Positions 1-64,000 of a stretch of DNA of 64,000 nucleotides are shown piece after piece. The notes beneath the pieces are model-generated. The model saw only the letters and a program-made list of their open reading frames with translations, searched no databases and was not told where the DNA came from. This DNA comes from Bacteroidota bacterium (GTDB lineage Bacteria > Bacteroidota > Bacteroidia > B-17B0 > Aurantibacillaceae). Every line of letters begins with the position of its first letter. The stretch's first letter is position 1. The DNA lies in contig JANYGK010000006.1 in NCBI GenBank assembly GCA_025362395.1, positions 1-64,000 of the forward strand, read 5' to 3'. The position numbers and the translations under genes are program-made.

Positions 1-1069
1 GAAAACGAAACAGTTTAAAGCCGGGCAACACATCATACATTAATTTTCTTACAGGTATTACATCGCCAAACGAACCGAGTATATAAACTAATGCGAAGCC
101 TAATAAAATGAGCTCAAGGGATGTTTTGTTCTTTTTAAATAAGGAAACAATTATCAATACCAACGGTAAAAGCCCTATAAACACGTTGCGCATGGTCACT
201 TCCGTCTTAAACCAATCGTTGTGCCCAAGAGTAAGCAGAGGGTTTATAAACGATACCATGCTTAAAGGAGAGAAAGGGTTTGACATTACTTCGTTTACCG
301 ACATACCGCTTAAACGCGATACAAAAGGTTGTGATTGAAATTGAGTTACCAACACCGGGCTTAATAAAATGAGTAAACTAATGCATGCGGCGATACCAAG
401 CAGTATTTTCTTTTTAATGAGCCCTGCATTTTTATTTTTGTAGTCGCGGGTAATACTGCTTATAAATACTAAAAAAAACACAGGCAACAGCATAAAGGCA
501 AATGCCTGGTAGCCCATCGTTACCAATAAATAAGAAAACAGGCATACTAAAATGGTATGCTTTACATCAGGGTTCTCCAGCCACTTTAAAAAATAAAGAA
601 TAACGTATGGCATCCAAACCAATCCTAAAATAGTAACCAACGATTGTATGTGTGCGGCTACCAACCCACTCAGTAAATACACACAGGCTATATAAAAACC
701 TGTTTTAGAGTTTTTTGATAAATGCCTTGTCAGTAAAAACATTCCTAAGGCAGCCAGAAACAGGTATAGGATAAACTGGATATGTAACACGATGTAATTG
801 TAACCGAACAAAATGCCTGTAATCATTACTTCGGCATTCCAGTTGGTGTACTGCAAATCGGCATGTGCCGGGAAACCCCATATCCGGTAGGGATCCCACA
901 AAGGCAACGATCCGTTTTGCAGACACTCTCCCGCAAAATATTTTACGGGCAAAGCTACATCAATATCGTCGTTTAATAACGTACTTTGAAAAAACGTAAG
1001 TGGAAAGTAGCAAAGTATAACTACAAAAAAAAGAAGGAGTTGGTATTTATATTTAGTTGTGACGTTCAA
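1..1069 (-). CDS. YfhO-family polytopic membrane protein, N-terminal part (cut by window edge)
   Basis: About 356 codons of a minus-strand gene stay open to base 1, so the C-terminus lies outside the window. The translation is strongly hydrophobic: a membrane segment at about residues 9-24, then the motif LPLWDPYRIWGFPAHAD at about 55-71, then many further membrane spans. That motif and the later phrase FSPLSMVSFINPLL are typical of YfhO-type membrane proteins, which resemble GT-C glycosyltransferases. The start is taken as TTG at 1069: no ATG or GTG lies between it and the upstream in-frame stop, and an internal ATG would cut off the conserved motif. It begins 40 bp after the OmpA-like gene and may be the last gene of that operon. 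Substrate unknown. The family assignment is fairly secure; the exact start is not. Confidence 0.8.
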   Translation of the reverse strand, partial: MNVTTKYKYQLLLFFVVILCYFPLTFFQSTLLNDDIDVALPVKYFAGECLQNGSLPLWDPYRIWGFPAHADLQYTNWNAEVMITGILFGYNYIVLHIQFILYLFLAALGMFLLTRHLSKNSKTGFYIACVYLLSGLVAAHIQSLVTILGLVWMPYVILYFLKWLENPDVKHTILVCLFSYLLVTMGYQAFAFMLLPVFFLVFISSITRDYKNKNAGLIKKKILLGIAACISLLILLSPVLVTQFQSQPFVSRLSGMSVNEVMSNPFSPLSMVSFINPLLTLGHNDWFKTEVTMRNVFIGLLPLVLIIVSLFKKNKTSLELILLGFALVYILGSFGDVIPVRKLMYDVLPGFKLFRF

Positions 1070-1109
1070 TGTGATATCCGAACCGGAACGTAAATGGAAT
1101 AAGAGAGAA

Positions 1110-2414
1110 TTAACCTTTTATAAATTTAAACTCGGTACGGCGATTGTATTCCTGCTCTTTATCAGAACACTCGATCCCGTTTGCACAACGGTTCCTTATT
1201 TCTGTTTCACCTTTACCAATAGCTTTCAAACGTTCTTTACCAATCCCTTTTGCTACTAAATAATCAATAACAGCGTTTGACCTGCTTTGAGATAACTTTA
1301 AATTACCCGCATCATCGCCCAACGCGTCGGTATGAGAAATAATCTCCAGTTTTACCAAAGGATAGGCATTTAAAATAACCAATACTTTATCAAGTACAAT
1401 TTCATTTTCGGTTAAAATAGTATATTTCGAAGATTCGTAATACACATTCTCCGTTACGGTAAGGTCTTTCTTATTAGTTGAATTAAATTTTTTATATTTT
1501 ACGGCAATGTCATCTTCGTCATCCAATTCACTTAATCTTTCCACATCTATAGCCAAAAGCTTATACTCAAAATTACCCGCCGCATTTCTCTTAAATTCGG
1601 AAACCAACTCGCCGTTCTGCTTTGCTAAATAAACCTTTGGCCCGCCTTTTGTTTTATTATTCTGTTCAATGCGAATGCTCAGGTTTTGAGTGGTATCAAT
1701 TTGCCTGAATTTAAAGTCACCAAAATTATCGGTTGATGTAGTTTTAATGGTGTCTTTATTTTCCTTAACCAAATACACACTATGCGCTGTTAAGGGCAGT
1801 TTATTTTTATCACCTATTAATAATTTACCCGAAATATCGGCTGTTGAATACGATGCATTGACCCTGCAAATGTTTTGAAATGTTTTTTCAAGCACTTCAA
1901 AGCTATCTGTTTCTAAATACAAGCGTCCTTTTGGGTTTACTAAAAATAAGGCGGGCATTTTAGTAACTTTAAACGCGTTTACAGCTTTATCTTTTAATTC
2001 CCCCTGCGCCAGGTAATTTGTTTTTTTTCCGCTGAATTTCGATTTATTATAATTGGTTTCAGATACTATTTTCATCCATTTATCGTAATCTTTTTCGGCA
2101 CATATAGTTACATATTCTATATCACCAGCGCCTTTGCAGGCATTGTTCCTGTATTTATTTAATATTTTTTCAATGTCATTATTAAAGGCCGTCAGCTCTT
2201 TAACAGAAGCGCCTGCCGAATAAAAATATACCAGAACAAAACGATCGTTCATGGTTTTATCATTAGGCAGATCAATGTTGGTTGCTTTTTTATCCTGACC
2301 TACTACAGCAACACGGGAAAAGGGAATTTTATCTCCCATATTTAATTTATCGGTTTTTTGAGCAGGCATTAGCCTACCAATAATTAAAAAAATAATAACA
2401 CTAAAATACTTCAT
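1110..2414 (-). CDS. Thioredoxin-fold/OmpA fusion envelope protein, paralogue 1
   Basis: A 434-residue exported protein. Residues 1-18 look like a signal peptide ending MPAQ. Residues about 25-185 follow a TlpA/thioredoxin-like fold, but the place of the redox motif reads YFYSAGAS (about 63-70), so there is no CxxC pair. Residues about 190-260 look like a small beta-sandwich of the carboxypeptidase-regulatory kind. Residues about 320-434 form an OmpA-like peptidoglycan-binding domain with SHTDALGDD, the LSQSRSNAV helix and a terminal NRRTEFKF; two cysteines near NRCANGIECS are usual for Bacteroidota OmpA proteins. The protein probably sits in the periplasm tethered to the wall. It is the third of three consecutive paralogues, 62 bp after the previous one. 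The domain reading is firm; the biological role is unknown. Confidence 0.8.
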   Translation of the reverse strand: MKYFSVIIFLIIGRLMPAQKTDKLNMGDKIPFSRVAVVGQDKKATNIDLPNDKTMNDRFVLVYFYSAGASVKELTAFNNDIEKILNKYRNNACKGAGDIEYVTICAEKDYDKWMKIVSETNYNKSKFSGKKTNYLAQGELKDKAVNAFKVTKMPALFLVNPKGRLYLETDSFEVLEKTFQNICRVNASYSTADISGKLLIGDKNKLPLTAHSVYLVKENKDTIKTTSTDNFGDFKFRQIDTTQNLSIRIEQNNKTKGGPKVYLAKQNGELVSEFKRNAAGNFEYKLLAIDVERLSELDDEDDIAVKYKKFNSTNKKDLTVTENVYYESSKYTILTENEIVLDKVLVILNAYPLVKLEIISHTDALGDDAGNLKLSQSRSNAVIDYLVAKGIGKERLKAIGKGETEIRNRCANGIECSDKEQEYNRRTEFKFIKG

Positions 2415-2476
2415 GTGAATTAATTTTACCGGGTATACTTTTGTGATTCTAAGATACTTAAAAAACGCAGAAAAAA

Positions 2477-3697
2477 TTACTTTTTAGTAAATTTAAATTC
2501 CGTACGGCGGTTATACTCATGTTCCTTGTTCGAACAATCCACATCGTTCAAACACCGGTTCCTGATCTCCGTTTCCCCTTTTCCTTCCGCTTTAAGGCGC
2601 TCTTTTGAAACCCCTTTCGAGATTAGGTAATTAATGCCTTTCTCTGAACGCTTCAATGACAATTCTAAATTAGTTTGGTCATCGCCCTGTGAATCGGTAT
2701 GTGATATGACAAGGAGATTAAACTCCGGATAAAGATCAAGTACCTGTTTAACTTTATCTAAGATCAGCTTTGAATTAGCGGTAAGGTCCGCTTGTCCGAG
2801 CTCGTAATATAAGGTTTCCGTAATAACGAAGTTAATGGGTGACTTTGTTTTTATTTGGGTAAACTGTATAGCGGCATCTTCTTCCACATCTTCTTCTAAT
2901 GCTGTAAAAGCAGATAATTCAGCCTGCAGCAACCTGAATTCAAATCCCCTGTCTGTTGCTTTAAATTTCCCTATTTTTCTTCCTGACTGGCTTGCAAGAA
3001 CTACAAATTTTGAATTCTTCTTCTTTTCTTTAACATTGATTACATAATCCCGGTTCAGATCAGGAAGCTGGGTGTTAAAATCTCCATACTTATCGGTTGT
3101 TAATTTTGCGATGGTATCATAGTTTGTACCTGATAAAATAAACACTTCTTTATTGGCATACGGCTTATGCGATTTGTTTTTTTCTTCCGTCAGGATTTTT
3201 AGTTTTAAAAAACGCGATCTTAACACATTACCGTCACATCCTACTTCCGCAATATCTTCCGTTTTTTTTGTATAACCGCAAAATTCATTCTTTTCATTAT
3301 ATACAATTAATAATGGAAAATCCTCTTCCGTAAGATTAAACGATTTAAAAATCGACATAACGGGAGTAGAATAGATTTGCGTAGGAATAACAGTTTCAAA
3401 ATCCTTTGATGATTTTTTAGTGAGTTGTCCTGCAAAATAAATAGGGAAAATGGAGGATTTATCTTTGTCGAATACAAATTTAGCCCCATTGTACATTACT
3501 TCCGCCCAAGGCTCTGATTGAAGGTTATAGAATAAAAATACTTTCTTTTCAGGACCGGTTAAATCATAGGTTTCAATTGTATTAGCTTTTGTTTTGATCT
3601 TAAAATCAACTAACGATAAATGTTGCGGAAAATCTCTTTGAGCCGAACCGGATATAAAAACACCTAAAAAAATAATAAAATAAAAAACTTTTAGCAT
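2477..3697 (-). CDS. Thioredoxin-fold/OmpA fusion envelope protein, paralogue 2
   Basis: A 406-residue exported protein with a signal peptide of about 19 residues (ending SGSAQ). It shares the architecture of its two neighbours. The N-terminal region (about 25-170) is the most diverged of the three and its thioredoxin resemblance is weak: the position of the redox loop reads LFYNLQSEPWAE and has no cysteine pair. A short beta domain follows (about 180-255). The C-terminal OmpA-like domain (about 290-406) has SHTDSQGDDQTNLELS, a conserved arginine in LKRSEKG, two cysteines (NRCLNDVDCS) and the ending NRRTEFKFTKK. It lies 11 bp downstream of paralogue 3, so the two are almost certainly co-transcribed. 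Function unknown; peptidoglycan binding by the C-terminus is family knowledge. Confidence 0.77.
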   Translation of the reverse strand: MLKVFYFIIFLGVFISGSAQRDFPQHLSLVDFKIKTKANTIETYDLTGPEKKVFLFYNLQSEPWAEVMYNGAKFVFDKDKSSIFPIYFAGQLTKKSSKDFETVIPTQIYSTPVMSIFKSFNLTEEDFPLLIVYNEKNEFCGYTKKTEDIAEVGCDGNVLRSRFLKLKILTEEKNKSHKPYANKEVFILSGTNYDTIAKLTTDKYGDFNTQLPDLNRDYVINVKEKKKNSKFVVLASQSGRKIGKFKATDRGFEFRLLQAELSAFTALEEDVEEDAAIQFTQIKTKSPINFVITETLYYELGQADLTANSKLILDKVKQVLDLYPEFNLLVISHTDSQGDDQTNLELSLKRSEKGINYLISKGVSKERLKAEGKGETEIRNRCLNDVDCSNKEHEYNRRTEFKFTKK

Positions 3698-3708
3698 AAA
3701 AAATAATC

Positions 3709-4953
3709 TTATTCAGATTGATAAAATTTAAATTCGGTCCTTCGGTTTATTCTGTATTCTTCTTCACTGCATTTAACACCGTCTACGCAACCGTTCAAAG
3801 GCTCCTCTTCGCCTTTACCAATAGCTTTAAGCCTGCCTTTTGCCAAACCTTTACTCATAAAGTAATTTGCTACAGAAGTGGATCGTTTTAATGACAATGT
3901 TTTATTGGCTTCACTTTCACCTCTGGAATCGGAGTGAGAAATAATTTCCAGGTTAGCTTTAGGATACCCTTTTAGCTTTACCAATAACGCGTCAAGTTTG
4001 GTTTTTGATTTAGCGGATAATGCATACCCGCCATCCTCATATAAATTTTCACTGAAGTACAGGTCTTTTATAAAAGATTTCAGTTTAACTTCCGTTTCCC
4101 CTATTGCTTTTAAAAAGGAAAGCTCTACATCCAATAAACGGTATTCAAATTCAGTATCGCCTTTAGTAAAAGCAGATACTACCATTCCTTTTTCGTTTGC
4201 TAATAATACATTATCATCTTCCTTAATTTTTTCATTCTTATGCACATTGATTGTCAGGCCCGACATATTGGGATCGCTTAAGGTAAATTTCCCGTTTTCA
4301 TTGGTAGTAGTGGTTTGTACAGTATCTTTTTTATCATTTATCAAATACACTTTTTCATTTGCTAATGGGGCTGTCGATTCGTTTCCTACCAATATACTTC
4401 CTGATATTTTTGTAACAGGCTTGCCGTCATTAACAAAGTCTCTTCTGTCATCTAAATAATCAATAATAGTCGTTACATCGGGATTAATAGCAATAATTTT
4501 CCCAAATTCATCTACCAATAACGTAGTTGGGGTTTGTGTAAGCTTAAAGTTTTTGATATAAAAATCACTGTACCCTTTTAAACAGATGCCGTTATTAACC
4601 GCTTTTAAATTATATTTTTCAATATCTTTTTGCCATGCCGTTTTATCGCTTTGCAACGCCACTAATATCATATCAAACCCGTCGCCGGACTTAAAAGCCT
4701 CCGTAGAGTACTTTTTATAGATCAATGAATATTTATAAAAATCTTTTACCGATTTTGATGTAGATGAGGACCAGAAATGCACCAGTATTATTTTATTGTT
4801 GAATGGAAATGTAAAACTTTGAATAGAACTTTCCGAAGTATTAACAACCAGTGAGGGACTCATATCTCCCACTTTTAAACCTGATGATAGATCCTGAGAT
4901 TTTAGCGAAAAAGTAAAAAAAGCAAGCGTGATAGTAAAAAGTAAAAATTTCAT
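3709..4953 (-). CDS. Thioredoxin-fold/OmpA fusion envelope protein, paralogue 3
   Basis: A 414-residue exported protein with signal peptide MKFLLFTITLAFFTFSLKSQ. The N-terminal domain (about 22-180) is recognisably TlpA/thioredoxin-like, with the strand IILVHFW followed by SSSTSKSV (about 61-69) where active thioredoxins carry WCxxC, so the redox cysteines are missing. A regulatory-like beta domain at about 183-250 (VTKISGSILVG onward) precedes the OmpA domain at about 300-414 (SHSDSRGESEANKTLSLKRS, NGCVDGVKCS, NRRTEFKF). It is the first of the three fusion genes in transcription order and starts 14 bp after a TlpA-like lipoprotein that does keep CxxC. That order suggests duplication of a thioredoxin-fold protein followed by loss of redox chemistry and gain of a wall anchor. 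Confidence 0.8.
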   Translation of the reverse strand: MKFLLFTITLAFFTFSLKSQDLSSGLKVGDMSPSLVVNTSESSIQSFTFPFNNKIILVHFWSSSTSKSVKDFYKYSLIYKKYSTEAFKSGDGFDMILVALQSDKTAWQKDIEKYNLKAVNNGICLKGYSDFYIKNFKLTQTPTTLLVDEFGKIIAINPDVTTIIDYLDDRRDFVNDGKPVTKISGSILVGNESTAPLANEKVYLINDKKDTVQTTTTNENGKFTLSDPNMSGLTINVHKNEKIKEDDNVLLANEKGMVVSAFTKGDTEFEYRLLDVELSFLKAIGETEVKLKSFIKDLYFSENLYEDGGYALSAKSKTKLDALLVKLKGYPKANLEIISHSDSRGESEANKTLSLKRSTSVANYFMSKGLAKGRLKAIGKGEEEPLNGCVDGVKCSEEEYRINRRTEFKFYQSE

Positions 4954-4967
4954 TGGTTGTATTATAA

Positions 4968-5582
4968 TTATTTTTTAAACGATTTTATTTTTTCGGGTAA
5001 GGCTTCGCCGCGCAGGTTTTTAGCAATAATAATGCCCTCTCCGTTTACTAAAAAATTAGTTGGTATGGAATTAACACCATATTTAACAGCCGTCGCATTA
5101 TTCCAAAACATCAGGTCGCTTACATGATAAGGCCAGCTTAAATTATCTTTCGCAATAGCGGCAACCCATTTATTTTTATCACTGTCCAGTGATACGCTTA
5201 GTATTTCAAAGCCTTTGCCTGATACAAACTCAGTTGTATGATTTGCATTATAAGCAGCTACTACTGTTGGGTTTTCAGCCCTGCAAGGCCCGCACCAGCT
5301 TGCCCAAAAATCAATCAATACCATTTTACCTTTTAATGAAGACAGCTTAATCATTTTTCCCGTTGGATCGGCCATTTCAATTTCAGGGGCCCTGTTTCCT
5401 AAATTCAAACCTTCCACCACATCTACCACAATTATTTCTTTATCGTTTCCCTTACTTTTCGTGCCGTTTGCAGGTTTTGTGTTGGTAGTACCCGGTTGCA
5501 TCACTTCTTTTTGATGCTTACAATTTATCAACATCAATGTTGATACGGCAATTAAAATTAATTGAACATATAAAGGTTTCAT
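4968..5582 (-). CDS. TlpA-like thiol-disulfide oxidoreductase lipoprotein
   Basis: A 204-residue lipoprotein. The signal peptide ends in the lipobox LINC (Cys21), predicting a lipid anchor. A low-complexity linker at about 25-60 is followed by an AhpC/TSA-thioredoxin-like domain containing FWASWCGPC with Cys97 and Cys100, and the cis-proline region SIPTNFLV. Proteins of this family reduce disulfides in periplasmic proteins or during cytochrome maturation; the substrate here cannot be told. The gene starts 2 bp after murA ends and is followed within 14 bp by the OmpA fusion genes, so it belongs to the same operon. It is the only member of the group with an intact redox site and may partner or predate the three fusion proteins. 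Family confidence is high. Confidence 0.88.
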   Translation of the reverse strand: MKPLYVQLILIAVSTLMLINCKHQKEVMQPGTTNTKPANGTKSKGNDKEIIVVDVVEGLNLGNRAPEIEMADPTGKMIKLSSLKGKMVLIDFWASWCGPCRAENPTVVAAYNANHTTEFVSGKGFEILSVSLDSDKNKWVAAIAKDNLSWPYHVSDLMFWNNATAVKYGVNSIPTNFLVNGEGIIIAKNLRGEALPEKIKSFKK

Positions 5583-5584
5583 AA

Positions 5585-6895
5585 TTAACGGTCTTTTCTG
5601 ATTATTTCTGCTCCGATAGCGTTTAAGCGGGTATCAATTTTTTGGTATCCCCTGTCTATCTGGTTAATATTAAAAATGGTACTTTTTCCTTTGGCGCTCA
5701 TCGCGGCAATTAATAAGGCTACTCCTGCCCTTATATCGGGTGATGCCATTTGTATGGCCCGCAACTGAACTTTTCTGTCAAGCCCCATAACCGTAGCACG
5801 GTGCGGATCACATAAAATTATTTGGGCACCCATTTCAATCAGTTTATCTACAAAGAATAAGCGGCTTTCAAACATTTTTTGATGCACCAACATGTTTCCT
5901 CTTGCTTGTATAGCTGTTACTAAAATAATACTTAACAAGTCGGGTGTAAAGCCCGGCCATATAGCATCAGCAACGGTTAACATGGAACCGTCAATAAATG
6001 TATCAATCTCATAATGCTCTTGTGACGGTATGTAAATATCATCTCCCCGACGTTCCATCTGAATTCCTAAGCGTGAAAATACTTTTGGGATGCAGCCTAA
6101 ATTATCATAAGATACATCTTTAATGGTGATCTCGGATTTCGTCATAGCCGCTAAGCCAATAAAGGAGCCTATCTCTATCATATCCGGTAAAATACGGTGC
6201 TCTGTTCCTTTTAAAGACGTAACGCCTTCAATAGTTAATAAGTTAGAGCCGACACCGCTTATTTTTGCGCCCATCCTGTTCAGCATTTTACATAGTTGCT
6301 GTAAATAAGGCTCGCAAGCTGCGTTATAAATAGTGGTAGTGCCTTCCGCTAACACCGATGCCATTACTATATTAGCCGTTCCTGTAACGGAAGCTTCATC
6401 CAGGAGCATGTAAGCACCCTTCAGTTTAGCAGCGGTAACTTTAAAATTTTCAGTATCGGTATCGTATTCAAACTTTGCCCCTAAATTCTCAAAGCCTATG
6501 AAGTGCGTATCCATCCGGCGACGGCCAATTTTATCGCCGCCCGGTTTTGGCATATAAGCTCTGCCAAAGCGCGCCAACATTGGCCCTATAATCATTGTTG
6601 AACCTCGTAACCCGCCTCCTTTTATTTTAAATTCGGGCGATACCAAATAATCAACATTGATAGCATCCGCTTGAAATGTATATTCCTCATGCCCGCTCTT
6701 TTCTACTTTTACGCCCAAGTCACGCAACAAATCAATTAATTTGTTAATATCAACAATATCGGGAATGTTACTGATTGTTATCTTTTCGGGAGTTAATAAA
6801 ACAGCACACAAAATTTGTAATGCTTCGTTTTTCGCGCCCTGCGGTATAATGTCTCCTTTTAATTGTTTGCCACCTGTAACTTCAAAAATTGCCAT
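5585..6895 (-). CDS. murA: UDP-N-acetylglucosamine 1-carboxyvinyltransferase (MurA)
   Basis: 436 residues, normal length for MurA, the cytoplasmic enzyme that moves enolpyruvate from PEP to UDP-GlcNAc in the first committed step of peptidoglycan synthesis. Visible landmarks: the substrate-binding Lys22-Asn23 in QGAKNEALQ, the GGGLRGSTMIIGP segment (about 93-105), and the active-site loop PGGDKIGRRRMDTHF at about 118-132. In this loop Asp121 stands where E. coli MurA has the catalytic Cys115 that fosfomycin alkylates. Family knowledge says the Cys-to-Asp form is active and intrinsically fosfomycin resistant. The gene lies 17 bp after the DUF4290 gene and 2 bp before the TlpA-like gene, so it is in the middle of an envelope operon. 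Confidence 0.96.
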   Translation of the reverse strand: MAIFEVTGGKQLKGDIIPQGAKNEALQILCAVLLTPEKITISNIPDIVDINKLIDLLRDLGVKVEKSGHEEYTFQADAINVDYLVSPEFKIKGGGLRGSTMIIGPMLARFGRAYMPKPGGDKIGRRRMDTHFIGFENLGAKFEYDTDTENFKVTAAKLKGAYMLLDEASVTGTANIVMASVLAEGTTTIYNAACEPYLQQLCKMLNRMGAKISGVGSNLLTIEGVTSLKGTEHRILPDMIEIGSFIGLAAMTKSEITIKDVSYDNLGCIPKVFSRLGIQMERRGDDIYIPSQEHYEIDTFIDGSMLTVADAIWPGFTPDLLSIILVTAIQARGNMLVHQKMFESRLFFVDKLIEMGAQIILCDPHRATVMGLDRKVQLRAIQMASPDIRAGVALLIAAMSAKGKSTIFNINQIDRGYQKIDTRLNAIGAEIIRKDR

Positions 6896-6912
6896 ATAAT
6901 GAGTTTAGCTTA

Positions 6913-7599
6913 TTATCGGTTTGTATTGTTGTTATTATTATTGCTTCTGTGTTTAAATTTATTCTTGTTCTTTTTAAAACGGCTTTTGTTGTTTCCGCCT
7001 CCGCTGCCTGCACCAAGGTTTATAGGTGTTTGACTGTTATGGTTTTTGTTTTTAAGCTCATTGGCATGCGTCAACGCAGAGTTTTCATCTATTGTCAGCT
7101 CATTGTTTGTCATTTCCTTAAATTGCTTAAAAATAACATCATCCGTAACCGAATCCTTGTTCCAGTTAACATACGATTTTTTTAAGTGATTGGCTATTAA
7201 GCGTGTCAATTCTTGCTTTTCGGGGCCTTCATCGTATGTTTTTGCCACGTCAATAATACGTTCAATGGTTTTACCATAATGCTTGTAGCGTATTTTTGTG
7301 GCAGGATAGGGAACGATATCAGGCTTGGTAGTAAAGGTTTCCGCGTTAGGACGGGGATACGGTGAATCTACATCCAGCTTAAATTTAGAGATCAAAAATA
7401 AATGATCCCATAACTTATGCGTAAAGTCAGCAATATCACGCAAGTGAGGGTTTAGCTGACCCATTATCTGGATAATAGCTTTAGCACATTTATTGCGCTC
7501 GTCGCGGTCTTCAATTGTAATGCAATGATCGATCATTACCTGTATGTTCCTTCCGTACTCCGGTATCTGTAAATGAGGAAGTTGTGTATTATATTCCAT
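6913..7599 (-). CDS. DUF4290 family protein
   Basis: A 228-residue protein of the DUF4290 family, which is largely confined to Bacteroidota and often sits just upstream of murA, as here (17 bp gap). It has no signal peptide or membrane span and is probably cytoplasmic. The conserved part is residues 1-170, opening with EYNTQLPHLQIPEYGRNIQ and containing HKLWDHLFLISKF. The C-terminus (about 190-228) is a low-complexity, basic, Asn/Gly/Lys-rich tail (KSRFKKNKNKFKHRS followed by an Asn run), possibly a nucleic-acid or polymer-binding extension. It is the first gene of the minus-strand envelope operon. No biochemical function is established for the family. Confidence 0.85.
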   Translation of the reverse strand: MEYNTQLPHLQIPEYGRNIQVMIDHCITIEDRDERNKCAKAIIQIMGQLNPHLRDIADFTHKLWDHLFLISKFKLDVDSPYPRPNAETFTTKPDIVPYPATKIRYKHYGKTIERIIDVAKTYDEGPEKQELTRLIANHLKKSYVNWNKDSVTDDVIFKQFKEMTNNELTIDENSALTHANELKNKNHNSQTPINLGAGSGGGNNKSRFKKNKNKFKHRSNNNNNNTNR

Positions 7600-7632
7600 G
7601 GTATTTATAAAAGGTTAAATATACTGATTTTT

Positions 7633-7652
7633 AACACATAACGGCATGTGTT
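7633..7652. other. Short perfect inverted repeat upstream of the DUF4290-murA operon
   Basis: AACACAT and ATGTGTT are separated by six bases, in the 140 bp between the GNAT gene and the DUF4290 start. Read in the direction of the flanking genes it is not followed by a T run, so it is not a convincing terminator. It could be an operator for the operon starting at 7599. No other evidence supports a function. Confidence 0.3.
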
Positions 7653-7739
7653 CATCGAAGATATGAATAAGCGAAGGTTAATAAAATCAACCGTATTGAG
7701 CTAACCTATTTACTGAGAAAATTTGTTTTAATTTAATAA

Positions 7740-8228
7740 TCAATTACACTGTTTAACCATCACAAAATCGTTCATCAGGTATCCTTCACCAATATCAAAA
7801 TCTTCTACCCGGTTTATTTTAAACCCGGTTTTAAAATAAAAGTTAATGGATTTAAAATTTTCACGATTTACTGTGAGTGTCAGTGTTTTAGGGTTAACCA
7901 GTTTCAGTAATTGATTAAGCGTTTCTGTCCCTGCTCCCGAGTTTGATTTATGACTGTAAATATAAAATTTATGTAAAAAATAATCGGCATCATTTTCGGA
8001 ACTTACCGATAAAAAACCAATAGCGTCCTTGCCTTCTTCAATTAAATAAAAAGAATGCTTTTTTACATGCATTTGTTCAATTAAACTCTCCCGGTTATAA
8101 AATTTTCCTAACATATAATCCACCTGCTCCTGCCCTACCATGCAAACATAGTGCACGTTCCATATTTCGCGGGCCATGTTTGCAATAGTATCTAAATCCG
8201 TTTCTTTAGCTGAATTTAAGTGTATCAT
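7740..8228 (-). CDS. GNAT family N-acetyltransferase
   Basis: A 162-residue single-domain protein with the GNAT outline: an N-terminal helix (ANMAREIWNVHY), a central strand with GFLSVS at about 73, an acetyl-CoA-binding stretch around YSHKSNSGAGTETLNQLL (about 93-110; a loose form of the Q/RxxGxG/A loop), and a C-terminal NFYFKTGFKINR segment typical of GNATs. The family moves an acetyl group from acetyl-CoA to an amine; the acceptor here is unknown. It is transcribed away from smpB, with start codons about 80 bp apart, and is separated from the following minus-strand operon by 140 bp, so it is probably expressed alone. Confidence 0.82.
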   Translation of the reverse strand: MIHLNSAKETDLDTIANMAREIWNVHYVCMVGQEQVDYMLGKFYNRESLIEQMHVKKHSFYLIEEGKDAIGFLSVSSENDADYFLHKFYIYSHKSNSGAGTETLNQLLKLVNPKTLTLTVNRENFKSINFYFKTGFKINRVEDFDIGEGYLMNDFVMVKQCN

Positions 8229-8245
8229 ACCTTGGAGTAATTATG

Positions 8246-8253
8246 TATCTTTG
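8246..8253 (+). promoter_or_regulatory. Bacteroidota -7 box upstream of smpB
   Basis: TATCTTTG fits the TAnnTTTG element exactly and lies 54 bp before the smpB GTG. No TTTG is found at the preferred upstream distance, so only the -7 half is supported. Confidence 0.45.
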
Positions 8254-8306
8254 CCGCCGAATAGTTTTTTGAAGCAATTGTTTTAATGAGCTGATCATAT
8301 AAAATT

Positions 8307-8765
8307 GTGAAACCAAATATACAGCAAAAAATATCAATCAAAAACCGAAGGGCGAGCTTCGATTATACCTTTATTGAAAAATATACCGCGGGTATTGTAT
8401 TAGTAGGGACCGAAATTAAAGCCATTCGCGAAGGAAAAGCATCATTGGTTGAAAGTTATTGCTATTTTAGAAAAGACGAGCTTTTTATAAAGAGCCTTAA
8501 CATCAGCATTTATACGGAAGGAAATTTATACAATCATGAACCTACGCGTGAACGTAAATTATTATTGAACAGACAAGAATTAAATAAGCTGCAAAAAAAA
8601 ATGCAGGATAAAGGCTTAACTATTATTCCAACAGTATTGTTTACATCAGATAACGGCTATGCTAAAGTAGAGATAGCGGTTGCCAAAGGTAAAAAGACTT
8701 ACGATAAGCGTGAAGATCTGAAAACAAAGGACTTGAATAGGGAAATGAACCGGAAATTCAAATAA
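8307..8765 (+). CDS. smpB: SsrA-binding protein SmpB
   Basis: 152 residues, the standard length. SmpB binds tmRNA and delivers it to stalled ribosomes in trans-translation. Diagnostic segments: IKNRRASFDYTFIEKYTAGI at the N-terminus, GTEIKAIREGKASLVESYC (about 34-52), the HEPTRERKLLLN loop, and the basic tail KGKKTYDKREDLKTKDLNRE that enters the ribosomal decoding site. The start is a GTG at 8307; no ATG fits the conserved N-terminus. The tmRNA gene itself was not seen in this window. A lipoprotein gene follows 50 bp downstream on the same strand. Confidence 0.96.
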   Translation: MKPNIQQKISIKNRRASFDYTFIEKYTAGIVLVGTEIKAIREGKASLVESYCYFRKDELFIKSLNISIYTEGNLYNHEPTRERKLLLNRQELNKLQKKMQDKGLTIIPTVLFTSDNGYAKVEIAVAKGKKTYDKREDLKTKDLNREMNRKFK

Positions 8766-8815
8766 ACTTCGGTATAATAATTGTCAGTAAGCTTTACACA
8801 TAAACATAATCATCT

Positions 8816-9211
8816 ATGAAAATTTTATTCCTTATCACTTCCGTTATCAGTTTTGCTTGCATATCCCTTTCCTGTAAAACCAATAAGGAACAAGCATCAG
8901 TTTCGGGTCAAACACCAACACATAGTAAAGAAGTTAAATACCGGATTATAGTATCTTTTGCCAGCAAAGGTGCAGGAACAAGCTACCCTGAGCGTATTGC
9001 TTTTGATAAGTATATAGAATCGCATCCTAAAAAACCGGCCTATAAATCAATAACCTGGGGGCGTGAAGGCGAAACAGATTATTGCTTTACCTTAAAAGAA
9101 TTATCAAAAAAAGAACAAGTTGAATTTATTGCTGAAGCCAAAAAACTGACGGCATCTAACCCTTTGGTTAGCATAAATGAAAATGCAATGAGCCAACATA
9201 AAGGCCGATAA
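8816..9211 (+). CDS. Small hypothetical lipoprotein
   Basis: A 131-residue protein with a lipoprotein signal peptide (MKILFLITSVISFACISLSC, predicted lipidated Cys20) and a short Ser/Thr-rich linker. The globular part (about 40-131) begins KYRIIVSFASKGAGTSYPERIAF and is rich in charged residues, without cysteine pairs or obvious catalytic motifs. It resembles small unnamed Bacteroidota lipoproteins, but I do not recognise a named family. It probably sits in the periplasm, anchored in a membrane. It lies between smpB and pckA and could be read through from the smpB promoter; pckA has its own promoter box downstream. Confidence 0.7.
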   Translation: MKILFLITSVISFACISLSCKTNKEQASVSGQTPTHSKEVKYRIIVSFASKGAGTSYPERIAFDKYIESHPKKPAYKSITWGREGETDYCFTLKELSKKEQVEFIAEAKKLTASNPLVSINENAMSQHKGR

Positions 9212-9283
9212 TTTTTCAACAAAAAAGAAGTTTTCATGTTAAAATTGTGGAAAATCGGGTCGGAAACCACTCGATTTTTTGTG

Positions 9284-9291
9284 TATTTTTG
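9284..9291 (+). promoter_or_regulatory. Bacteroidota -7 box upstream of pckA
   Basis: TATTTTTG matches TAnnTTTG and lies 31 bp before the pckA ATG, which would give a leader of about 25 nt. The upstream TTTG half is not evident at 19-21 bp spacing. Confidence 0.5.
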
Positions 9292-9322
9292 CAGCCTAAC
9301 TAAAAACTAAATTCTTTTTATA

Positions 9323-10939
9323 ATGAACGAAATTGGATTAAAAGCACAAGATGCTTCTGTTGCCCAATTAGGCTTAGCAAATGTAGAAATGGCTTATTGG
9401 AATTTACACCCGTCAGAACTGGTTGAAGAAACCATCGTTCGCGGACAAGGTGAATTAACTGATGTTGGTGCTTTAGCAATTGATACAGGCGAATTTACAG
9501 GCCGCTCTCCTAAAGATAAATTTGTGGTTTATGATGAAAATACAAAAGACAGCGTTTGGTGGGGTGATGTAAATAACCGTTTTGAATCGGATAAATTTGA
9601 TGCATTGCATAACCGCATGTTAGCCTATTTAGGTAGTAAAGAAGTGTGGGTTCGTGATGCTTACGCCTGTGCAGATCCTTCTTTTAGAATTAATATTCGT
9701 GTGGTAACTGAAACACCATGGGCCAATTTATTTGCCTCTAACTTATTTTTACGTCCTACAACCGAAGAAATTAAAACATTTAAACACGATTGGGTCATTA
9801 TTAACGCTCCGGGTTTTAAAGCGGATCCTAAAATTGACGGAACACGCCAGCATAATTTTGCCGTGATTAACTTTACCAAAAAAACAATTTTAATAGGTGG
9901 AACATCTTATACAGGTGAGATTAAAAAATCGATCTTCGCTGTATTAAACTATATTTTACCGCACGAGAAAAAAGTGCTTTCCATGCATTGCTCAGCAAAC
10001 ATTGGTAAAGACGGTGACACTGCTATCTTCTTTGGCTTATCCGGAACAGGAAAAACAACCTTATCAGCTGACCCTAACCGAAAATTAATTGGTGATGATG
10101 AGCACGGATGGGCTGACAAATCAGTCTTTAACTTTGAAGGCGGTTGTTATGCTAAATGTGTAGACCTTACGGCTGAAAAAGAACCTCAGATCTTTAACGC
10201 TATTAAATTCGGTTCGTTATTAGAGAATATTAATTATTACGAAGGAACTACAACCGTTAACTACTCAGACATTTCCCGCACGGAAAACACGCGTGTGAGC
10301 TATCCTTCAAGCTACATTGATAATGCCGTTGACCCGGCTATAGGTGATATTCCTAAAAACATTTTCTTTTTAACCTGTGATGCATTCGGTGTATTACCCC
10401 CGATTTCTAAATTAACAAACGGACAGGCTATGTATAACTTCATTTCAGGATATACTGCTAAAGTTGCGGGAACTGAAATGGGAATTACTGAGCCTACTAC
10501 TACGTTCTCAGCTTGCTTCGGTAAAGCATTTTTACCTTTACATCCTACAAAATATGCCGAGCTGTTAGGTGAAAAATTAAAAAAACATAATGTAAACGTT
10601 TGGTTATTAAATACAGGCTGGGTTGGCGGATCTTACGGTGTAGGAAGCCGTATTAAATTATCGTACACCCGTGCCTTAATTACTGCAGCTTTAAACGGTG
10701 AATTAGATAATGCTGAATATGGTACCACTCCATACTTCGGTTTAAAATTCCCTAAATCATGCCCGGGCGTGCCTACAGATATTTTAGAGCCGCAAAATGC
10801 CTGGAAAGATAAAAATGCTTTTAGTCAAACAGCACAAAATTTGGCGGGACAATTCCTTAAAAACTTTGAGCAATATGCTTCAGCCGCTAATGAAGAAATA
10901 TTGGCTGCCGCACCAAAAGTAGTAGCACAAACCGCTTAA
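9323..10939 (+). CDS. pckA: Phosphoenolpyruvate carboxykinase (ATP)
   Basis: 538 residues, the usual size for the ATP-dependent enzyme, which interconverts oxaloacetate plus ATP with PEP plus CO2 and ADP in gluconeogenesis (or in reverse for CO2 fixation). Seen in the sequence: RSPKDKFVV near residue 61 (substrate binding), GGTSYTGEIKKSIF (about 192-205), the kinase-type P-loop GLSGTGKTTLS at 238-248, the metal-binding GDDEHGW at 257-263, and FEGGCYAKC. All catalytic landmarks are intact. The gene is monocistronic: its own -7 box lies upstream and a clear terminator follows. The codon use looks more regular than in the neighbouring genes, consistent with high expression. Confidence 0.97.
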   Translation: MNEIGLKAQDASVAQLGLANVEMAYWNLHPSELVEETIVRGQGELTDVGALAIDTGEFTGRSPKDKFVVYDENTKDSVWWGDVNNRFESDKFDALHNRMLAYLGSKEVWVRDAYACADPSFRINIRVVTETPWANLFASNLFLRPTTEEIKTFKHDWVIINAPGFKADPKIDGTRQHNFAVINFTKKTILIGGTSYTGEIKKSIFAVLNYILPHEKKVLSMHCSANIGKDGDTAIFFGLSGTGKTTLSADPNRKLIGDDEHGWADKSVFNFEGGCYAKCVDLTAEKEPQIFNAIKFGSLLENINYYEGTTTVNYSDISRTENTRVSYPSSYIDNAVDPAIGDIPKNIFFLTCDAFGVLPPISKLTNGQAMYNFISGYTAKVAGTEMGITEPTTTFSACFGKAFLPLHPTKYAELLGEKLKKHNVNVWLLNTGWVGGSYGVGSRIKLSYTRALITAALNGELDNAEYGTTPYFGLKFPKSCPGVPTDILEPQNAWKDKNAFSQTAQNLAGQFLKNFEQYASAANEEILAAAPKVVAQTA

Positions 10940-10960
10940 TTAATTTAAAATGCTTTATCC

Positions 10961-11000
10961 AAAACCCTTGATTTCGTTAAGACTTCAGGGGTTTTGTTTT
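10961..11000 (+). terminator. Rho-independent terminator of pckA
   Basis: An 11 bp stem pairs AAAACCCTTGA (10961-10971) with TCAGGGGTTTT (10985-10995), with one imperfect pair and a 13-base loop, followed by GTTTT. It begins 21 bp after the pckA stop. Confidence 0.8.
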
Positions 11001-11009
11001 ATAGGTTTT

Positions 11010-11024
11010 GATAGTGATACTATC
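11010..11024. other. Short palindrome upstream of the PaaI-like thioesterase
   Basis: GATAGT and ACTATC flank the three bases GAT, 40 bp before the start of the thioesterase gene. It is the right size for a small operator but could be chance in AT-rich DNA. Confidence 0.25.
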
Positions 11025-11063
11025 GTTATTACACGAACCAATTATTATAGAACACCATAACGT

Positions 11064-11492
11064 ATGAACATCATTGAACACTATATAAAAGACAATAATT
11101 TCGGCAGAGTAGTTGGAATGGAATTTAACATCCCTGAACCGGGAATTGTCCATTATTTTTTAACTATAAATGAAACACATCTTTCTACGCCACGCGCCAC
11201 GCATGGCGGTGTAATAGCCGCTATGATGGATGGGGTATTAGGTGTAGCTGCTTTATCAAAAACGGTTTTAGAAAATAAGGTTGTATCCACTGTAGAATTT
11301 AAAATAAATTATTTGGCACCTTCGTTATTAGGTGATCAATTATTTGGGATCGGTAAAATAGAAAGTGCAGGCAAACGTTTAATTATTACAAGCGGAGACA
11401 TTGTGTGTACTAACCGCAATAATATATTGATTGCAAAAGCAATGGGAACGTTTAATGCTTATCCTGTGGAAAAGGCGGGATATGTTATTTAA
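11064..11492 (+). CDS. PaaI-family hotdog thioesterase
   Basis: A 142-residue hotdog-fold protein. The key helix-containing segment ATHGGVIAAMMDGVLGVAA (about 47-65) matches the HGG...D pattern of PaaI-type acyl-CoA thioesterases, where the glycines orient the thioester and the acidic residue assists hydrolysis. The later strand STVEFKINYLAP is also typical. Such enzymes clear or recycle aromatic or fatty acyl-CoA in the cytoplasm; the substrate is not predictable here. The gene lies between the pckA terminator and a repeat element and seems to stand alone. Confidence 0.88.
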   Translation: MNIIEHYIKDNNFGRVVGMEFNIPEPGIVHYFLTINETHLSTPRATHGGVIAAMMDGVLGVAALSKTVLENKVVSTVEFKINYLAPSLLGDQLFGIGKIESAGKRLIITSGDIVCTNRNNILIAKAMGTFNAYPVEKAGYVI

Positions 11493-11530
11493 TTTGGGAA
11501 ATAGTTTTTAATAATATAGGCACGTTCCTG

Positions 11531-11620
11531 TAAAGAGGCAGCAGCAACCGGGCTGTCGCTGTAATCTTTCGTAAGAGGCAGACAAAAGGATTTCGCTTGC
11601 ATCCCTCGTGCGGGTTTAAT
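11531..11620 (+). repeat. Dispersed intergenic repeat, copy A
   Basis: This stretch contains CAACCGGGCTGTCGCTGTAA, then AATCTTT, then GATTTCGCTTGCATCCCTCG. The same blocks in the same order appear on the opposite strand at 13001-13090. The two copies face each other around the LRR gene. It has no ORF. The conserved blocks resemble imperfect repeats found between genes in Bacteroidota, though copy number in this genome cannot be judged from one window. Confidence 0.7.
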
Positions 11621-11772
11621 CTTTGATCACCAAGTTTTCATCAATAATTGGAAATAATCTATTTATCACTTATTTCTAAAAAGGCATCATTTATTAGTTT
11701 AACTCAGGCATCCAGCAAACCACCAAAACAGTGGCTATCATCTTACATACCTTTATGAAAAATAGTATTATC

Positions 11773-12966
11773 ATGAAAAATTTATTTATCATACTCGCTT
11801 TAACCTTTTGTTTAACTAATCTTAAAGCACAATTTGTTACCATACCTAATGCTAATTTTGTAAGCTGGTTGCAAACTAACGTACCATCGGCCATGAATGG
11901 CAACCAAATGGATACCACCAATGTGGCGGTTACAACTCATACCTATATTAATGTTCAAAATTTAGGAATTACCAATTTAACAGGAGTACAATATTTTGAT
12001 TCGCTAAAAGCCTTGGATTGTACAAACAATCAGCTCTCATTTTTACCGTCATTACCGTCCAGATTACTAAGCCTTACCTGTTCCCAAAATCAATTAACGT
12101 CAATTCCTTCCCTGCCAAATGTTTTAGGATATGTAGATTGTTCAAATAACCAGTTAACAACTATTTCCCTATTACCAAATACAATTAAGTATCTATACTG
12201 TTCATATAATCAATTGTCAAATCTTCCTACTTTACCGACATCATTGTTAGATCTTAGGTGCTATAATAATCTACTTACATCAATTCCTTCGATACCTTCC
12301 GGCACTAACTATTTATATTGTTTCTATAATAATTTAACCGGTTTACCTGCATTACCGGCGGGTCTCTTACAATTAAATTGTTCGTACAATCAACTGAACA
12401 GTTTACCTGTGTTACCTTCAGGCCTCTCGCATTTAATTTGCTCGTATAATCATCTGAACAGTTTACCGGTTTTACCAAGTGGATTAGAATTTTTAATTTG
12501 CTCTCATAATAATATTACCTGCTTACCATTCTTGCCACCAATACAATCAGAATATTATTACAGTCCGGGAGGCCCCCCTGTTATAGACTTTGATATTAAA
12601 AACAATCCATTTACTTGCCTTCCTAATTATGTGCCTGCAATGGATACGACATTACTTAACTATCCTTTATGTAGCGCGGGAAACATAAATGGATGTCCCG
12701 TAACTACAACCGGTTTATATGAACAAACACAAACTTTCATGAATGTATATCCAAACCCATCTAACGGAAGCTTTACCATTGAATTAAATAACAATCAAAA
12801 ACAATCCATTCAATTGTCTGATATAACAGGAAGTGTTGTTCTTTCTCAATATATGGAAAACGGGAAAACAATTATAGATGTAAATCATATAGCTGTGGGC
12901 ATTTATAACATTACTATCAAAGGAAGTAATTCTGTTTCTAATAAGAAATTAGTGATTGTGAAGTAA
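11773..12966 (+). CDS. Secreted leucine-rich-repeat protein with T9SS type A sorting domain
   Basis: 397 residues from the ATG at 11773, chosen because it directly begins a clean signal peptide (MKNLFIILALTFCLTNLKAQ); in-frame upstream starts at 11731 (GTG) and 11755 would add an unlikely tail. After an N-terminal cap come about nine short leucine-rich repeats of roughly 20-21 residues with the pattern LPxLPxxLxxLxCxxNxLxx, the cysteine sitting on the repeat strand. The last 75 or so residues form a T9SS type A C-terminal domain (NVYPNPSNGSFTIELN to KKLVIVK), which directs passage through the outer membrane and usually cell-surface attachment. The role is probably protein or ligand binding at the surface. 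It is flanked by inverted repeats and may be a mobile or recently acquired cassette. Confidence 0.85.
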   Translation: MKNLFIILALTFCLTNLKAQFVTIPNANFVSWLQTNVPSAMNGNQMDTTNVAVTTHTYINVQNLGITNLTGVQYFDSLKALDCTNNQLSFLPSLPSRLLSLTCSQNQLTSIPSLPNVLGYVDCSNNQLTTISLLPNTIKYLYCSYNQLSNLPTLPTSLLDLRCYNNLLTSIPSIPSGTNYLYCFYNNLTGLPALPAGLLQLNCSYNQLNSLPVLPSGLSHLICSYNHLNSLPVLPSGLEFLICSHNNITCLPFLPPIQSEYYYSPGGPPVIDFDIKNNPFTCLPNYVPAMDTTLLNYPLCSAGNINGCPVTTTGLYEQTQTFMNVYPNPSNGSFTIELNNNQKQSIQLSDITGSVVLSQYMENGKTIIDVNHIAVGIYNITIKGSNSVSNKKLVIVK

Positions 12967-13000
12967 ATTAAAGCTTAGAATTTACATTCCGAATTTAACC

Positions 13001-13090
13001 TAAGCCTGTGTGAGGGATGCAAACGAAAATCATTTTTTTGTTCCACAAAAAAAAGATTGAAGTGGCAGCCCGGTTTGGCTCCCGCCAAAC
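13001..13090 (-). repeat. Dispersed intergenic repeat, copy B (inverted)
   Basis: Read on the minus strand this contains AACCGGGCTGCCACT, AATCTTT and TTTTCGTTTGCATCCCTCA, matching copy A at 11531-11620 block by block, with small indels between blocks. Orientation is opposite to copy A, and the LRR gene lies between them. Confidence 0.7.
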
Positions 13091-13115
13091 ACGTCCAATT
13101 ATTAAATAAACACAT

Positions 13116-13157
13116 GAGGTCCTGATCCCGATAGCAAGCAATCGGAACAGCATGACG
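13116..13157. repeat. Short palindromic intergenic repeat ending CAGCATGACG
   Basis: It contains the inverted pair CCGAT / ATCGG and ends with CAGCATGACG, an ending shared with the palindrome at 46428-46484. It directly follows copy B of the dispersed repeat and precedes the 3' end of glyS. It is a REP-like element with no evident coding function. Confidence 0.45.
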
Positions 13158-13162
13158 AAAAA

Positions 13163-14758
13163 TTACAATCCCTTCAACAAGCCTTGCATACTTGTTTTCT
13201 CTGTTAAAATAGAATGTAACTCACTGATGGCTACTCTATCCTGTTTCATGGTATCGCGGTGGCGGATCGTTACTGTTTTATCTTCTAAGCTTTGGTGATC
13301 AACCGTAATACAGAAAGGAGTACCAATGGCATCCTGTCTTCTGTAACGCTTACCAACCGTATCTTTTTCATCGTAAGCTAACATGAAATCAAATTTCAGA
13401 TCTTTCATTATACTTTCCGCTAACTCCGGTAAACCGTCTTTTTTAACCAAGGGGAAAATAGCGGCTTTGTAAGGAGCTAACGCCGGCGGTAAATTTAAAA
13501 CAGTACGTGTATCACCACCTTCCAGGCTTTCTTCCACTAATGCGGAAGAGAGAACCGCCAAGAACAACCTGTCCAAACCTACGGAAGTTTCTACTACGTA
13601 AGGCACGAAGCTGTGATTATCTTTCCAGTCTTCCGGTGTTTTTGCTAATTTTGAATTCATTGGACCAGTATAATCTTGATCAAAATACTGTAATTTTTTA
13701 CCTGAGAATTCTTCATGTTGCATTAAATCAAAATCTGTACGGGAATGAATTCCTTCCAACTCTTTAAAGCCAAACGGGAACTGATGTTCAATATCAGCGG
13801 CTGCATTGGCATAATGCGCTAATTTTAAATGATCATGAAAACGGTATTTTTCTACCCCTAATCCTAATGATAAATGCCATTTTAAACGGGCTTTTTTCCA
13901 GTATTCATACCATTCCATCTCAGTACCGGGCTTCACAAAAAACTGCATTTCCATTTGCTCAAACTCACGCATCCGGAAAATAAATTGCCTTGCTACGATC
14001 TCATTCCTAAAGGCTTTACCCGTTTGTGCAATCCCGAACGGGATTTTCATACGCCCTGTTTTTTGCACATTTAAGTAATTTACAAAAATGCCCTGTGCTG
14101 TTTCAGGCCTTAAATAAATAATGTTGGTTTCGTCGGTTACCGCGCCGGTAGAGGTGTTAAACATTAAATTGAACTGGCGAACGTCTGTCCAGTTTTTGGT
14201 GCCGCTTACCGGGCAAACAATCTCCAGATCTAAAATAATTTGCTTTACTTCTTCTAAATTATTAGCATTTAAAGCTGTTTTAAACCGGTCGTTTATCGCT
14301 TCAATTTTATCTTGGTATTCTTTTACCCTGCCGTTTGTTGATTTAAACATTTCAGCATCAAAATTTTCAAAACGCTTTGCTGCTTTTTCAACTTCCTTAT
14401 TTATTTTATCTTCAATTTTAGCAACATGCTCTTCAATCAATACATCGGCCCTGTAACGTTTTTTACTGTCTTTATTATCAATTAAAGGGTCATTAAAAGC
14501 ATCTACGTGCCCGCTTGCTTTCCAGGTAGTAGGGTGCATAAAAATAGCCGTATCAATCCCTACAATGTTCTCGTGCATTTGCACCATGGCTTTCCACCAA
14601 TAGTCGCGGATGTTTTTTTTAAGCTCTACACCCATTTGTCCGTAATCATACACTGCGCTTAGGCCGTCATAAATTTCGCTGCTTTGAAAAATAAAACCGT
14701 ATTCCTTACAGTGAGAGATAATATTCTTAAAAAAATCTTCGGGCTTAATGTTGCTCAT
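13163..14758 (-). CDS. glyS: Glycine--tRNA ligase (homodimeric class II type)
   Basis: 531 residues, matching the single-chain class II glycyl-tRNA synthetase, which charges tRNA-Gly in the cytoplasm. Landmarks: the N-terminal KEYGFIFQSSEIYDGLSAVYDYGQMG, the motif 2 region RPETAQGIFVNYLNV and FRNEIVARQFIFRMREFEQME, EGIHSRTDFDLMQHE, and a class II motif 3-like stretch VVETSVGLDRLFLAVL. The C-terminal anticodon-binding domain begins near LPPALAPYKAAIFPL and includes TPFCITVDH. The gene is isolated, with a repeat-bearing region downstream and a divergent MBOAT gene upstream. The symbol glyS is used for this form in many annotations, though others call it glyQS. Confidence 0.95.
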   Translation of the reverse strand: MSNIKPEDFFKNIISHCKEYGFIFQSSEIYDGLSAVYDYGQMGVELKKNIRDYWWKAMVQMHENIVGIDTAIFMHPTTWKASGHVDAFNDPLIDNKDSKKRYRADVLIEEHVAKIEDKINKEVEKAAKRFENFDAEMFKSTNGRVKEYQDKIEAINDRFKTALNANNLEEVKQIILDLEIVCPVSGTKNWTDVRQFNLMFNTSTGAVTDETNIIYLRPETAQGIFVNYLNVQKTGRMKIPFGIAQTGKAFRNEIVARQFIFRMREFEQMEMQFFVKPGTEMEWYEYWKKARLKWHLSLGLGVEKYRFHDHLKLAHYANAAADIEHQFPFGFKELEGIHSRTDFDLMQHEEFSGKKLQYFDQDYTGPMNSKLAKTPEDWKDNHSFVPYVVETSVGLDRLFLAVLSSALVEESLEGGDTRTVLNLPPALAPYKAAIFPLVKKDGLPELAESIMKDLKFDFMLAYDEKDTVGKRYRRQDAIGTPFCITVDHQSLEDKTVTIRHRDTMKQDRVAISELHSILTEKTSMQGLLKGL

Positions 14759-14799
14759 ATTAATGATGAATAAGGGGTGTAACTATTAATAACAGGCAT

Positions 14800-14807
14800 C
14801 AAAAATA
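14800..14807 (-). promoter_or_regulatory. Bacteroidota -7 box upstream of glyS
   Basis: On the minus strand the sequence reads TATTTTTG, an exact TAnnTTTG match, about 42 bp before the glyS ATG at 14758. No TTTG lies at the preferred distance. Confidence 0.4.
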
Positions 14808-14885
14808 GCATTTTTTCCGGCTTAACCGGGCTAATAAAAAGTTTCAATCACAAAAATAATTTTATCTTAGCCACGTTATTTAATT

Positions 14886-16307
14886 ATGATTTTTAGCAGC
14901 ATTGTTTTTCTTTTGTATTTTTTACCAATTTTTATGTTGGTCTATTTTACGGTAGATAAAAAATATAAAAACGCTGTTATTCTTATCGGGAGTATCTTTT
15001 TTTACGCGTGGGGAGCTCCTAATTTTATTTTTGTTATTTTACTTACCACTTTCCTCGATTTTTACCTGGTAACATGGATGGACAAGAGCACTAACGAAAC
15101 TACCCGTAAGCTGCTTTTAAGTATTTCAGTAGCTGTAAACGTAGGCTTACTGTTTTACTTTAAATATTCAAACTTTTTTATTGAGAATGTAAACCACGCT
15201 TTATCCATTGTTACTGTAAAACAATTTCACTGGGCCAAATTAATTTTACCTATCGGTATTTCTTTTTATACGTTTGAAACCATTACCTATGTGGTAGATG
15301 TATACAGGCGTGTACACAAGCCATTAACCAAATTTTGGGACTACCAGCTTTATATTATTTTATTTCCGAAATTAATTGCAGGTCCTATCATCCGGTATCA
15401 TGAGTTGGCCGATCAAATTACAGACCGCTCACACAGTGAAACGATTGATAACCGCCTGACAGGCTTTTACCGTTTTGCGTTAGGACTGGGAAAAAAAGTA
15501 TTAATTGCCAATCAAATGGGCGTTGTGGCTGATTCTATTTTTGGAAGCGATTATTCGCAAATGGACACATTAACGGCTTGGGTGGGGAGTTTGGCGTACA
15601 CCTTTCAGATCTATTTTGATTTTAGCGGCTACAGCGATATGGCCATTGGTTTGGGTAAAATGATGGGGTTTAAATTTCCTGAAAACTTTAATAATCCATA
15701 CATTTCACAAAGTATTACGGAGTTTTGGAGGCGTTGGCATATTACACTGGGCAATTGGATGCGCAACTATTTATACATCCCTTTAGGCGGCAACCGCGTA
15801 CCCGCTTACCGCCTGTACTTTAATTTATGGTTGGTGTTTTTAGCATCGGGGTTATGGCATGGAGCCAGTTGGAGCTTCATATTCTGGGGCGCTTATCACG
15901 GATTTTTCCTGGTAACGGAGCGAGCGTTTTCAGGTAAACTATTAGCCAAAATAGGAAAGCTGCCGAGTATTCTTATTACCTTTTTAATTGTCAATTTCGG
16001 TTGGGTATTTTTTAGAGTGGAAAAAATAAAAGATGCGTTTCGATACATAAAGCACATGCTGTTATTTAAAACAAACTCAGGAACAACTTTTGACTCTGAA
16101 TTTTTAATGTGGTTTGTTATTGCAATTTTGTTTTCATTTTTCGCTGTTACCAAACGCGGGCAACGCATGCAGGATTCCGTGTATTTTAATGAGTACACAA
16201 ACACAAAGCATTTATGGGTATGGGGAACTTGTCTTATTTTATTTATTTTATCTGTGGGCTCTATTACATCCTCAGGCTTTAACCCTTTTATTTATTTTAG
16301 GTTTTAA
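14886..16307 (+). CDS. MBOAT-family O-acyltransferase (AlgI-like)
   Basis: A 473-residue polytopic inner-membrane protein with around ten hydrophobic segments. It matches the AlgI/DltB type of membrane-bound O-acyltransferases: FYTFETITYVVDVYRR (about 138-153), the conserved SITEFWRRWHITLGNWMRNYLYIPLGG stretch near 278-304 (given in part), and SGLWHGASWSFIFWGAYHG near 325-343, which contains the catalytic membrane histidine. AlgI-like proteins pass acetyl groups across the membrane to an extracytoplasmic partner that acetylates polysaccharides. Its stop codon overlaps the start of the next gene (TAATG at 16305-16309), a SGNH/AlgX-like protein, so the two probably form an exopolysaccharide O-acetylation pair. 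Confidence 0.93.
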   Translation: MIFSSIVFLLYFLPIFMLVYFTVDKKYKNAVILIGSIFFYAWGAPNFIFVILLTTFLDFYLVTWMDKSTNETTRKLLLSISVAVNVGLLFYFKYSNFFIENVNHALSIVTVKQFHWAKLILPIGISFYTFETITYVVDVYRRVHKPLTKFWDYQLYIILFPKLIAGPIIRYHELADQITDRSHSETIDNRLTGFYRFALGLGKKVLIANQMGVVADSIFGSDYSQMDTLTAWVGSLAYTFQIYFDFSGYSDMAIGLGKMMGFKFPENFNNPYISQSITEFWRRWHITLGNWMRNYLYIPLGGNRVPAYRLYFNLWLVFLASGLWHGASWSFIFWGAYHGFFLVTERAFSGKLLAKIGKLPSILITFLIVNFGWVFFRVEKIKDAFRYIKHMLLFKTNSGTTFDSEFLMWFVIAILFSFFAVTKRGQRMQDSVYFNEYTNTKHLWVWGTCLILFILSVGSITSSGFNPFIYFRF

Positions 16308-17614
16308 TGCAGCATCTATCCGGCACATATAAAAAAATATTACTGGCAGGTGTCTTTGCCTTGCTGTTTTTTCCTATGATCCAGGACAACCTGCATATCA
16401 TAAAGGAGTTCCCGCTAAACGGCGATATTAAAGCCCCGGAAAATAGTTTGTTCAATGAAGAAGATTGGTTTTATGGTGATTATCAAGTAAAAAAAGAAAC
16501 ATACCTTAACGAATCCTTTGGTTTCAGAAATGAATTTGTAAGGTTGAATAACCAGCTTTCTTACAGCATTTTCAGAAAAGCAAACGCCAAAGGTGTTGTT
16601 ATCGGCAAAGAAAATTACCTGTACGAAAAATCATATATAGATGCTTATACCGGAACAGATTTTTTAGGAGAAGACAGCATTCATCATACGATTAGCCGGT
16701 TAAAATTTATTTCAGATACTTTAACTAAATTAGGAAAACATCTTATTGTAATATTTGCTCCCGGTAAGGCTTCTTTTTATCCGGAATATATTCCCGATCA
16801 ATATTTACCGGTGCGTAGTAAAACCAATTATAAATTGTTGTCGGATGGAACTAAAAAAGCAGGTTTGCAGGTGATTGATTTTAATAAATGGTTCATTGAA
16901 AATAAATATAAATCCAAATATCCTCTGTATCCTAAATACAGTGTGCATTGGAGCACTTACGGTACATTATTGGCAGTTGATTCTTTACTTAAAACCATGG
17001 AATGTTTAATGCATATTGATATGCCAAACTTAAAATTTAACGGAGTAAACATGCAGCAACCTCATGGAGTAGACTATGATATTGCAGATGCGATGAATTT
17101 AGTGTTTAAACTAAAAAGCAGTGATGTAGCTTATCCTAAAATGGTGCCTGTTGATACTACCGGAAAAACAAAACCAAAAGTATTGGTTATCTCAGATAGC
17201 TTTTATTGGGGAATGTATAATTTAGGAATAGCCAATTGTTTTAAGGACGATCATTTTTGGTATTATAACCGCCAGGTATTTCCGGAAAGCTCAACGACAG
17301 AACTAGCTGTGGAAGATTTAGATTTAGGAGGGCAGCTTGCAAAGCATGATGTATTTGTGATCATGGCAACAGAATCGACCTTGCGTAAAATAAGCTGGGG
17401 TTTTATTGAAGCTGTCGAAGGATACTATAAAGGCAGGAGAATTAAAAAAGTTGAAGAATCGGAATATTCAAAAAAAATTAAACGCATGATTAATTACATT
17501 AAAAAAAACGAACAATGGGTGAGTGATGCAAAAAAACGATCGAAAGAAAAAAACATATCGCTTGATTCGATGCTTATTTTAGAAGCTGCCTGGCAGGTAG
17601 ATCATTCTAATTAA
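16307..17614 (+). CDS. AlgX/AlgJ-like SGNH-type acetyltransferase partner
   Basis: A 435-residue protein with one N-terminal membrane segment (about 10-25) and a periplasmic domain resembling AlgJ/AlgX and DHHW proteins. Features: GKENYLYEKSY (about 101-110), HLIVIFAPGKASFYPEYIP (about 145-163), the histidine motif SVHWSTYG with His214, and VLVISDSFYWGMY with candidate nucleophile Ser298. In AlgX and AlgJ the histidine belongs to a D-x-H pair; here residue 212 is Ser, so the usual catalytic Asp is missing or supplied elsewhere. It is translationally coupled to the MBOAT gene. The role is probably O-acetylation of a surface polysaccharide. The basic, lysine-rich C-terminus (about 375-420) is unusual. 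Confidence 0.82.
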   Translation: MQHLSGTYKKILLAGVFALLFFPMIQDNLHIIKEFPLNGDIKAPENSLFNEEDWFYGDYQVKKETYLNESFGFRNEFVRLNNQLSYSIFRKANAKGVVIGKENYLYEKSYIDAYTGTDFLGEDSIHHTISRLKFISDTLTKLGKHLIVIFAPGKASFYPEYIPDQYLPVRSKTNYKLLSDGTKKAGLQVIDFNKWFIENKYKSKYPLYPKYSVHWSTYGTLLAVDSLLKTMECLMHIDMPNLKFNGVNMQQPHGVDYDIADAMNLVFKLKSSDVAYPKMVPVDTTGKTKPKVLVISDSFYWGMYNLGIANCFKDDHFWYYNRQVFPESSTTELAVEDLDLGGQLAKHDVFVIMATESTLRKISWGFIEAVEGYYKGRRIKKVEESEYSKKIKRMINYIKKNEQWVSDAKKRSKEKNISLDSMLILEAAWQVDHSN

Positions 17615-17615
17615 T

Positions 17616-18455
17616 TTATACAGGCCAATTATCAATAAGCCTTACGTTTCCAACAAATACGGCTATTAAACTAATTGTGCTTTGCAATGGAATATATTGT
17701 TTTAAAGGTTGCAGCGTATTGGCATCACATACTTCGTAGTAATCTAATTTCATTAAAGGATGCATGGTAGTTTCGGCTTTTATATAATCTTTAGCTGCAT
17801 TAATGTCTTTCTCTTTAATTAAAGCTATGGCTTTTTGCATCATAACGGGTATATGCGCAGCTATTTTCCTTTCCTCGCCACTTAGTCTTGTATTTCTTGA
17901 ACTCATCGCTAAACCGTCCGGTTCGCGTAATATAGGGCATGCTATAATATGAGTAGAAAGTTGTAATTGCTTAACCAATTCTTTTACTATCATAACCTGT
18001 TGGTAATCTTTACTTCCAAAATAGGCTTTATCCGGTTGTATGCCTGCCAATAAAATACTTACCACCTGCCCTACTCCGTTAAAATGCCCGGGTCGGTGTT
18101 CCCCTTCTAAAATAGTATCCAGGTAGCCGAAATTAAATTGGCGGTTATCATTTTTAGGGTACACATCTTCTACGTCGGGCATATACAGTACATCACAGCT
18201 CGCTTCTTCCAGCAAGGCAATGTCTTTTTGCGGTGTACGAGGGTATTTTGTAAGGTCGGTTTGATTATTGAATTGTGTAGGGTTTACAAATATGCTGCAT
18301 ACCGTAAAATCTGTCTCAGCTTTTGAGATCGTGATTAAAGAGATGTGTCCCTGATGCAAGGCGCCCATGGTGGGCACAAAGCCAATGGTTGCCCCTGTCT
18401 TTTTTTTATCCGTAAGGCACTTTTTAAGATCTTTTATTTTATCAAATACAAGCAT
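17616..18455 (-). CDS. panC: Pantothenate synthetase
   Basis: 279 residues, full length for PanC, which joins pantoate and beta-alanine using ATP to make pantothenate for coenzyme A. The N-terminal FVPTMGALHQGHISLI (about 26-41) holds the HxGH nucleotide-binding motif. FVNPTQFN, FGSKDYQQ and the signature LAMSSRNTRLS (about 187-197) follow, as in all PanC proteins. The gene is convergent with the AlgX-like gene (stop codons 1-2 bp apart) and divergent from the starch-synthase-like gene. That divergent panC/GT5-like pair is a common arrangement in Bacteroidota. Confidence 0.97.
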   Translation of the reverse strand: MLVFDKIKDLKKCLTDKKKTGATIGFVPTMGALHQGHISLITISKAETDFTVCSIFVNPTQFNNQTDLTKYPRTPQKDIALLEEASCDVLYMPDVEDVYPKNDNRQFNFGYLDTILEGEHRPGHFNGVGQVVSILLAGIQPDKAYFGSKDYQQVMIVKELVKQLQLSTHIIACPILREPDGLAMSSRNTRLSGEERKIAAHIPVMMQKAIALIKEKDINAAKDYIKAETTMHPLMKLDYYEVCDANTLQPLKQYIPLQSTISLIAVFVGNVRLIDNWPV

Positions 18456-18502
18456 AGTTCAACTTATATATTTAAATAATTGGCCTCAAAGCTAAATAAT
18501 AC

Positions 18503-18534
18503 TTTGATATATGGATTTTTTTTTATTACTTTTG
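18503..18534 (+). promoter_or_regulatory. Complete Bacteroidota promoter for the starch-synthase-like gene
   Basis: TTTG at 18503-18506 and TACTTTTG at 18527-18534 are separated by exactly 20 bp, matching the primary sigma-factor consensus of the phylum (TTTG, about 19-21 bp, TAnnTTTG). It predicts a start near 18540 and a leader of about 30 nt. Confidence 0.75.
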
Positions 18535-18571
18535 TGTAACGAAGGAAAAATTCAAAATCTAAACCCATTTT

Positions 18572-19402
18572 ATGAGAAAAGCAAGAGTTCTTTTTGTGTC
18601 GCAGGAAATTAACCCTTATTTAGATGAAACCCACATAGGAAAAATAACCAGAAGATTGCCACAGGCTATTCAGGAAAGAGGGAAGGAAATCAGAACTTTT
18701 ATGCCAAAGTATGGCAATATTAACGAAAGGCGCCATCAGTTACATGAGGTAATTCGCCTATCGGGTATGAACATTGTAATTAATAACGCTGACCATCCGC
18801 TTATTATTAAAGTAGCATCTATCCCTACCGCACGTATGCAGGTATATTTTATTGATAATGATGATTATTTTCAAAGGAAATCTGTTTTAACGGATAAAGC
18901 CACCGGAAAATATTTTGATGATAATGATGAGCGTACTGTGTTTTTTAACAGGGGTGTTATTGAAACTGTTAAAAAACTTGGCTGGGCTCCTGATGTCATT
19001 CATTGCCACGGATGGTTTACAGGGCTAATGCCTCTTTATATTAAAAAAGCGTTTGCCGAAGACCCTTTATTTGCTGATACTAAAATTATATTCACTATTT
19101 ACGAGGAAGAATATACTAAAGCTTTAAATAAAAAAATTGTCGATAAAGCTATTATTGACGGTGTTACTAAAAAAGACCTGAAACATATTGAAGATGCTTC
19201 TTATATAAATTTAATGAAATTGGCAATTGACCATTCCGACGGAATTTCTTTCGGGAGCCAAACCATTAATGCTGAGCTTGAAAAATATGCTAAAAAATCA
19301 GGAAAACCTGTTTTAGAATTTAAAGGTGAAGCTGAATATGCCGATGCTTACAACGAATTTTATGATTTAGTACTGGAAGATACTGAAGTGCTTGCAGACT
19401 AA
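18572..19402 (+). CDS. Starch/glycogen synthase-like protein, N-terminal GT5 domain only
   Basis: 276 residues that follow the N-terminal Rossmann domain of GT5 starch/glycogen synthases: RVLFVSQEINPYL at the start, FMPKYGNINERRHQLHEVIRLSG, FFNRGVIETVKKLGWAPDVIHCHGWFTGL (given whole only for residue range about 124-152) and a short C-terminal GISFGSQTINAE region. Bacterial glycogen synthases are about 480 residues, so the second GT-B domain is missing. The ADP-glucose-binding KxGGL motif is also replaced: the place after ENP reads LDETHIGK. The gene has a complete promoter and a terminator of its own, so it is expressed rather than decayed. Similar short proteins next to panC are common in Bacteroidota. 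Catalysis as a glycogen synthase is doubtful. Confidence 0.75.
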   Translation: MRKARVLFVSQEINPYLDETHIGKITRRLPQAIQERGKEIRTFMPKYGNINERRHQLHEVIRLSGMNIVINNADHPLIIKVASIPTARMQVYFIDNDDYFQRKSVLTDKATGKYFDDNDERTVFFNRGVIETVKKLGWAPDVIHCHGWFTGLMPLYIKKAFAEDPLFADTKIIFTIYEEEYTKALNKKIVDKAIIDGVTKKDLKHIEDASYINLMKLAIDHSDGISFGSQTINAELEKYAKKSGKPVLEFKGEAEYADAYNEFYDLVLEDTEVLAD

Positions 19403-19442
19403 CGTTTTAGAATAACAAATTTTACAATTTTAACTATTAATT

Positions 19443-19472
19443 ACGCATAATTTTGATTAATTATGCGTTTTT
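19443..19472 (+). terminator. Rho-independent terminator after the GT5-like gene
   Basis: A perfect 10 bp stem, ACGCATAATT (19443-19452) with AATTATGCGT (19459-19468), a six-base loop, then TTTTT. It ends the GT5-like transcript just before the DUF4270 gene. Confidence 0.75.
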
Positions 19473-19483
19473 AATTATTAGCT

Positions 19484-20833
19484 ATGAGTATAATACGCCC
19501 TGTCATTTTTATATGTTTAGTTTTTGTTATATTTTCCTGTAAAAAGAAAAATGCAGAAAGTGTTTTAGGATTGGATGTACAGCCTGCAAATGATTTATTG
19601 GGGATCACGGTAACCGACTCTTCCTCTATATTTATGCATACACAACGGGTTGATTCTGTGCGAACTTACAATGATCAATACAAATTTTTAGGCAGTGTAC
19701 AGGATCCTGTTTTCGGACAGACTCATGCGAGCATCTATGCAAACTTTTCTATTGCCAATAACTTAACCAATGTATCGTATGGCAGTAATCCTATATTAGA
19801 TTCGGCAGAAATAGTTTTACGTTTTGCAGGCCGATATGCCGGTAATTTATACTCCGGTTTAAGCTATGATGTTTATTCGCTTAATGAAAAGATTGTGGGC
19901 GGTACCCATTATTATACCAATCAACATTTTCCGAAAACTAAAATAGCGTCAAGGCAAACTAACTTGCAAGTTAGGAACGGAGCCATTTGCCTGATATTAC
20001 CGTTTGATACTAATTTAGGGCAATATATTTTACAAAATACCGGTAACTTAGTAAACAATACTGCTTTTTTAAACGCCTACAAAGGCCTCTATATAACATC
20101 ATCAAACAATTCAAACATATCTCCTCTTAACCGGGGAACTATTATAGAATATGATCTGGATGATGCTGTATCAGGAATAAATTTATATTACCACGACGGT
20201 AATTCAATAAGCGCTAAAGTAAAAGTAGCTCAGTTTACGTTTAGAGGAAGTGATGCTTTAAGGTTAAACCACATTGATCATAATTATTATGCCGCTGCCG
20301 TAACTAATTTATTTCAGCAAGTTATTGAACATGACACATTAAAAGGAAACGCCAATATATATATAAATAGTTTTGGCGGAACAAGGGTTAAAGTTTATTT
20401 ACCGTTCCTCAAAGCTTTTTCCGATTCACAAAATATATCCATAAGCCGGGCCGAATTAATTTTAAAGGTAGACAGGTCGGGCTACAATAGCACGTTTGGC
20501 GGCCCTGAAAATTTGGCGTTAATTGCAAGTGATGCATCCGGCACGGAAGAATTGGTATTTGACCAACTTGAAAACACAGACTTTATAAAATATAACGGCA
20601 CTTATGATTCCACTACTAAGCAATACACATTTAATATTGCAAGGCAAATGCAAAAATTAATTACGGGCAAAATATCAAATTACGGTTTTTATTTAGTTAA
20701 TGCCCTGCCGAGTACTGCGTATGTGGCAAGAAGAGATAATCGGTTGGAGCGTGTAGTTTTTGGAGGTAAAAGCAATGTATCTTATACTCCAAGCTTTAGA
20801 GTAACTTATATAAAGTACCCGTACGATAAATAA
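19484..20833 (+). CDS. DUF4270 family lipoprotein
   Basis: 449 residues. The signal peptide ends in a lipobox (VFVIFSC, predicted lipidated Cys19), followed by KKK. The mature protein matches the DUF4270 family found after the panC/GT5-like genes in many Bacteroidota: the early LGLDVQPANDLLGITVTDSS (about 28-47), repeated beta strands with SAEIVLRF and RAELILKV, and the C-terminal YGFYLVNALPS. It is probably an all-beta envelope protein. No function is established. A terminator lies between it and the upstream gene, so it may be expressed separately or by read-through. Annotators place this family near polysaccharide or envelope genes, but that is context only. Confidence 0.83.
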   Translation: MSIIRPVIFICLVFVIFSCKKKNAESVLGLDVQPANDLLGITVTDSSSIFMHTQRVDSVRTYNDQYKFLGSVQDPVFGQTHASIYANFSIANNLTNVSYGSNPILDSAEIVLRFAGRYAGNLYSGLSYDVYSLNEKIVGGTHYYTNQHFPKTKIASRQTNLQVRNGAICLILPFDTNLGQYILQNTGNLVNNTAFLNAYKGLYITSSNNSNISPLNRGTIIEYDLDDAVSGINLYYHDGNSISAKVKVAQFTFRGSDALRLNHIDHNYYAAAVTNLFQQVIEHDTLKGNANIYINSFGGTRVKVYLPFLKAFSDSQNISISRAELILKVDRSGYNSTFGGPENLALIASDASGTEELVFDQLENTDFIKYNGTYDSTTKQYTFNIARQMQKLITGKISNYGFYLVNALPSTAYVARRDNRLERVVFGGKSNVSYTPSFRVTYIKYPYDK

Positions 20834-20947
20834 AGTTTATTACTATGAGTAATTGCTGCGGTTACTTATTTTCTTCGAAATACATAAAAACTAATTAAGT
20901 CAACCGGTTTAATTTTAAAATTTAATAAAGTTTTGGCATAACTAATT

Positions 20948-23242
20948 TTGGGAAATTTAAAGCATATATTATTGGTATCTTATGTGTTTCCTCCTTATTA
21001 TGGAATTGGTGGCCGGCGTTGGGCAAAGCATGCTTCAGAGTTAACCAAATTAGGATACACAGTACATGTTATTTGTGCTAAAAATCCGTTTGATGAAAAA
21101 TCGTTATGGTGGGATTTGGTTAAAAATAATACAAATATTAAAATTTATCAATTACCAAGAATGTACCCAAAGGTATTGGTGAAATTTGATCATACTTTTT
21201 TTCAAAAAATACTTTATAAGTTATGGATCCTCATACTTCCCTTTTTAACTAAAGGCTCCTATTTAGACAGAACTATTTTTTGGAAAAGAATCATGCTTAA
21301 AAAAGCAAAAAAAATTATTCTTGAAAATCAAATAAATCATGTAATCTGTACAGGCGCGCCGTTTGGTGTTATGTACCAAATAACCGAGTTAAGAAAATGG
21401 TTTCATAATATTTTTATATTAAATGATCTGCGTGATCCATGGACGTGGGGCCCTAATTGGGGCTTCCCTAATTTAGAGCCAAAAAGAATGGCTTATGAAT
21501 TGGATCTTGAAGCCAAAGCGGTTGAGCATTCCGATGTTTTTTCTGTACCAAGTTTAGATATGAAATTGTATTTAACAAATCAATATCCTGCATTTAAAGA
21601 TAAGTTTGTTCATATCCCTCATTTTTTTGATCCGGGGGAATCAGTTGTTTTACCAAAGCTTAAATCCGGTAAAATAAGACTTGTTATGTATGGAAATATA
21701 TATCATAACATTGAAGAATATATTGAAAGAACTGCTCATTTAATGAGTAAATATAAGAATCAAATTATTTTAGATATATATACAGATAAGCAATATCATA
21801 AAAAAACATTTGATAAATATGGAGCGGATAATGTTACTTTTTACAATCAAATTCCCGGCTCTGAGCTCTTTCATAAATTCCAAAATTATGATTACGTTTT
21901 ACTCTTTAATCCAAGTTATAATGTAAACAATATCTCTACAAAATTTTATGAAATTATTTCTACCAAAACACCCATTATTTTATTTTGTGAAGATGGTTTA
22001 GGCCCAAAGTTTTTAACTCAAAACAAACTAGGCTTACACACTGATCTAAATTCAGTAAATAATTTTTTTGATAAACTTATTACAGGGAAATTAGATTTTA
22101 CTTATAATGATAGATATGATATAGATAATTTTTCTTTATTGAATGTAACAAAATTTATATCTGATATTTTAACCAAGTCGCAAGTATTTAATTCATATAC
22201 GACGGATAATAAGGTGAAAAAAGATGTGCTTATAACATTTGATTATGAGTTGTTTCTCGGTATCAGGAGCGGTACGGTAAATAATTGTATCATTAAACCT
22301 ACTGATCTTATTCTTAATTTATTAGAAAAGCAACAAATTAAAAAGGCTATATTTTTTGTTGATACCACTTATATAAAACGTTTGTTAGAAACACAAAATG
22401 AGCAAACACAAAAAGATTATATTAAAATAGAAACACAATTATGTAATGTACTCAAAAGAGGCCATATTATATTTCCTCATATCCATCCTCATTGGATAGA
22501 TGCAAAATACATCAATGATATTAATCAATGGGAATTATTAGATATAAGGAAATATAGATTTCATAATATTGATGAAAAAACAAGAGAGGCACTATTTGAG
22601 TTTTCTATTTCGTTTATTAAAAAAATTCAGGAAAAAGCTAATGTATTTTATGATATTTCAGGTTACAGAGCGGGAGGATGGTGTTTACAACCATTTATAG
22701 ATTTTAAACCATTATTTAACAGGTACAAAATAACCAACGATTTTTCAGTTTTAAAAAACTTTAAAAATTTTTCAGAAAACGTATATTATAATTATACGCA
22801 ATTGCCACGGAAACCAATATATTGTTTTGATGATTATGTTGAAATAGAAGCTTTTAAAGGCACATTTAAAGAATTTAGTATTTCTTATATTGAAATAAAA
22901 AACAAAATAGTAAACAGATTATTTTTAAAATATCTTTCTTTGAGAGGTATTAAAAATTTAGGTGACGGGATCTCTGTTACAAAAACTGAAGAGCAGATTA
23001 TTAAAGATATTGATGAAGGATTAATCCACAGCAATTCTGATAATTATGAAATGATATCTATGGAACTGCTTAAAATGACTAAAATGAAAGCCTACAAAAA
23101 ACTGATCCACTATAACTATTATACTCATTTTATATCTCATCCAAAAATGCTAAGTCCTCATAATATTAAATACTTTGATAAATTATTAACTCATATAAAA
23201 AACAAGTATACAATACAAACAGATTTTGAAAAAATGAATTGA
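20948..23242 (+). CDS. Glycosyltransferase fused to a polysaccharide-deacetylase-like domain
   Basis: 764 residues from a TTG start; a later start would remove the first Rossmann strand (HILLVSYVFPPYYGIGGRRW). Residues about 1-410 form a GT-B glycosyltransferase of the GT4 type, with DLRDPWTWGPNWGFP and a C-terminal nucleotide-sugar region (VLLFNPSYNVNNISTKFYEI). Residues about 425-760 resemble polysaccharide deacetylases of the carbohydrate esterase 4 type: ITFDYELFLG supplies the metal and acid positions, FPHIHPHW two or more histidines, and GYRAGGWCLQPF the arginine loop. It opens the polysaccharide cluster and is followed after a one-base overlap by a related glycosyltransferase. The fused protein could add a sugar and deacetylate an N-acetyl sugar; the order and substrate are unknown. 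The DNA is clearly more AT-rich than the flanking genes. Confidence 0.78.
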   Translation: MGNLKHILLVSYVFPPYYGIGGRRWAKHASELTKLGYTVHVICAKNPFDEKSLWWDLVKNNTNIKIYQLPRMYPKVLVKFDHTFFQKILYKLWILILPFLTKGSYLDRTIFWKRIMLKKAKKIILENQINHVICTGAPFGVMYQITELRKWFHNIFILNDLRDPWTWGPNWGFPNLEPKRMAYELDLEAKAVEHSDVFSVPSLDMKLYLTNQYPAFKDKFVHIPHFFDPGESVVLPKLKSGKIRLVMYGNIYHNIEEYIERTAHLMSKYKNQIILDIYTDKQYHKKTFDKYGADNVTFYNQIPGSELFHKFQNYDYVLLFNPSYNVNNISTKFYEIISTKTPIILFCEDGLGPKFLTQNKLGLHTDLNSVNNFFDKLITGKLDFTYNDRYDIDNFSLLNVTKFISDILTKSQVFNSYTTDNKVKKDVLITFDYELFLGIRSGTVNNCIIKPTDLILNLLEKQQIKKAIFFVDTTYIKRLLETQNEQTQKDYIKIETQLCNVLKRGHIIFPHIHPHWIDAKYINDINQWELLDIRKYRFHNIDEKTREALFEFSISFIKKIQEKANVFYDISGYRAGGWCLQPFIDFKPLFNRYKITNDFSVLKNFKNFSENVYYNYTQLPRKPIYCFDDYVEIEAFKGTFKEFSISYIEIKNKIVNRLFLKYLSLRGIKNLGDGISVTKTEEQIIKDIDEGLIHSNSDNYEMISMELLKMTKMKAYKKLIHYNYYTHFISHPKMLSPHNIKYFDKLLTHIKNKYTIQTDFEKMN

Positions 23243-24495
23243 TGATGAGCAAAAATATTCTTTTAATTTGTTACTCATTTCCACCACACCCAGGTATAGG
23301 CGGAAGAAGATGGGCCAAATTTTCGAAATATTTATCGTATAAAGATTTTAAAATTACTGTGTTTAATGCTGAAAACATAAGCCACATAAAATCTTTATGG
23401 AATAGAGACATAATTGAAAACCGTAATATAATGGTTAACAGTTTTAAATTTCAGTTTCAAAATATTTTATTTTCTCCTAAACATGTAATACAAAAAATAT
23501 TTCGAAAAATACTGATTAAAAGTTTGAAATTAGTAAAGTATACTCCTGATATAATTACTTCTTTCCCAAATCCAAAATTTTGGAAGGCAATAGAAAACAC
23601 AATTAAAGCCGATCAAATTGATTTAGTTATTGTAAGCGGTGATCCGTATTTATTTTATTATGCCGCTAAACTTAAACAAAAATTGAATTATAATTTAGTA
23701 TTAGATTATAGAGATTTGTGGAATGATCATTCTTTTTACAGGTCTTTTGTAACGTTTTCTAAACCTCAAAAACTTTTTTTTGAATATGCAGAAAACTTTG
23801 CTGTTAATAATTGTTCAACGATACTATGTGTTGATGATCATTTAAAAAAAACGATAAAAAACCGACTAAAGAACGATTGTGTAAACATAATTACTTTACA
23901 TAACGGTTTTGATAAAGATGATTTTAAAAATCTAGTTTTAAAAGATTTAAATCTTACCGGTAAATTAAACTTGTTTTTTGCAGGAACTATTTCATCTGAT
24001 CTAAATAATCAATTATTTCATTTTATACAATCGTTTGAGGAATTAAAGAACAAGTTGCCCCAAGTGTACCATAAATTTCAAATTAATATTAGTGGTACAA
24101 TCGATCATTACCTTATTGAAGAAATAAATAATTTAAAGTTGGAAAATTTATTTGTTGATGCTGACATTAAATCTAATGAAGAATACTATTATCAATTAAA
24201 TGAAGCGCAGATCGGTTTAACTATTTTATCAGATGAATATAAAAATTCTTTTATAACTAAATTTTCAGATTATTTATATTTAAATAAATATACTGTATCT
24301 ATAGGTGAAAGCGGAGATTTTTCTGATTTTCTAAAAGAAAATAAAATCGGTACTAATTTTACTGTTTCAGACAATTATTTGTTCTTTAAGAACTTACTTG
24401 ATGAAATGATATCTTTCAATTCTTCTTTTATTGACTTAAAACAGCAGTTTGATATTGTAAACTTAACTAAAAAATTACAATATGAAATCAGTTAA
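23242..24495 (+). CDS. Glycosyltransferase, GT4-like
   Basis: About 417 residues. The ATG at 23242 overlaps the previous stop (TGATG); a second ATG follows immediately at 23245. The N-terminus ILLICYSFPPHPGIGGRRWAKF closely parallels the first domain of the preceding fusion protein, so the two are probably duplicates. A donor-domain half with LFFAGTISSD, the ISGTIDHYLIEE segment and ITKFSDYLYLNKYT (an E-x7-E-like region) completes a GT-B fold. It is cytoplasmic or membrane-peripheral. It overlaps the next methyltransferase gene by 14 bp. Sugar and acceptor are unknown. Confidence 0.8.
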   Translation: MMSKNILLICYSFPPHPGIGGRRWAKFSKYLSYKDFKITVFNAENISHIKSLWNRDIIENRNIMVNSFKFQFQNILFSPKHVIQKIFRKILIKSLKLVKYTPDIITSFPNPKFWKAIENTIKADQIDLVIVSGDPYLFYYAAKLKQKLNYNLVLDYRDLWNDHSFYRSFVTFSKPQKLFFEYAENFAVNNCSTILCVDDHLKKTIKNRLKNDCVNIITLHNGFDKDDFKNLVLKDLNLTGKLNLFFAGTISSDLNNQLFHFIQSFEELKNKLPQVYHKFQINISGTIDHYLIEEINNLKLENLFVDADIKSNEEYYYQLNEAQIGLTILSDEYKNSFITKFSDYLYLNKYTVSIGESGDFSDFLKENKIGTNFTVSDNYLFFKNLLDEMISFNSSFIDLKQQFDIVNLTKKLQYEIS

Positions 24496-25267
24496 AAAAA
24501 TAATTAAATATTTATTAAATTCATTTACAAATAATATTTTATTAAATAATTTTTTGATTTTATTTAAATTAGATAAAAATTGGAATCGTACTTTAAATCC
24601 TTATCTATCATATAAAGTAAATAAAAATAAAACAATTCAAGAAATTGCGGGCTACAGTGAGAGAGAAGAGATAAATGAAGTACTATTTAAATCGAAAAAA
24701 AACTTAATAGAAGAAATAGAAAAATCATTAACCGAACAGGATCGTATTTTAGATATAGGATGTGGGCCGGGAATGTATTTAAGTCTTTTAAAAAACAGTA
24801 ATTACAAACTTTATGCAACCGATATTAATGAAGATATGATTGCGTTAGCAAAAAAAAATGTACCGGAAGCAACCTTTTACCAGGGAAATTTTATGAGTAT
24901 TTCAATGCCTGTAACTTTTAATTTTATTTATTGCATAGGAGTATTCGTCTATATACGAAGAAGTGAAATCACAAGCTTTATAAAAAAAATACATAATCAC
25001 TTGGAACCGAAAGGTATTTTATATTTAAATTACCCTCATGCCATCTCTATAGGCGATCTTCTTTATAAAGATATTTCATATATTCAGTACAGTCCTACAA
25101 TTATTGAGAAACTGATAGCACCATATTTTGAAATAATTGAACACAGGCATGCATTTGATAACAGAAATATCAAATATTACGACAAACAACCTTATAAAAG
25201 CTTAAACCCCGCTACAGACAGGACTTATAAAAACTCTTATCTTTTAATTGCAAAAAAGAAACTATGA
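24482..25267 (+). CDS. Class I SAM-dependent methyltransferase, copy 1
   Basis: 261 residues. A class I Rossmann methyltransferase: motif I ILDIGCGPGMYLSLL (about 91-105), the acidic end of strand 2 in YATDINEDMIALAK, and FNFIYCIGVFVYI after motif II. Residues 1-80 carry KTIQEIAGYSEREEINEV, shared with the next gene, suggesting an acceptor-recognition region special to this pair. It probably methylates a sugar or a glycan-linked carboxyl or hydroxyl group during polysaccharide synthesis; that is inferred from context. It overlaps both neighbours (14 bp and 4 bp). Confidence 0.83.
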   Translation: MKSVKKIIKYLLNSFTNNILLNNFLILFKLDKNWNRTLNPYLSYKVNKNKTIQEIAGYSEREEINEVLFKSKKNLIEEIEKSLTEQDRILDIGCGPGMYLSLLKNSNYKLYATDINEDMIALAKKNVPEATFYQGNFMSISMPVTFNFIYCIGVFVYIRRSEITSFIKKIHNHLEPKGILYLNYPHAISIGDLLYKDISYIQYSPTIIEKLIAPYFEIIEHRHAFDNRNIKYYDKQPYKSLNPATDRTYKNSYLLIAKKKL

Positions 25268-26007
25268 GCTTATACAACTTAATATCCAATAACCGCTTTG
25301 TTAATAATTTATTAATAGCTACAGGTTACGATGCTAAATTGCAGATGGCAGCAAAACAATGGAAGCTTTTTAACTATAATACATCAAAAACAATACAGGA
25401 AAATGCAGGATTTTCACACACAAAAGAAGTGGAGGATACATTAACCATTATTAAAAATAAACTCATAAATACGCTTAAAATTTATATTACTGCCGGGGAC
25501 AATATTTTAGATTTTGGTTGCGGGCCGGGTATTTATATGTCATTATTGAATGAAACATATACTGTGGCAGGTATAGATGTAAGCGAAGCAATGATTACAT
25601 CCGCTAAAAAGCAACTGCCCGGTAATACATTTTTTTGCAGTAACTTTTTAAATACGGAGTTTTCAAATCATTATAATGCACTCTATTCTATTAGTGTTTT
25701 GGAATATGTACCTGTCAGTAAAATTGATGAATTTTTTCAAAAATGCGCTTCAATTTTAAATAAGGGAGGTATTATTTTTATTCAATACCCGCATGCGGTT
25801 TGTAAAGCAGATTTGTATTATCCGGATAGAAACTATATTAATTATTCACCTGCATTAATTTCGAGAGTCGCCGAAACATACTTTAATATTATAGAGAACA
25901 ACCAAAGTTATGATAATCGTGAAACCTGTGATTATGATAGAATGCCTTACCCTACCGCCTCTAAAGTATTTACAAACGGGTATTTGCTTATTGCTAAAAA
26001 GAAATAA
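25264..26007 (+). CDS. Class I SAM-dependent methyltransferase, copy 2
   Basis: 247 residues, a tandem paralogue of the preceding gene. It shares KTIQENAGFSHTKEVEDTL near residue 40, motif I ILDFGCGPGIYMSLL (about 80-94), AGIDVSEAMITSAKK, and the ending NGYLLIAKKK. Sequence identity by eye is moderate, so the duplication is not recent and the two may act on different positions. The start overlaps the previous stop (ATGA), and its stop overlaps the next start (TAATG), so all three are translationally coupled. Substrate unknown; glycan methylation is inferred. Confidence 0.83.
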   Translation: MSLYNLISNNRFVNNLLIATGYDAKLQMAAKQWKLFNYNTSKTIQENAGFSHTKEVEDTLTIIKNKLINTLKIYITAGDNILDFGCGPGIYMSLLNETYTVAGIDVSEAMITSAKKQLPGNTFFCSNFLNTEFSNHYNALYSISVLEYVPVSKIDEFFQKCASILNKGGIIFIQYPHAVCKADLYYPDRNYINYSPALISRVAETYFNIIENNQSYDNRETCDYDRMPYPTASKVFTNGYLLIAKKK

Positions 26008-27023
26008 TGCAATTACTGAATTACACAAATAATAGCGATGCCTTGACGTTTATAAATGAAGACTTTCCTTTTTCATTTACCAAAAGCTATGGTAATTATA
26101 TTGAAAGTACAGGAAGATCATTTTTTATCTTAAAAAACAAGATCGCTTCCACTCCGGTTGTTCTTAAAAAAAATAAATTTTTAAAAACGGTTCAATTTCA
26201 TTTTAAGCCTTTAGCTATTACCGGCACTGAATTAACAAGCGATGAAGAAAAAAAATTCTTAAATGAAGCTGTTTCTTTTATTGAAAAAGAAAAATTAGCA
26301 CATCGCATTATTCAGTCTGTTAATTTTGCCTTATTTAATGCTTTACCTGACAATTGTACATTCGCTCCATACGGATCTTTCGTTATTGATTTACAAAATC
26401 ACATTGATGAACAATTAATTAATAATATGCAAGCCAGGTATAGAACAGCTATAAGGACTACACAAAAACTAAATCCGGAAATAAGGACCGGTAAAAGCGA
26501 ATTGCCTGCTTTTTGGTCTTTACACAAAAATACAATGGATAGAACAGGAATGTATTTCGAGTCAAAACACGAATTGGAAAAATTAGTGCAGGCTGTGTCA
26601 CAATCTGTTTTAATAGCAAACTGTTATATAAATAATGAATTACAAGGAGGTGTTTTTATAATGCACACTAAATACGGAGCCTATTATTTACATGGAGCTT
26701 CTGCATATACAACAGCATCTGACGGCGCTATAAAATTTTTGCATTACAGTTGCATGTGTGAATTAAAAAAAACACATACAAAGGTTTATGACTTTGTGGG
26801 AGCGCGATTATCAGATATAACAGGAACAAAGCTTGAAGGGATTCAAAATTTTAAAAAACGCTTTGGGGCCGAGCTAAAAAAAGGATATCTATGGAAAAAA
26901 GATATTTCCCCGATTGTTTGCAGGGCTTATGATAGTTTATTACATTTAAAACTATCTTTAAAAGGCCTCAAAGTGCCCAAAGATATTATTGACCAGGAAA
27001 AAGAAAAATTAAATGAACACTAA
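26007..27023 (+). CDS. FemAB/BioF2-like GNAT-fold transferase
   Basis: 338 residues without a signal peptide. The C-terminal half resembles FemAB-type and BioF2-like acyltransferases: MQARYRTAIRTTQKLNPEIRTG (about 146-167; quoted in part), FWSLHKNTMDRTGMYF, a core strand GGVFIMHTKYGAYYLHGAS, and GIQNFKKRFGAELKKGYLW near 275-293. Such proteins move acyl or aminoacyl groups to amines. In a polysaccharide cluster this would most simply be N-acylation of an amino sugar, possibly one exposed by the deacetylase-like domain upstream. That link is speculative. The gene overlaps wecB by 11 bp. Confidence 0.75.
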   Translation: MQLLNYTNNSDALTFINEDFPFSFTKSYGNYIESTGRSFFILKNKIASTPVVLKKNKFLKTVQFHFKPLAITGTELTSDEEKKFLNEAVSFIEKEKLAHRIIQSVNFALFNALPDNCTFAPYGSFVIDLQNHIDEQLINNMQARYRTAIRTTQKLNPEIRTGKSELPAFWSLHKNTMDRTGMYFESKHELEKLVQAVSQSVLIANCYINNELQGGVFIMHTKYGAYYLHGASAYTTASDGAIKFLHYSCMCELKKTHTKVYDFVGARLSDITGTKLEGIQNFKKRFGAELKKGYLWKKDISPIVCRAYDSLLHLKLSLKGLKVPKDIIDQEKEKLNEH

Positions 27024-28119
27024 AAAAATATTGGTTGTTATTGGGACACGCCCTAATTTTATAAAGGTAACCCAATTTAAAAAAGTTGCTTTAGCTTATA
27101 AAAACATTGATTTAAAAATAGTACATACCGGCCAGCATTTTGATGAAAAAATGGCCGATGTGTTTTTTACACAATTCAATTTAGTTCCTGATTATTTTTT
27201 AAATATTTCTACCGCGGTTTCAACAAATACACAAATAGCTGAAATTATGGTAAAGTTAGAGCAGCTTATAAAAACTGAGTTTAATCCTGATCTGTTAATG
27301 GTGGTAGGTGATGTTAATTCAACTATGGCTGCTGCTATTACAGGAAATAAATTAAATATACCGATTGCCCATATAGAAAGCGGGCTTAGAAGTTTTGATA
27401 AAACAATGCCGGAAGAACACAATCGGATCATAACAGATAATATTACAAATTACTTTTTAATAACAGAGCAAAGCGGTTGGGACAATTTAATAAAAGAAGG
27501 CGCTGATCAAAAAAATATGTTTTTTGTAGGCAATACAATGATAGATACGATGGTAGCCTATCACAATCAAATTGAAGGCGCTAATATTATGAATACATTA
27601 AATATTGATCCTAACCGATATGTATTAATGACGATGCACAGGCCTGCCTGTGTTGATACTAAAGAAGGATTAACGAAGCTGCTGGATTTGATCATTCATA
27701 TCTCAAAAAAATATAAAATTGTATTTTCGGTTCATCCTCGAACTTTAAAAAATATAGAAAACTTTAAACTGAAGCAGGAATTTGAAAATATAGAAGAGCT
27801 GATTTTTACACAGCCTCTTGATTATTTTGCGTTTCAGAAATTGATTAAATACAGTAAATTTATTTTAACCGACAGTGGGGGCATACAGGAAGAAAGCACC
27901 TTTTTACAGGTACCGTGCTTAACACTACGCGATAATACCGAGAGGCCGATAACCTGTAGTGTTGGCACTAATACACTTGTTCCGTTTAACCTTGAAATTA
28001 TTAAATCCTATTTGTTGCAAATAGAAAACAAAACATACAAAAAAGGAACTATTCCAAAATTGTGGGACGGCAAGGCAAGTGAACGTATTTTCGAGAATTT
28101 ATCGAACGCTCTGAAATGA
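27013..28119 (+). CDS. wecB: UDP-N-acetylglucosamine 2-epimerase (non-hydrolysing)
   Basis: 368 residues, full length for the WecB/MnaA family, which interconverts UDP-GlcNAc and UDP-ManNAc in the cytoplasm. Signature parts: VVIGTRPNFIKVTQF at the start, HTGQHFDEKMADVFF, IAHIESGLRSFDKTMPEEHN (about 119-138), VHPRT near 232, and DSGGIQEESTFLQVPCLTLR (about 286-305). The result predicts ManNAc or a ManNAc-derived sugar in the polymer. No matching UDP-ManNAc dehydrogenase (WecC-like) is present in the cluster. It starts inside the previous gene and its stop overlaps the next start (ATGA). Confidence 0.94.
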   Translation: MNTKKILVVIGTRPNFIKVTQFKKVALAYKNIDLKIVHTGQHFDEKMADVFFTQFNLVPDYFLNISTAVSTNTQIAEIMVKLEQLIKTEFNPDLLMVVGDVNSTMAAAITGNKLNIPIAHIESGLRSFDKTMPEEHNRIITDNITNYFLITEQSGWDNLIKEGADQKNMFFVGNTMIDTMVAYHNQIEGANIMNTLNIDPNRYVLMTMHRPACVDTKEGLTKLLDLIIHISKKYKIVFSVHPRTLKNIENFKLKQEFENIEELIFTQPLDYFAFQKLIKYSKFILTDSGGIQEESTFLQVPCLTLRDNTERPITCSVGTNTLVPFNLEIIKSYLLQIENKTYKKGTIPKLWDGKASERIFENLSNALK

Positions 28120-29228
28120 TCTATTTAACGTATAATGATGCCCCTTCAGGGATTTATAATTCGCAGGTTATTGATGTGGTTAATTACCTGAACCATCTTT
28201 CACAAAAAAAGGTAAAGCTTATCGCACTCATATCATTAAGGAATTTTTTTGCTAACCGCGAAAAAATAATTACAAGATGCCCTAATGCATTGGTCATTCC
28301 CATGTTTCCTAAAGTAAGGTTTTGGAAATTAAATTTTTACAGCCTTATTGTTATTATGTTATTTAAGAAACATAAAACAATTATGACTCGCGGGCCTTTT
28401 GCAACAAACTTAGCGTTGAAACTAAAAAAATACAACCTTTGTAAAAAAGTGATATTTGATGCCAGGGGAGCTTATCACGCAGAACTTACTGAATATAATG
28501 TTATAGATAATAATAAAATTAAAGAACAAATTAGAGAACTTGAACAAACCTCGATACATGAACCTGACTTTAAACTCGCTGTATCAAATTCATTGGTTAA
28601 TTATTGGCAAGAAAAATACAACTATCACAACTCAAATCATGTCATTATTCCTTGTACATTAAGCAATGACTTCTCTTCCGAATTTCCTATTGAAGCAGAT
28701 ATTTTATTGAAAAAAAATAAACTGGGTTTTAAAAAAGAGGATATACTATTTATTTATTCAGGCTCTTCGGCAGGCTGGCAATCATTTAATTTAGTAGATG
28801 ATATGATGTGTGAATATTTAAAACATCCCGATGCCAAATTAATTATTTTATCTGATCGGTTTGATTCATCCAATAAAGTAATACAGTTATTTAAAGAAAA
28901 AGTAACCGTATTATTTGTTGAACCCCAAAAGGTAAAAGAATATTTATACATAGCCGATTATGGCATATTATACAGGGAACAAAGCATTACAAACAAGGTA
29001 GCATCACCCGTAAAATTTGCAGAGTACCTTAACTGCGGACTAAAAGTAATTATATCACAGAATTTAGGAGACTATACTGATTTTACGCGTTTTGAGGATC
29101 TTGCCTTTAATCCTGAAAATGTATCTTCTGTTCCCTATTCAGAAAAATTGAGAATTCATACTTTAAGTAACCATTGTTTTACAAAAGAAAAATTTAAAGA
29201 GCAATACTTAACGCTTTTAAACAAGTGA
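28116..29228 (+). CDS. Glycosyltransferase-like protein
   Basis: 370 residues. The fold looks GT-B: an N-terminal half with YNDAPSGIYNSQVIDVVNYL, a middle FDARGAYHAELTEYNV (the DxRG element found in several glycan transferases of this type), and a C-terminal donor domain with LFIYSGSSAGWQS, a LIILSDRF strand, and VASPVKFAEYLNCGLKVI (about 304-321), an S-P-x-K-x-x-E-Y motif that commonly contacts the nucleotide sugar in GT4 relatives. No signal or membrane segment. Specificity unknown. It is tightly coupled to wecB and to the acyltransferase that follows. Confidence 0.74.
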   Translation: MIYLTYNDAPSGIYNSQVIDVVNYLNHLSQKKVKLIALISLRNFFANREKIITRCPNALVIPMFPKVRFWKLNFYSLIVIMLFKKHKTIMTRGPFATNLALKLKKYNLCKKVIFDARGAYHAELTEYNVIDNNKIKEQIRELEQTSIHEPDFKLAVSNSLVNYWQEKYNYHNSNHVIIPCTLSNDFSSEFPIEADILLKKNKLGFKKEDILFIYSGSSAGWQSFNLVDDMMCEYLKHPDAKLIILSDRFDSSNKVIQLFKEKVTVLFVEPQKVKEYLYIADYGILYREQSITNKVASPVKFAEYLNCGLKVIISQNLGDYTDFTRFEDLAFNPENVSSVPYSEKLRIHTLSNHCFTKEKFKEQYLTLLNK

Positions 29229-30208
29229 AACAAGTTAACGTTATTGATAGTTTAAGGTCTTTTGCCGCCCTAAGCGTTTGCATGTATCATTTTATTTGTA
29301 CAACTACAGGGCTGGTTTTCCCAAAAACTGTTTTTGATATTTTTTATTACGGGCAATACGGAGTATTTGTATTTTTTATTATTTCAGGCTTCATTATCCC
29401 ATGGTCGATGTACCAAAACAATTATAAATTAAACTCGGTATTAAAATTTATCGCAAAACGTTTTATACGATTAGAGCCGCCTTACATTATATCCATCATC
29501 CTTATATTAACCATCATCTTTATTAAATCAAAATTTCATTTAGGGATCGATCAAATTGGTGAACTGAATGCCGAACGCATAGGTCTGCATTTTGGCTACC
29601 TTATTAATTTTTTTCCTCAGTACAAATGGCTTAACAATGTGTACTGGACGCTTGCTATTGAATTTCAATATTACCTGGTAACGGCACTTATGTTCGTATT
29701 GTATGTGAACAAAAAGCTATTTGTTAGAATAATGGCATACCTATTATGTTTTGCAATGGCTTATATGATCCCTGATCCCGGCTTAAACCACTATCCGGGA
29801 TATGCTCCGTTGTTTTTATTTGGGATCAGTATATTTCAGTATAAAGCAAAAATTATAAATTCTGTAGAATGCATAATTGTAATTATAGCATGTTTTATTT
29901 ATAACTATGCATTTATTAATCATGCGTTTGCTTATTGCGGCTTAGGAACAGCTGCTATTATTTTATGGTTTTCGGAAATTAAAGTTCCCGTATTAAACCG
30001 GCTTGGGAAAATGAGTTATTCTATTTACCTGATACACCCTATTATAGGCGCGGCTGTTATAAACTTATTATGTAAATACGCGACCGGTACAATCCAAAAG
30101 ACACTTATTATTTTTGTAGGATTAATTGTTACATTTATATCTTCTTTTATCATGTATCTTCTTGTTGAAAAACCTTCCAAAAAATTGTCTTCAAAAATAA
30201 AACTGTAA
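29225..30208 (+). CDS. Acyltransferase 3 family membrane protein (OafA/YrhL-like)
   Basis: 327 residues with about ten membrane segments. The N-terminus VIDSLRSFAALSVCMYHF holds the conserved arginine and the catalytic histidine position of acyltransferase 3 proteins (His22 region). GVFVFFIISGFIIPWSMY and NNVYWTLAIEFQYYL further on are also typical. Such proteins O-acetylate surface polysaccharides using cytoplasmic acetyl-CoA. The start is a GTG that overlaps the preceding TGA, and its stop overlaps the next ATG. It is a second acetylation activity in the region, besides the MBOAT/AlgX-like pair at 14886-17614. Confidence 0.9.
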   Translation: MKQVNVIDSLRSFAALSVCMYHFICTTTGLVFPKTVFDIFYYGQYGVFVFFIISGFIIPWSMYQNNYKLNSVLKFIAKRFIRLEPPYIISIILILTIIFIKSKFHLGIDQIGELNAERIGLHFGYLINFFPQYKWLNNVYWTLAIEFQYYLVTALMFVLYVNKKLFVRIMAYLLCFAMAYMIPDPGLNHYPGYAPLFLFGISIFQYKAKIINSVECIIVIIACFIYNYAFINHAFAYCGLGTAAIILWFSEIKVPVLNRLGKMSYSIYLIHPIIGAAVINLLCKYATGTIQKTLIIFVGLIVTFISSFIMYLLVEKPSKKLSSKIKL

Positions 30209-31344
30209 TGCGGGTTGCTCTAATAACTGACGGGATATGGCCATACGTGATCGGGGGCATGCAAAAGCATTCTTTTTATCTTGCCAAATATTTAGCCAAG
30301 CAGCACATTAACGTCGACCTTTTACATTATAATAATTCAGAGTTAAACATTAATGATTTAGACTGTTTCACCGAAGAAGAAAAAAAATACATTCGTTCAA
30401 TTGTTTTACAATTTCCGAAACCTCTGAGGTTTCCGGGCCATTATATATATGCTTCCTATAAATACTCTGAATTAGCGTACAATTCGATAAAAGCTGACTT
30501 GCACAAGTATGATTTCATATACACTAAAGGCTTTTCGGGTTGGAAGCTTATCAATACAAAACATAGGGGGGAAATTGAATGCTGTAAAATAGGGGTAAAA
30601 TTTCATGGTTACGAAATGTTCCAAACAGCTCCCGATCTAAAATCAAAAGTTCAACAGTATCTATTAAGACCTTCTGTAAAGAAGCTGACTCTTCAAGCAG
30701 ATACAGTATTTTCTTATGGAGGAAAAATTACAGAAATTATAAAATCTCTTGGGGTTGATTCCTCAAAAATTATCGAGATTCCATCCGGTGTAGAAAAAGA
30801 ATTAGTTAGCGAATCAATAGCCGCTCATCCCGGCAGCAAAATTAAATTTGTGTTTCTGGGAAGATACGAAAGGAGAAAAGGCATAGTAGAGTTAAATGAA
30901 GTTTTAAAAAAACTTATTTCAGAACAAGCATCTTTTATTTGTGAATTTATAGGGCCTATTCCAGATAGCGAAAAAATAATACACCCCGATATTATTTATT
31001 ACGGCGAAATAAGAGATGCTCAAAAGATTAGATATATATTGCAACAATCTGATGTGCTTTTATGCCCAAGTTGGAGCGAAGGATTCCCAAACGTTATTTT
31101 GGAAGGTATGGCAAGTGGCCTGGCAATTATAGCAACCGATGTCGGTGCTGTTTCCGCTATGGTAAGTTGTGCAAATGGTTGGCTTATTGAACCCGGAAGG
31201 CCTGATTTATTAGAAGAAGCTATAAAAAAAGCTATTAATTCTTATAAAGAATTATCGTCAAAAAAAGAGCATTCGTTAAAAATAATAAATTCAACATTTA
31301 ACTGGAACAACATTATTAATCAATTACTCTCAGTTATAAAATAA
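30208..31344 (+). CDS. Glycosyltransferase family 4 protein
   Basis: 378 residues with a clear GT-B/GT4 layout. The N-terminal domain begins RVALITDGIWPYVIGGMQKHSFYLAKYL (conserved GGxxxH turn). The donor domain has FVFLGRYERRKGIVELNEVL (about 212-231) and the E-x7-E element SEGFPNVILEGMASGLAIIATDVG (quoted for position, about 289-312). All elements needed for a retaining nucleotide-sugar transferase are intact. It is probably cytoplasmic at the inner membrane face. It is the last of the tightly overlapping genes; an 88 bp gap separates it from the polymerase-like gene. Confidence 0.92.
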   Translation: MRVALITDGIWPYVIGGMQKHSFYLAKYLAKQHINVDLLHYNNSELNINDLDCFTEEEKKYIRSIVLQFPKPLRFPGHYIYASYKYSELAYNSIKADLHKYDFIYTKGFSGWKLINTKHRGEIECCKIGVKFHGYEMFQTAPDLKSKVQQYLLRPSVKKLTLQADTVFSYGGKITEIIKSLGVDSSKIIEIPSGVEKELVSESIAAHPGSKIKFVFLGRYERRKGIVELNEVLKKLISEQASFICEFIGPIPDSEKIIHPDIIYYGEIRDAQKIRYILQQSDVLLCPSWSEGFPNVILEGMASGLAIIATDVGAVSAMVSCANGWLIEPGRPDLLEEAIKKAINSYKELSSKKEHSLKIINSTFNWNNIINQLLSVIK

Positions 31345-31432
31345 GCCATTTATAGGTATACTGATACATCTTTTGTTCCGGAAATCAGAGCCGGTAGCCG
31401 GTTAATCTCATTTATTTATATTATTTTTAGGG

Positions 31433-32815
31433 ATGCTTAGTAAAATAACAGACTTTTTTATTTTTTTAGTTATTTTCATGAGTGCTATAGTCCTTTTTAA
31501 GACTCCTTTTGAATTTTATATTTCTTATATAGGCCTAATCGTTTTATTACTGAGGTTTATATTTAAATATAAATTTCCTACAAAACTTTTATACTTAATG
31601 TTGCCCTTATTGCTTTTTGGGATAGTAAATATTTTATATGGCAATAATACCTTTGCCTTCTTTATAAAGATATATGCTAACATCTTTGTAGGTTCCTTAT
31701 TTTTTTATTATGTATTCGAATATTATGAAAGAGATATCGTAAAATTTTTCTCTATTTATATGCAATGGAGTTATGTTGTATCTGTTATTGGTATTATACA
31801 ATTAATATCTTACTTAGTCGGATTTAAATACGGATATGATTTTCGGATTTTGTTTGGTTTTAATAAATGGGGAATCATACCGGGCGGTTTGGGAATAAGG
31901 ATAAACAGTATTTTTTGCGAACCTTCCTATGTAGGGGCCAGTCTTGGGCCTGCATTTTTTATTTGCGTTTATAATTTAGTTTTTCGTAAAACCTATTTTA
32001 TTACTCATCTCCAGGCATACGCTATTTGCTTCACTTATATATTTTCAACTTCTTCCGTGGCCTACCTGGGTGTTTTGTTTATCCTGATTTTGTTATTGAT
32101 TAACTTTGGAGTAGTACGTTATATCGCGATTATTCTTCCTCTCAGCTTTATTTTGTTTTTCTTCGCATACCATAATGTCAAGGAGTTCAGAACAAGGATG
32201 GATGGAATTAAAACACTTTACATAGACCAAGTTTTAGAAACAGAAGAAGAGAATGATGACAGAGGCGGCGCTCTTGTAAAATTAATGAGAAAAAGACGTT
32301 TACTTCAAACCATACACGGTTCCAGCTTTGTACAATACAACAACTATATAGTAGCAAAAAACAACTTTATTCATAACCCGTTTTTTGGCACAGGACTCGG
32401 ATCTCACCAATATATTTTTGAAAAATACGATCTCAGTTATCTTCTTGGAGGTGAATATGACAATAATACATCTGATGCTAATTCTATGCTTTTAAGGATC
32501 ATATCAGAAACAGGATTGTTCGGTTTGGTTTTCATGTTTATGTTTATAAGAAATAGTTATGTCAAAAAAGATCCTGATCATCCCGAAGCAGATTACCATT
32601 GGCTTATTTCTAATGCTGTTTTAATAATTATATTATTGCAATTAGCAAGGCAGGGTAATTATACCTTTGGCGGGTTTATGGCATTTATGTGGCTTTATTA
32701 TTATACAAAGCAGGATTATATTCAATTTCTTAATAAAGAAGGAGCGCATGCCATTGAAGAAATTGAGGCCGAGGAAATTATCCCCGAAAAAATTGAACAA
32801 GGCCCGGCCAAATAG
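31433..32815 (+). CDS. O-antigen polymerase/ligase-like membrane protein (Wzy/WaaL type)
   Basis: 460 residues with about ten to twelve hydrophobic segments and a large extracytoplasmic loop at about 260-340 (residues [18 protein letters not shown], then [19 protein letters not shown]). The phrase [10 protein letters not shown] is the usual signature of the Wzy_C/WaaL superfamily, whose members polymerise or ligate lipid-linked oligosaccharides in the periplasm. The acidic C-terminal tail ([15 protein letters not shown]) is cytoplasmic or disordered. Together with the upstream glycosyltransferases it suggests a Wzx/Wzy-type pathway, but no flippase, initiating phosphoglycosyltransferase or export genes lie in the window. 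Confidence 0.84.
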
Positions 32816-32818
32816 TTT

Positions 32819-32826
32819 TATATTTG
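32819..32826 (+). promoter_or_regulatory. Bacteroidota -7 box for purC
   Basis: TATATTTG fits TAnnTTTG and ends 21 bp before the ATG at 32848. It overlaps an in-frame TTG at 32824, which argues that translation starts at the later ATG. No upstream TTTG at the right distance. Confidence 0.45.
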
Positions 32827-32847
32827 TTGCCTGAAAAAACAAATACC

Positions 32848-33783
32848 ATGCTAGCACTTACTTCAACACAATTTAATTTACCAAACCAAAAAAGTTTTTA
32901 TAAAGGAAAAGTAAGGGATGTTTATAATATAAACAATAAATTGCTCGTAATGGTGGCAAGCGACCGTATTAGCGCATTTGACGTGGTGTTGCCCAAAGGA
33001 ATTCCGTATAAAGGACAAGTATTAAACCAAATTGCCTCTAAATTTTTGGAAGCTACTAAAGATATAGTCCCTAATTGGATTACAGCTGTGCCAGACCCTG
33101 TTGTTAGCATTGGCCGTTTATGCGAACCATTTAAAGTAGAAATGGTAATAAGAGGTTATTTAGCGGGGCATGCTGCAAGAACTTACAATAACGGATTAAG
33201 AACCCTTTGCGGTGTTACATTACCGGAAGGATTAAAAGAAAGCGATAAATTACCTGAACCTATCATTACCCCAACTACCAAAGCTTCCGAAGGGCACGAC
33301 GAAGATATTAGCCGTGAAGACATCTTAAAACAAGGCCTGGTAGAAGAAAAATATTATGTACAGCTGGAAGATTATACCCGTAAATTATATGCCCGCGGAC
33401 AAGAAATTGCCGATAAAATGGGATTGATATTAGTAGATACCAAATATGAATTTGGCTTATATGAGGGCAAAGTTATTTTAATGGACGAAATTCATACCCC
33501 CGATTCATCTCGTTATTTTTACAAAGAAGGATATGAAAAAAGACAAAAGACAGGGGAGGAACAAAAACAATTAAGTAAGGAATTTGTTCGCCGTTGGTTA
33601 ATTGATAACGGGTTTCAGGGTAAAGAAGGGCAACAGATACCGGAAATGAGTGATGAATGGGTAAATGAAATTTCGGACCGGTACATTGAACTGTATGAAA
33701 AAGTAACAGGCGACACTTTTATTAAACACCCTACTGAACATATTTTAGAGCGGGTAGAAAAAAATATCCTTTCGGCCTTATAG
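32848..33783 (+). CDS. purC: Phosphoribosylaminoimidazole-succinocarboxamide synthase
   Basis: 311 residues from the ATG at 32848. PurC joins aspartate to CAIR with ATP in purine synthesis. The N-terminal [32 protein letters not shown] region (about 15-45) contains the conserved GKVRDxY and SDRISAFD, then [14 protein letters not shown] and [10 protein letters not shown], and near the C-terminus [12 protein letters not shown]. This is the longer, about 300-residue yeast-like form common in Bacteroidota. The start at 32848 is preferred over the in-frame TTG at 32824 because a -7 promoter box overlaps the latter. It marks the return to housekeeping genes after the polysaccharide cluster. Confidence 0.95.
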
Positions 33784-33847
33784 CCCCGCGCATATCCTAT
33801 TTTTTAATTCTTTAAATGAGTCGGTAAGTAGAGTTACCAACATTTTT

Positions 33848-33876
33848 AAACAGTGTATGTTATATATACACTGTTT
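33848..33876. terminator. Perfect hairpin between purC and the CBS-like gene
   Basis: An 11 bp perfect stem, AAACAGTGTAT with ATACACTGTTT, and a 7-base loop, followed by TTC then ATTTTT. It can terminate purC on the plus strand. Being so symmetric, it might also be an operator for the downstream sulfur-amino-acid gene. Confidence 0.65.
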
Positions 33877-33910
33877 TTCTATTTTTACGTCACAAAAATA
33901 AATTACTATA

Positions 33911-35290
33911 ATGTATCAAAAAATCAGCAAAAATATTTTAGAAACAATCGGCAATACGCCCTTAGTACAAATAAATAATATTACCAAAGACCTGCCTTGT
34001 ACCGTACTGGCAAAGGTTGAAACCACAAACCCGGGCAATTCTATTAAAGACCGTATGGCCCTTAAAATGATTGAAGATGCGGAAAAAGACGGACGTTTAA
34101 AACCGGGCGGGACTATTATTGAAGGCACCAGCGGTAACACCGGTATGGGTTTAGCAATAGCCGCTATTATTAAAGGCTACAAATGTATTTTTACCACTAC
34201 CGATAAACAAAGCAAGGAAAAAGTAGATGCCCTCCGTGCCTTTGGAGCAGATGTTATTGTTTGCCCAACCGACGTAGAGCCGGAAGATCCTAAATCATAC
34301 TATTCTGTATCGTCACGTTTAGTAAAAGAAGTTCCCAATTCATGGAAACCCAACCAGTACGATAACTTATCAAACAGTGTGGCGCATTACGAACAAACAG
34401 GGCCTGAAATTTGGGAACAAACCGAAGGAAAGATTACACACTTAGTGGTTGGTGTTGGCACAGGCGGTACCATTAGTGGTACAGGTAAATATTTAAAAGA
34501 AAAAAATCCCAACATTAAAGTATTAGGCATTGATACTTACGGTTCTATCTTTAAAAAATTAAAAGAAACCGGTATTATTGATAAAAACGAAATTTACCCG
34601 TACATCACGGAGGGAATCGGTGAAGATTTTTTACCGCAAAATGTAGACATTAATTTAATTGATCATTTTGAAAAAGTAACCGACAGGGACGCGGCAATAA
34701 TGACCCGTCGCATTCCGCGTGAAGAAGGTATTTTTGCCGGTAACAGTGCCGGTTCTGCCATGGCAGGCTTAATGCAAATGAAAAACATGTTTAAACCCGG
34801 CGATGTGGTAGTTGTTATTTTTCATGACCACGGCACACGTTACTTAGGTAAAATGTTTAACGATGATTGGATGAGAGACCGCGGGTTCCTTGAAATAAAA
34901 AAACCAAAAGCCATTGACCTGATCTCTTCTCACAAAAACCAAAAATTAATTACGGTTGATGCCAACTCTACTATTAATGACGCATTAACGGTTATGAATA
35001 AGTTTGGTATTTCGCAAATGCCGGTTAAAAAAGGAAATGAATTTGTAGGTTCATTAAATGACAGCATGTTATTCTCCAAACTATTTGCAGACCCTTCCTT
35101 AAAAATAAAACAGGTATCTGATTTAATGCAGCCGCCTTTTCCTATGGTGAGCGAACAAGCAACAATGGAAGATATTTCAAAGCTTATTAATAAAGAAAAT
35201 AACGCGGTTTTAATGACCGACCTTGGAGGAAGCGTGCACATTATTACAAAGCATGACTTAATCCAGGGAATTTCTCAAATGAGTAATTAA
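33911..35290 (+). CDS. Cystathionine beta-synthase/cysteine synthase-like PLP enzyme with CBS-domain pair
   Basis: 459 residues. Residues 1-320 are a fold-type II PLP enzyme: NPGNSIKDRMALKM with the Schiff-base lysine at Lys46, the substrate loop GTSGNTGMGLA (about 76-86), the phosphate-binding GVGTGGTISGTGKY (about 175-188), and EGIGEDFLP. Residues about 335-459 form two CBS motifs (TINDALTVMNKFGISQMPV, then MEDISKLINKENNAVLM), a regulatory pair that binds adenosyl compounds. This layout fits bacterial cystathionine beta-synthase, though O-acetylserine sulfhydrylase activity is possible. There is no haem-binding extension of the animal kind. It is monocistronic, behind a strong hairpin. Confidence 0.92.
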   Translation: MYQKISKNILETIGNTPLVQINNITKDLPCTVLAKVETTNPGNSIKDRMALKMIEDAEKDGRLKPGGTIIEGTSGNTGMGLAIAAIIKGYKCIFTTTDKQSKEKVDALRAFGADVIVCPTDVEPEDPKSYYSVSSRLVKEVPNSWKPNQYDNLSNSVAHYEQTGPEIWEQTEGKITHLVVGVGTGGTISGTGKYLKEKNPNIKVLGIDTYGSIFKKLKETGIIDKNEIYPYITEGIGEDFLPQNVDINLIDHFEKVTDRDAAIMTRRIPREEGIFAGNSAGSAMAGLMQMKNMFKPGDVVVVIFHDHGTRYLGKMFNDDWMRDRGFLEIKKPKAIDLISSHKNQKLITVDANSTINDALTVMNKFGISQMPVKKGNEFVGSLNDSMLFSKLFADPSLKIKQVSDLMQPPFPMVSEQATMEDISKLINKENNAVLMTDLGGSVHIITKHDLIQGISQMSN

Positions 35291-35398
35291 CCTTTTATCA
35301 TCTGTTATTTCATTCTGCAAAAATTAACATTTTCTAAAAAAATTAAGCAGTAAATTGCTTTATATTAATAAATCTACCTACGAAATTACCATACGTAA

Positions 35399-35432
35399 AA
35401 TGCAAAAACACACATTCATAGTATGTTGCATT
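35399..35432. other. Inverted repeat in the leader of the subtilisin gene
   Basis: AATGCAA (35399-35405) and TTGCATT (35426-35432) form perfect 7 bp arms around a 20-base loop that itself holds a possible ACAT/ATGT pair. It lies 28 bp before the start at 35460 and could be a leader hairpin or an operator. Confidence 0.35.
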
Positions 35433-35459
35433 CCAAATCAAAATAAATAATATCTATAT

Positions 35460-37055
35460 ATGAAAAAAATAACTCTTGCTGCCTCATTATGTTTTACACT
35501 GATAAGTCAGGCACAAACTAAACGGCCCGACAACTGGTTTAATTTAGATGCTACTAAAGATAATGTGAATGGTGTAAGTACTGAAAAAACCTATGAAGAA
35601 TTACTAAAAGGTAAAAAGTCTACCACTATTATTGTAGGTGTTTTAGACAGTGGCGTTGATTATATGCACGAAGATTTAAAAGGTATTATGTGGACTAATC
35701 CGGGTGAGATAGCCGGAAACGGCATTGATGATGATAAAAACGGTTACATAGATGATATACACGGTTGGAATTTTATAGGTAATAAGGACGGAAGAAATAT
35801 TGAGAAAGATAACCTTGAATTAACCCGTGTTTACAAAGATTTGAATACTAAATACAACGGTAAATCAGAAAGCGATCTTAAAACTAAAGCCGAAAAAAAA
35901 GAGTTCAAATACTATCAAATAGTTAAAGCGGATTACGACAAAGAGGTTGCGGAAGGAGAGGCTCAAACCAATCAGTATAAATTTATTCGAGATGCCGTTG
36001 CAGGTGTCGTGGAAAAAATTAAAAAAGAAAAAGGAGTTGAAAAAGTTACGGTCGATGATCTTAAAAAGTTTGACGCTAAAGAGCAAAAAGATAAGCAAGG
36101 AAAGGCAATTGCAGTAGCACAGGCTTCTGCCGGAATGGACCCGCAAGAGCTGATCTCACAATTGGATGAAGCCTTGGCAAGCATGGACGGCAGTCGCCTG
36201 GATGTTAATTTAGATACGCGTTCCATTGTTGGAGATAATTACAACGATATTAATGAAAAATATTATGGTAATGCAGACTGTAAAGGACCGGGAGCTTTTC
36301 ATGGTACACATGTAGCAGGTATTATCGCCGCATCACGCAAAAATAATTTAGGAATGGACGGTGTTGCGGATAACGTGCGTATTATGAGCGTACGTTGTGT
36401 GCCCGACGGTGACGAACGCGATAAAGACATTGCAAACGCTATAAGATATGCAGTAGATAACGGCGCTGTGATCTTAAACATGAGCTTCGGCAAAAAATAT
36501 TCACCGGGTAAAAAAGCGGTAGATGATGCCGTAAAATATGCTGAAAGCAAAGGTGTTCTATTGATCCATGCGGCGGGTAATGCTTCCGAAGATATTGATG
36601 AAATTACACACTACCCATGCAAAAAACTGGAGAACGGAAAAATCCCTTCTAACTTTATGGATATTGGCGCGTTAAGCTGGAAATCTAATGATGAGATGGC
36701 TGCTCCATTCAGTAACTATGGTAAAAAAACGGTTGATTTGTTTGCACCGGGTGTCGACATCCATTCAACCGTGCCCGAAGGCCTTTATAAAGACGCAAGC
36801 GGCACAAGCATGGCAGCCCCTGTAGTAGCAGGCGTTGCAGCGGTTTTAAAATCCTATTATCCTGAGTTGACACCAAAACAGATCATTAAAATTTTAAATA
36901 AATCATCTATTAAAACCTACAAAGACATGAAAGTGATAAAACCCGGTACTAAAGACGAAATGATCAAATTCAAAGAATTATCTAAAACAGGCGGTACCGT
37001 AAATTTATATGAGGCTGTAAAAATGGCTCAGGGTATGGTTAAAGTAAAAGGGTAA
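35460..37055 (+). CDS. Secreted subtilisin-like serine peptidase (S8 family)
   Basis: 531 residues with signal peptide MKKITLAASLCFTLISQAQ. The catalytic set is complete: Asp63 in VGVLDSGVDY, His281 in HGTHVAGI, the oxyanion Asn374 in AAGN, and Ser450 in GTSMAAPVVAG. About 215 residues separate Asp63 and His281, against about 30 in subtilisin; the insert begins with a calcium-loop-like stretch (GNGIDDDKNGYIDDIHGWNF) and continues as a long, charged, helical region to about 245. There is no T9SS sorting domain and no classic inhibitor prodomain, so it is probably periplasmic or lipid-free secreted. The gene is single and ends in a strong terminator. Confidence 0.93.
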   Translation: MKKITLAASLCFTLISQAQTKRPDNWFNLDATKDNVNGVSTEKTYEELLKGKKSTTIIVGVLDSGVDYMHEDLKGIMWTNPGEIAGNGIDDDKNGYIDDIHGWNFIGNKDGRNIEKDNLELTRVYKDLNTKYNGKSESDLKTKAEKKEFKYYQIVKADYDKEVAEGEAQTNQYKFIRDAVAGVVEKIKKEKGVEKVTVDDLKKFDAKEQKDKQGKAIAVAQASAGMDPQELISQLDEALASMDGSRLDVNLDTRSIVGDNYNDINEKYYGNADCKGPGAFHGTHVAGIIAASRKNNLGMDGVADNVRIMSVRCVPDGDERDKDIANAIRYAVDNGAVILNMSFGKKYSPGKKAVDDAVKYAESKGVLLIHAAGNASEDIDEITHYPCKKLENGKIPSNFMDIGALSWKSNDEMAAPFSNYGKKTVDLFAPGVDIHSTVPEGLYKDASGTSMAAPVVAGVAAVLKSYYPELTPKQIIKILNKSSIKTYKDMKVIKPGTKDEMIKFKELSKTGGTVNLYEAVKMAQGMVKVKG

Positions 37056-37084
37056 TTTATAATTTGTAATATTCTCATTTTATT

Positions 37085-37110
37085 AAAGAGGCTGTTATCA
37101 GCCTCTTTTT
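37085..37110 (+). terminator. Rho-independent terminator after the subtilisin gene
   Basis: A perfect 10 bp stem, AAAGAGGCTG with CAGCCTCTTT, a four-base loop TTAT, then TT. It begins 29 bp after the stop codon. Confidence 0.85.
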
Positions 37111-37124
37111 GGTTTATAAACTTT

Positions 37125-37156
37125 TTTGTTAATATAGGGTTTACATAATATCTTTA
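37125..37156 (+). promoter_or_regulatory. Probable promoter of the fatty acid desaturase gene
   Basis: TTTG at 37125-37128, 20 bp, then TATCTTTA at 37149-37156 (one base off TAnnTTTG). It would start transcription only a few bases before the ATG at 37165, implying a very short leader. Confidence 0.45.
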
Positions 37157-37164
37157 TACACTTT

Positions 37165-38130
37165 ATGCTTACAGGAAAAAAACTCATATTAGCGACCAAA
37201 CCCTTTGCTAAAGAAGATCGCGCAAAAAGCTGGTTTTTAACGCTCTCAAGTTTTTTTATATTAATAGCTTTTCTTATCGGCACAGTCTATAACGTTCACT
37301 GGACACTGAAATTATTTTGCAGCATTTGTGCGGGGTTTGTGATTGTGCGTCTGTTCGTTATTTACCACGACCATCAGCACAAAGCCATACTTGATAAGTC
37401 GCCGTTGGCCAACGCTTTATTCACCCTCTTTGGCTTTTATGTATTGGCGCCAACAGGCATTTGGAGCGCCAGCCACGATTACCATCACAAAAACAACTCG
37501 AAGCTGTTCAGTGCAAGCATCGGCTCCTACCCTATTTATACCAAGCAAAAATTTGAAAAAATCCCCAAAGCAGAACAACGTCATTACTTATTTATCCGCC
37601 ACCCCTTAACTATTATTTTCGGTTATTTTTTTACATTCATGTATGGTATGTGCATTAAATCTATCATAAATCGTTTTTCAAAAAATATTGATTCTTTAGT
37701 GGCGCTTATTTTACATTTTTCTTACCAGTTTTGTGTTTTTTATTTTTTAGGTTGGCAAACATGGATTTTGATGTGTGCTATTCCGCATTTTATTTCAGGC
37801 GCAATGGGTAGTTATTTATTTTATGCCCAACATAATTTCCCTACAGTAAGTTTTGCAGGTAATGAGGAATGGACGTATGAAGGTGCGGCCTTAGATTCAT
37901 CGAGCTATATGGAGTTAATTACCCCATTACGTTGGGCAACGGCAAACATAGGCTATCACCACATTCATCACATGAATTCACGCATTCCGTTTTATCGGTT
38001 ACCCGAAGTAATGGCGGCTTTCCCGGAATTACAAAACCCTAAAAAAACATCCTTGAACCCTAAAGAGGTGATGGCGTGCTTTCGTTTAAAAGTGTGGGAT
38101 TACGAAACTCAAAAAATGGTAGGATTGTAA
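37165..38130 (+). CDS. Membrane fatty acid desaturase
   Basis: 321 residues with four or more membrane spans and the three histidine boxes of di-iron acyl desaturases: YHDHQHK (about 69-75), SHDYHHKNN (about 103-111) and GYHHIHHMNSRIP (about 266-278). These bind the diiron centre that introduces a double bond into acyl chains at the inner membrane. Spacing and boxes place it with the fatty acid desaturase (PF00487) group used for membrane fluidity; regiospecificity cannot be told. It is flanked by a terminator upstream and meets cmk tail to tail, with only 17 bp between the stops. Confidence 0.92.
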   Translation: MLTGKKLILATKPFAKEDRAKSWFLTLSSFFILIAFLIGTVYNVHWTLKLFCSICAGFVIVRLFVIYHDHQHKAILDKSPLANALFTLFGFYVLAPTGIWSASHDYHHKNNSKLFSASIGSYPIYTKQKFEKIPKAEQRHYLFIRHPLTIIFGYFFTFMYGMCIKSIINRFSKNIDSLVALILHFSYQFCVFYFLGWQTWILMCAIPHFISGAMGSYLFYAQHNFPTVSFAGNEEWTYEGAALDSSSYMELITPLRWATANIGYHHIHHMNSRIPFYRLPEVMAAFPELQNPKKTSLNPKEVMACFRLKVWDYETQKMVGL

Positions 38131-38147
38131 TTAAACGTTTGGCGTTT

Positions 38148-38870
38148 TTAGTGCTTGGCAACAGGTTTCAAAAATTCATCCTTTGTAAGTAAAAGATCAT
38201 CAATCAGCTTTACAACAAATTCCAGTTGTTCTTCTTTACTAAGGTCAGTGTTATCAAGCACTAAGGCATCTTCTGCCTGAACTAAAGGATTTTCTTTTCG
38301 CGTTGTATCATCATGATCGCGCTTTTGTAAGCTGCGTTTCACATCTTCAAACGTGTGGTATTCACCCTTACTGCTCAATTCATCTAAACGGCGTTGCGTA
38401 CGAACCGAATCTTCGGCAGTCATAAATAACTTTAATTCAGCATCAGGAAACACGTGGGAACCAATATCTCTGCCGTCCATGATAACGCCTTTATGTTTTC
38501 CCATTTCACGTTGAAGGATCACCATTTTTTGCCGAACTTCTTTAATAGAACTGATCGCACTAACATTGTTTGCCACATGCATAGTACGTATTTCGCGCTC
38601 TACATGCTCACCGTTCAATAATACCTCCGATGTTTTAGTTTGGGTATTATAGCCGAAAGACACTTCAATGTTTTTCAAAGACGCTAGCAGTTTATCATAA
38701 TCTACTTTCGCATCCGTAATAATGTCGTTCCTTAAACAATAAATAGTAACTGCCCTATACATAGCACCGGTATCAATATAATTATAATTCAGCTTTTGAG
38801 CCAATGCTTTTGCAAGGGTACTTTTACCGCAGGATGAATAACCGTCTATAGCAATGGTAATTTTTGACAT
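38148..38870 (-). CDS. cmk: Cytidylate kinase
   Basis: 240 residues, full length. Cmk phosphorylates CMP and dCMP with ATP. The N-terminal P-loop DGYSSCGKSTLAKALA (about 8-23), YIDTGAMYRAVTIYCL (about 32-47), VIMDGRDIGSHVFPDAELK (about 135-153), and the lid arginines around RDHDDTTRKENPLVQAEDA are all present. It lies 62 bp downstream of the Sua5-like gene on the same strand and may share its transcript. It converges with the desaturase gene. Confidence 0.96.
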   Translation of the reverse strand: MSKITIAIDGYSSCGKSTLAKALAQKLNYNYIDTGAMYRAVTIYCLRNDIITDAKVDYDKLLASLKNIEVSFGYNTQTKTSEVLLNGEHVEREIRTMHVANNVSAISSIKEVRQKMVILQREMGKHKGVIMDGRDIGSHVFPDAELKLFMTAEDSVRTQRRLDELSSKGEYHTFEDVKRSLQKRDHDDTTRKENPLVQAEDALVLDNTDLSKEEQLEFVVKLIDDLLLTKDEFLKPVAKH

Positions 38871-38932
38871 TGAGGTAAATGTAGGATTTTTTTATTTTGT
38901 GTAAAACAAAAAAATGTTATATTATAATGAAG

Positions 38933-39886
38933 CTAACCTGCCGCTCTCCGCAAACGGTCGTTAATAGCCAATCCCAGGTCCATGCCCGGTAAAATAGCAC
39001 AAATAATAATATCAACATCCGACTCATCCAACTCTCTTAAAAAACAAAATAAATTAGCGGCAGCTTCATGGTAATTTTGTGTGGATGATAAATTTTTAAC
39101 GAGATTGCCTTTCAGATCTATAGCCGATTCACCAAAAATAATAAACCCTATTTTTAAATGGCTATGCGAATGATAAAGCTCTTCTACATTACCTGTTAAA
39201 ACAGGCTTTTTAGGAGCGTAATGGCTTTTTAATTGTCCCGGAGCTTTTGGGTTACTCGATTGGTTTAATTGTATAGATACGCTGCCTATAATGTTTTCAA
39301 TGGCATCAACTGATAGTCCGCCTAAACGGTAAATAATAATTTCTCCGTTCTCTTCGCCTACAATGGTCGATTCCAGGCCAACTTCACAATTACCGCCGTC
39401 TAAAATATAGGGAATTTTATCCCCTAATTGTTTCTCAACATGCGCTGCCGTTGTAGGACTTATGTAACCAAAAGGGTTTGCGCTCGGTGCAGCTAATGGA
39501 AACGCCAGTTGTTGTAATAATTGCAACGTAAGCGGATGGCTCGGAACCCTTACCCCTACTCTGTTTAAACCGGAAGTAGTAAGATCGGGGATTTTATTTT
39601 TTTTAGGAAGCAATAAGGTTAACGGTCCCGGCCAAAAAACGTTAGCCAACTTTAATAATTGCGGATGAATTTCGGTAACAAAATCATATACACTCTCTAA
39701 GCTGTGTGTGTGTACAATTAAAGGGTCGAACGCGGGTCTGTTTTTAGCTTCAAATATTTTAGCAACGGCTTGTGCATTAAAAGCGTTGGCGGCAAGGCCA
39801 TACACCGTTTCTGTTGGTATTGCTACCGGTTCGCCTCCTATTAAAAGTTGTTTGGCTTTTTGTATGTCTTTGCCTGTTTGTGCCAC
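38933..39886 (-). CDS. Threonylcarbamoyl-AMP synthase (Sua5/TsaC family, long form)
   Basis: 317 residues: an N-terminal YrdC/TsaC domain (about 1-195) plus a C-terminal Sua5 domain (about 200-317). It makes threonylcarbamoyl-AMP from threonine, bicarbonate and ATP for the t6A37 modification of tRNA. Visible motifs: PTETVYGLAANAFN (about 20-33), the KNRPAFDPLIVH loop (about 48-59), LLLPKKNKIP, and SANPFGYISPTTAAHV (about 135-150). The linker and Sua5 domain follow with PGQLKSHYAPKKPV. The two-domain length supports Sua5 rather than short TsaC. It heads the cmk pair on the minus strand. Confidence 0.93.
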   Translation of the reverse strand: MAQTGKDIQKAKQLLIGGEPVAIPTETVYGLAANAFNAQAVAKIFEAKNRPAFDPLIVHTHSLESVYDFVTEIHPQLLKLANVFWPGPLTLLLPKKNKIPDLTTSGLNRVGVRVPSHPLTLQLLQQLAFPLAAPSANPFGYISPTTAAHVEKQLGDKIPYILDGGNCEVGLESTIVGEENGEIIIYRLGGLSVDAIENIIGSVSIQLNQSSNPKAPGQLKSHYAPKKPVLTGNVEELYHSHSHLKIGFIIFGESAIDLKGNLVKNLSSTQNYHEAAANLFCFLRELDESDVDIIICAILPGMDLGLAINDRLRRAAG

Positions 39887-39995
39887 GCTGCAAATATAAC
39901 CTGATATTAGAAAAACGGCTAATACTTTGCCGTATTAATTTTACTTTTAGGACATATATGTTGTAAATTTGCTTTCACTGAATAAAAATGAAACA

Positions 39996-40180
39996 ATGGC
40001 TTCAACACAAGTAAAAAAGCAGTTAGACACCTATTTACCTTTGTTGTCGAACAGCAACAAGAGATATTATTAGATATGGTGAAAAACATTTTAAATATTG
40101 ATAAAAAAGAAAACCGAATTACCGTAGAGCAATATAACATTGAAATTGAAGAGTCTTTAAAACAAATTGAAACCGGATAA
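39996..40180 (+). pseudogene. Frameshifted antitoxin gene of a type II toxin-antitoxin pair
   Basis: The ATG at 39996 opens a frame (MASTQVKKQLDTYLPLL) that soon stops at 40071-40073. In another frame from about 40050, the sequence EQQQEILLDMVKNILNIDKKENR continues to a stop at 40180. Joining the two with one added base gives an antitoxin of about 62 residues like those next to RelE/ParE toxins in Bacteroidota. The break point is close to TTGTTGTCGAACAG. The partner toxin downstream is also shifted. Either the pair is decayed or there are two assembly errors; two independent lesions in one module favour decay. Confidence 0.6.
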
Positions 40181-40218
40181 TCTGTGACACATAACGATGT
40201 TTTAAAACAAAGTAAAAC

Positions 40219-40528
40219 ATGGTTCAAAAGAAAATAAAAACAATTGTTTGGTCTAAAAATGCCGCAACACATTATTACAAAATATTAAAATATTTCTCCA
40301 AAGAAGCTCCTGACGCTATTGACATCGTTGGGAATGAGTTATTGGATATGATTGAAAGCTTGTTATTAGAATATAATAATCCTTCACAAGACAGATTTAA
40401 AAAAAATAATAATGACACGTTTAAAGCAGTATATAGTTCTCAGCTACCGTATCTCTTATCAAATTAATAAAACAACCGAAAGTATCTTAAGCATACGTCA
40501 CAAAAATCGCGAATCCATTGGTTATTAA
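40219..40528 (+). pseudogene. Frameshifted RelE/ParE-like toxin gene
   Basis: The ATG at 40219 opens 82 codons that stop at 40467: KIKTIVWSKNAATHYYKILKYF and later FKAVYSSQL are typical of RelE/ParE toxins. After the shared SSQL the expected ending reads on in another frame as RISYQINKTTESILSIRHKNRESIGY to a stop at 40528. Removing one base near CAGCTACCGTATC restores a full-length toxin of about 102 residues. The lost part includes the strand carrying RxSYQI and the terminal IRHxxR region that the family needs for activity. It follows the broken antitoxin and lies just upstream of pheT. Confidence 0.65.
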
Positions 40529-40575
40529 GACTACATAATACTTAAATCATTTAAAATAAAGGAATAAATAACACG

Positions 40576-43011
40576 ATGAAAATATCCCATAACTGGCTTA
40601 AAACGCTTATAAAAACTGATTTAACCCCGCAACAAATTTCTGATTACTTAACCGACTCAGGCCTTGAAGTAGAAGGTATGGAAACCTTTGAAAGCGTTAA
40701 AGGCGGCTTACAAGGCATTGTAATTGGTGAGGTTATTGAAAAAGAAAAACACCCCGATGCCGATAAATTAAGTATTACCAAAGTAAACGTAGGCGGCCCT
40801 GAATTACTCAATATAGTATGCGGTGCGCCAAATGTGGCTGTAGGGCAAAAAGTATTGGTAGCAATGGTTGGTGCTAAGTTATATCCTACCACAGGTGAAC
40901 CGTTCGACATTAAAAAATCGAAAATTCGCGGGGCTGTGAGTGAAGGAATGATTTGCGCAGAAGATGAGATAGGCTTGGGAACAGACCATAACGGCATTTT
41001 AATTTTACCGACAGATGCCGTAGTGGGAATGCCCGCCGGCGAATTTTATAAATTAGAAAAAGATATTATTTTTGATATTGGCTTAACTCCTAACCGCGCC
41101 GATGCTGCTTCACATTACGGTGTAGCCAGGGACTTGCAAGCCATTTTAAACACAAAACATAACACTACGGAATATAAAGCAGAACTTGTTGGCATTAATG
41201 AGTTGCCGCAAGCCAGCAATATCAATACAATGAATATTGCTATTAAAAATTATGAAGCATGTAAACGTTACAGTGGTCTTGTTATTTCCGGCATTACTGT
41301 AAAGCCTTCGCCCGCTTGGTTAAAAAATTATTTACTGGCAATTGGCTTACGCCCTATCAATAACATTGTAGATATTACAAATTTCGTATTGCACGACCTC
41401 GGGCAACCGCTCCACGCCTTTGACATGGATAAAATTACCGGGAATAAGATTATTGTGAAAACAGGTTTAAAAAACGTAAAGTTTAAAACGCTTGACGGTA
41501 TGGAACGGACACTTTTTGAAAACGACTTGATGATCTGCAATGAAAACGAACCAATGTGCATGGCAGGCGTATTTGGCGGCGCAGACAGTGGCGTATCGGA
41601 AAAAACTACAGCCATATTTTTAGAGGCAGCCTATTTTGAACCGGCATTTGTAAGAAGAACGAGCAAGCAACACGGTTTAAAAACAGACAGCAGCTTCCGC
41701 TTTGAACGCGGCACCGATCCTGAAATGACAGTTACCGCTCTTAAACGTGCGGCAGCATTAATTTTTGAATTAGCCGGGGGAGTATTAAGTATGGATACCG
41801 TTGACCTTTATCCGGTTAAACTCGAACCTTTTAAAGTGGCGTTCTCTTATACGAACTGCCAAGACCTGATTGGTAAAGAAATTGACCGTACCATAATTAA
41901 AAACATAATTGTATCACTTGGAATTACGATTGAGCAGGAAGGAAATGACGGCTTATTACTTTCGGTGCCGCAATACAAAACTGATGTAACCCGCGAAGCA
42001 GACGTTATTGAAGAGGTGATGCGTATTTACGGTTATAATAATGTAGAAGAGAGTTCACAGATAAAATTTACGGCAAACTTTACAGACAGGGAAAAAGCAA
42101 CCGCTGCCGAAAACACAACTGCTAATTTATTAATAGGCTTTGGCTTTAATGAAATGATGGGACTTTCGTTAACCAAAGAATCCTATTATGATGAAGCAAC
42201 GCTTTTAGTAAAGATACTAAACCCTTTAAGCGCCGACTTAAATGTGATGCGCCATAGCATGCTGTTTGGCGGCTTGGAATCATTAGCTTATAACATTAAC
42301 CGTAAGCAAGCCGACCTGAAATTATTTGAATTCGGTAAAGCCTACGAGAAAACAGATGCCGACCCTACAGCTACAGAGTTCAAATACGCAGAAACAAAAC
42401 ATGTGACCTTATTTGTTACCGGGAAAAAATACAATGAAAATCCTTTCGGCAAAAACGACAAAGTAGATTTTGCTTTTATAAAAAGTTGCATAGAATCTGT
42501 TTTAAATAAGCTCTCTATTAAATTCAAAATCACCGAGTTAAACAATCCGCAATTCAGTTATGGTTTATCCTTTGCAAATAAAAACAAGCACCTGGTAAAC
42601 TTTGGATTAGTTGATAAAGCAATCTGTAAAAAAATGGATGTTAACGCAGAAGTATTTTATGCTGATTTTAACTGGGATAATGTACTGTCATTGGTAGGAA
42701 AAACAAAATTAGAATTTACAGAAATCCCTAAATTTCCTTCTGTACGAAGAGATCTGGCGCTTTTACTGGATAAAAAAATTACCTACAAAGAGTTGGAAGA
42801 ATTAGCCTATAATACAGAACGTAAACTTTTAAAAGCAGTTAATTTGTTTGATATTTATGAAGGTGATAAACTGGAAGTAGGTAAAAAATCGTACGCATTA
42901 AGCTTTACATTATTGGATGAAGAAGCAACATTGAACGATAAGCAAATTGATAATGTGATGCAAAAACTCATCAAAACTTACACCGAAAAGTTAGGGGCGA
43001 CTTTGCGTTAA
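40576..43011 (+). CDS. pheT: Phenylalanine--tRNA ligase beta subunit
   Basis: 811 residues, the standard size. PheT pairs with PheS to charge tRNA-Phe; pheS is not in the window. Domains in order: an N-terminal fragment with ISHNWLKTLIKTDLTPQQI; a tRNA-binding OB domain (about 40-155, VIGEVIEKEKHPDADKLSI, IVCGAPN); the B3/B4 editing domain (about 210-380; HGLKTDSSFRFERGTDPEM closes it); B5 (about 410-480, YKTDVTREADVIEEVMRIYG); a class II-like core; and the C-terminal FDX-ACB domain (about 715-811, FPSVRRDLALLLD to the end). All parts look intact. It precedes the Ter locus by 68 bp; co-transcription cannot be ruled out. Confidence 0.97.
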   Translation: MKISHNWLKTLIKTDLTPQQISDYLTDSGLEVEGMETFESVKGGLQGIVIGEVIEKEKHPDADKLSITKVNVGGPELLNIVCGAPNVAVGQKVLVAMVGAKLYPTTGEPFDIKKSKIRGAVSEGMICAEDEIGLGTDHNGILILPTDAVVGMPAGEFYKLEKDIIFDIGLTPNRADAASHYGVARDLQAILNTKHNTTEYKAELVGINELPQASNINTMNIAIKNYEACKRYSGLVISGITVKPSPAWLKNYLLAIGLRPINNIVDITNFVLHDLGQPLHAFDMDKITGNKIIVKTGLKNVKFKTLDGMERTLFENDLMICNENEPMCMAGVFGGADSGVSEKTTAIFLEAAYFEPAFVRRTSKQHGLKTDSSFRFERGTDPEMTVTALKRAAALIFELAGGVLSMDTVDLYPVKLEPFKVAFSYTNCQDLIGKEIDRTIIKNIIVSLGITIEQEGNDGLLLSVPQYKTDVTREADVIEEVMRIYGYNNVEESSQIKFTANFTDREKATAAENTTANLLIGFGFNEMMGLSLTKESYYDEATLLVKILNPLSADLNVMRHSMLFGGLESLAYNINRKQADLKLFEFGKAYEKTDADPTATEFKYAETKHVTLFVTGKKYNENPFGKNDKVDFAFIKSCIESVLNKLSIKFKITELNNPQFSYGLSFANKNKHLVNFGLVDKAICKKMDVNAEVFYADFNWDNVLSLVGKTKLEFTEIPKFPSVRRDLALLLDKKITYKELEELAYNTERKLLKAVNLFDIYEGDKLEVGKKSYALSFTLLDEEATLNDKQIDNVMQKLIKTYTEKLGATLR

Positions 43012-43079
43012 TTTTCCGGTTAAAACCCGCATTTCTATCAAATTATTATTATTTTTAACATTCGGGATATTTTTTAATT

Positions 43080-43655
43080 ATGGCAATTAATTTACAAAAA
43101 GGTCAAAAAATAGATATCGGCCTTACTAAGATAAGTGTAGGCTTAGGGTGGAATCCTAATGAGGGCACAGGAAGTGACTTTGATTTGGATGCATCCGCGT
43201 TTATGTTAACGGCAAAAAAAATAATTCCGGCCGATGAATATTTTGTGTTTTACGGCAATACCGATTCTCCCGATAAAGCTCTGTACCATACCGGCGACGA
43301 CCCTACGGGCGGCAATAGCGCTGGCGGAGATGATGAAACTATACAGGTAGATCTTTCAGTAGTGAACCCCGACATTGAAGAGATTTTATTTGTAGTAACC
43401 ATTCATGAATCTGAAAAACGAAAACAAAACTTCGGACAGGTTCGCAACTCATACATTCGTATTGTAGACGAAAATACAAATGCTGAAATCGCCAAATACG
43501 AATTAGGTGAAGATTTTTCAATAGAAACAGCAGTTGAATTCGGCCGCTTATATAAACGAAACGGTGCCTGGAAATTTGAAGCGAGCGGCATCGGTTATAA
43601 AGAAGATCTTTCTTTTTTTGTAAGTAAATATTTTACGGGAGAGATCATTAAATAA
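43080..43655 (+). CDS. TerD family protein, copy 1
   Basis: 191 residues of the TerD/TerE fold, a calcium-binding beta-sandwich. It opens AINLQKGQKIDIG and contains the acidic signature GSDFDLDASAFML (about 30-42), HTGDDPTGGNSAGGDDETI (about 70-88) for calcium coordination, and the closing GQVRNSYIRIVDE plus FSIETAVEFGRLY pattern. TerD proteins are cytoplasmic and occur in operons that confer tellurite, phage or chemical-stress resistance. It is the first gene of the first Ter unit, 39 bp before a diverged TerD-like gene. The C-terminal ending FFVSKYFTGEIIK differs from the two other full TerD copies. Confidence 0.95.
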   Translation: MAINLQKGQKIDIGLTKISVGLGWNPNEGTGSDFDLDASAFMLTAKKIIPADEYFVFYGNTDSPDKALYHTGDDPTGGNSAGGDDETIQVDLSVVNPDIEEILFVVTIHESEKRKQNFGQVRNSYIRIVDENTNAEIAKYELGEDFSIETAVEFGRLYKRNGAWKFEASGIGYKEDLSFFVSKYFTGEIIK

Positions 43656-43694
43656 AAATAATACAATCATATAATTAACCTAAACAACTAAACT

Positions 43695-44357
43695 ATGGCT
43701 ATTAACTTACAGAAAGGACAAAGAATTGATTTAAGAAAATCAGGCGGTTCCACCTTAACCGAATTTTGTGTTGGGGTGAACTGGGGTGCTATCGAGAAAA
43801 AAGGCGGATTATTCGGCTTATCTAAAACATCGGTTAACGTGGATCTTGACCTTAGCTGTGTAATGATTGACACTAACGGCCAAGTGTCTGATCATTTATA
43901 TTCGCCTGATTACAAGCCTGATTTTTTAGCGAAGTTTGGTTTGCCTCCGGGTAAATTAGTATCACGTAACAGTGCCTTAAAACATTCAGGGGATGACCGT
44001 GCAGGTGATTCAGGCGGAGATGACGGATTAGACAATGAAGTAATTACAGTTAATTTAACAGCGATTGAAGCTTCCATCACTCAAATTTTCTTTTTCTTAA
44101 ACAACGTTGGCCAGGAAGATTTTTCTCAGATTCCTTATGCTAAAATTCGTATGTATGAAGGCACACCTACTCAAGTAAAAGAAGTGTTTGCTGATTATAA
44201 CGTTTCTGCCGAAGCTCAGTACACCGGAAAGAAAGCCTTGATCATGGGTAAATTATACAAAAAAGATAATGAATGGAAATTCAATGCTATCGGAGATCCT
44301 ACTGAAGACCGATTTTTAGGAGAAACGATTCAACGCATTGTAAAATCCTATTTATAA
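43695..44357 (+). CDS. TerD-like protein, long variant 1
   Basis: 220 residues with the TerD fold but longer loops. It starts AINLQKGQRIDLRKSGGSTLTEF and has NVDLDLSCVMID (about 55-66) in place of FDLDAS, then a long insertion before KHSGDDRAGDSGGDDGLDNEV (about 96-116). KIRMYEGTPTQVKEVFADYNV replaces the RNSYIRIVD stretch of ordinary TerD proteins. The same replacements occur in the gene at 46511, so the two form a second TerD subfamily. The acidic residues for calcium binding are kept. It is followed without a gap by the HAD gene, whose ATG directly follows the TAA. Confidence 0.88.
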   Translation: MAINLQKGQRIDLRKSGGSTLTEFCVGVNWGAIEKKGGLFGLSKTSVNVDLDLSCVMIDTNGQVSDHLYSPDYKPDFLAKFGLPPGKLVSRNSALKHSGDDRAGDSGGDDGLDNEVITVNLTAIEASITQIFFFLNNVGQEDFSQIPYAKIRMYEGTPTQVKEVFADYNVSAEAQYTGKKALIMGKLYKKDNEWKFNAIGDPTEDRFLGETIQRIVKSYL

Positions 44358-45056
44358 ATGAATTATTTTAATGTACGCCACGTCTCCTTTGATTTATGGT
44401 TAACACTTATAAAGTCAAACCCCGAGTTTAAGCCAAAACGCGACGCATTATTAAAAGATTATTTTAAGATCCCACATCCTGTTGAAGCCATTTCCGCTAA
44501 AATAAGAGTGTGGGATCTTCGTTTTAATGCTATCAATGAAGCCGGCGGTAAAAATATCGATTCCGATGAAATGGTGTTGATCATATTGGCAGACTTGGAC
44601 TGTGATCTTAAACGAATTACACCTAATGTGATGGAAGACTATTATAAAACAATGGAAGAACTGTTTTTTCGCTACCACCCTGTTTTGTATGAAGAATACT
44701 TGCTTGATTATTTAAACCGATTATCAGATAAGGGAATTACCTTAAGTCTTTTAAGCAATACCGGTTTTATAAAAGGAGAAACATTAAAAAAACTATTACA
44801 GCAATTAAAAATAGCGCCTTACTTAAAATTCCAAATCTATTCGGACGAGATTATGTTTTCAAAACCTTCAAAAGAAGCCTACCAACATGTGTTTGATAAC
44901 ATTAAAACGTTTAATACTATAGAAACAAATTCTATTTTACACATTGGTGATAATGAAAATGCTGATTTTATAGGCGCTAAAAATTTGGGCATGCAAAGCG
45001 CGTTGATCAATTCAAATACTATTTCATTACTCAGTTTAAATATTAATACCTATTAA
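44358..45056 (+). CDS. HAD-superfamily hydrolase of the Ter locus
   Basis: 232 residues with the four HAD motifs: motif I FDLWLTLI with nucleophile Asp12, motif II ITLSLLSNTGF (about 130-140), motif III lysine in FSKPSKEAYQHV (about 171-182), and motif IV HIGDNENADFIGAKNLGM (about 195-212). The general acid/base position two residues after the nucleophile is Trp14 instead of Asp, so ordinary phosphatase chemistry may be changed. A helical cap lies between motifs I and II. The gene sits head to tail between a TerD-like and a phosphoribosyltransferase gene with no gaps. Published comparative work on Ter operons reports HAD and phosphoribosyltransferase neighbours and proposes a nucleoside-like metabolite; its identity is not known. 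Confidence 0.85.
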   Translation: MNYFNVRHVSFDLWLTLIKSNPEFKPKRDALLKDYFKIPHPVEAISAKIRVWDLRFNAINEAGGKNIDSDEMVLIILADLDCDLKRITPNVMEDYYKTMEELFFRYHPVLYEEYLLDYLNRLSDKGITLSLLSNTGFIKGETLKKLLQQLKIAPYLKFQIYSDEIMFSKPSKEAYQHVFDNIKTFNTIETNSILHIGDNENADFIGAKNLGMQSALINSNTISLLSLNINTY

Positions 45057-45875
45057 ATGTACCATCATTATTCATTGCACAAAATTGAAGATGATACTCA
45101 GCTCAGTTTTAGCCCGGCAGACTATAGCAATTTTAAATTCGGTGAGCCGGGCACCACTCATCAATTCGGAAAACAGCTCGCAGAAGGTTTTTTAAGCCAA
45201 TACAGTGATTTATTATTACAACATACCGATATTGTTTTTTTACCGAGCCCGTTTAATTATATCCCTACAGCTTCCTATTATTTATCTCAAAAATTTAAAA
45301 CGGAGATCAATAAATTTCTTCACGGGCATCACAAAAAAGCATTGTTGGAATCTAAAATTCACCGCTATAAAACATACAGTGAAGACTATGGAAACCTGAG
45401 CTTTGAAGAACGCCTGCAACTTATTTCATCTGACACTTACCATGTAGATACTAAATTTTTGACTAACCGGTTATGTATTTTTTTAGACGACATAAAAATA
45501 ACGGGAAGCCATGAATTGATAATTCGAAAGATTTTGCAACAAAATAATATTGAAGGCGATTTTATGTTTGTTTACTTTGCGGAACTTACCAATACCAATA
45601 TTTCCCCTACTTTCGAAAACTACCTGAATTACTATCACGTAAAAGGAATTCCTGAAATTAGTGTATTATTAAATCGTGAAGATCTGCAAATAAATACACG
45701 TACCATAAAATTTATTCTAAATGAAAAAAATTCAATAAATTCTCTTATTTTAGAGGTACCAAAGCATATACTGGAAAAAATTACAGACTATGCCATTGGT
45801 AACAATTACCACTTAATGAATGAATATAAAACTAACTTAACTCAAATAATTAAACACATCAATTATGGCAATTAA
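45057..45875 (+). CDS. Phosphoribosyltransferase-like protein of the Ter locus
   Basis: 272 residues. The core resembles type I phosphoribosyltransferases: a parallel sheet with TDIVFLPSPFNYIPTASYYL (about 57-76) and the PRPP-binding loop CIFLDDIKITGSHE (about 140-153) with the usual acidic pair Asp144-Asp145. Residues about 155-200 (FMFVYFAELTN) continue the fold, and residues about 200-272 form a tail without a recognised domain. Such enzymes join PRPP to a base or acid. The ORF starts one base after the HAD stop and overlaps the next TerD gene by 11 bp, so HAD, phosphoribosyltransferase and TerD are translationally coupled. Acceptor unknown. Confidence 0.78.
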   Translation: MYHHYSLHKIEDDTQLSFSPADYSNFKFGEPGTTHQFGKQLAEGFLSQYSDLLLQHTDIVFLPSPFNYIPTASYYLSQKFKTEINKFLHGHHKKALLESKIHRYKTYSEDYGNLSFEERLQLISSDTYHVDTKFLTNRLCIFLDDIKITGSHELIIRKILQQNNIEGDFMFVYFAELTNTNISPTFENYLNYYHVKGIPEISVLLNREDLQINTRTIKFILNEKNSINSLILEVPKHILEKITDYAIGNNYHLMNEYKTNLTQIIKHINYGN

Positions 45876-46416
45876 CTTACAAAAAGGACAAAGAGAAAGC
45901 TTAAATGCTCAAAAATTTACCATTGGTTTAGGCTGGGATACCAATGCGAGCTCAACAGGCGCGGCGTTCGATTTAGACGCTTCGGTTTTTATTTTAGGGG
46001 GCAATTCTAAATTAATTGCCGACGACTATTTTGTATTTTACAATAACAGCAAATCTCCCGATGGCGCTGTAACCCACACAGGCGATAATTTAACGGGCGA
46101 CGGTGACGGTGATGATGAATCAATCACCGTAGACCTTTCTAAAATAAACCCTGCCGTACAGGAAATATGTGTAGTGGTTACTATACATGATGCCGGTGCA
46201 AGAAAACAAAATTTCGGACAAGTTCGTAATTCATTTATCCGCATTATTGATGAGCAAAATAATGTATTGGTAAAATATGAACTGGATGAAGATTTTTCGG
46301 TTGAGACAGCGGTTGAGTTTGGCCGCATTTACAGAAAAGATTCGCAATGGAAATTTGAAGCCATTGGTGCCGGCATGAAAGGCGGACTGGAAGACTATTT
46401 AAAAAAATATAATTAA
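45865..46416 (+). CDS. TerD family protein, copy 2
   Basis: 183 residues, a standard TerD protein: GAAFDLDASVFILGG (about 31-45), HTGDNLTGDGDGDDESI (about 72-88), GQVRNSFIRIIDE, and FSVETAVEFGRIY, ending KFEAIGAGMKGGLEDYLKKYN. It closely resembles the copy at 50040, including the final MKGGL-DYL-KYN tail, while copy 1 at 43080 ends differently. It overlaps the phosphoribosyltransferase gene by 11 bp, which places it firmly in the operon. A palindromic repeat follows before the next TerD-like gene. Confidence 0.95.
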   Translation: MAINLQKGQRESLNAQKFTIGLGWDTNASSTGAAFDLDASVFILGGNSKLIADDYFVFYNNSKSPDGAVTHTGDNLTGDGDGDDESITVDLSKINPAVQEICVVVTIHDAGARKQNFGQVRNSFIRIIDEQNNVLVKYELDEDFSVETAVEFGRIYRKDSQWKFEAIGAGMKGGLEDYLKKYN

Positions 46417-46427
46417 TAAAAGTAAAG

Positions 46428-46484
46428 GTCATTACGAACCTGTTTCGGAATCTTATGAGATGCAGAATCAAGTTCAGCATGACG
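46428..46484. repeat. Large imperfect palindrome inside the Ter operon
   Basis: Two 26-base arms (46428-46453 and 46458-46483) with several mismatches and a TATG loop; the outer parts GTCAT...GAAC and GTTC...ATGAC pair. It lies between the TerD gene and the TerD-like gene. It would fold in RNA as a long hairpin, which may stabilise or attenuate the transcript. It resembles REP-like elements, and its CAGCATGACG end also occurs at 13148-13157. Confidence 0.7.
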
Positions 46485-46510
46485 TAAATTCATAACCCAA
46501 TTAAATAACA

Positions 46511-47119
46511 ATGGCAATTAATTTAGAAAAAGGACAACGCATTAACCTTGAAAAAGTTAATGGTACCAAGCTTAATAACATTTGTGTAGGCGTTAACTGG
46601 GGCGCCATGGAAAAAAAAGGCCTCTTCGGTACAAAAAAAGAAGCGGTTGATTTGGATGCAAGCTGTGCTGTGTATGATATCGATAAAAAAAATATGGATA
46701 CCGTAAGCTTCCGCCAAAAAAGATCGAAGGACCAGGCTATTCAACACAGCGGCGATGACCTTACCGGTGATATGAACGGCGATGACGGACTGGATAATGA
46801 AGTCATTAAACTGGATTTTTCTAAATTAAACCCTGCTGCTAATTATGTAGCCTTTTTTATTAATAGCTTCCGAGGGCAGGATTTTAAAGACATTCCCTTT
46901 GCAAGCATTCGTATTTATGAAGGCACGCCAACGCAGGTAAACGAAGTATTTGCAAAGTATGACATCGCTAACGATCCCTCTTTTGCAGGAAGCGTATCCA
47001 TGGTATTAGGTGTATTCTATAAAAAGAATAACGAGTGGAAATTCAATGCCATTGGTATGCCTTCTCCTGATAAGCGACTAGAAGATACAGTTATCACAAT
47101 TCAAAAAAATCATTTATAA
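46511..47119 (+). CDS. TerD-like protein, long variant 2
   Basis: 202 residues, paralogous to the gene at 43695: AINLEKGQRINLEKVNGTKLNNI, VGVNWGAMEKKGLFG, AVDLDASCAVYD (about 51-62), HSGDDLTGDMNGDDGLDNEV (about 83-102), and IRIYEGTPTQVNEVFAKYD. The insertion between the two acidic motifs is shorter than in the first variant. Calcium-binding acidic residues are kept. It begins after the palindrome and is followed 12 bp later by telA. The repeated order TerD then long TerD-like suggests an ancestral tandem block duplication around the HAD and phosphoribosyltransferase genes. Confidence 0.88.
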   Translation: MAINLEKGQRINLEKVNGTKLNNICVGVNWGAMEKKGLFGTKKEAVDLDASCAVYDIDKKNMDTVSFRQKRSKDQAIQHSGDDLTGDMNGDDGLDNEVIKLDFSKLNPAANYVAFFINSFRGQDFKDIPFASIRIYEGTPTQVNEVFAKYDIANDPSFAGSVSMVLGVFYKKNNEWKFNAIGMPSPDKRLEDTVITIQKNHL

Positions 47120-47131
47120 TAATAAAACAAC

Positions 47132-48223
47132 ATGGAAAATAATGAAGTAACTATTGTAGATAATTCCGCCAATCCTTTGGATAAGGACGGAAATGTACAC
47201 TTGGAAAAAATACAACCCTCTGAACTGGCTAATTACACAGCCCTTTCGAACCAATTGAACGAGAACGATGTAAATTCCGTTATGAATTACGGAGCAGACA
47301 TTCAAAATAATATCGCCAAACAAAGTGATACATTTTTAACGAATGTACGTACCTATAATTCAGGTGATGTAGGCGGACACATCAATGAACTGTTAACTGA
47401 GTTGAATTACATTGACGTTGATCAGTTAAATCAAAGTCCTTTTAAACGCGCGCTTTCCAAAATTCCATTTTTAAATAAACTGGTAGTGGACGTTAAAAAA
47501 TTGTTTCAACAATACGATAAAATTACTGCTAACGTTGATAAGATCAGTAATAAAGTGAAAGCGGGAATGATCAACTCCGTAAAAGATAATTCTTCTTTAC
47601 AAACCATGTTTGATGCAAACGTAGGCCTGATCAAAGAAATGGAAAAGCATATTGTAGCCGGACAATTAAAGTTTACGCAGGTAAATGAAGAGTTGACTCA
47701 GATGGACGCCAATCCTTCGCAATACCAGGATTATCAAATTGCCGACAAACGTAACTTTGCGGCTCGTATTGACAAGCGTTTAGCGGATATGAAAATTGTT
47801 CGTTTTATTATGATCCAATCACTGGCGCAAATCCGGGTGGTGCAAAACAACAATACATCCATCGCCGAAAAAGCACAGTCTATTTTAACGACCACCATGC
47901 CGGTTTGGAAAAACCAGTTAACCTTAGCAGTGGCATTACAAAGACAAAAAGCAAACATTGAAATACAGCGTAAAGTATCGGAAACAACTAATACCATTTT
48001 ACAGAAAAATGCAGATATGCTGAAACAAAACAGTATTGAAGTTGCTAAAGAAAATGAAAATACAGTGGTATCATTGGAGACTTTAAAAATGACCACTAAA
48101 TCGTTGATTGAAACGTTAACGGAAGTAAAAGCGATTCATGAACAGGGAACTGAAACAAGAAGACAGTTGGATGCAGGATTACAGAGCCTGGAAGCTGAAT
48201 TGAAAAAAGGGGTTACCGGTTAA
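47132..48223 (+). CDS. Toxic anion resistance protein, TelA/KlaA family
   Basis: 363 residues, mostly alpha-helical. Regions typical of TelA: an N-terminal stretch with NQLNENDVNSVMNYGADIQNN (in part), SPFKRALSKIPFLNKLVVDVKKLFQQYDKITANVDKI (position about 107-143; quoted only to locate it in short), a central MIQSLAQIRVVQNNNTSIAEKAQS near 231-254, and a helical C-terminus ending LEAELKKGVTG. The family is linked to tellurite and other toxic anion resistance and is widely found with TerD and vWA genes. It is cytoplasmic, possibly membrane-associated. It is the last gene of the first Ter unit, followed after 22 bp by a terminator. Confidence 0.93.
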   Translation: MENNEVTIVDNSANPLDKDGNVHLEKIQPSELANYTALSNQLNENDVNSVMNYGADIQNNIAKQSDTFLTNVRTYNSGDVGGHINELLTELNYIDVDQLNQSPFKRALSKIPFLNKLVVDVKKLFQQYDKITANVDKISNKVKAGMINSVKDNSSLQTMFDANVGLIKEMEKHIVAGQLKFTQVNEELTQMDANPSQYQDYQIADKRNFAARIDKRLADMKIVRFIMIQSLAQIRVVQNNNTSIAEKAQSILTTTMPVWKNQLTLAVALQRQKANIEIQRKVSETTNTILQKNADMLKQNSIEVAKENENTVVSLETLKMTTKSLIETLTEVKAIHEQGTETRRQLDAGLQSLEAELKKGVTG

Positions 48224-48244
48224 ATTTAAGAGAAATAACATATT

Positions 48245-48269
48245 AAAAGCCACTAACGTGGTTTTTTTG
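48245..48269 (+). terminator. Rho-independent terminator after telA
   Basis: The stem AAAGCCAC (48246-48253) with GTGGTTTT (48258-48265), one G-T pair, loop TAAC, then TTT. Its T run also supplies the upstream TTTG of the next promoter. Confidence 0.7.
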
Positions 48270-48296
48270 TAAATTAAATGGTAATACGTATCTTTA
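48266..48296 (+). promoter_or_regulatory. Promoter of the toxin-antitoxin pair
   Basis: TTTG at 48266-48269, 19 bp, then TATCTTTA at 48289-48296 (one mismatch to TAnnTTTG). The predicted start lies about 12 bases before the ATG at 48314, arguing against an in-frame GTG/ATG start further upstream at 48278. Confidence 0.55.
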
Positions 48297-48313
48297 CTAA
48301 AAAAACACGTATC

Positions 48314-48556
48314 ATGACTACCAAATTAACATTAACTGTAGAAAAGTCTGTAATTGAACGGGCAAAGTCATATGCTAAAAATACCGGCAGGAGTTTATCT
48401 GATTTAGTAGAAAGCTATTTGGAACAAATTGTGGAAAATACTAACGTTCAAAGTATCTCTCCTTCATTAAAAAAAATTGTAGGATCTGTTAAGCTTCCTA
48501 AAAACTTTGATGAAGACAAAGAGCTTCATTCGTATTTTGAGGAGAAGCACTTATGA
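48314..48556 (+). CDS. Antitoxin, RHH/DUF6364-like
   Basis: 80 residues from the ATG at 48314; an upstream in-frame start at 48278 would lie in the promoter. The N-terminal half TTKLTLTVEKSVIERAKSYAKNTGRSLSDLVESYL has the beta strand plus two helices of ribbon-helix-helix DNA-binding proteins (DUF6364-like antitoxins). The C-terminal half (LPKNFDEDKELHSYFEEKHL) is charged and probably wraps the toxin. The stop overlaps the PIN toxin start (ATGA at 48553-48556), as is usual in type II modules. It lies between the two Ter transcription units with its own promoter. Confidence 0.83.
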   Translation: MTTKLTLTVEKSVIERAKSYAKNTGRSLSDLVESYLEQIVENTNVQSISPSLKKIVGSVKLPKNFDEDKELHSYFEEKHL

Positions 48557-48969
48557 AGAAAATATTTGTTGATACCAACATCCTTGTTGATCTCATAGCA
48601 GACAGACGCCCTTTTAGTAAATTCGCTATAGAAATTTTCAGTAAGGCGGAAAACAAGAAGATTAAACTCTTCACTTCTTCGCATTCCATAGCCACTACGC
48701 ATTATTTATTAAAAAAATATGTAGCTGAAAAAGAATTAAGAGATATTCTTTATAATTTATTAGAATTTGTTAATGTAATACCTGTAGATTCAGATACCAT
48801 AAAAAAAGGACTAAAATCAAAACATAAGGATTTTGAAGATGCTATACAAATGATCTGTGCTTATTCTATTGAGAAAATAGATTGCATTGTTACAAGAAAC
48901 ATAAAAGACTTTCGCGACAGCGAAATACTTGTTTTACCTCCCGATGAGCTTGTAAAAAAAATTCAATAA
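48553..48969 (+). CDS. PIN-domain toxin (VapC-like)
   Basis: 138 residues forming a PIN domain: KKIFVDTNILVDLIADRRP with the first acidic residue Asp7, a helical middle (SSHSIATTHYLLKKY), the second acidic site in HKDFEDAIQM (about 94-103), and TRNIKDFRDSEILVLPPDEL (about 116-135), the usual closing motif. PIN toxins are Mg-dependent ribonucleases that cut tRNA or rRNA. The gene looks intact, unlike the decayed pair at 39996-40528. It pairs with the overlapping antitoxin. Confidence 0.9.
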   Translation: MKKIFVDTNILVDLIADRRPFSKFAIEIFSKAENKKIKLFTSSHSIATTHYLLKKYVAEKELRDILYNLLEFVNVIPVDSDTIKKGLKSKHKDFEDAIQMICAYSIEKIDCIVTRNIKDFRDSEILVLPPDELVKKIQ

Positions 48970-48994
48970 AACGGTTATTACGACTGAAACAGAC

Positions 48995-49025
48995 TTTGAA
49001 AATAGCTGTAATTACTTTAAATTTG
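48995..49025 (+). promoter_or_regulatory. Complete Bacteroidota promoter for the second Ter unit
   Basis: TTTG at 48995-48998 and TAAATTTG at 49018-49025 with a 19 bp spacer match the consensus in all fixed bases. The leader to the ATG at 49062 would be about 30 nt. This shows that genes 49062-53289 form a transcription unit separate from the first Ter block. Confidence 0.75.
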
Positions 49026-49061
49026 TTAGGCATATTCGGTAAGGCACCGTAATAGGAAGAG

Positions 49062-50036
49062 ATGGAAAACAAAGAGGATCAGGAAACATTTAAACAAATT
49101 ATAAACGACAGCAAAAAAAAACTGTCTACTTTAAAAATAGTATCGAATTTTTTTAACCATCCCGATCTTATCTCTATTCAAATTCGTACTAATGTTATTC
49201 ATAATTTATTTGAGAACAACAAAAACCTTGATATTCATAAGCTTGACCTGTTTCATATTCAGTACACAAACAGTTTAATTGAATTATTTCAGAAATTAAA
49301 AAAATCGAAAGAACAAAAATACCTTTTGATCAGTGATGAGATTTACATTAACGACGATTTTATAGCCAAGCTCAATACAGAAATGAGTCATGTTCCTTTT
49401 GTAGATGAATCAAGAGAACACTCGAGAACCGTTGCTGAAAAAATTGAAGTGTTGTATAAGCTGTTTGCAGAGGGTGGAAATACTCATTTTGATTGGTCTG
49501 CTGTTACCCAATTTGTAAATAAACGAAGCAACGAGTTTTACAGGGAGCTAACCGAACAACAGTATGTAAAGCTTACAAACCACACAGGTAAACAAACTTA
49601 CCAAAACACCTATGTTACTTTTGAAAAGAAATTATTGGGTAAATTAAATATTCAGAAGTTTAAGATCAAGTTTTTATGCGGCCTTCGTTATGAAACGGAC
49701 GAAGTAGAAGTATATGAATTCATTAATTCTAATGATAAATTTATTTTCATAACTGACAAAAAAATCTTTTATTTAATAGATGATTCGCATGTTTTAGGGA
49801 TAGACCTGTCAAAGAACGAATCTCAGAAAGAAGAGGTAATTGACAAATTAGTAAACAAGAATCTGCAATTAAAAGATCAGTTAAGTACCGTTAAAACTTC
49901 TATGCCTAAAGACGTAGAGAATGTATTAGAAAGTTATTTAGAAAAAATATCAGATGTTGAGTTCCTGGACGATCTACAAAATGTGGATGAACAAACCAAC
50001 ATCTTAAAAGCAATGTTAAACATTAATATAAAATAA
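49062..50036 (+). CDS. Unrecognised protein at the head of the second Ter unit
   Basis: 324 residues that I cannot assign to a family. No signal peptide or membrane segment, so probably cytoplasmic. Residues 1-100 are helical and charged (DSKKKLSTLKIVSNFFNHPDL). Residues about 100-230 contain DESREHSRTVAEKIEVLYKLF and QYVKLTNHTGKQTYQNTYV. Residues about 200-265 look like a small beta region (KFIFITDKKIFYLIDDSHVLGIDL), and 270-324 is a helical tail possibly forming a coiled coil (VNKNLQLKDQLSTVKTSMPK). It lies 3 bp before a TerD gene under a strong promoter, so a role in the Ter system, for example as a scaffold or a ligand-binding partner, is plausible but unproven. Confidence 0.7.
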   Translation: MENKEDQETFKQIINDSKKKLSTLKIVSNFFNHPDLISIQIRTNVIHNLFENNKNLDIHKLDLFHIQYTNSLIELFQKLKKSKEQKYLLISDEIYINDDFIAKLNTEMSHVPFVDESREHSRTVAEKIEVLYKLFAEGGNTHFDWSAVTQFVNKRSNEFYRELTEQQYVKLTNHTGKQTYQNTYVTFEKKLLGKLNIQKFKIKFLCGLRYETDEVEVYEFINSNDKFIFITDKKIFYLIDDSHVLGIDLSKNESQKEEVIDKLVNKNLQLKDQLSTVKTSMPKDVENVLESYLEKISDVEFLDDLQNVDEQTNILKAMLNINIK

Positions 50037-50039
50037 ACT

Positions 50040-50594
50040 ATGGCAATTAATTTAGAAAAAGGACAAAGGGAAAGTATTTCATCACCAAAATTTACTGTAG
50101 GTTTAGGCTGGGACAGTAATTCGAGCTCAACAGGCGAAGCATTTGATTTAGATGCTTCCGTTTTTGTTTTAGGAGCAAACGGAAAATTACTAAGTGATAA
50201 TCACTTTGTATATTATAATAATTTAAAAACACCCGATCAGGCTGTAGTTCATATAGGGGATAATACAACCGGTGCAGGGGATGGCGATGATGAAAAAATA
50301 ATCGTTGACATCTCAAAACTATCAGGCGATGTAGCAGAAATTTCTTTTGTAGTAACCATACATAAAGCACAGGAACGCCGACAAAATTTCGGACAGATCC
50401 GTAATTCATTTATCCGCGTGGTAGACGATTCATCTAATTCTGAATTAGTAAAGTATGAATTAGATGAAGATTTCTCCATTGAAACAGCGGTACAATTCGG
50501 CCGAATCTATAAAAAGAATAACGAATGGAAATTTGAAGCCGTTGGAGCAGGAATGAAAGGCGGCCTGCAGGATTACTTAACTAAATATAACTAA
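50040..50594 (+). CDS. TerD family protein, copy 3
   Basis: 184 residues, a regular TerD protein: AINLEKGQRESISSPKFTVGLGW, GEAFDLDASVFVLG (about 31-44), HIGDNTTGAGDGDDEKI (about 72-88), GQIRNSFIRVVDDSS and FSIETAVQFGRIY, ending MKGGLQDYLTKYN. It is nearest to the copy at 45865, and the divergence suggests an old duplication. It lies 3 bp after the unrecognised protein and 6 bp before the first vWA gene, so it is tightly linked to both. Confidence 0.95.
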   Translation: MAINLEKGQRESISSPKFTVGLGWDSNSSSTGEAFDLDASVFVLGANGKLLSDNHFVYYNNLKTPDQAVVHIGDNTTGAGDGDDEKIIVDISKLSGDVAEISFVVTIHKAQERRQNFGQIRNSFIRVVDDSSNSELVKYELDEDFSIETAVQFGRIYKKNNEWKFEAVGAGMKGGLQDYLTKYN

Positions 50595-50600
50595 ATTATA

Positions 50601-51239
50601 ATGAGAAAATTACCCGTTTATTTATTATTAGACACATCCGGTTCGATGAGCGGAGAACCAATTGAGGCTGTAAAAAATGGCGTTCAGGTAATGATCAGTT
50701 CATTAAGACAAAATCCGCAAGCTATTGAAACCGCTTTCCTGAGCGTAATTACTTTTAACAGCTCAGCAACACAATTGATTCCGTTAACAGATCTGGCTTC
50801 GTTTCAAATGTTGGATATTAAGGCATCAGGAACAACCTCACTTGGTGAAGCATTAAGCCTTGTAGCCAGATGTATTGATAACGAGGTACAACAAACTACT
50901 ACCGAAAAAAAGGGAGACTGGAAGCCGTTAGTATTTATTATGACGGATGGTGTGCCAACCGACAACTGGCAAAATGGATTAGCAGAATTTAAAAGACGGA
51001 AAATTGCGTATACAGTTGCCTGCGCGGCAGGTTCAGGCGCCGATACAAGCGTATTAAAACAAATTACCGATAATGTGGTAAGTCTTGATACTGCCGACGG
51101 GAACAGCATTGCAAAATTCTTTGCATGGGTTACCGCATCCATTGGCGTAAGCTCAACTAAAGTGGAAGATTCAGGGAAAGAAGTAACCGGTATTAATGAA
51201 TTGCCTCCCCCACCTTCCGAATTAAACATTGTTGTTTAA
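50601..51239 (+). CDS. TerY-like von Willebrand factor A protein 1
   Basis: 212 residues forming a single vWA domain with an intact metal-ion-dependent adhesion site: DTSGS at 11-15, the threonine in SGTTSLGEAL (about 72-81), and the aspartate in MTDGVPTD (about 113-120). It has no signal peptide, so it acts in the cytoplasm, like TerY proteins, which bind partners through a bound divalent metal. The C-terminus is a short proline-rich tail (ELPPPPSELNIVV) shared in form with the next gene (LPTPPSEVHLVI), which may be a docking peptide. Spacing of 6 bp to TerD copy 3 implies one operon. Confidence 0.93.
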   Translation: MRKLPVYLLLDTSGSMSGEPIEAVKNGVQVMISSLRQNPQAIETAFLSVITFNSSATQLIPLTDLASFQMLDIKASGTTSLGEALSLVARCIDNEVQQTTTEKKGDWKPLVFIMTDGVPTDNWQNGLAEFKRRKIAYTVACAAGSGADTSVLKQITDNVVSLDTADGNSIAKFFAWVTASIGVSSTKVEDSGKEVTGINELPPPPSELNIVV

Positions 51240-51282
51240 TTAAATAAAACCTGTTAAGCCATAGCAGATAAAACAAAAAACG

Positions 51283-51918
51283 ATGAGAAGACTTCCTGTA
51301 TATTTTTTGTTAGACACTTCCGGGTCTATGTATGGAGAACCAATACAGGCGCTAAATAATGCCTTGAGTGGAATGATTAATACATTAAGATCAGATGCAC
51401 AGGCATTGGATTCATTATGGATAAGCATTGTTACATTTGACAGGGAAGTAAAAGAAATTGTGCCGTTAACTGAATTGGTAAATTTTCAGCTGCCAGAAAT
51501 TATGTGTCCTCAAAGCGGCCCTACCAATATGGGAGAAGCTTTAATGCTGTTAAGTAAAATGGTGAAAGCCGATATCAGGAAAGGCACAGACGATCAAAAA
51601 GGAGATTGGAAACCGTTATTATTTTTAATGACGGATGGCAGTCCTTCCGATCTGGCATTATTCAGAGAAGCCGTTCCGGTAATTAAAAATTTAAACTTCG
51701 GTGCTATCATTGCCTGTGCGGCCGGTCCAAAATCAAAAGATGAATTTTTAAAAGAGATTACACCAAACGTTGTGCATCTTGATACTGCCGACAGCTTAAC
51801 GCTTAAATCGTTTTTTAAATGGGTGTCAGACACCATTGAAAACGGCAATAAAAGCGTTGGCGTTACCGAATCATTAACGCTCCCTACTCCACCTTCTGAA
51901 GTTCATTTAGTTATTTAA
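51283..51918 (+). CDS. TerY-like von Willebrand factor A protein 2
   Basis: 211 residues, a tandem paralogue of the preceding vWA protein: DTSGS at 11-15, the conserved threonine in SGPTNMGEAL, and MTDGSPSD. The site appears intact. Regions FDREVKEIVPLTELVNFQLP and TPNVVHLDTADSLTLKSFFKWV match its neighbour. The C-terminal LTLPTPPSEVHLVI repeats the proline-rich tail. It lies 43 bp after its paralogue and 12 bp before the small membrane protein gene. Confidence 0.93.
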   Translation: MRRLPVYFLLDTSGSMYGEPIQALNNALSGMINTLRSDAQALDSLWISIVTFDREVKEIVPLTELVNFQLPEIMCPQSGPTNMGEALMLLSKMVKADIRKGTDDQKGDWKPLLFLMTDGSPSDLALFREAVPVIKNLNFGAIIACAAGPKSKDEFLKEITPNVVHLDTADSLTLKSFFKWVSDTIENGNKSVGVTESLTLPTPPSEVHLVI

Positions 51919-51930
51919 ACAAACCATCCT

Positions 51931-52197
51931 ATGCGTTTATTATTTTCACTGGCATCCATTTTTATAAACGTCCTTATCATAGGCTTATTTTTATATTCTA
52001 AACTCTTACCTTATAAAGACAGACTTACCGGGAATTATAAAAAAGCGTTTATTTTTTTTGATTCTTTATACAAGCCTGTTTTTAATTGGTTAAAACAACG
52101 CGTAAAGCCTCATCAGGTTGGAAACGGATTGTTCGTTGATATGTCCCAATTTATTGTTCTGTTAATTTTGTTGTTTTTAATAACGCTGTTACATTAA
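51931..52197 (+). CDS. Small YggT-like membrane protein
   Basis: 88 residues with two membrane segments (about 3-21 and 69-87) and a basic loop between them (YKPVFNWLKQRVKPHQVGNGLFVDMSQF, about 50-77, quoted by position). The loop order, a short basic segment, a glycine-containing turn and then D-x-S before the second span, is like YggT family proteins, of which this would be half-sized (one unit instead of two). Both termini are probably periplasmic or both cytoplasmic; this cannot be decided. It lies between two vWA genes with 12 and 15 bp gaps. It could anchor the soluble Ter proteins at the membrane, in place of TerC, which is not present here. Confidence 0.6.
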   Translation: MRLLFSLASIFINVLIIGLFLYSKLLPYKDRLTGNYKKAFIFFDSLYKPVFNWLKQRVKPHQVGNGLFVDMSQFIVLLILLFLITLLH

Positions 52198-52212
52198 TTA
52201 TAACTCAAATAC

Positions 52213-53289
52213 ATGAGAAGATTACCAATTTATTTTTTAATAGATATTTCTGAATCCATGGTTGGAGAGCCGATTCAGCAGGTAGAAGAAGGATTGGCAA
52301 CCATTATAAAAGAATTAAAAACCGATCCCTACTCTATTGAAACCGTTTGGGTTTCCATTATTGTATTTGCAGGTCAACCCAAAACTATTGTTCCTTTACA
52401 GGAGATTATTAATTTTTATCCTCCTAAATTTCCTATAGGCAGCGGTACATCTTTAAGCAAAGGACTTGGACATGTAATGTTTGAGCTCAGACAAAATATA
52501 GTAACCACTACTTACGAGAAAAAAGGAGATTGGAAACCGATCGTATTTTTATTTACGGACGGCGTACCAACGGATGATACAAAATTAGCCATACAGGAAT
52601 GGAAACAAAACTGGCAACGCACCGCTAACATGGTAGCGGTATCGTTTGGTGAAGAAGCGGATATGTACTTGTTATCTGAACTGACAGAAAATGTACTGCA
52701 CTTTAAAAATACAGATTCTAATTCCTACAAAACATTTTTTAGGTGGGTTACTGATTCCATTAAAACCAGCAGCGTAAGCGTTGAAAATAACACAGGAAGT
52801 TTTGACCTTGCTAAATTAGACGGAGATACCTTGTTTGCAGCGGATCTAAAGAATGCCCCCGGGAGTTCCGCTTCGCCTAATACATTATATGCCGCTCACG
52901 TCGATTCAAATTTTGTAGTGCTTTCAGGCAAGTGTCAAAATTCGAAACGACCGTATTTAATGAAATATAAAAAGTCTATTTCAGATTCAGGAATTTATTC
53001 AGGACTTGAAACACGCTCGTATCGGTTAGTTGGTGCTTTTCAGGTAGATAATTCTTATTACGAACTAACCGATAATAATGAGAACGGCTTTAAAATAAAT
53101 ACTACTGAATTGATGGGTTCACCCACTTGCCCTTGCTGCGGAAACCAATATGGCTTTGCCATGTGCAGCTGCGGAAAAATTCATTGCATCGGTGATGAAA
53201 CCGAAAGTACCTGCCCTTGGTGCGGCACTAAAGGGAAGTACGGCATGAGCGGTGACGGAGGATTTGATGTAACTCGTGCGCAGGGATAG
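52213..53289 (+). CDS. TerY-like vWA protein with C-terminal cysteine-rich metal-binding domain
   Basis: 358 residues. Residues 1-190 are a vWA domain with the metal site DISES (11-15), SGTSLSKGLG (about 77-86) and FTDGVPTDD (about 115-123). A middle region (about 195-300) carries KCQNSKRPYLMKYKK and GLETRSYRLVGAFQVDNSYYEL, similar to the TerY C-terminal region. The last part (about 303-345) is a zinc-binding cluster with eight cysteines: 306, 308, 309, 318, 320, 325, 334 and 337 (CPCC, CSC, C, CPWC). TerY-like proteins with such tails occur in Ter operons. It is the last gene of the second unit. No clear terminator was seen after it. Confidence 0.9.
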   Translation: MRRLPIYFLIDISESMVGEPIQQVEEGLATIIKELKTDPYSIETVWVSIIVFAGQPKTIVPLQEIINFYPPKFPIGSGTSLSKGLGHVMFELRQNIVTTTYEKKGDWKPIVFLFTDGVPTDDTKLAIQEWKQNWQRTANMVAVSFGEEADMYLLSELTENVLHFKNTDSNSYKTFFRWVTDSIKTSSVSVENNTGSFDLAKLDGDTLFAADLKNAPGSSASPNTLYAAHVDSNFVVLSGKCQNSKRPYLMKYKKSISDSGIYSGLETRSYRLVGAFQVDNSYYELTDNNENGFKINTTELMGSPTCPCCGNQYGFAMCSCGKIHCIGDETESTCPWCGTKGKYGMSGDGGFDVTRAQG

Positions 53290-53324
53290 TTGCGTAAATT
53301 AACTGAACGTATAGTACGATTTGC

Positions 53325-53354
53325 CACTTCGAGTGTGCCACAGGAGCGTATCGA
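53325..53354. repeat. Short intergenic repeat of the CACTTCGAGTG...GAGCGTATCGA type
   Basis: The sequence CACTTCGAGTGTGCCACAGG followed by AGCGTATCGA matches a repeat I associate with the intergenic regions of many Bacteroidota. It lies in the 209 bp between the Ter locus and dapA. The rest of that gap has no ORF and only weak hairpins. Confidence 0.4.
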
Positions 53355-53498
53355 TTATGCATTAATAAAATGGCCTTAGTTTAAGTGGTCAATTACAGCC
53401 TTTCGCCAAAAACACAACCGTACCTTTAAAAAGGTTTTGCGAAAATGCAATTAAAAAAAAGTAAGTAGTAGAAAGCTCAATTTTATACTCATGCATAT

Positions 53499-54377
53499 TT
53501 AATAAGCCAGTTTCTTTAATTTAGCTTTCACTTCATCATTAGGCTCTACCAAAGGTAAACGAACGGCTGCCTGTGTAATTTTCTTTTGAGCCAACACTAC
53601 TTTTACACCACCCGGGTTACCGTCGGCAAATAATTGTTCCGTAATTTCCATTAGTTTATAATGTAACTTTTGGGCGGTTTTAAAATCATGTACCAAAGCT
53701 GAACGCACCATATCGCTAAAATCTTTCGGATACGCGTTAGCCACTACAGAGATTACACCATCTGCGCCGCTTGCTATTAAAGGAAGCGTTAAGGTATCAT
53801 CACCACTGATAATTAAAAAATTATCGGGGCGATGCTTAATAATCTTCATGCATTGTTCGATATTGCCGCTTGCTTCTTTAATAGCAATGATATTTTTAAA
53901 TTCATTTGCTAAACGAATGGTGGTGTCCCATGTTATATTTGAAGCGGTACGTCCGGGAACGTTATATAAAATAACAGGCAGCGGACTCGCTTTTGCAACG
54001 GCTTTATAATGTTGGTAAATGCCTTCTTGCGAAGGCTTATTATAATAAGGTGATACAGAAAGAATAGCCGAAAAAGCGGAAAGATCAGCAGTTTTAAGCA
54101 TCTTAACAAGCTCTGCCGTATTATTACCTCCTGCTCCAAGCACTAAAGGCACACGCTTTTTAGTGACTGTAATGATGTGATTAATTATTTCCTGTTTTTC
54201 TTCATTTGATAGAGTCGCGGTTTCACCGGTTGTTCCTAATACAACTATATACTCCACTCTTCCTTTTATAATGTGTTCTACTAATTTGGTTAATGCCGGG
54301 AAATCAATAGCTCCTTTAGTTGTAAACGGCGTAACAATTGCTACACCTGTACCGGTAAAATTGGGTGATTGAGTCAT
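53499..54377 (-). CDS. dapA: 4-hydroxy-tetrahydrodipicolinate synthase
   Basis: 292 residues, full length. DapA condenses pyruvate with aspartate semialdehyde at the start of the diaminopimelate/lysine pathway. Key elements: GTGVAIVTPFTTKGAID (about 6-22), GTTGETATLSNEEKQEI (about 48-64), the tyrosine in YYNKPSQEGIYQHY (about 111-124), YNVPGRTA (about 137-144), and the Schiff-base lysine in IKEASGNIEQ (about 165-174). The catalytic Thr, Tyr and Lys are all present. It follows the DUF6913-like gene by 3 bp on the minus strand, a pairing seen in Bacteroidota. Confidence 0.96.
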   Translation of the reverse strand: MTQSPNFTGTGVAIVTPFTTKGAIDFPALTKLVEHIIKGRVEYIVVLGTTGETATLSNEEKQEIINHIITVTKKRVPLVLGAGGNNTAELVKMLKTADLSAFSAILSVSPYYNKPSQEGIYQHYKAVAKASPLPVILYNVPGRTASNITWDTTIRLANEFKNIIAIKEASGNIEQCMKIIKHRPDNFLIISGDDTLTLPLIASGADGVISVVANAYPKDFSDMVRSALVHDFKTAQKLHYKLMEITEQLFADGNPGGVKVVLAQKKITQAAVRLPLVEPNDEVKAKLKKLAY

Positions 54378-54380
54378 TAG

Positions 54381-54893
54381 TTATGTTGTTTTAATCATAT
54401 TCAAATATACTACTACTTGCTTTAAGTAATTAGAAATATTAAGCGTTTTGTCACTGTCAATGCTTATATCAAAAATATCATGTTGAAAATTACTGATCTT
54501 GCATTTTGCAACAATCATTTTACTTAAAGCCAAAGATTTGATCTGTTCCGCGTTTCCAAGGTTAATTAATACATTCACCTGTTTCGAAGAGATGTTTCGT
54601 AAAGCTTCTTCATTAGGCAAGCCAAAAAAATTAAACTGTTTTTTATCTAAAATTTGATGTTCGAAATGCGGTTTAGGGGCTTGTTCAAGCTTACCGTTAT
54701 AAATAATAGCAACCTGCACGCTTATGTTATCCTTTTTACAAATATTAATAAATTCAACAATATCTGCCAACTGGTTATCATAAGCTATGATCAATATAGT
54801 TGATAATTGTGACCAATTTAAAAATTGCTTATTGCCTTTAGCAGCCTCTTTTTTAGAGATGAGGCTTAATGCTATGTTGTTTATGAGTGACAC
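54381..54893 (-). CDS. DUF6913-like protein upstream of dapA
   Basis: 170 residues with no signal peptide. It has an alpha/beta pattern: the strand STILIIAYDNQLADIVEF (about 31-48), SVQVAIIYNGK, HQILDKKQFNFFGLPNEEAL, and VLINLGNAEQIKSLALSKMIVAKCKI (about 107-132, given by position), which resemble the uncharacterised DUF6913 family next to dapA in flavobacteria. The N-terminus SLINNIALSLISKK is amphipathic. It is co-transcribed with dapA (3 bp gap). No function is known; the link to lysine or cell-wall precursor synthesis rests only on this pairing. Confidence 0.7.
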   Translation of the reverse strand: MSLINNIALSLISKKEAAKGNKQFLNWSQLSTILIIAYDNQLADIVEFINICKKDNISVQVAIIYNGKLEQAPKPHFEHQILDKKQFNFFGLPNEEALRNISSKQVNVLINLGNAEQIKSLALSKMIVAKCKISNFQHDIFDISIDSDKTLNISNYLKQVVVYLNMIKTT

Positions 54894-54901
54894 TGTTTAA
54901 T

Positions 54902-55117
54902 AGTATTAAAAGATAAAAGTATTAAGATTAAAGATTACAATTTAAGAGTATTAGAAGATAAAAGTATTAAGATTAAAGATTACAATTTAGCAGTATTAGA
55001 AGAAATAAGTATTAAGATTAAAGATTACAATTTAGCAGTATTAAAAGATAAAAGTATTAAGATTAAAGATTACAATTTATCAGTATTAGAAGAAATAAGT
55101 ATTAAGATTAAAGATTG
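54902..55117. repeat. 45 bp tandem direct repeat, about 4.7 copies
   Basis: Units start at 54902, 54947, 54992, 55037 and 55082 (last one partial). The core AAGTATTAAGATTAAAGATT is identical in every copy, while the first part of the unit and the last two bases vary. The following 55116-55150 contains a partly inverted copy of the core. There is no ORF and no unique spacer. It lies between the promoter side of the DUF6913-dapA pair and the 3' end of mazG. Confidence 0.85.
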
Positions 55118-55150
55118 AATACTCTTAATACTTGATACTTATTATCTTTT

Positions 55151-55918
55151 TTATTCTTTTAATTTTGCTTCATTCCAAAATACATCCATCTCTTCTAGCG
55201 ACGAATCAGCTAACGCTTTACCCTGCTCTTTTATTTTTTGTTCCATGTAATTGAACCGAAAAATAAACTTTTTATTTGTTTTCTCTAAAGCATCTTCGGG
55301 GTTTATTTTTAAATAACGAGCATAATTAATTAATGAAAATAATACATCTCCAAACTCCGCTTCTAATTTATCTTTATCCCCTGTTTTTACTTCTTCCTGA
55401 AGCTCACCTAATTCTTCCTGCACTTTTTCCCATACCTGTTCGGGCTTGTCCCAATCAAAGCCAATGGCGCGTGCCTTATCCTGTATCCGTAAAGCTTTTA
55501 ACAATGAAGGCATGCTGCCGGGTACACCTGATAAAGCGCCCTTGTTGCCTTCCTTTTGTTTTAATTTTTCCCAGTTTTCGGTAACCTGTTCAGCATTATC
55601 CACTTTTACATCCCCGTAAATATGCGGGTGGCGAAAAATCATTTTTTCGCATAAGGAATTAATAACATCCGTAATAGTAAAGTCGTTGGTTTCACTGCCA
55701 ATTTTAGCATAAAACACTAAGTGCAATAATATATCGCCGATCTCTTTTTTAATCTCGTTTTTATCGTTCTTTAAAATCGCGTCACTTAACTCATAGGTTT
55801 CTTCTATAGTCAAATGTCGCAACGTTTCCATGGTCTGTTTTTGATCCCAAGGACATTTTGCTCTCAAATCATCCATTATATTAAGCAAACGCTCAAACGC
55901 CACTAATCTTTCGTCCAT
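55151..55918 (-). CDS. mazG: Nucleoside triphosphate pyrophosphohydrolase MazG
   Basis: 255 residues, the two-domain MazG length. It hydrolyses NTPs to NMP and pyrophosphate, cleaning abnormal nucleotides. The first domain has CPWDQKQTMETLRHLTIEETYEL (about 18-40) followed by EIGDILLHLVFYAKI (about 60-74), an E-x2-E/E-x2-D metal pattern; the second has QEELGELQEEVKTGDKDKLEAEFGDVLFSLINYARYL (about 165-201, by position) with a further metal set. Both domains are intact. It is 10 bp after kmo and shares its operon. The 3' end adjoins the tandem repeat. Confidence 0.95.
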   Translation of the reverse strand: MDERLVAFERLLNIMDDLRAKCPWDQKQTMETLRHLTIEETYELSDAILKNDKNEIKKEIGDILLHLVFYAKIGSETNDFTITDVINSLCEKMIFRHPHIYGDVKVDNAEQVTENWEKLKQKEGNKGALSGVPGSMPSLLKALRIQDKARAIGFDWDKPEQVWEKVQEELGELQEEVKTGDKDKLEAEFGDVLFSLINYARYLKINPEDALEKTNKKFIFRFNYMEQKIKEQGKALADSSLEEMDVFWNEAKLKE

Positions 55919-55928
55919 ATATGTGTAA

Positions 55929-57278
55929 TTATAATAAATTTAACATGGCTGTTTCTACTTCTTCGCTATCCCACTTGGCTTCTATGTTGGGCATCTGCAT
56001 AATTTTATCCATAATGAATTGTTGTTTTTGTCCGCTCTGCAATGCCTCACTGTACCGTATGCTTGGGGTATAAGTTACCATGGTATATAGCGGGATCCAT
56101 TTTTCGGGATGTTTACTATTGAAATGCGCTTCTATTTTCTTTTGTAATAAAAATGTTTTATCACCTGTTTTATCACGCATTTCTATAAAATTATCAAGTG
56201 CCAGGTCTGCAATTGCATCCGCATCAGGCTTACGCAATAGCTCGTATTCATGTAAACAAGCGCCGGTTAAATCGCCGTGCTTATTAATTAATTCATCCAA
56301 CACTACGCAATCTTCAAAACCGCAATTCATACCTTGTCCGTAAAAAGGAACAATTGCGTGAGCCGCATCCCCTATCAAAGCTATCTTTTCATCCCATACC
56401 CATGGCTTACATTTTACAGTAACCAGGCTTGCAACAGGATTGATAAACCAATCTTCCAAATAGGTCGGCATTATTTTAACAGCATCCGGAAACTCACGGT
56501 TAAAAAAATCGGTTACTTCTTCTTTTGTTTTTAATCCTTCAAAAGAAACTTTTCCTTCCATCTGAAAAAATAACGTACAGGTAAAGCTCCCATCCATATT
56601 AGGCAGGGCAATCATCATAAAGCTTCCTCGAGGCCAAATGTGCAATGCGTTTTTTTCAATAACATGTTCCCCGTTTTTTCCGGCAGGAATCGTTAACTCT
56701 TTATAGCCGCAATCAATATAAAACTGCCGGTAATCAAACCTGTCTGATTGAAGCTGCATTTGCATACGAACTGCGCTGAATGCACCATCTGAGGCTAATA
56801 TGAAATCACTTTTTATTTTAGAAGATGTTTCGGAACCGGTATTATAAAACGTTATTTCATTGCTTTTTCTGTCTAATTTATCACAACGTTCTTCAAAGTG
56901 AATTTTTACATTTGGTTGTTGTTCTGCCAAGTCCATTAAACGCATGTTAATGCCTCCGCGCGACACCGAATAAATAGCATGATTATCTTTACCGTATTGC
57001 TGGTAAGCAGAAGTTCCGTCTTTCATGTGAATAGAGCGGCCATACATCGGGATCGCAATTTTTCGGATTTCTTCCGCAATACCCACTCCTTCCAAACCTC
57101 TCCAACCCCTATCGCTTAACGCTAAATTAATGGAACGGCCCGCAGCTACTTTTTCTTTACGCATATCGCCGCGCCGTTCATATATATTAACTTTATGTCC
57201 GCGTTTTGCTAAATAAATAGACATTAAAGAGCCAACTAAACCTGCTCCTACGACTGTAATATTTTTTTGAGTACTCAT
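55929..57278 (-). CDS. kmo: Kynurenine 3-monooxygenase
   Basis: 449 residues, the normal size for this FAD-dependent hydroxylase, which turns kynurenine into 3-hydroxykynurenine using NADPH and O2 in tryptophan breakdown. Seen: the dinucleotide-binding VVGAGLVGSLMSIYLAKRGH (about 9-28), SINLALSDRGWRGLE (about 49-63), and the second FAD motif LIGDAAHAIVPFYGQGMNCGFED (about 307-329, by position). These match KMO rather than generic hydroxylases. In Bacteroidota it commonly occurs with or without other kynurenine genes; none of the others is in this window, so its use for NAD synthesis or tryptophan degradation cannot be told. It precedes mazG by 10 bp. Confidence 0.93.
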   Translation of the reverse strand: MSTQKNITVVGAGLVGSLMSIYLAKRGHKVNIYERRGDMRKEKVAAGRSINLALSDRGWRGLEGVGIAEEIRKIAIPMYGRSIHMKDGTSAYQQYGKDNHAIYSVSRGGINMRLMDLAEQQPNVKIHFEERCDKLDRKSNEITFYNTGSETSSKIKSDFILASDGAFSAVRMQMQLQSDRFDYRQFYIDCGYKELTIPAGKNGEHVIEKNALHIWPRGSFMMIALPNMDGSFTCTLFFQMEGKVSFEGLKTKEEVTDFFNREFPDAVKIMPTYLEDWFINPVASLVTVKCKPWVWDEKIALIGDAAHAIVPFYGQGMNCGFEDCVVLDELINKHGDLTGACLHEYELLRKPDADAIADLALDNFIEMRDKTGDKTFLLQKKIEAHFNSKHPEKWIPLYTMVTYTPSIRYSEALQSGQKQQFIMDKIMQMPNIEAKWDSEEVETAMLNLL

Positions 57279-57340
57279 AAATAGGATCTTAAATTCGACC
57301 TGCTAATTTATTCTTTTGTTTTTGAATTAAATACAATTAA

Positions 57341-57453
57341 TTATAAAATTGTCCCGAAGATTTCGCTGAATTCGCAGAGTTTATAGTATGGTTATAGTGA
57401 TGGATCCGATGACATGGAATTATTTATAAATTGTCCCATAGATTTCGCTGAAT
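57341..57453 (+). repeat. Pair of 31 bp direct repeats between kmo and tilS
   Basis: The sequences at 57341-57371 and 57424-57453 share TTATAAA-ATTGTCCC and AGATTTCGCTGAAT with two or three differences. They flank about 52 bp of non-coding DNA. The remaining 228 bp between kmo and tilS holds no ORF apart from the tilS leader. Confidence 0.6.
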
Positions 57454-57537
57454 GTAAGCGCGGCCAAATTACTTTCGCAAAAGGCTTCATGCCTGCAATT
57501 ACTTTGTGGATAAAGCGGCAGCATTAGGATTATGTTT

Positions 57538-57545
57538 TACTTTTG
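57538..57545 (+). promoter_or_regulatory. Bacteroidota -7 box for tilS
   Basis: TACTTTTG matches TAnnTTTG. It lies inside the in-frame extension from the GTG at 57506, so the real start is probably the GTG at 57569, 23 bp downstream. An upstream TTTG at the preferred distance is absent. Confidence 0.45.
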
Positions 57546-57568
57546 CCGGAATAAATGTAGATTTACAA

Positions 57569-58891
57569 GTGCTTAAAAAATTTGAAATAAACATACTTAA
57601 AAGTGCCCTATTTACCAAGGCAGACAAGCTTTTGCTGGCTTTTAGCGGTGGTGTTGACTCCGTTGTTTTGGCTCACCTGTTACACAATGCAGGATATGCT
57701 TTTGATATTGCACATTGTAATTTTCAACTAAGAGGATCGGAGGCGGATGAAGATACCGGTTTTTGTAAAAAATTTGCCGAAGCAATTAATGCAGAGTTTC
57801 ATGTGGCTTACTTTGACACCAAAACATACGCCTCAGAGCATAAATTATCTACCCAGATGGCAGCACGTGAATTACGCTATAATTGGTTTAACGGCTTAAT
57901 TAATGAGTTTGGATTTAGTTATATTTTAACGGCACATCATGCCAACGATAACGTTGAAACAGTATTGGTTAATTTAATAAGAGGCACCGGCATTAAAGGT
58001 TTACAAGGCATCCCCGAAAAGCAAAACCGTATTGTAAGGCCCCTTTTATACGCTACCAAAGAGGAAATAAGAAACTATGCTCTTAAAAATAAATTAAATT
58101 ACAGGGAAGACAGCAGTAATGTGGAAGTAAAATATAAGCGCAATTTTATAAGGCATCATATTATTCCGGAGCTTAAAAAATTAAATCCTTCTATTGAAGA
58201 AACGTTTCATTCATCCGTTCAATTTTTTAAACAATCGGCTGAAATTGTAGGTCAATTTGCCGTTTTAAAATTTAAAGAAATTTGTAAACAAGAAAATGAT
58301 GGGCTTTTTATTGATATAAAATTATTGCTGAACGAACCTCAAAAAGAAACGCTGCTGTTTGAATGGCTTTATAATAAAAACTTCAAAACCAATCAAATAC
58401 AACAATTGAGCGAAATATTGCTTTCCTTAAAAAATACCGGGAAACAATTTACTTCATCTACACACCGCTTGGTAATTGATCGAAATTATATTATTGTAAA
58501 AGCCTTAGAAAAACAAACCGAAGTAAGTGAATATAAAATAATATCTCCGTTTGATATTCCTCATTTACCGATTCAATTAAAATTTGAAGAAGTTAAAGAA
58601 GCTTCTTTTTCTCTTTATAAAAACGAAATAACCATTGCTTTTCCCGAAACCTTATTTCCATTAACGTTGCGTCACCGGAAACAAGGTGATAAGTTTAAAC
58701 CCTTTGGTATGAAAGGATTTAAGAAACTCAGCGATTTTTTTAAAGATAAAAAACTGTCTCTTTTCGAAAAAGAAGAGGTTTGGATTTTAGAAAATAAGGA
58801 ATACATTATTTGGGTGGTTGGCTACAGGATGGACGACCGCTGCAAGGTAACAGAAAACACCGAAAAAATTCTTAAAATAACGGTTGGTTAG
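57569..58891 (+). CDS. tilS: tRNA(Ile)-lysidine synthase
   Basis: 440 residues from the GTG at 57569. An in-frame start at 57506 would add 21 residues with no similarity to the family and would begin upstream of the promoter box. TilS converts C34 of tRNA-Ile(CAU) to lysidine. It has the PP-loop AFSGGVDSVVLAHLL (SGGxDS, about 25-39), AARELRYNWF, YILTAHHANDNVETVLVNLIRGTGIKGL (about 125-152, by position), and an N-terminal catalytic and C-terminal tRNA-binding domain ending with RKQGDKFKPFGMKGFKKLSDFF. All expected parts are intact. It is a single plus-strand gene. Confidence 0.93.
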   Translation: MLKKFEINILKSALFTKADKLLLAFSGGVDSVVLAHLLHNAGYAFDIAHCNFQLRGSEADEDTGFCKKFAEAINAEFHVAYFDTKTYASEHKLSTQMAARELRYNWFNGLINEFGFSYILTAHHANDNVETVLVNLIRGTGIKGLQGIPEKQNRIVRPLLYATKEEIRNYALKNKLNYREDSSNVEVKYKRNFIRHHIIPELKKLNPSIEETFHSSVQFFKQSAEIVGQFAVLKFKEICKQENDGLFIDIKLLLNEPQKETLLFEWLYNKNFKTNQIQQLSEILLSLKNTGKQFTSSTHRLVIDRNYIIVKALEKQTEVSEYKIISPFDIPHLPIQLKFEEVKEASFSLYKNEITIAFPETLFPLTLRHRKQGDKFKPFGMKGFKKLSDFFKDKKLSLFEKEEVWILENKEYIIWVVGYRMDDRCKVTENTEKILKITVG

Positions 58892-58985
58892 CTCCAGGTA
58901 AAATTATTATGAGAGTGCGATAAAACTCTTTTAACGGTAATGTAAACCGTTTATTGTTTTGTGTTATCGTAAAGAATTTTAATAG

Positions 58986-59099
58986 TTTAGATGCCGGTTA
59001 ACTGTTAAGCCGGGTGATGTCAGATCAGGCATTTATTTAGTGAAATTTATTTCTATCGATGGTGCAATAAGAACTAAAAAGATCACCGTAAACCAATAG
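58986..59099 (+). pseudogene. Stranded C-terminal fragment of a T9SS sorting domain
   Basis: In the 384 bp between tilS and the cytochrome c peroxidase gene, 37 codons run from just after a stop at 58983-58985 to a stop at 59097-59099. They read FRCRLTVKPGDVRSGIYLVK then FISIDGAIRTKKITVNQ, which matches the last 30 residues of T9SS type A sorting domains (pattern SGIYLVK...KKITV). There is no start codon or signal peptide, so it is the tail of a lost secreted protein. The rest of the gap has a 7 bp inverted pair AGCCGAT / ATCGGCT around 59119-59163 and no other ORF. Confidence 0.6.
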
Positions 59100-59275
59100 T
59101 AATTTCTATAAATTAAAAGCCGATCTGCATTAAGGGCAGCTTTTACATCTTTAATCGGCTGATAATAAGTATATTATAGCAGATCATTTCTATTAATACA
59201 AAGCTCTAATGTGAACATTAATCTCCTCACGTATATATAAATTACCTAACGTGTACATTAAACCTGATTAGTATA

Positions 59276-60238
59276 CTATTTTTTCAAAAACCTATAGTCC
59301 GTCAGGGAGTTTAAAAACGCTTCGAGGTCTTTTTTCTCTCCGGCCGTTAAATGCAAAGGCTTTGCTAATAATGTGTTGCGGTTAACCGCATTAGGAATGC
59401 CTGCATCCGGGTTATCGTAATAATCAATTACGTGTTTTAATGTTTTAAACATGCCGTTATGCATGTAAGGTTTGGTAACAGCTATGTTCCTTAAACCGGG
59501 CACTTTAAAGCTGCCAATATCTTTTAGGTCGCGGCTAATTATATAACGCCCGCTGTCATTCAAATTTTTACCGTTAAACAAGCCTATATTTTTAAAATCA
59601 TCCCCTGTAAAATCAGGTCCGAAATGGCAATCGAAGCATTTTCCTTTTTCATTAAAAATTTCCCGCCCCCGCTGAGCCGACGCGGTAAAAGAAACCGTAT
59701 CCTTCCCGTTCATGTAATTATCAAAAGGCGTATCATTCGTTTCTAAGGTTTTTTCATAAGCCGCTAAAGCGTTCACTAAATTTTCTTTAGTAGCTAAGGA
59801 GTTAAATAGCTTAATAAAAAAAGCCCGGTATTGCGCGTGCTTATTTAGCTTTTTAACGATAGCCGATAAAGGAATATCCATTTCCCCCGGGTTCTCCATT
59901 GGCCCCCCGGCTTGGTCTTCCAGTGTTTCACTTCTGCCGTCATGAAAATAAAAATTGCGGGCTGTCATATTCATTGTACTTGGCGTATTCCTGGTGGCAA
60001 GGGTATTATCAATACCAACGCTCAAGGCCACCGAATCGGCAAAGGCAAACTCAGGTTTATGGCAGGACGCACAACTTATTTTATTTTCGCGCGATAGTAT
60101 AGAATCTTTAAAAAGCAGTTCTCCCAATTCTTCAACAGTTGCCGGCTCTTTTAATAGTTTTTCATGTTTATCGGGCAAGCATGAAAGCATGCTTATTAAA
60201 ACACATCCAAAAACAAACTTAATTACAGGCTTTACCAT
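59276..60238 (-). CDS. Di-haem cytochrome c peroxidase (CcpA/MauG family) lipoprotein
   Basis: 320 residues. The signal peptide has a lipobox (MLSC, predicted lipidated Cys20), so it is a periplasmic membrane-anchored protein. Two c-type haem sites are visible: CASCHKPEFAFAD (about 56-68) and CFDCHFGPDFTGDDF (about 202-216). Segments LATRNTPSTMNMTARNFYFHDGRSETLEDQAGGPMENP (about 80-117, by position), MHNGMFKTLKHVIDYY and LAKPLHLTAGEKKDLEAFLNSL are typical of the CCP/MauG family, which reduces hydrogen peroxide. The gene is alone, divergent from the CPBP gene. Confidence 0.93.
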   Translation of the reverse strand: MVKPVIKFVFGCVLISMLSCLPDKHEKLLKEPATVEELGELLFKDSILSRENKISCASCHKPEFAFADSVALSVGIDNTLATRNTPSTMNMTARNFYFHDGRSETLEDQAGGPMENPGEMDIPLSAIVKKLNKHAQYRAFFIKLFNSLATKENLVNALAAYEKTLETNDTPFDNYMNGKDTVSFTASAQRGREIFNEKGKCFDCHFGPDFTGDDFKNIGLFNGKNLNDSGRYIISRDLKDIGSFKVPGLRNIAVTKPYMHNGMFKTLKHVIDYYDNPDAGIPNAVNRNTLLAKPLHLTAGEKKDLEAFLNSLTDYRFLKK

Positions 60239-60354
60239 TCAACAAATATAACCCGAAAGTAAGTATATACAGGCTAATTGATCGCTAAAACTTATATAAA
60301 ACCACTTATGTATAATATATTATAAACTCCTTAAAAATGATAATTTTGTATATT

Positions 60355-61437
60355 ATGGAACTAAGCCCTCATCCGGAAGTTAAAACAGGTAATCCCTTTC
60401 CTTTTAATAATCTTTTTTTGATAAAAGGATATGTTACAGGCAAAAATGATTTCTTGTCCTATGTATTAGGAATTGTTGCCGCTTTTTCAGGATATGTTTG
60501 TTTTCAATTTATCATGCTGCTTCCTTTAATGGCTGCTGCTGCTAAACAAGGCATCGGCATAAAGGAGATTAAGGCAAACCCCAACATTCTTTTTAACCCC
60601 GATGCTATTGGTATGAACAGGTCATTATTACTGGCATTAATGATGGGGATGTTTGTATTTACACTCTTGTTTTTTTGGGCCGCTGTTAAGTATTTTCAAC
60701 ATAAAACATTACCTTCTATACTTACAGGCTTTGAAAAAATAAGATGGAAACGTTATTTTTTTTCATTTACTGTTTGGGGAATTTTGCTCGTAGGACTAAC
60801 CATAGTTTCATATTTCATAAGCCCGGAAGATCTGGAACTGAAATTTGATCCTCTTAATTTTAGTATATTATTAATTGTAGCAATTATTTTTATTCCTATA
60901 CAAACCGCTGCCGAAGAAGTTATTTTTAGAGGTTATTTAGTACAGGGGCTTTCTCAAATTAATTTAAGACTGCCGTTATTTTTTAAAAAAATCTTAAACA
61001 AAAAAAATCCAGACCTATTGTTAGACTTAAATCAGTCCTTATCTCGGTTTAGTATAAAATTATTTCGTAACGGTATTTTCCCACTCATTATTACGTCTTT
61101 ATTATTTGGATTAATGCATGCTTCTAACCCCGAAGCCAAGGCTCACGGCCTATTAATTATGATGCCGTATTATATAATGTTCGGGGCCTTTTTAGGGATA
61201 CTGACCTTATTAGATGAAGGTGCTGAATTGGGAATGGGAATTCATTGCGCTAATAATTTATTTTCAAGCCTGTTGATCTGTTCTAAAAATTCGGTATTAC
61301 AAACAGATGCTGTATTTTACACGACCGTCGAAAATCCGGGGAGCGAATTTATTGCCTGGATCATCATGGCCGGGGTTTGCTTCTTTGTTTTATTTAAAAA
61401 ATATAAACTCTCTAATTGGAAATTATTAATTCGCTAA
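60355..61437 (+). CDS. CPBP-family intramembrane metalloprotease
   Basis: About 360 residues from the ATG at 60355; an in-frame ATG at 60337 is possible, but a TAATTTTG -7 box (60341-60348) overlaps it. The protein has about eight membrane spans. The catalytic motifs of CPBP (Abi) proteases are present: EEVIFRGYLVQGL (about 189-201), FGLMHASNPEAK (about 252-263) and a third histidine in GIHCANNLF (about 298-306). CPBP proteins cleave or process membrane-linked peptides. An insert of about 30 residues after the first motif (KKILNKKNPDLLLDLNQSL) is unusual. It lies just upstream of the M61 peptidase gene (10 bp gap). Confidence 0.9.
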   Translation: MELSPHPEVKTGNPFPFNNLFLIKGYVTGKNDFLSYVLGIVAAFSGYVCFQFIMLLPLMAAAAKQGIGIKEIKANPNILFNPDAIGMNRSLLLALMMGMFVFTLLFFWAAVKYFQHKTLPSILTGFEKIRWKRYFFSFTVWGILLVGLTIVSYFISPEDLELKFDPLNFSILLIVAIIFIPIQTAAEEVIFRGYLVQGLSQINLRLPLFFKKILNKKNPDLLLDLNQSLSRFSIKLFRNGIFPLIITSLLFGLMHASNPEAKAHGLLIMMPYYIMFGAFLGILTLLDEGAELGMGIHCANNLFSSLLICSKNSVLQTDAVFYTTVENPGSEFIAWIIMAGVCFFVLFKKYKLSNWKLLIR

Positions 61438-61447
61438 CCTAAGTCTT

Positions 61448-63292
61448 ATGAAGAAACTTTTCTTTTTTATATCAACCCTGTGCGTAACACAACATGCGTT
61501 TGCCGATGGTAACTACCGTTATTATGTTGACATTACGAATGTACACGATGACAAGCTTACCATAAAATTAACGCCACCCGATATTGCAGACAATGAAACC
61601 GTTTTTATGTTCCCGGCTATGGTACCGGGTACGTACGACGTGTATGACTTCGGGCGTTTTGTTTCTAATTTTAAAGCAGAGGGAAAAGACGGGAAAACCA
61701 TTGTCGTACAAAAAATAGATGCCAACTCTTACAAACTTACCCCTGCCAACGCTATTAAAGAGATCAGCTACGATGTAGAAGATACATGGGACACACAAAT
61801 AAAAGAGAAAGTTGTATTTGAGCCGGGAGGAACAAACATTGAAGAAGGAAAAAACTTTATTTTAAATACACATGGTTTTTTCGGTTACTTTAAAAATAAA
61901 ATTGGAGCCGGTTTTATTTTGGAAGTCACAAAACCAAAAGGCTTTTATGCGTCTACTTCTTTAACCGATCTTAGCAGTGGCGAAACCAAAGATGTTATTT
62001 CTGTTTTTAACTACCATGACCTGGTAGACGCGCCTATCATGTATTGCAAGCCTGATACGACTTCTTTGAAAATTGGTAATTCTACTATTTTATTCTCCGT
62101 TTACTCTCCCAACGGAATACTTACTTCTGATTTCATTGCAAGGAATTTAAAAGAATTATTACACGCGCAAGCCGAATATTTAGGCGGTGAGTTACCGATC
62201 AGCAAATATGCTTTCCTGTTTTACTTTTCAGACAAGCCATCTTTGAGCGGCGCGTCAGGCGCTCTTGAACATTCATACTCTTCTTTTTATTACTTACCGG
62301 AGGCAGATACCGCGGCGCTTGCACAGGAAATAAGAAATGTTTCAGCTCACGAATTTTTTCATATCGTTACACCCTTAAGCATTCACGCTGAGCAAATAGG
62401 GAATTTCGATTTTAATAATCCGCAAATGAGTAAGCACCTTTGGTTATATGAGGGTTTAACCGAATACGCCGCGCACCACATGCAGGCCAAATCAGGCTTA
62501 ATAGACTATGACGCTTTTTTAGCGGTAATGGTTGAAAAAATGGAAAATGCCCGTGAAAATTTTAATGATACCGTGCCTTTTACCGTGATGAGTAAATACG
62601 TGTTGGATAAATATAAAGCACAATATGCCAATGTATACGAAAAAGGCGCACTCATAGGCATGTGCCTCGATATTACGCTAAGGTATTACAGTAACGGTAA
62701 ATATGGAACACAGGAATTAATGAAAGACCTTTCTAAAAAATACGGTAAAACAAAATCATTTAAAGATGATGATTTGTTTAATGATATTGAACAACTGACC
62801 TATAAAGAAGTACGCACTTTTTTAGATACTTACGTGGCAGGTAACAAACCGTTACCTTATAAAGAAATTTTTGCTATGGTTGGGCTTAATTACATTGATA
62901 AACGCGTGGAAGAGCAAATTACCTTAGGGGGTATTTCTGTAGGCTACAATGCCGAAACAAATCGCCTGGTTGTAGTAAATATAAGCAAACTGGATGAGTT
63001 TGGTAAAAAACTGGGTTTTAAAGAAGGTGATGAAATAGTAACGTTTAATAACAGGAAGCTTGGCACTGACAATATTAAAGAGGTATTGGGAGGATATATG
63101 AAAAACGCAAAAAAAGGAGACAAATTAGTGATCGACGTATTTCGTAAAGACAAAAAAGGAAATGAATCCATTAAAACATTAAAAGCAAAAGTAAAACCGG
63201 TTAAAGTAACGGATTACGATGTGTTAGAAGTAAATGATAAAGCAACCGAACAGCAAGTATTAACACGTAAAGATTGGTTGGGAATTAATTAA
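61448..63292 (+). CDS. M61 family peptidase with PDZ domain
   Basis: 614 residues. The signal peptide is about 20 residues (ending HAFAD). Residues about 25-280 form the beta-rich N-terminal part of M61 glycyl-aminopeptidase-like enzymes. The zinc site is HEFFH (about 299-303) followed by the third ligand in LWLYEGLTEYAAHHM (about 332-346). The PDZ domain lies at about 495-575 (GFKEGDEIVTFNNRKLGTDN). The usual C-terminal tail follows. The active-site residues are intact, so it is probably a periplasmic or secreted aminopeptidase. It is 10 bp after the CPBP gene and may share its transcript. Confidence 0.93.
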   Translation: MKKLFFFISTLCVTQHAFADGNYRYYVDITNVHDDKLTIKLTPPDIADNETVFMFPAMVPGTYDVYDFGRFVSNFKAEGKDGKTIVVQKIDANSYKLTPANAIKEISYDVEDTWDTQIKEKVVFEPGGTNIEEGKNFILNTHGFFGYFKNKIGAGFILEVTKPKGFYASTSLTDLSSGETKDVISVFNYHDLVDAPIMYCKPDTTSLKIGNSTILFSVYSPNGILTSDFIARNLKELLHAQAEYLGGELPISKYAFLFYFSDKPSLSGASGALEHSYSSFYYLPEADTAALAQEIRNVSAHEFFHIVTPLSIHAEQIGNFDFNNPQMSKHLWLYEGLTEYAAHHMQAKSGLIDYDAFLAVMVEKMENARENFNDTVPFTVMSKYVLDKYKAQYANVYEKGALIGMCLDITLRYYSNGKYGTQELMKDLSKKYGKTKSFKDDDLFNDIEQLTYKEVRTFLDTYVAGNKPLPYKEIFAMVGLNYIDKRVEEQITLGGISVGYNAETNRLVVVNISKLDEFGKKLGFKEGDEIVTFNNRKLGTDNIKEVLGGYMKNAKKGDKLVIDVFRKDKKGNESIKTLKAKVKPVKVTDYDVLEVNDKATEQQVLTRKDWLGIN

Positions 63293-63384
63293 TAAAAGTA
63301 TTAAGATCTAAGTATTAAGAAGAAAGACATAAGATTAAATAGAAAGATTTAACAGACTTAATACTTTGATCTTTATACTTCTTC
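63293..63384. repeat. Second AT-rich repeat related to the 45 bp unit
   Basis: After the M61 stop, TAAAAGTATTAAGAT and AAGTATTAAGAAGAAAGA repeat the core found at 54902-55117. An inverted counterpart CTTAATACTTTGATC follows near 63359-63373, so the whole could fold into a hairpin. No terminator-like GC stem is present. Confidence 0.5.
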
Positions 63385-63387
63385 ACT

Positions 63388-64000
63388 ATGAGTAAAAAAC
63401 AAAACATATACTGGATTTGCCAGGTAGGAGGTTGGACGTTTTTCGCAGCCCTCAATTTGTTTTTCTTTAAATTAAGCTACAGCACCAATTTAAAGGACAT
63501 TTTAAATTATATGATCTGGCTGCCTGTGGGCATTACCATTACACATGTGTTCCGTTATGTATTATTAAAATTTAATATATTACGATTAAGCATTGTTTCA
63601 CAGATCCCTATCGTTATTGTTTCAGGCTTTATAAATGCTTTTTTGTTTTTTACGCTTACAGTAGGCCTTGCTAAAGCTTTTGGTATCATTACTTATAAAA
63701 TAGATGTTGTAGCTGCTGTTTCAAACATATTAAGCTTGACGGTTATCTTTATTTTTTGGTCTTTGATTTATTTTGGTTTTCATTTTTTTGACAACTATAA
63801 AAAAACAGAGATCCAGAATTTAAAGTTGGAAACTAATACGAAAGAAATCGAATTAAACCAGTTAAAATCGCAGCTGAACCCTCATTTTATGTTTAACAGC
63901 ATGAACAGCATCAGGGCTTTGGTAGATGAAGATCCCAAACGGGCAAAGATCGCCATTACACAGCTCTCCAATATTTTGCGCAACACCTTAATGATGCATA
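63388..64000 (+). CDS. LytS/YehU-type sensor histidine kinase, N-terminal part (cut by window edge)
   Basis: Open to the end of the window (204 codons). Residues 1-140 hold four membrane segments (WICQVGGWTFFAALNLFFF, LPVGITITHVFRYVLL, IPIVIVSGFINAFLFFTLTV and LSLTVIFIFWSLIYFGFHFF). A coiled-coil linker follows (KKTEIQNLKLETNTKEIELNQLK), then the His-kinase box QLNPHFMFNSMNSIRALVDEDPKRAK (about 160-185, by position), with the phosphorylated His in NPHF. This layout matches the LytS/YehU/YpdA group, normally paired with a LytTR response regulator downstream, which should lie to the right of the window. The start at ATG 63388 follows the AT-rich repeat. The missing part should hold the HATPase domain. 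Confidence 0.88.
   Translation, partial: MSKKQNIYWICQVGGWTFFAALNLFFFKLSYSTNLKDILNYMIWLPVGITITHVFRYVLLKFNILRLSIVSQIPIVIVSGFINAFLFFTLTVGLAKAFGIITYKIDVVAAVSNILSLTVIFIFWSLIYFGFHFFDNYKKTEIQNLKLETNTKEIELNQLKSQLNPHFMFNSMNSIRALVDEDPKRAKIAITQLSNILRNTLMMH

Follow-up and report, generated by a model that had tools for sequence, protein, structure and literature searches.

A modular Ter stress-response island of Bacteroidota with its PP2C, kinase, and TerC genes on a second contig

The locus described here is a Ter stress-response island carried on the chromosome and belongs to a kind patchily distributed across Bacteroidota (5 of 87 genomes of the order and 22 of 396 genomes of the class). It lies in a 64,000-nucleotide stretch of contig JANYGK010000006.1 (hereafter the window), and its layout is the one usual for related bacteria, that is, a known kind of island. 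The locus looked incomplete and oddly ordered because its last three genes are located on another contig and because a putative toxin–antitoxin pair has been inserted in its middle. We hold this account of the anatomy and history of the island with high confidence.

Gene content and modules of the island

The Ter genes of the window are densely packed on a single strand and comprise three TerD genes, two long TerD genes, a HAD hydrolase, a phosphoribosyltransferase, TelA, an orphan gene, two vWA genes, a YGGT-like gene, and a TerY_C gene. All five PF02342 genes of the system fall inside the window. The features are as follows:

43080-43655, plus strand: TerDa, TerD-domain protein, 191 aa (PF02342, E 1e-67; G068 orthologue in equivalent slot, 93% identity)
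43695-44357, plus strand: TerDLa, long TerD-domain protein, 220 aa (PF02342, E 1.5e-30)
44358-45056, plus strand: HAD hydrolase, 232 aa, motif I D-x-W-x-T (PF13419/PF00702)
45057-45875, plus strand: PRTase_3 phosphoribosyltransferase, 272 aa, PRPP loop DDIKITG intact (PF15610, E 3e-75)
45865-46416, plus strand: TerDb (PF02342, E 7e-72)
46511-47119, plus strand: TerDLb, long TerD-domain protein (PF02342, E 4e-33)
47132-48223, plus strand: TelA (PF05816, E 3e-90)
48250-48268, plus strand: terminator-like hairpin and T run 3' of TelA (by eye)
48278-48556, plus strand: DUF6364 (RHH-like) putative antitoxin (PF19891, E 4e-26)
48553-48969, plus strand: PIN_3-domain putative toxin (PF13470, E 5e-17)
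48996-49025, plus strand: candidate Bacteroidota-type promoter of the second unit, TTG-N19-TAnnTTTG (pattern scan; match in G068)
49062-50036, plus strand: orphan TelA-associated protein ORP324, 324 aa (no Pfam match)
50040-50594, plus strand: TerDc (PF02342, E 6e-73; solved TerD structures 2kxt/2kxv, E 1e-57)
50601-51239, plus strand: vWA1, MIDAS motif DTSGS (PF00092 and motif)
51283-51918, plus strand: vWA2, MIDAS motif DTSGS (PF00092 and motif)
51931-52197, plus strand: small YGGT-like membrane protein, 88 aa (orthologues in loci L060 and L061 above the PF02325 cut-off)
52213-53289, plus strand: TerY, vWA plus TerY_C metal-binding domain (PF15616, E 5e-51)
53290-53498, no strand: putative rearrangement junction between TerY and dapA (comparison with contig C1, G068, and G082)

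These Pfam matches bear out the TerD, long TerD, HAD, PRTase, TelA, vWA, YggT-like, and vWA-plus-cysteine genes called in the original prediction. The PRPP loop, MIDAS, kinase, and PP2C sites are intact by motif. Comparison of this genome (G000) with a congener (G068) gave dN values of 0.05-0.18 for the island genes at saturated synonymous sites, a combination which argues that the genes are real and selected; because of the saturation, no dN/dS ratio is given. The divergence of the island genes is similar to that of pheT, and all of them are under purifying selection.

The gene order had been described as unusual. We found the order HAD-PRTase-TerD-TerDL-TelA-orphan-TerD-(TerDL) in Flavobacterium and Pedobacter as well, where it often continues with vWA-TerY-PP2C-kinase-TerC. 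The loci of these genera (L031-L044) share HAD-PRTase-TerDb-TerDLb-TelA-orphan-TerDc with the island studied here, and that of Flavobacterium sp. Root935 (L038) also shares vWA-vWA-YGGT-TerY, to which it directly adds PP2C-kinase-TerC. They differ in being contiguous, in lacking the toxin–antitoxin pair, in carrying the extra small proteins SM137/SM163, and in having TerDLa after TerDc, whereas here it follows TerDa. Had the two halves of the locus never been found together elsewhere, the original prediction would have been refuted; the half with TelA and the half with vWA and TerY co-occur in 12 other loci.

The island is built from four modules: a core (TerD, long TerD, HAD, and PRTase_3), the TelA-orphan pair, a TerY-P phosphorylation module (vWA proteins, YGGT-like protein, TerY, PP2C, and kinase), and TerC. 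The conserved module boundary places the orphan gene with TelA, unlike the earlier division, which assigned it to the vWA unit. Some loci with HAD, PRTase, and TerY (L046, L055, L060, and L061) lack the TelA-orphan module, and others lack the TerY-P module, so that either can be dispensed with in some versions of the island.

The occurrence of a TerD/TerD-like pair on both sides of HAD-PRTase had suggested a block duplication, which received no support from a tree of 75 TerD and TerDL rows built by a quick method. The window's TerDLa grouped with the Flavobacterium genes that follow TerDc, and TerDa fell outside the TerDb/TerDc clade; the deep joins, given the long branches between TerD and TerDL, were not relied on. 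An old duplication of the pair, yielding TerDb-TerDLb and TerDc-TerDLa around TelA-orphan, is possible.

The gap between TelA and the orphan gene

A terminator at 48245 and a promoter at 48995 had been taken to divide the locus into two units. Most of this gap is in fact occupied by a putative DUF6364–PIN_3 toxin–antitoxin pair (48278-48969) that had been overlooked, in which a small RHH-like antitoxin gene overlaps the PIN toxin gene by 4 bp, the arrangement of type II (VapBC-like) systems. The promoter stood up well: TTG-N19-TAAATTTG at 48996-49025 matches TTG...TAnnTTTG, which we take to be the Bacteroidota promoter pattern, and the element recurs with its flanking bases at the equivalent position in G068. 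The hairpin is visible by eye, although it is absent from the list of the automated scan; the equivalent gap of G068 holds a different hairpin and T run.

In other loci, the TelA-orphan gap usually measures 7-39 bp, and the DUF6364-PIN pair is an insertion foreign to the Ter locus. A further such pair is present in the same genome (G000:C100), and no remnant of one was found in the 428-bp TelA-orphan gap of G068. On another reading, the island mainly serves anti-phage defense and the PIN toxin is an abortive-infection effector integral to it; the patchy distribution of the island and the presence of TelA and PRTase_3 relatives in phages are compatible with this, as is the published association of Ter modules with phage inhibition (PMC7824862, PMC3710099). 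However, the pair is absent from every other TelA-orphan locus that we located, and PADLOC analysis of ten proteins returned generic kinase matches only. We therefore consider the anti-phage reading unlikely and favor a stress-response island interrupted by an acquired pair.

Separation of the PP2C, kinase, and TerC genes

The PP2C, kinase, and TerC genes of this genome are found side by side on contig C1, from G000:C1:33250 (PP2C) to about 37011, with TerC (PF03741) at G000:C1:36313. They are ordered PP2C-kinase-TerC-Ch240, and their downstream neighbors match those in G068, in which the run TerY-PP2C-kinase-PrsW-TerC-Ch240 is contiguous. In genome G082 (L090), dapA, DEAD, and M42 are neighbors. 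G000 thus carries two reciprocal junctions, TerY-dapA and DEAD-PP2C, which point to one rearrangement, with breakpoints between TerY and PP2C and between dapA and DEAD, as the event that separated PP2C-kinase-TerC from the rest of the island. We found no exact repeat over 11 bp common to both junctions. The presence of all parts makes it probable that the system still works in its split state, the kinase arm being transcribed separately from the rest.

The genus insertion site of the island lies between pheT and its usual neighbor. Among 20 genomes of the genus, pheT is followed by a Ch240 homologue in 15, by the Ter island in G000 and G068, and by another gene in one; two were uninformative. 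The empty site in most congeners indicates that the Ter locus is an inserted island.

The split could also be an artefact of assembly, the true genome having one contiguous G068-like locus; the genome is a draft of 118 contigs, and contigs of the relative G013 end within TerY. Yet both reciprocal junctions are internal to long contigs (78 and 72 kb), dapA and DEAD, once joined, form a pair that does occur in G082, and the junctions share no repeat over 11 bp by which an assembler could be misled, all of which makes an artefact improbable. A genuinely reduced system that lost TerC and works with the window genes only, for which the absence of TerC, PP2C, kinase, TerB, and ATP-grasp from the window would speak, is more improbable still and, as regards gene loss, already refuted, because C1 carries intact PP2C, kinase, and TerC genes in a G068-like context and two more TerC-family genes are present in the genome. 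Thus, the reported absence of TerC holds for the window but not for the genome, and the rearrangement separated these genes without their loss.

The TerY-P triad is likewise complete, with TerY on a different contig from the kinase and PP2C, which adjoin it in relatives. As in the described triad (e.g., the Helicobacter pylori island, PMC4978471), it combines a TerY with TerY_C, a PP2C, and a kinase; there, it is accompanied by DNA-processing and type VII secretion genes, whereas here its companions are TerD, TelA, and YGGT.

Enzyme pair, orphan protein, and proposed mechanism

The predicted lack of ATP-grasp extends to the whole genome, in which ATPgrasp_Ter (PF15632) is missing. As for TerB, a stand-alone gene, common but not universal in Ter systems, is missing as stated, but a TerB domain, the only one, is present in a 1027-aa protein elsewhere in the genome. 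TerB was dispensable for tellurite resistance in a published study (PMC8779313), in which terC and terD were the minimal set in E. coli.

The classical biosynthetic type combines ATPgrasp_Ter with PRTase_2, and the comparator plasmid pRBL16 of Pseudomonas citronellolis carries PF15609 and PF15632. The island shares with the classical system (terZABCDEF plus biosynthetic genes) several TerD paralogues, TerC (here on C1), a vWA protein, and a HAD with a phosphoribosyltransferase. In place of ATP-grasp, PRTase_2/TRSP, DxDxT HADs, and HpcH/StiP, however, it has PRTase_3 and one DxWxT HAD; it also adds the TelA, orphan, and TerY-P modules, and is split in two places. The D-x-W-x-T motif I, which lacks the second aspartate of ordinary phosphatases, is invariant in 34 HAD homologues, and the PRPP loop DD(I/V)xxTG is found in all 35 aligned PRTase_3 homologues. 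HAD and PRTase_3 form a different enzyme pair from the classical one, not its remnant.

Searches with ORP324 gave no significant family match in Pfam, NCBIfam, PADLOC, or a PDB profile search. Foldseek likewise returned nothing significant, whether the full AF2 model (pLDDT 84) was compared with the PDB and a viral library or the beta domain alone (pLDDT 91) with the PDB. A weak NCBIfam match to a Rieske protein (16.6 bits against a cut-off of 97.4) was dismissed as noise. In an independent scan, TelA adjoined an ORP324 homologue in 14 of 14 other full-length matches, and no relatives were found in plasmids or viral contigs. ORP324 might be an obligate partner of TelA with a new structure and, together with the DxWxT-HAD/PRTase_3 pair, might mark a distinct, separately evolved Bacteroidota Ter chemistry with a signal unlike that of the ATP-grasp/PRTase_2 type, an idea that we regard as doubtful.

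A nucleotide-signal model of Ter is already published (PMC7824862, citing Anantharaman 2012), with a PRTase/HAD signal, sensing by TerD/TerB, and submembrane TelA/TerF structures. The TerY-P triad has been described (PMC4978471), TerC has been tied to envelope stress tolerance (PMC9933665), and TerC proteins metalate exported proteins (PMC12096827). By analogy with this model and from the gene content, HAD and PRTase_3 would produce a nucleoside-like metabolite upon stress, and Ca2+-binding TerD proteins would either act as its sensors or dampen the response. The vWA proteins and TerY may present substrates in a metal-dependent manner to the kinase/PP2C pair, which would switch the system. TelA and the orphan protein would form a scaffold beneath the inner membrane; at the membrane itself, TerC, through metal transport, and the YGGT-like protein may keep the envelope working. 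The missing second aspartate in motif I of the HAD counts against this scheme. The mechanism is tentative, its prospects falling slightly short of even, and we regard the whole explanation, anatomy, history, and mechanism together, as fairly likely.

Ter islands are widespread, and those of Bacteroidota are modular, combining a fixed TelA-orphan pair with an enzyme pair unlike that of classical islands. In the locus studied here, a natural rearrangement has uncoupled the kinase/phosphatase/TerC arm from the remaining island, and a reading confined to one window can make an operon divided in this way look reduced. The best lead from the locus is ORP324, which offers a concrete new handle on TelA.

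Gene content and order of the Ter locus

Domain annotation of the window confirmed the gene list originally predicted for 43080-53289 on the forward strand. The cysteine cluster noticed there is also present, as the known TerY_C domain. The annotated features, with the three TerD and two long TerD (TerDL) genes lettered in window order, are as follows:

40576-43011: pheT, upstream of the Ter genes
From 43080, forward strand: TerDa, TerDLa, HAD (44358-45056), PRTase_3, TerDb, TerDLb and TelA, in this order
48278-48969: putative DUF6364/PIN toxin-antitoxin pair, two genes overlooked in the original prediction
After TelA to 53289, forward strand: orphan protein (49062-50036, 324 aa), TerDc, vWA1, vWA2, YGGT-like small membrane protein and TerY (forward strand; vWA plus the TerY_C metal-binding domain)
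53499-54377, opposite strand: dapA, downstream of the Ter genes

Just 5' of TerDa (~43038-43060), a 22-bp stretch, TCAAATTATTATTATTTTTAAC, is identical in the congener G068 (L045), unlike the rest of the pheT-TerDa spacer, which differs between the two; it is possibly a promoter or regulator site.

The gene order, predicted to be unusual, recurs across annotated Bacteroidota loci as HAD-PRTase-TerDb-TerDLb-TelA-orphan-TerDc-(TerDLa), often with vWA-(vWA)-(YGGT)-TerY-PP2C-kinase-TerC downstream. A class-wide scan for PRTase_3 gave matches in 22 of 396 genomes, and an orphan-protein scan of named genomes yielded 14 loci (12 from Flavobacteriaceae and 2 from Pedobacter). The Ter locus in Bacteroidota is modular. 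Other Ter loci also encode the small proteins SM137 (L038:12204-12614), SM140 (L046:12915-13334) and SM163 (L038:13988-14476), which had no Pfam match and are not encoded in the window. In a tree of 75 TerD proteins, TerDb and TerDc share a clade that excludes TerDa, and TerDLa of the window clustered with Flavobacterium genes located after TerDc. Thus, the tree does not support the proposed duplication of a TerD-TerDL block (TerDa-TerDLa and TerDb-TerDLb) on either side of HAD-PRTase.

The TelA-orphan module and the enzyme pair

TelA and the orphan gene occurred together in 12 of the TerD-containing loci located by PRTase_3 and were jointly missing from 5 (Fisher P = 1.6e-4). When 392 Bacteroidota genomes were scanned with a profile, 15 full-length orphan genes were found, counting the window's; TelA adjoins the gene in all 14 others, and in the window the DUF6364/PIN pair alone intervenes. 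In annotated loci, 7-39 bp separate TelA from the orphan gene, with three wider gaps: 428 bp in G068, 413 bp in L049 and 838 bp in the window. Thus, the orphan gene belongs with TelA, and the DUF6364/PIN pair is an insertion specific to this genome (G000), where it takes up most of the space separating the two predicted transcription units. A second, diverged pair lies at C100:91973-92643 (L149) of G000. A promoter 5' of the orphan gene is common to the window and G068, which suggests that two units, the second read from this promoter, are real in the genus; the split is not general among Bacteroidota loci, because TelA almost abuts the orphan gene in most of them.

The orphan protein had no significant match in the family or fold libraries searched, and searches of plasmids and viral contigs did not detect it. 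Its 26 homologues have a conserved C-terminal segment (consensus NVDEQTNILKAMLNIN). In the AlphaFold model (pLDDT 84, pTM 0.63), the N-terminal part is long and helical, there is a small beta domain that reached pLDDT 91 when modelled in isolation, and the C-terminus consists of helices.

The classical island of Pseudomonas citronellolis pRBL16 carries ATPgrasp_Ter, PRTase_2-TRSP and HADs with DxDxT motifs. In contrast, G000 has PRTase_3 and a D-x-W-x-T HAD, and a genome search found no ATPgrasp_Ter. D-x-W-x-T is invariant as motif I in 34 aligned PRTase_3-linked homologues (L031-L063) and also occurs in HADs of Rhizobium and Hymenobacter plasmid pairs. Because these HADs miss the second Asp, the general acid of typical HAD phosphatases, ordinary phosphatase chemistry is uncertain; PRTase_3 retains the PRPP loop. 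The HAD-PRTase_3 pair is found away from TerD genes in Rhizobium pRL10 and a Rhizobium phage. Thus, this is an alternative enzyme set rather than a remnant of the classical one. In G079 and G461 (L048, L062), the enzymes are in other surroundings: HAD-PRTase_3 pairs adjoin proteins of ~500 aa that resemble OmpA on visual inspection.

Displaced genes and history of the island

The predicted reduction of the system did not hold, as own-genome searches located PP2C (33250-34659), the kinase and TerC (36313), in this order, on contig C1 of G000. The G068 island is contiguous (pheT-TerDa...TerY-PP2C-kinase-PrsW-TerC-Ch240). In G000, dapA comes next after TerY, and the PP2C-kinase-TerC-Ch240 run on C1 has a DEAD-box gene before it. 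Since dapA directly adjoins the DEAD-box gene in the relative G082 (L090), the two junctions are reciprocal, as would be expected from a single inversion or translocation. The split between contigs could instead reflect misassembly; however, the junctions have no exact repeat >11 bp in common, which argues against it. A PrsW-family intramembrane protease gene lies at the kinase/TerC end in G010 (L046:17398-18429) and G068 (L065:14403-15455); on C1 of G000, the kinase and TerC have no such gene between them.

Of the 20 genomes from this genus, 15 have a Ch240 homologue immediately after pheT, only G000 and G068 have the Ter island at that site, and G083 has another gene there; two were uninformative. 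Island proteins of G000 and G068 are 74-93% identical, about the same divergence as PheT (82%). Synonymous sites are saturated and dN is 0.05-0.18 in all sixteen island genes compared, including the three displaced to C1. The simplest history is a single insertion in a common ancestor, long upkeep by selection and a later split in the window's lineage.

Functional reading of the locus

In the published Ter model, as outlined in PMC7824862 (citing Anantharaman et al. 2012), PRTase and HAD make a nucleoside-like signal that TerD/TerB sense, TerC acts in the membrane, and TelA/TerF form submembrane structures. The TerY-P triad contributes phosphorylation (PMC4978471). By analogy, the window's system may work in this way, with TerY-P phosphorylation added. 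Experiments in other systems have shown that, in E. coli, terC and terD together are enough to confer resistance to tellurite (PMC8779313). They also show that TerC helps cells to tolerate drugs that act on the envelope (PMC9933665) and that TerC proteins load exported proteins with metal (PMC12096827). The G000 locus belongs to a known kind of system, and its layout recurs in Bacteroidota; it looks odd and incomplete because of rearrangement and insertion. Its chief value, a modest one, lies in the pairing of TelA with the orphan protein and in the alternative pair of enzymes.
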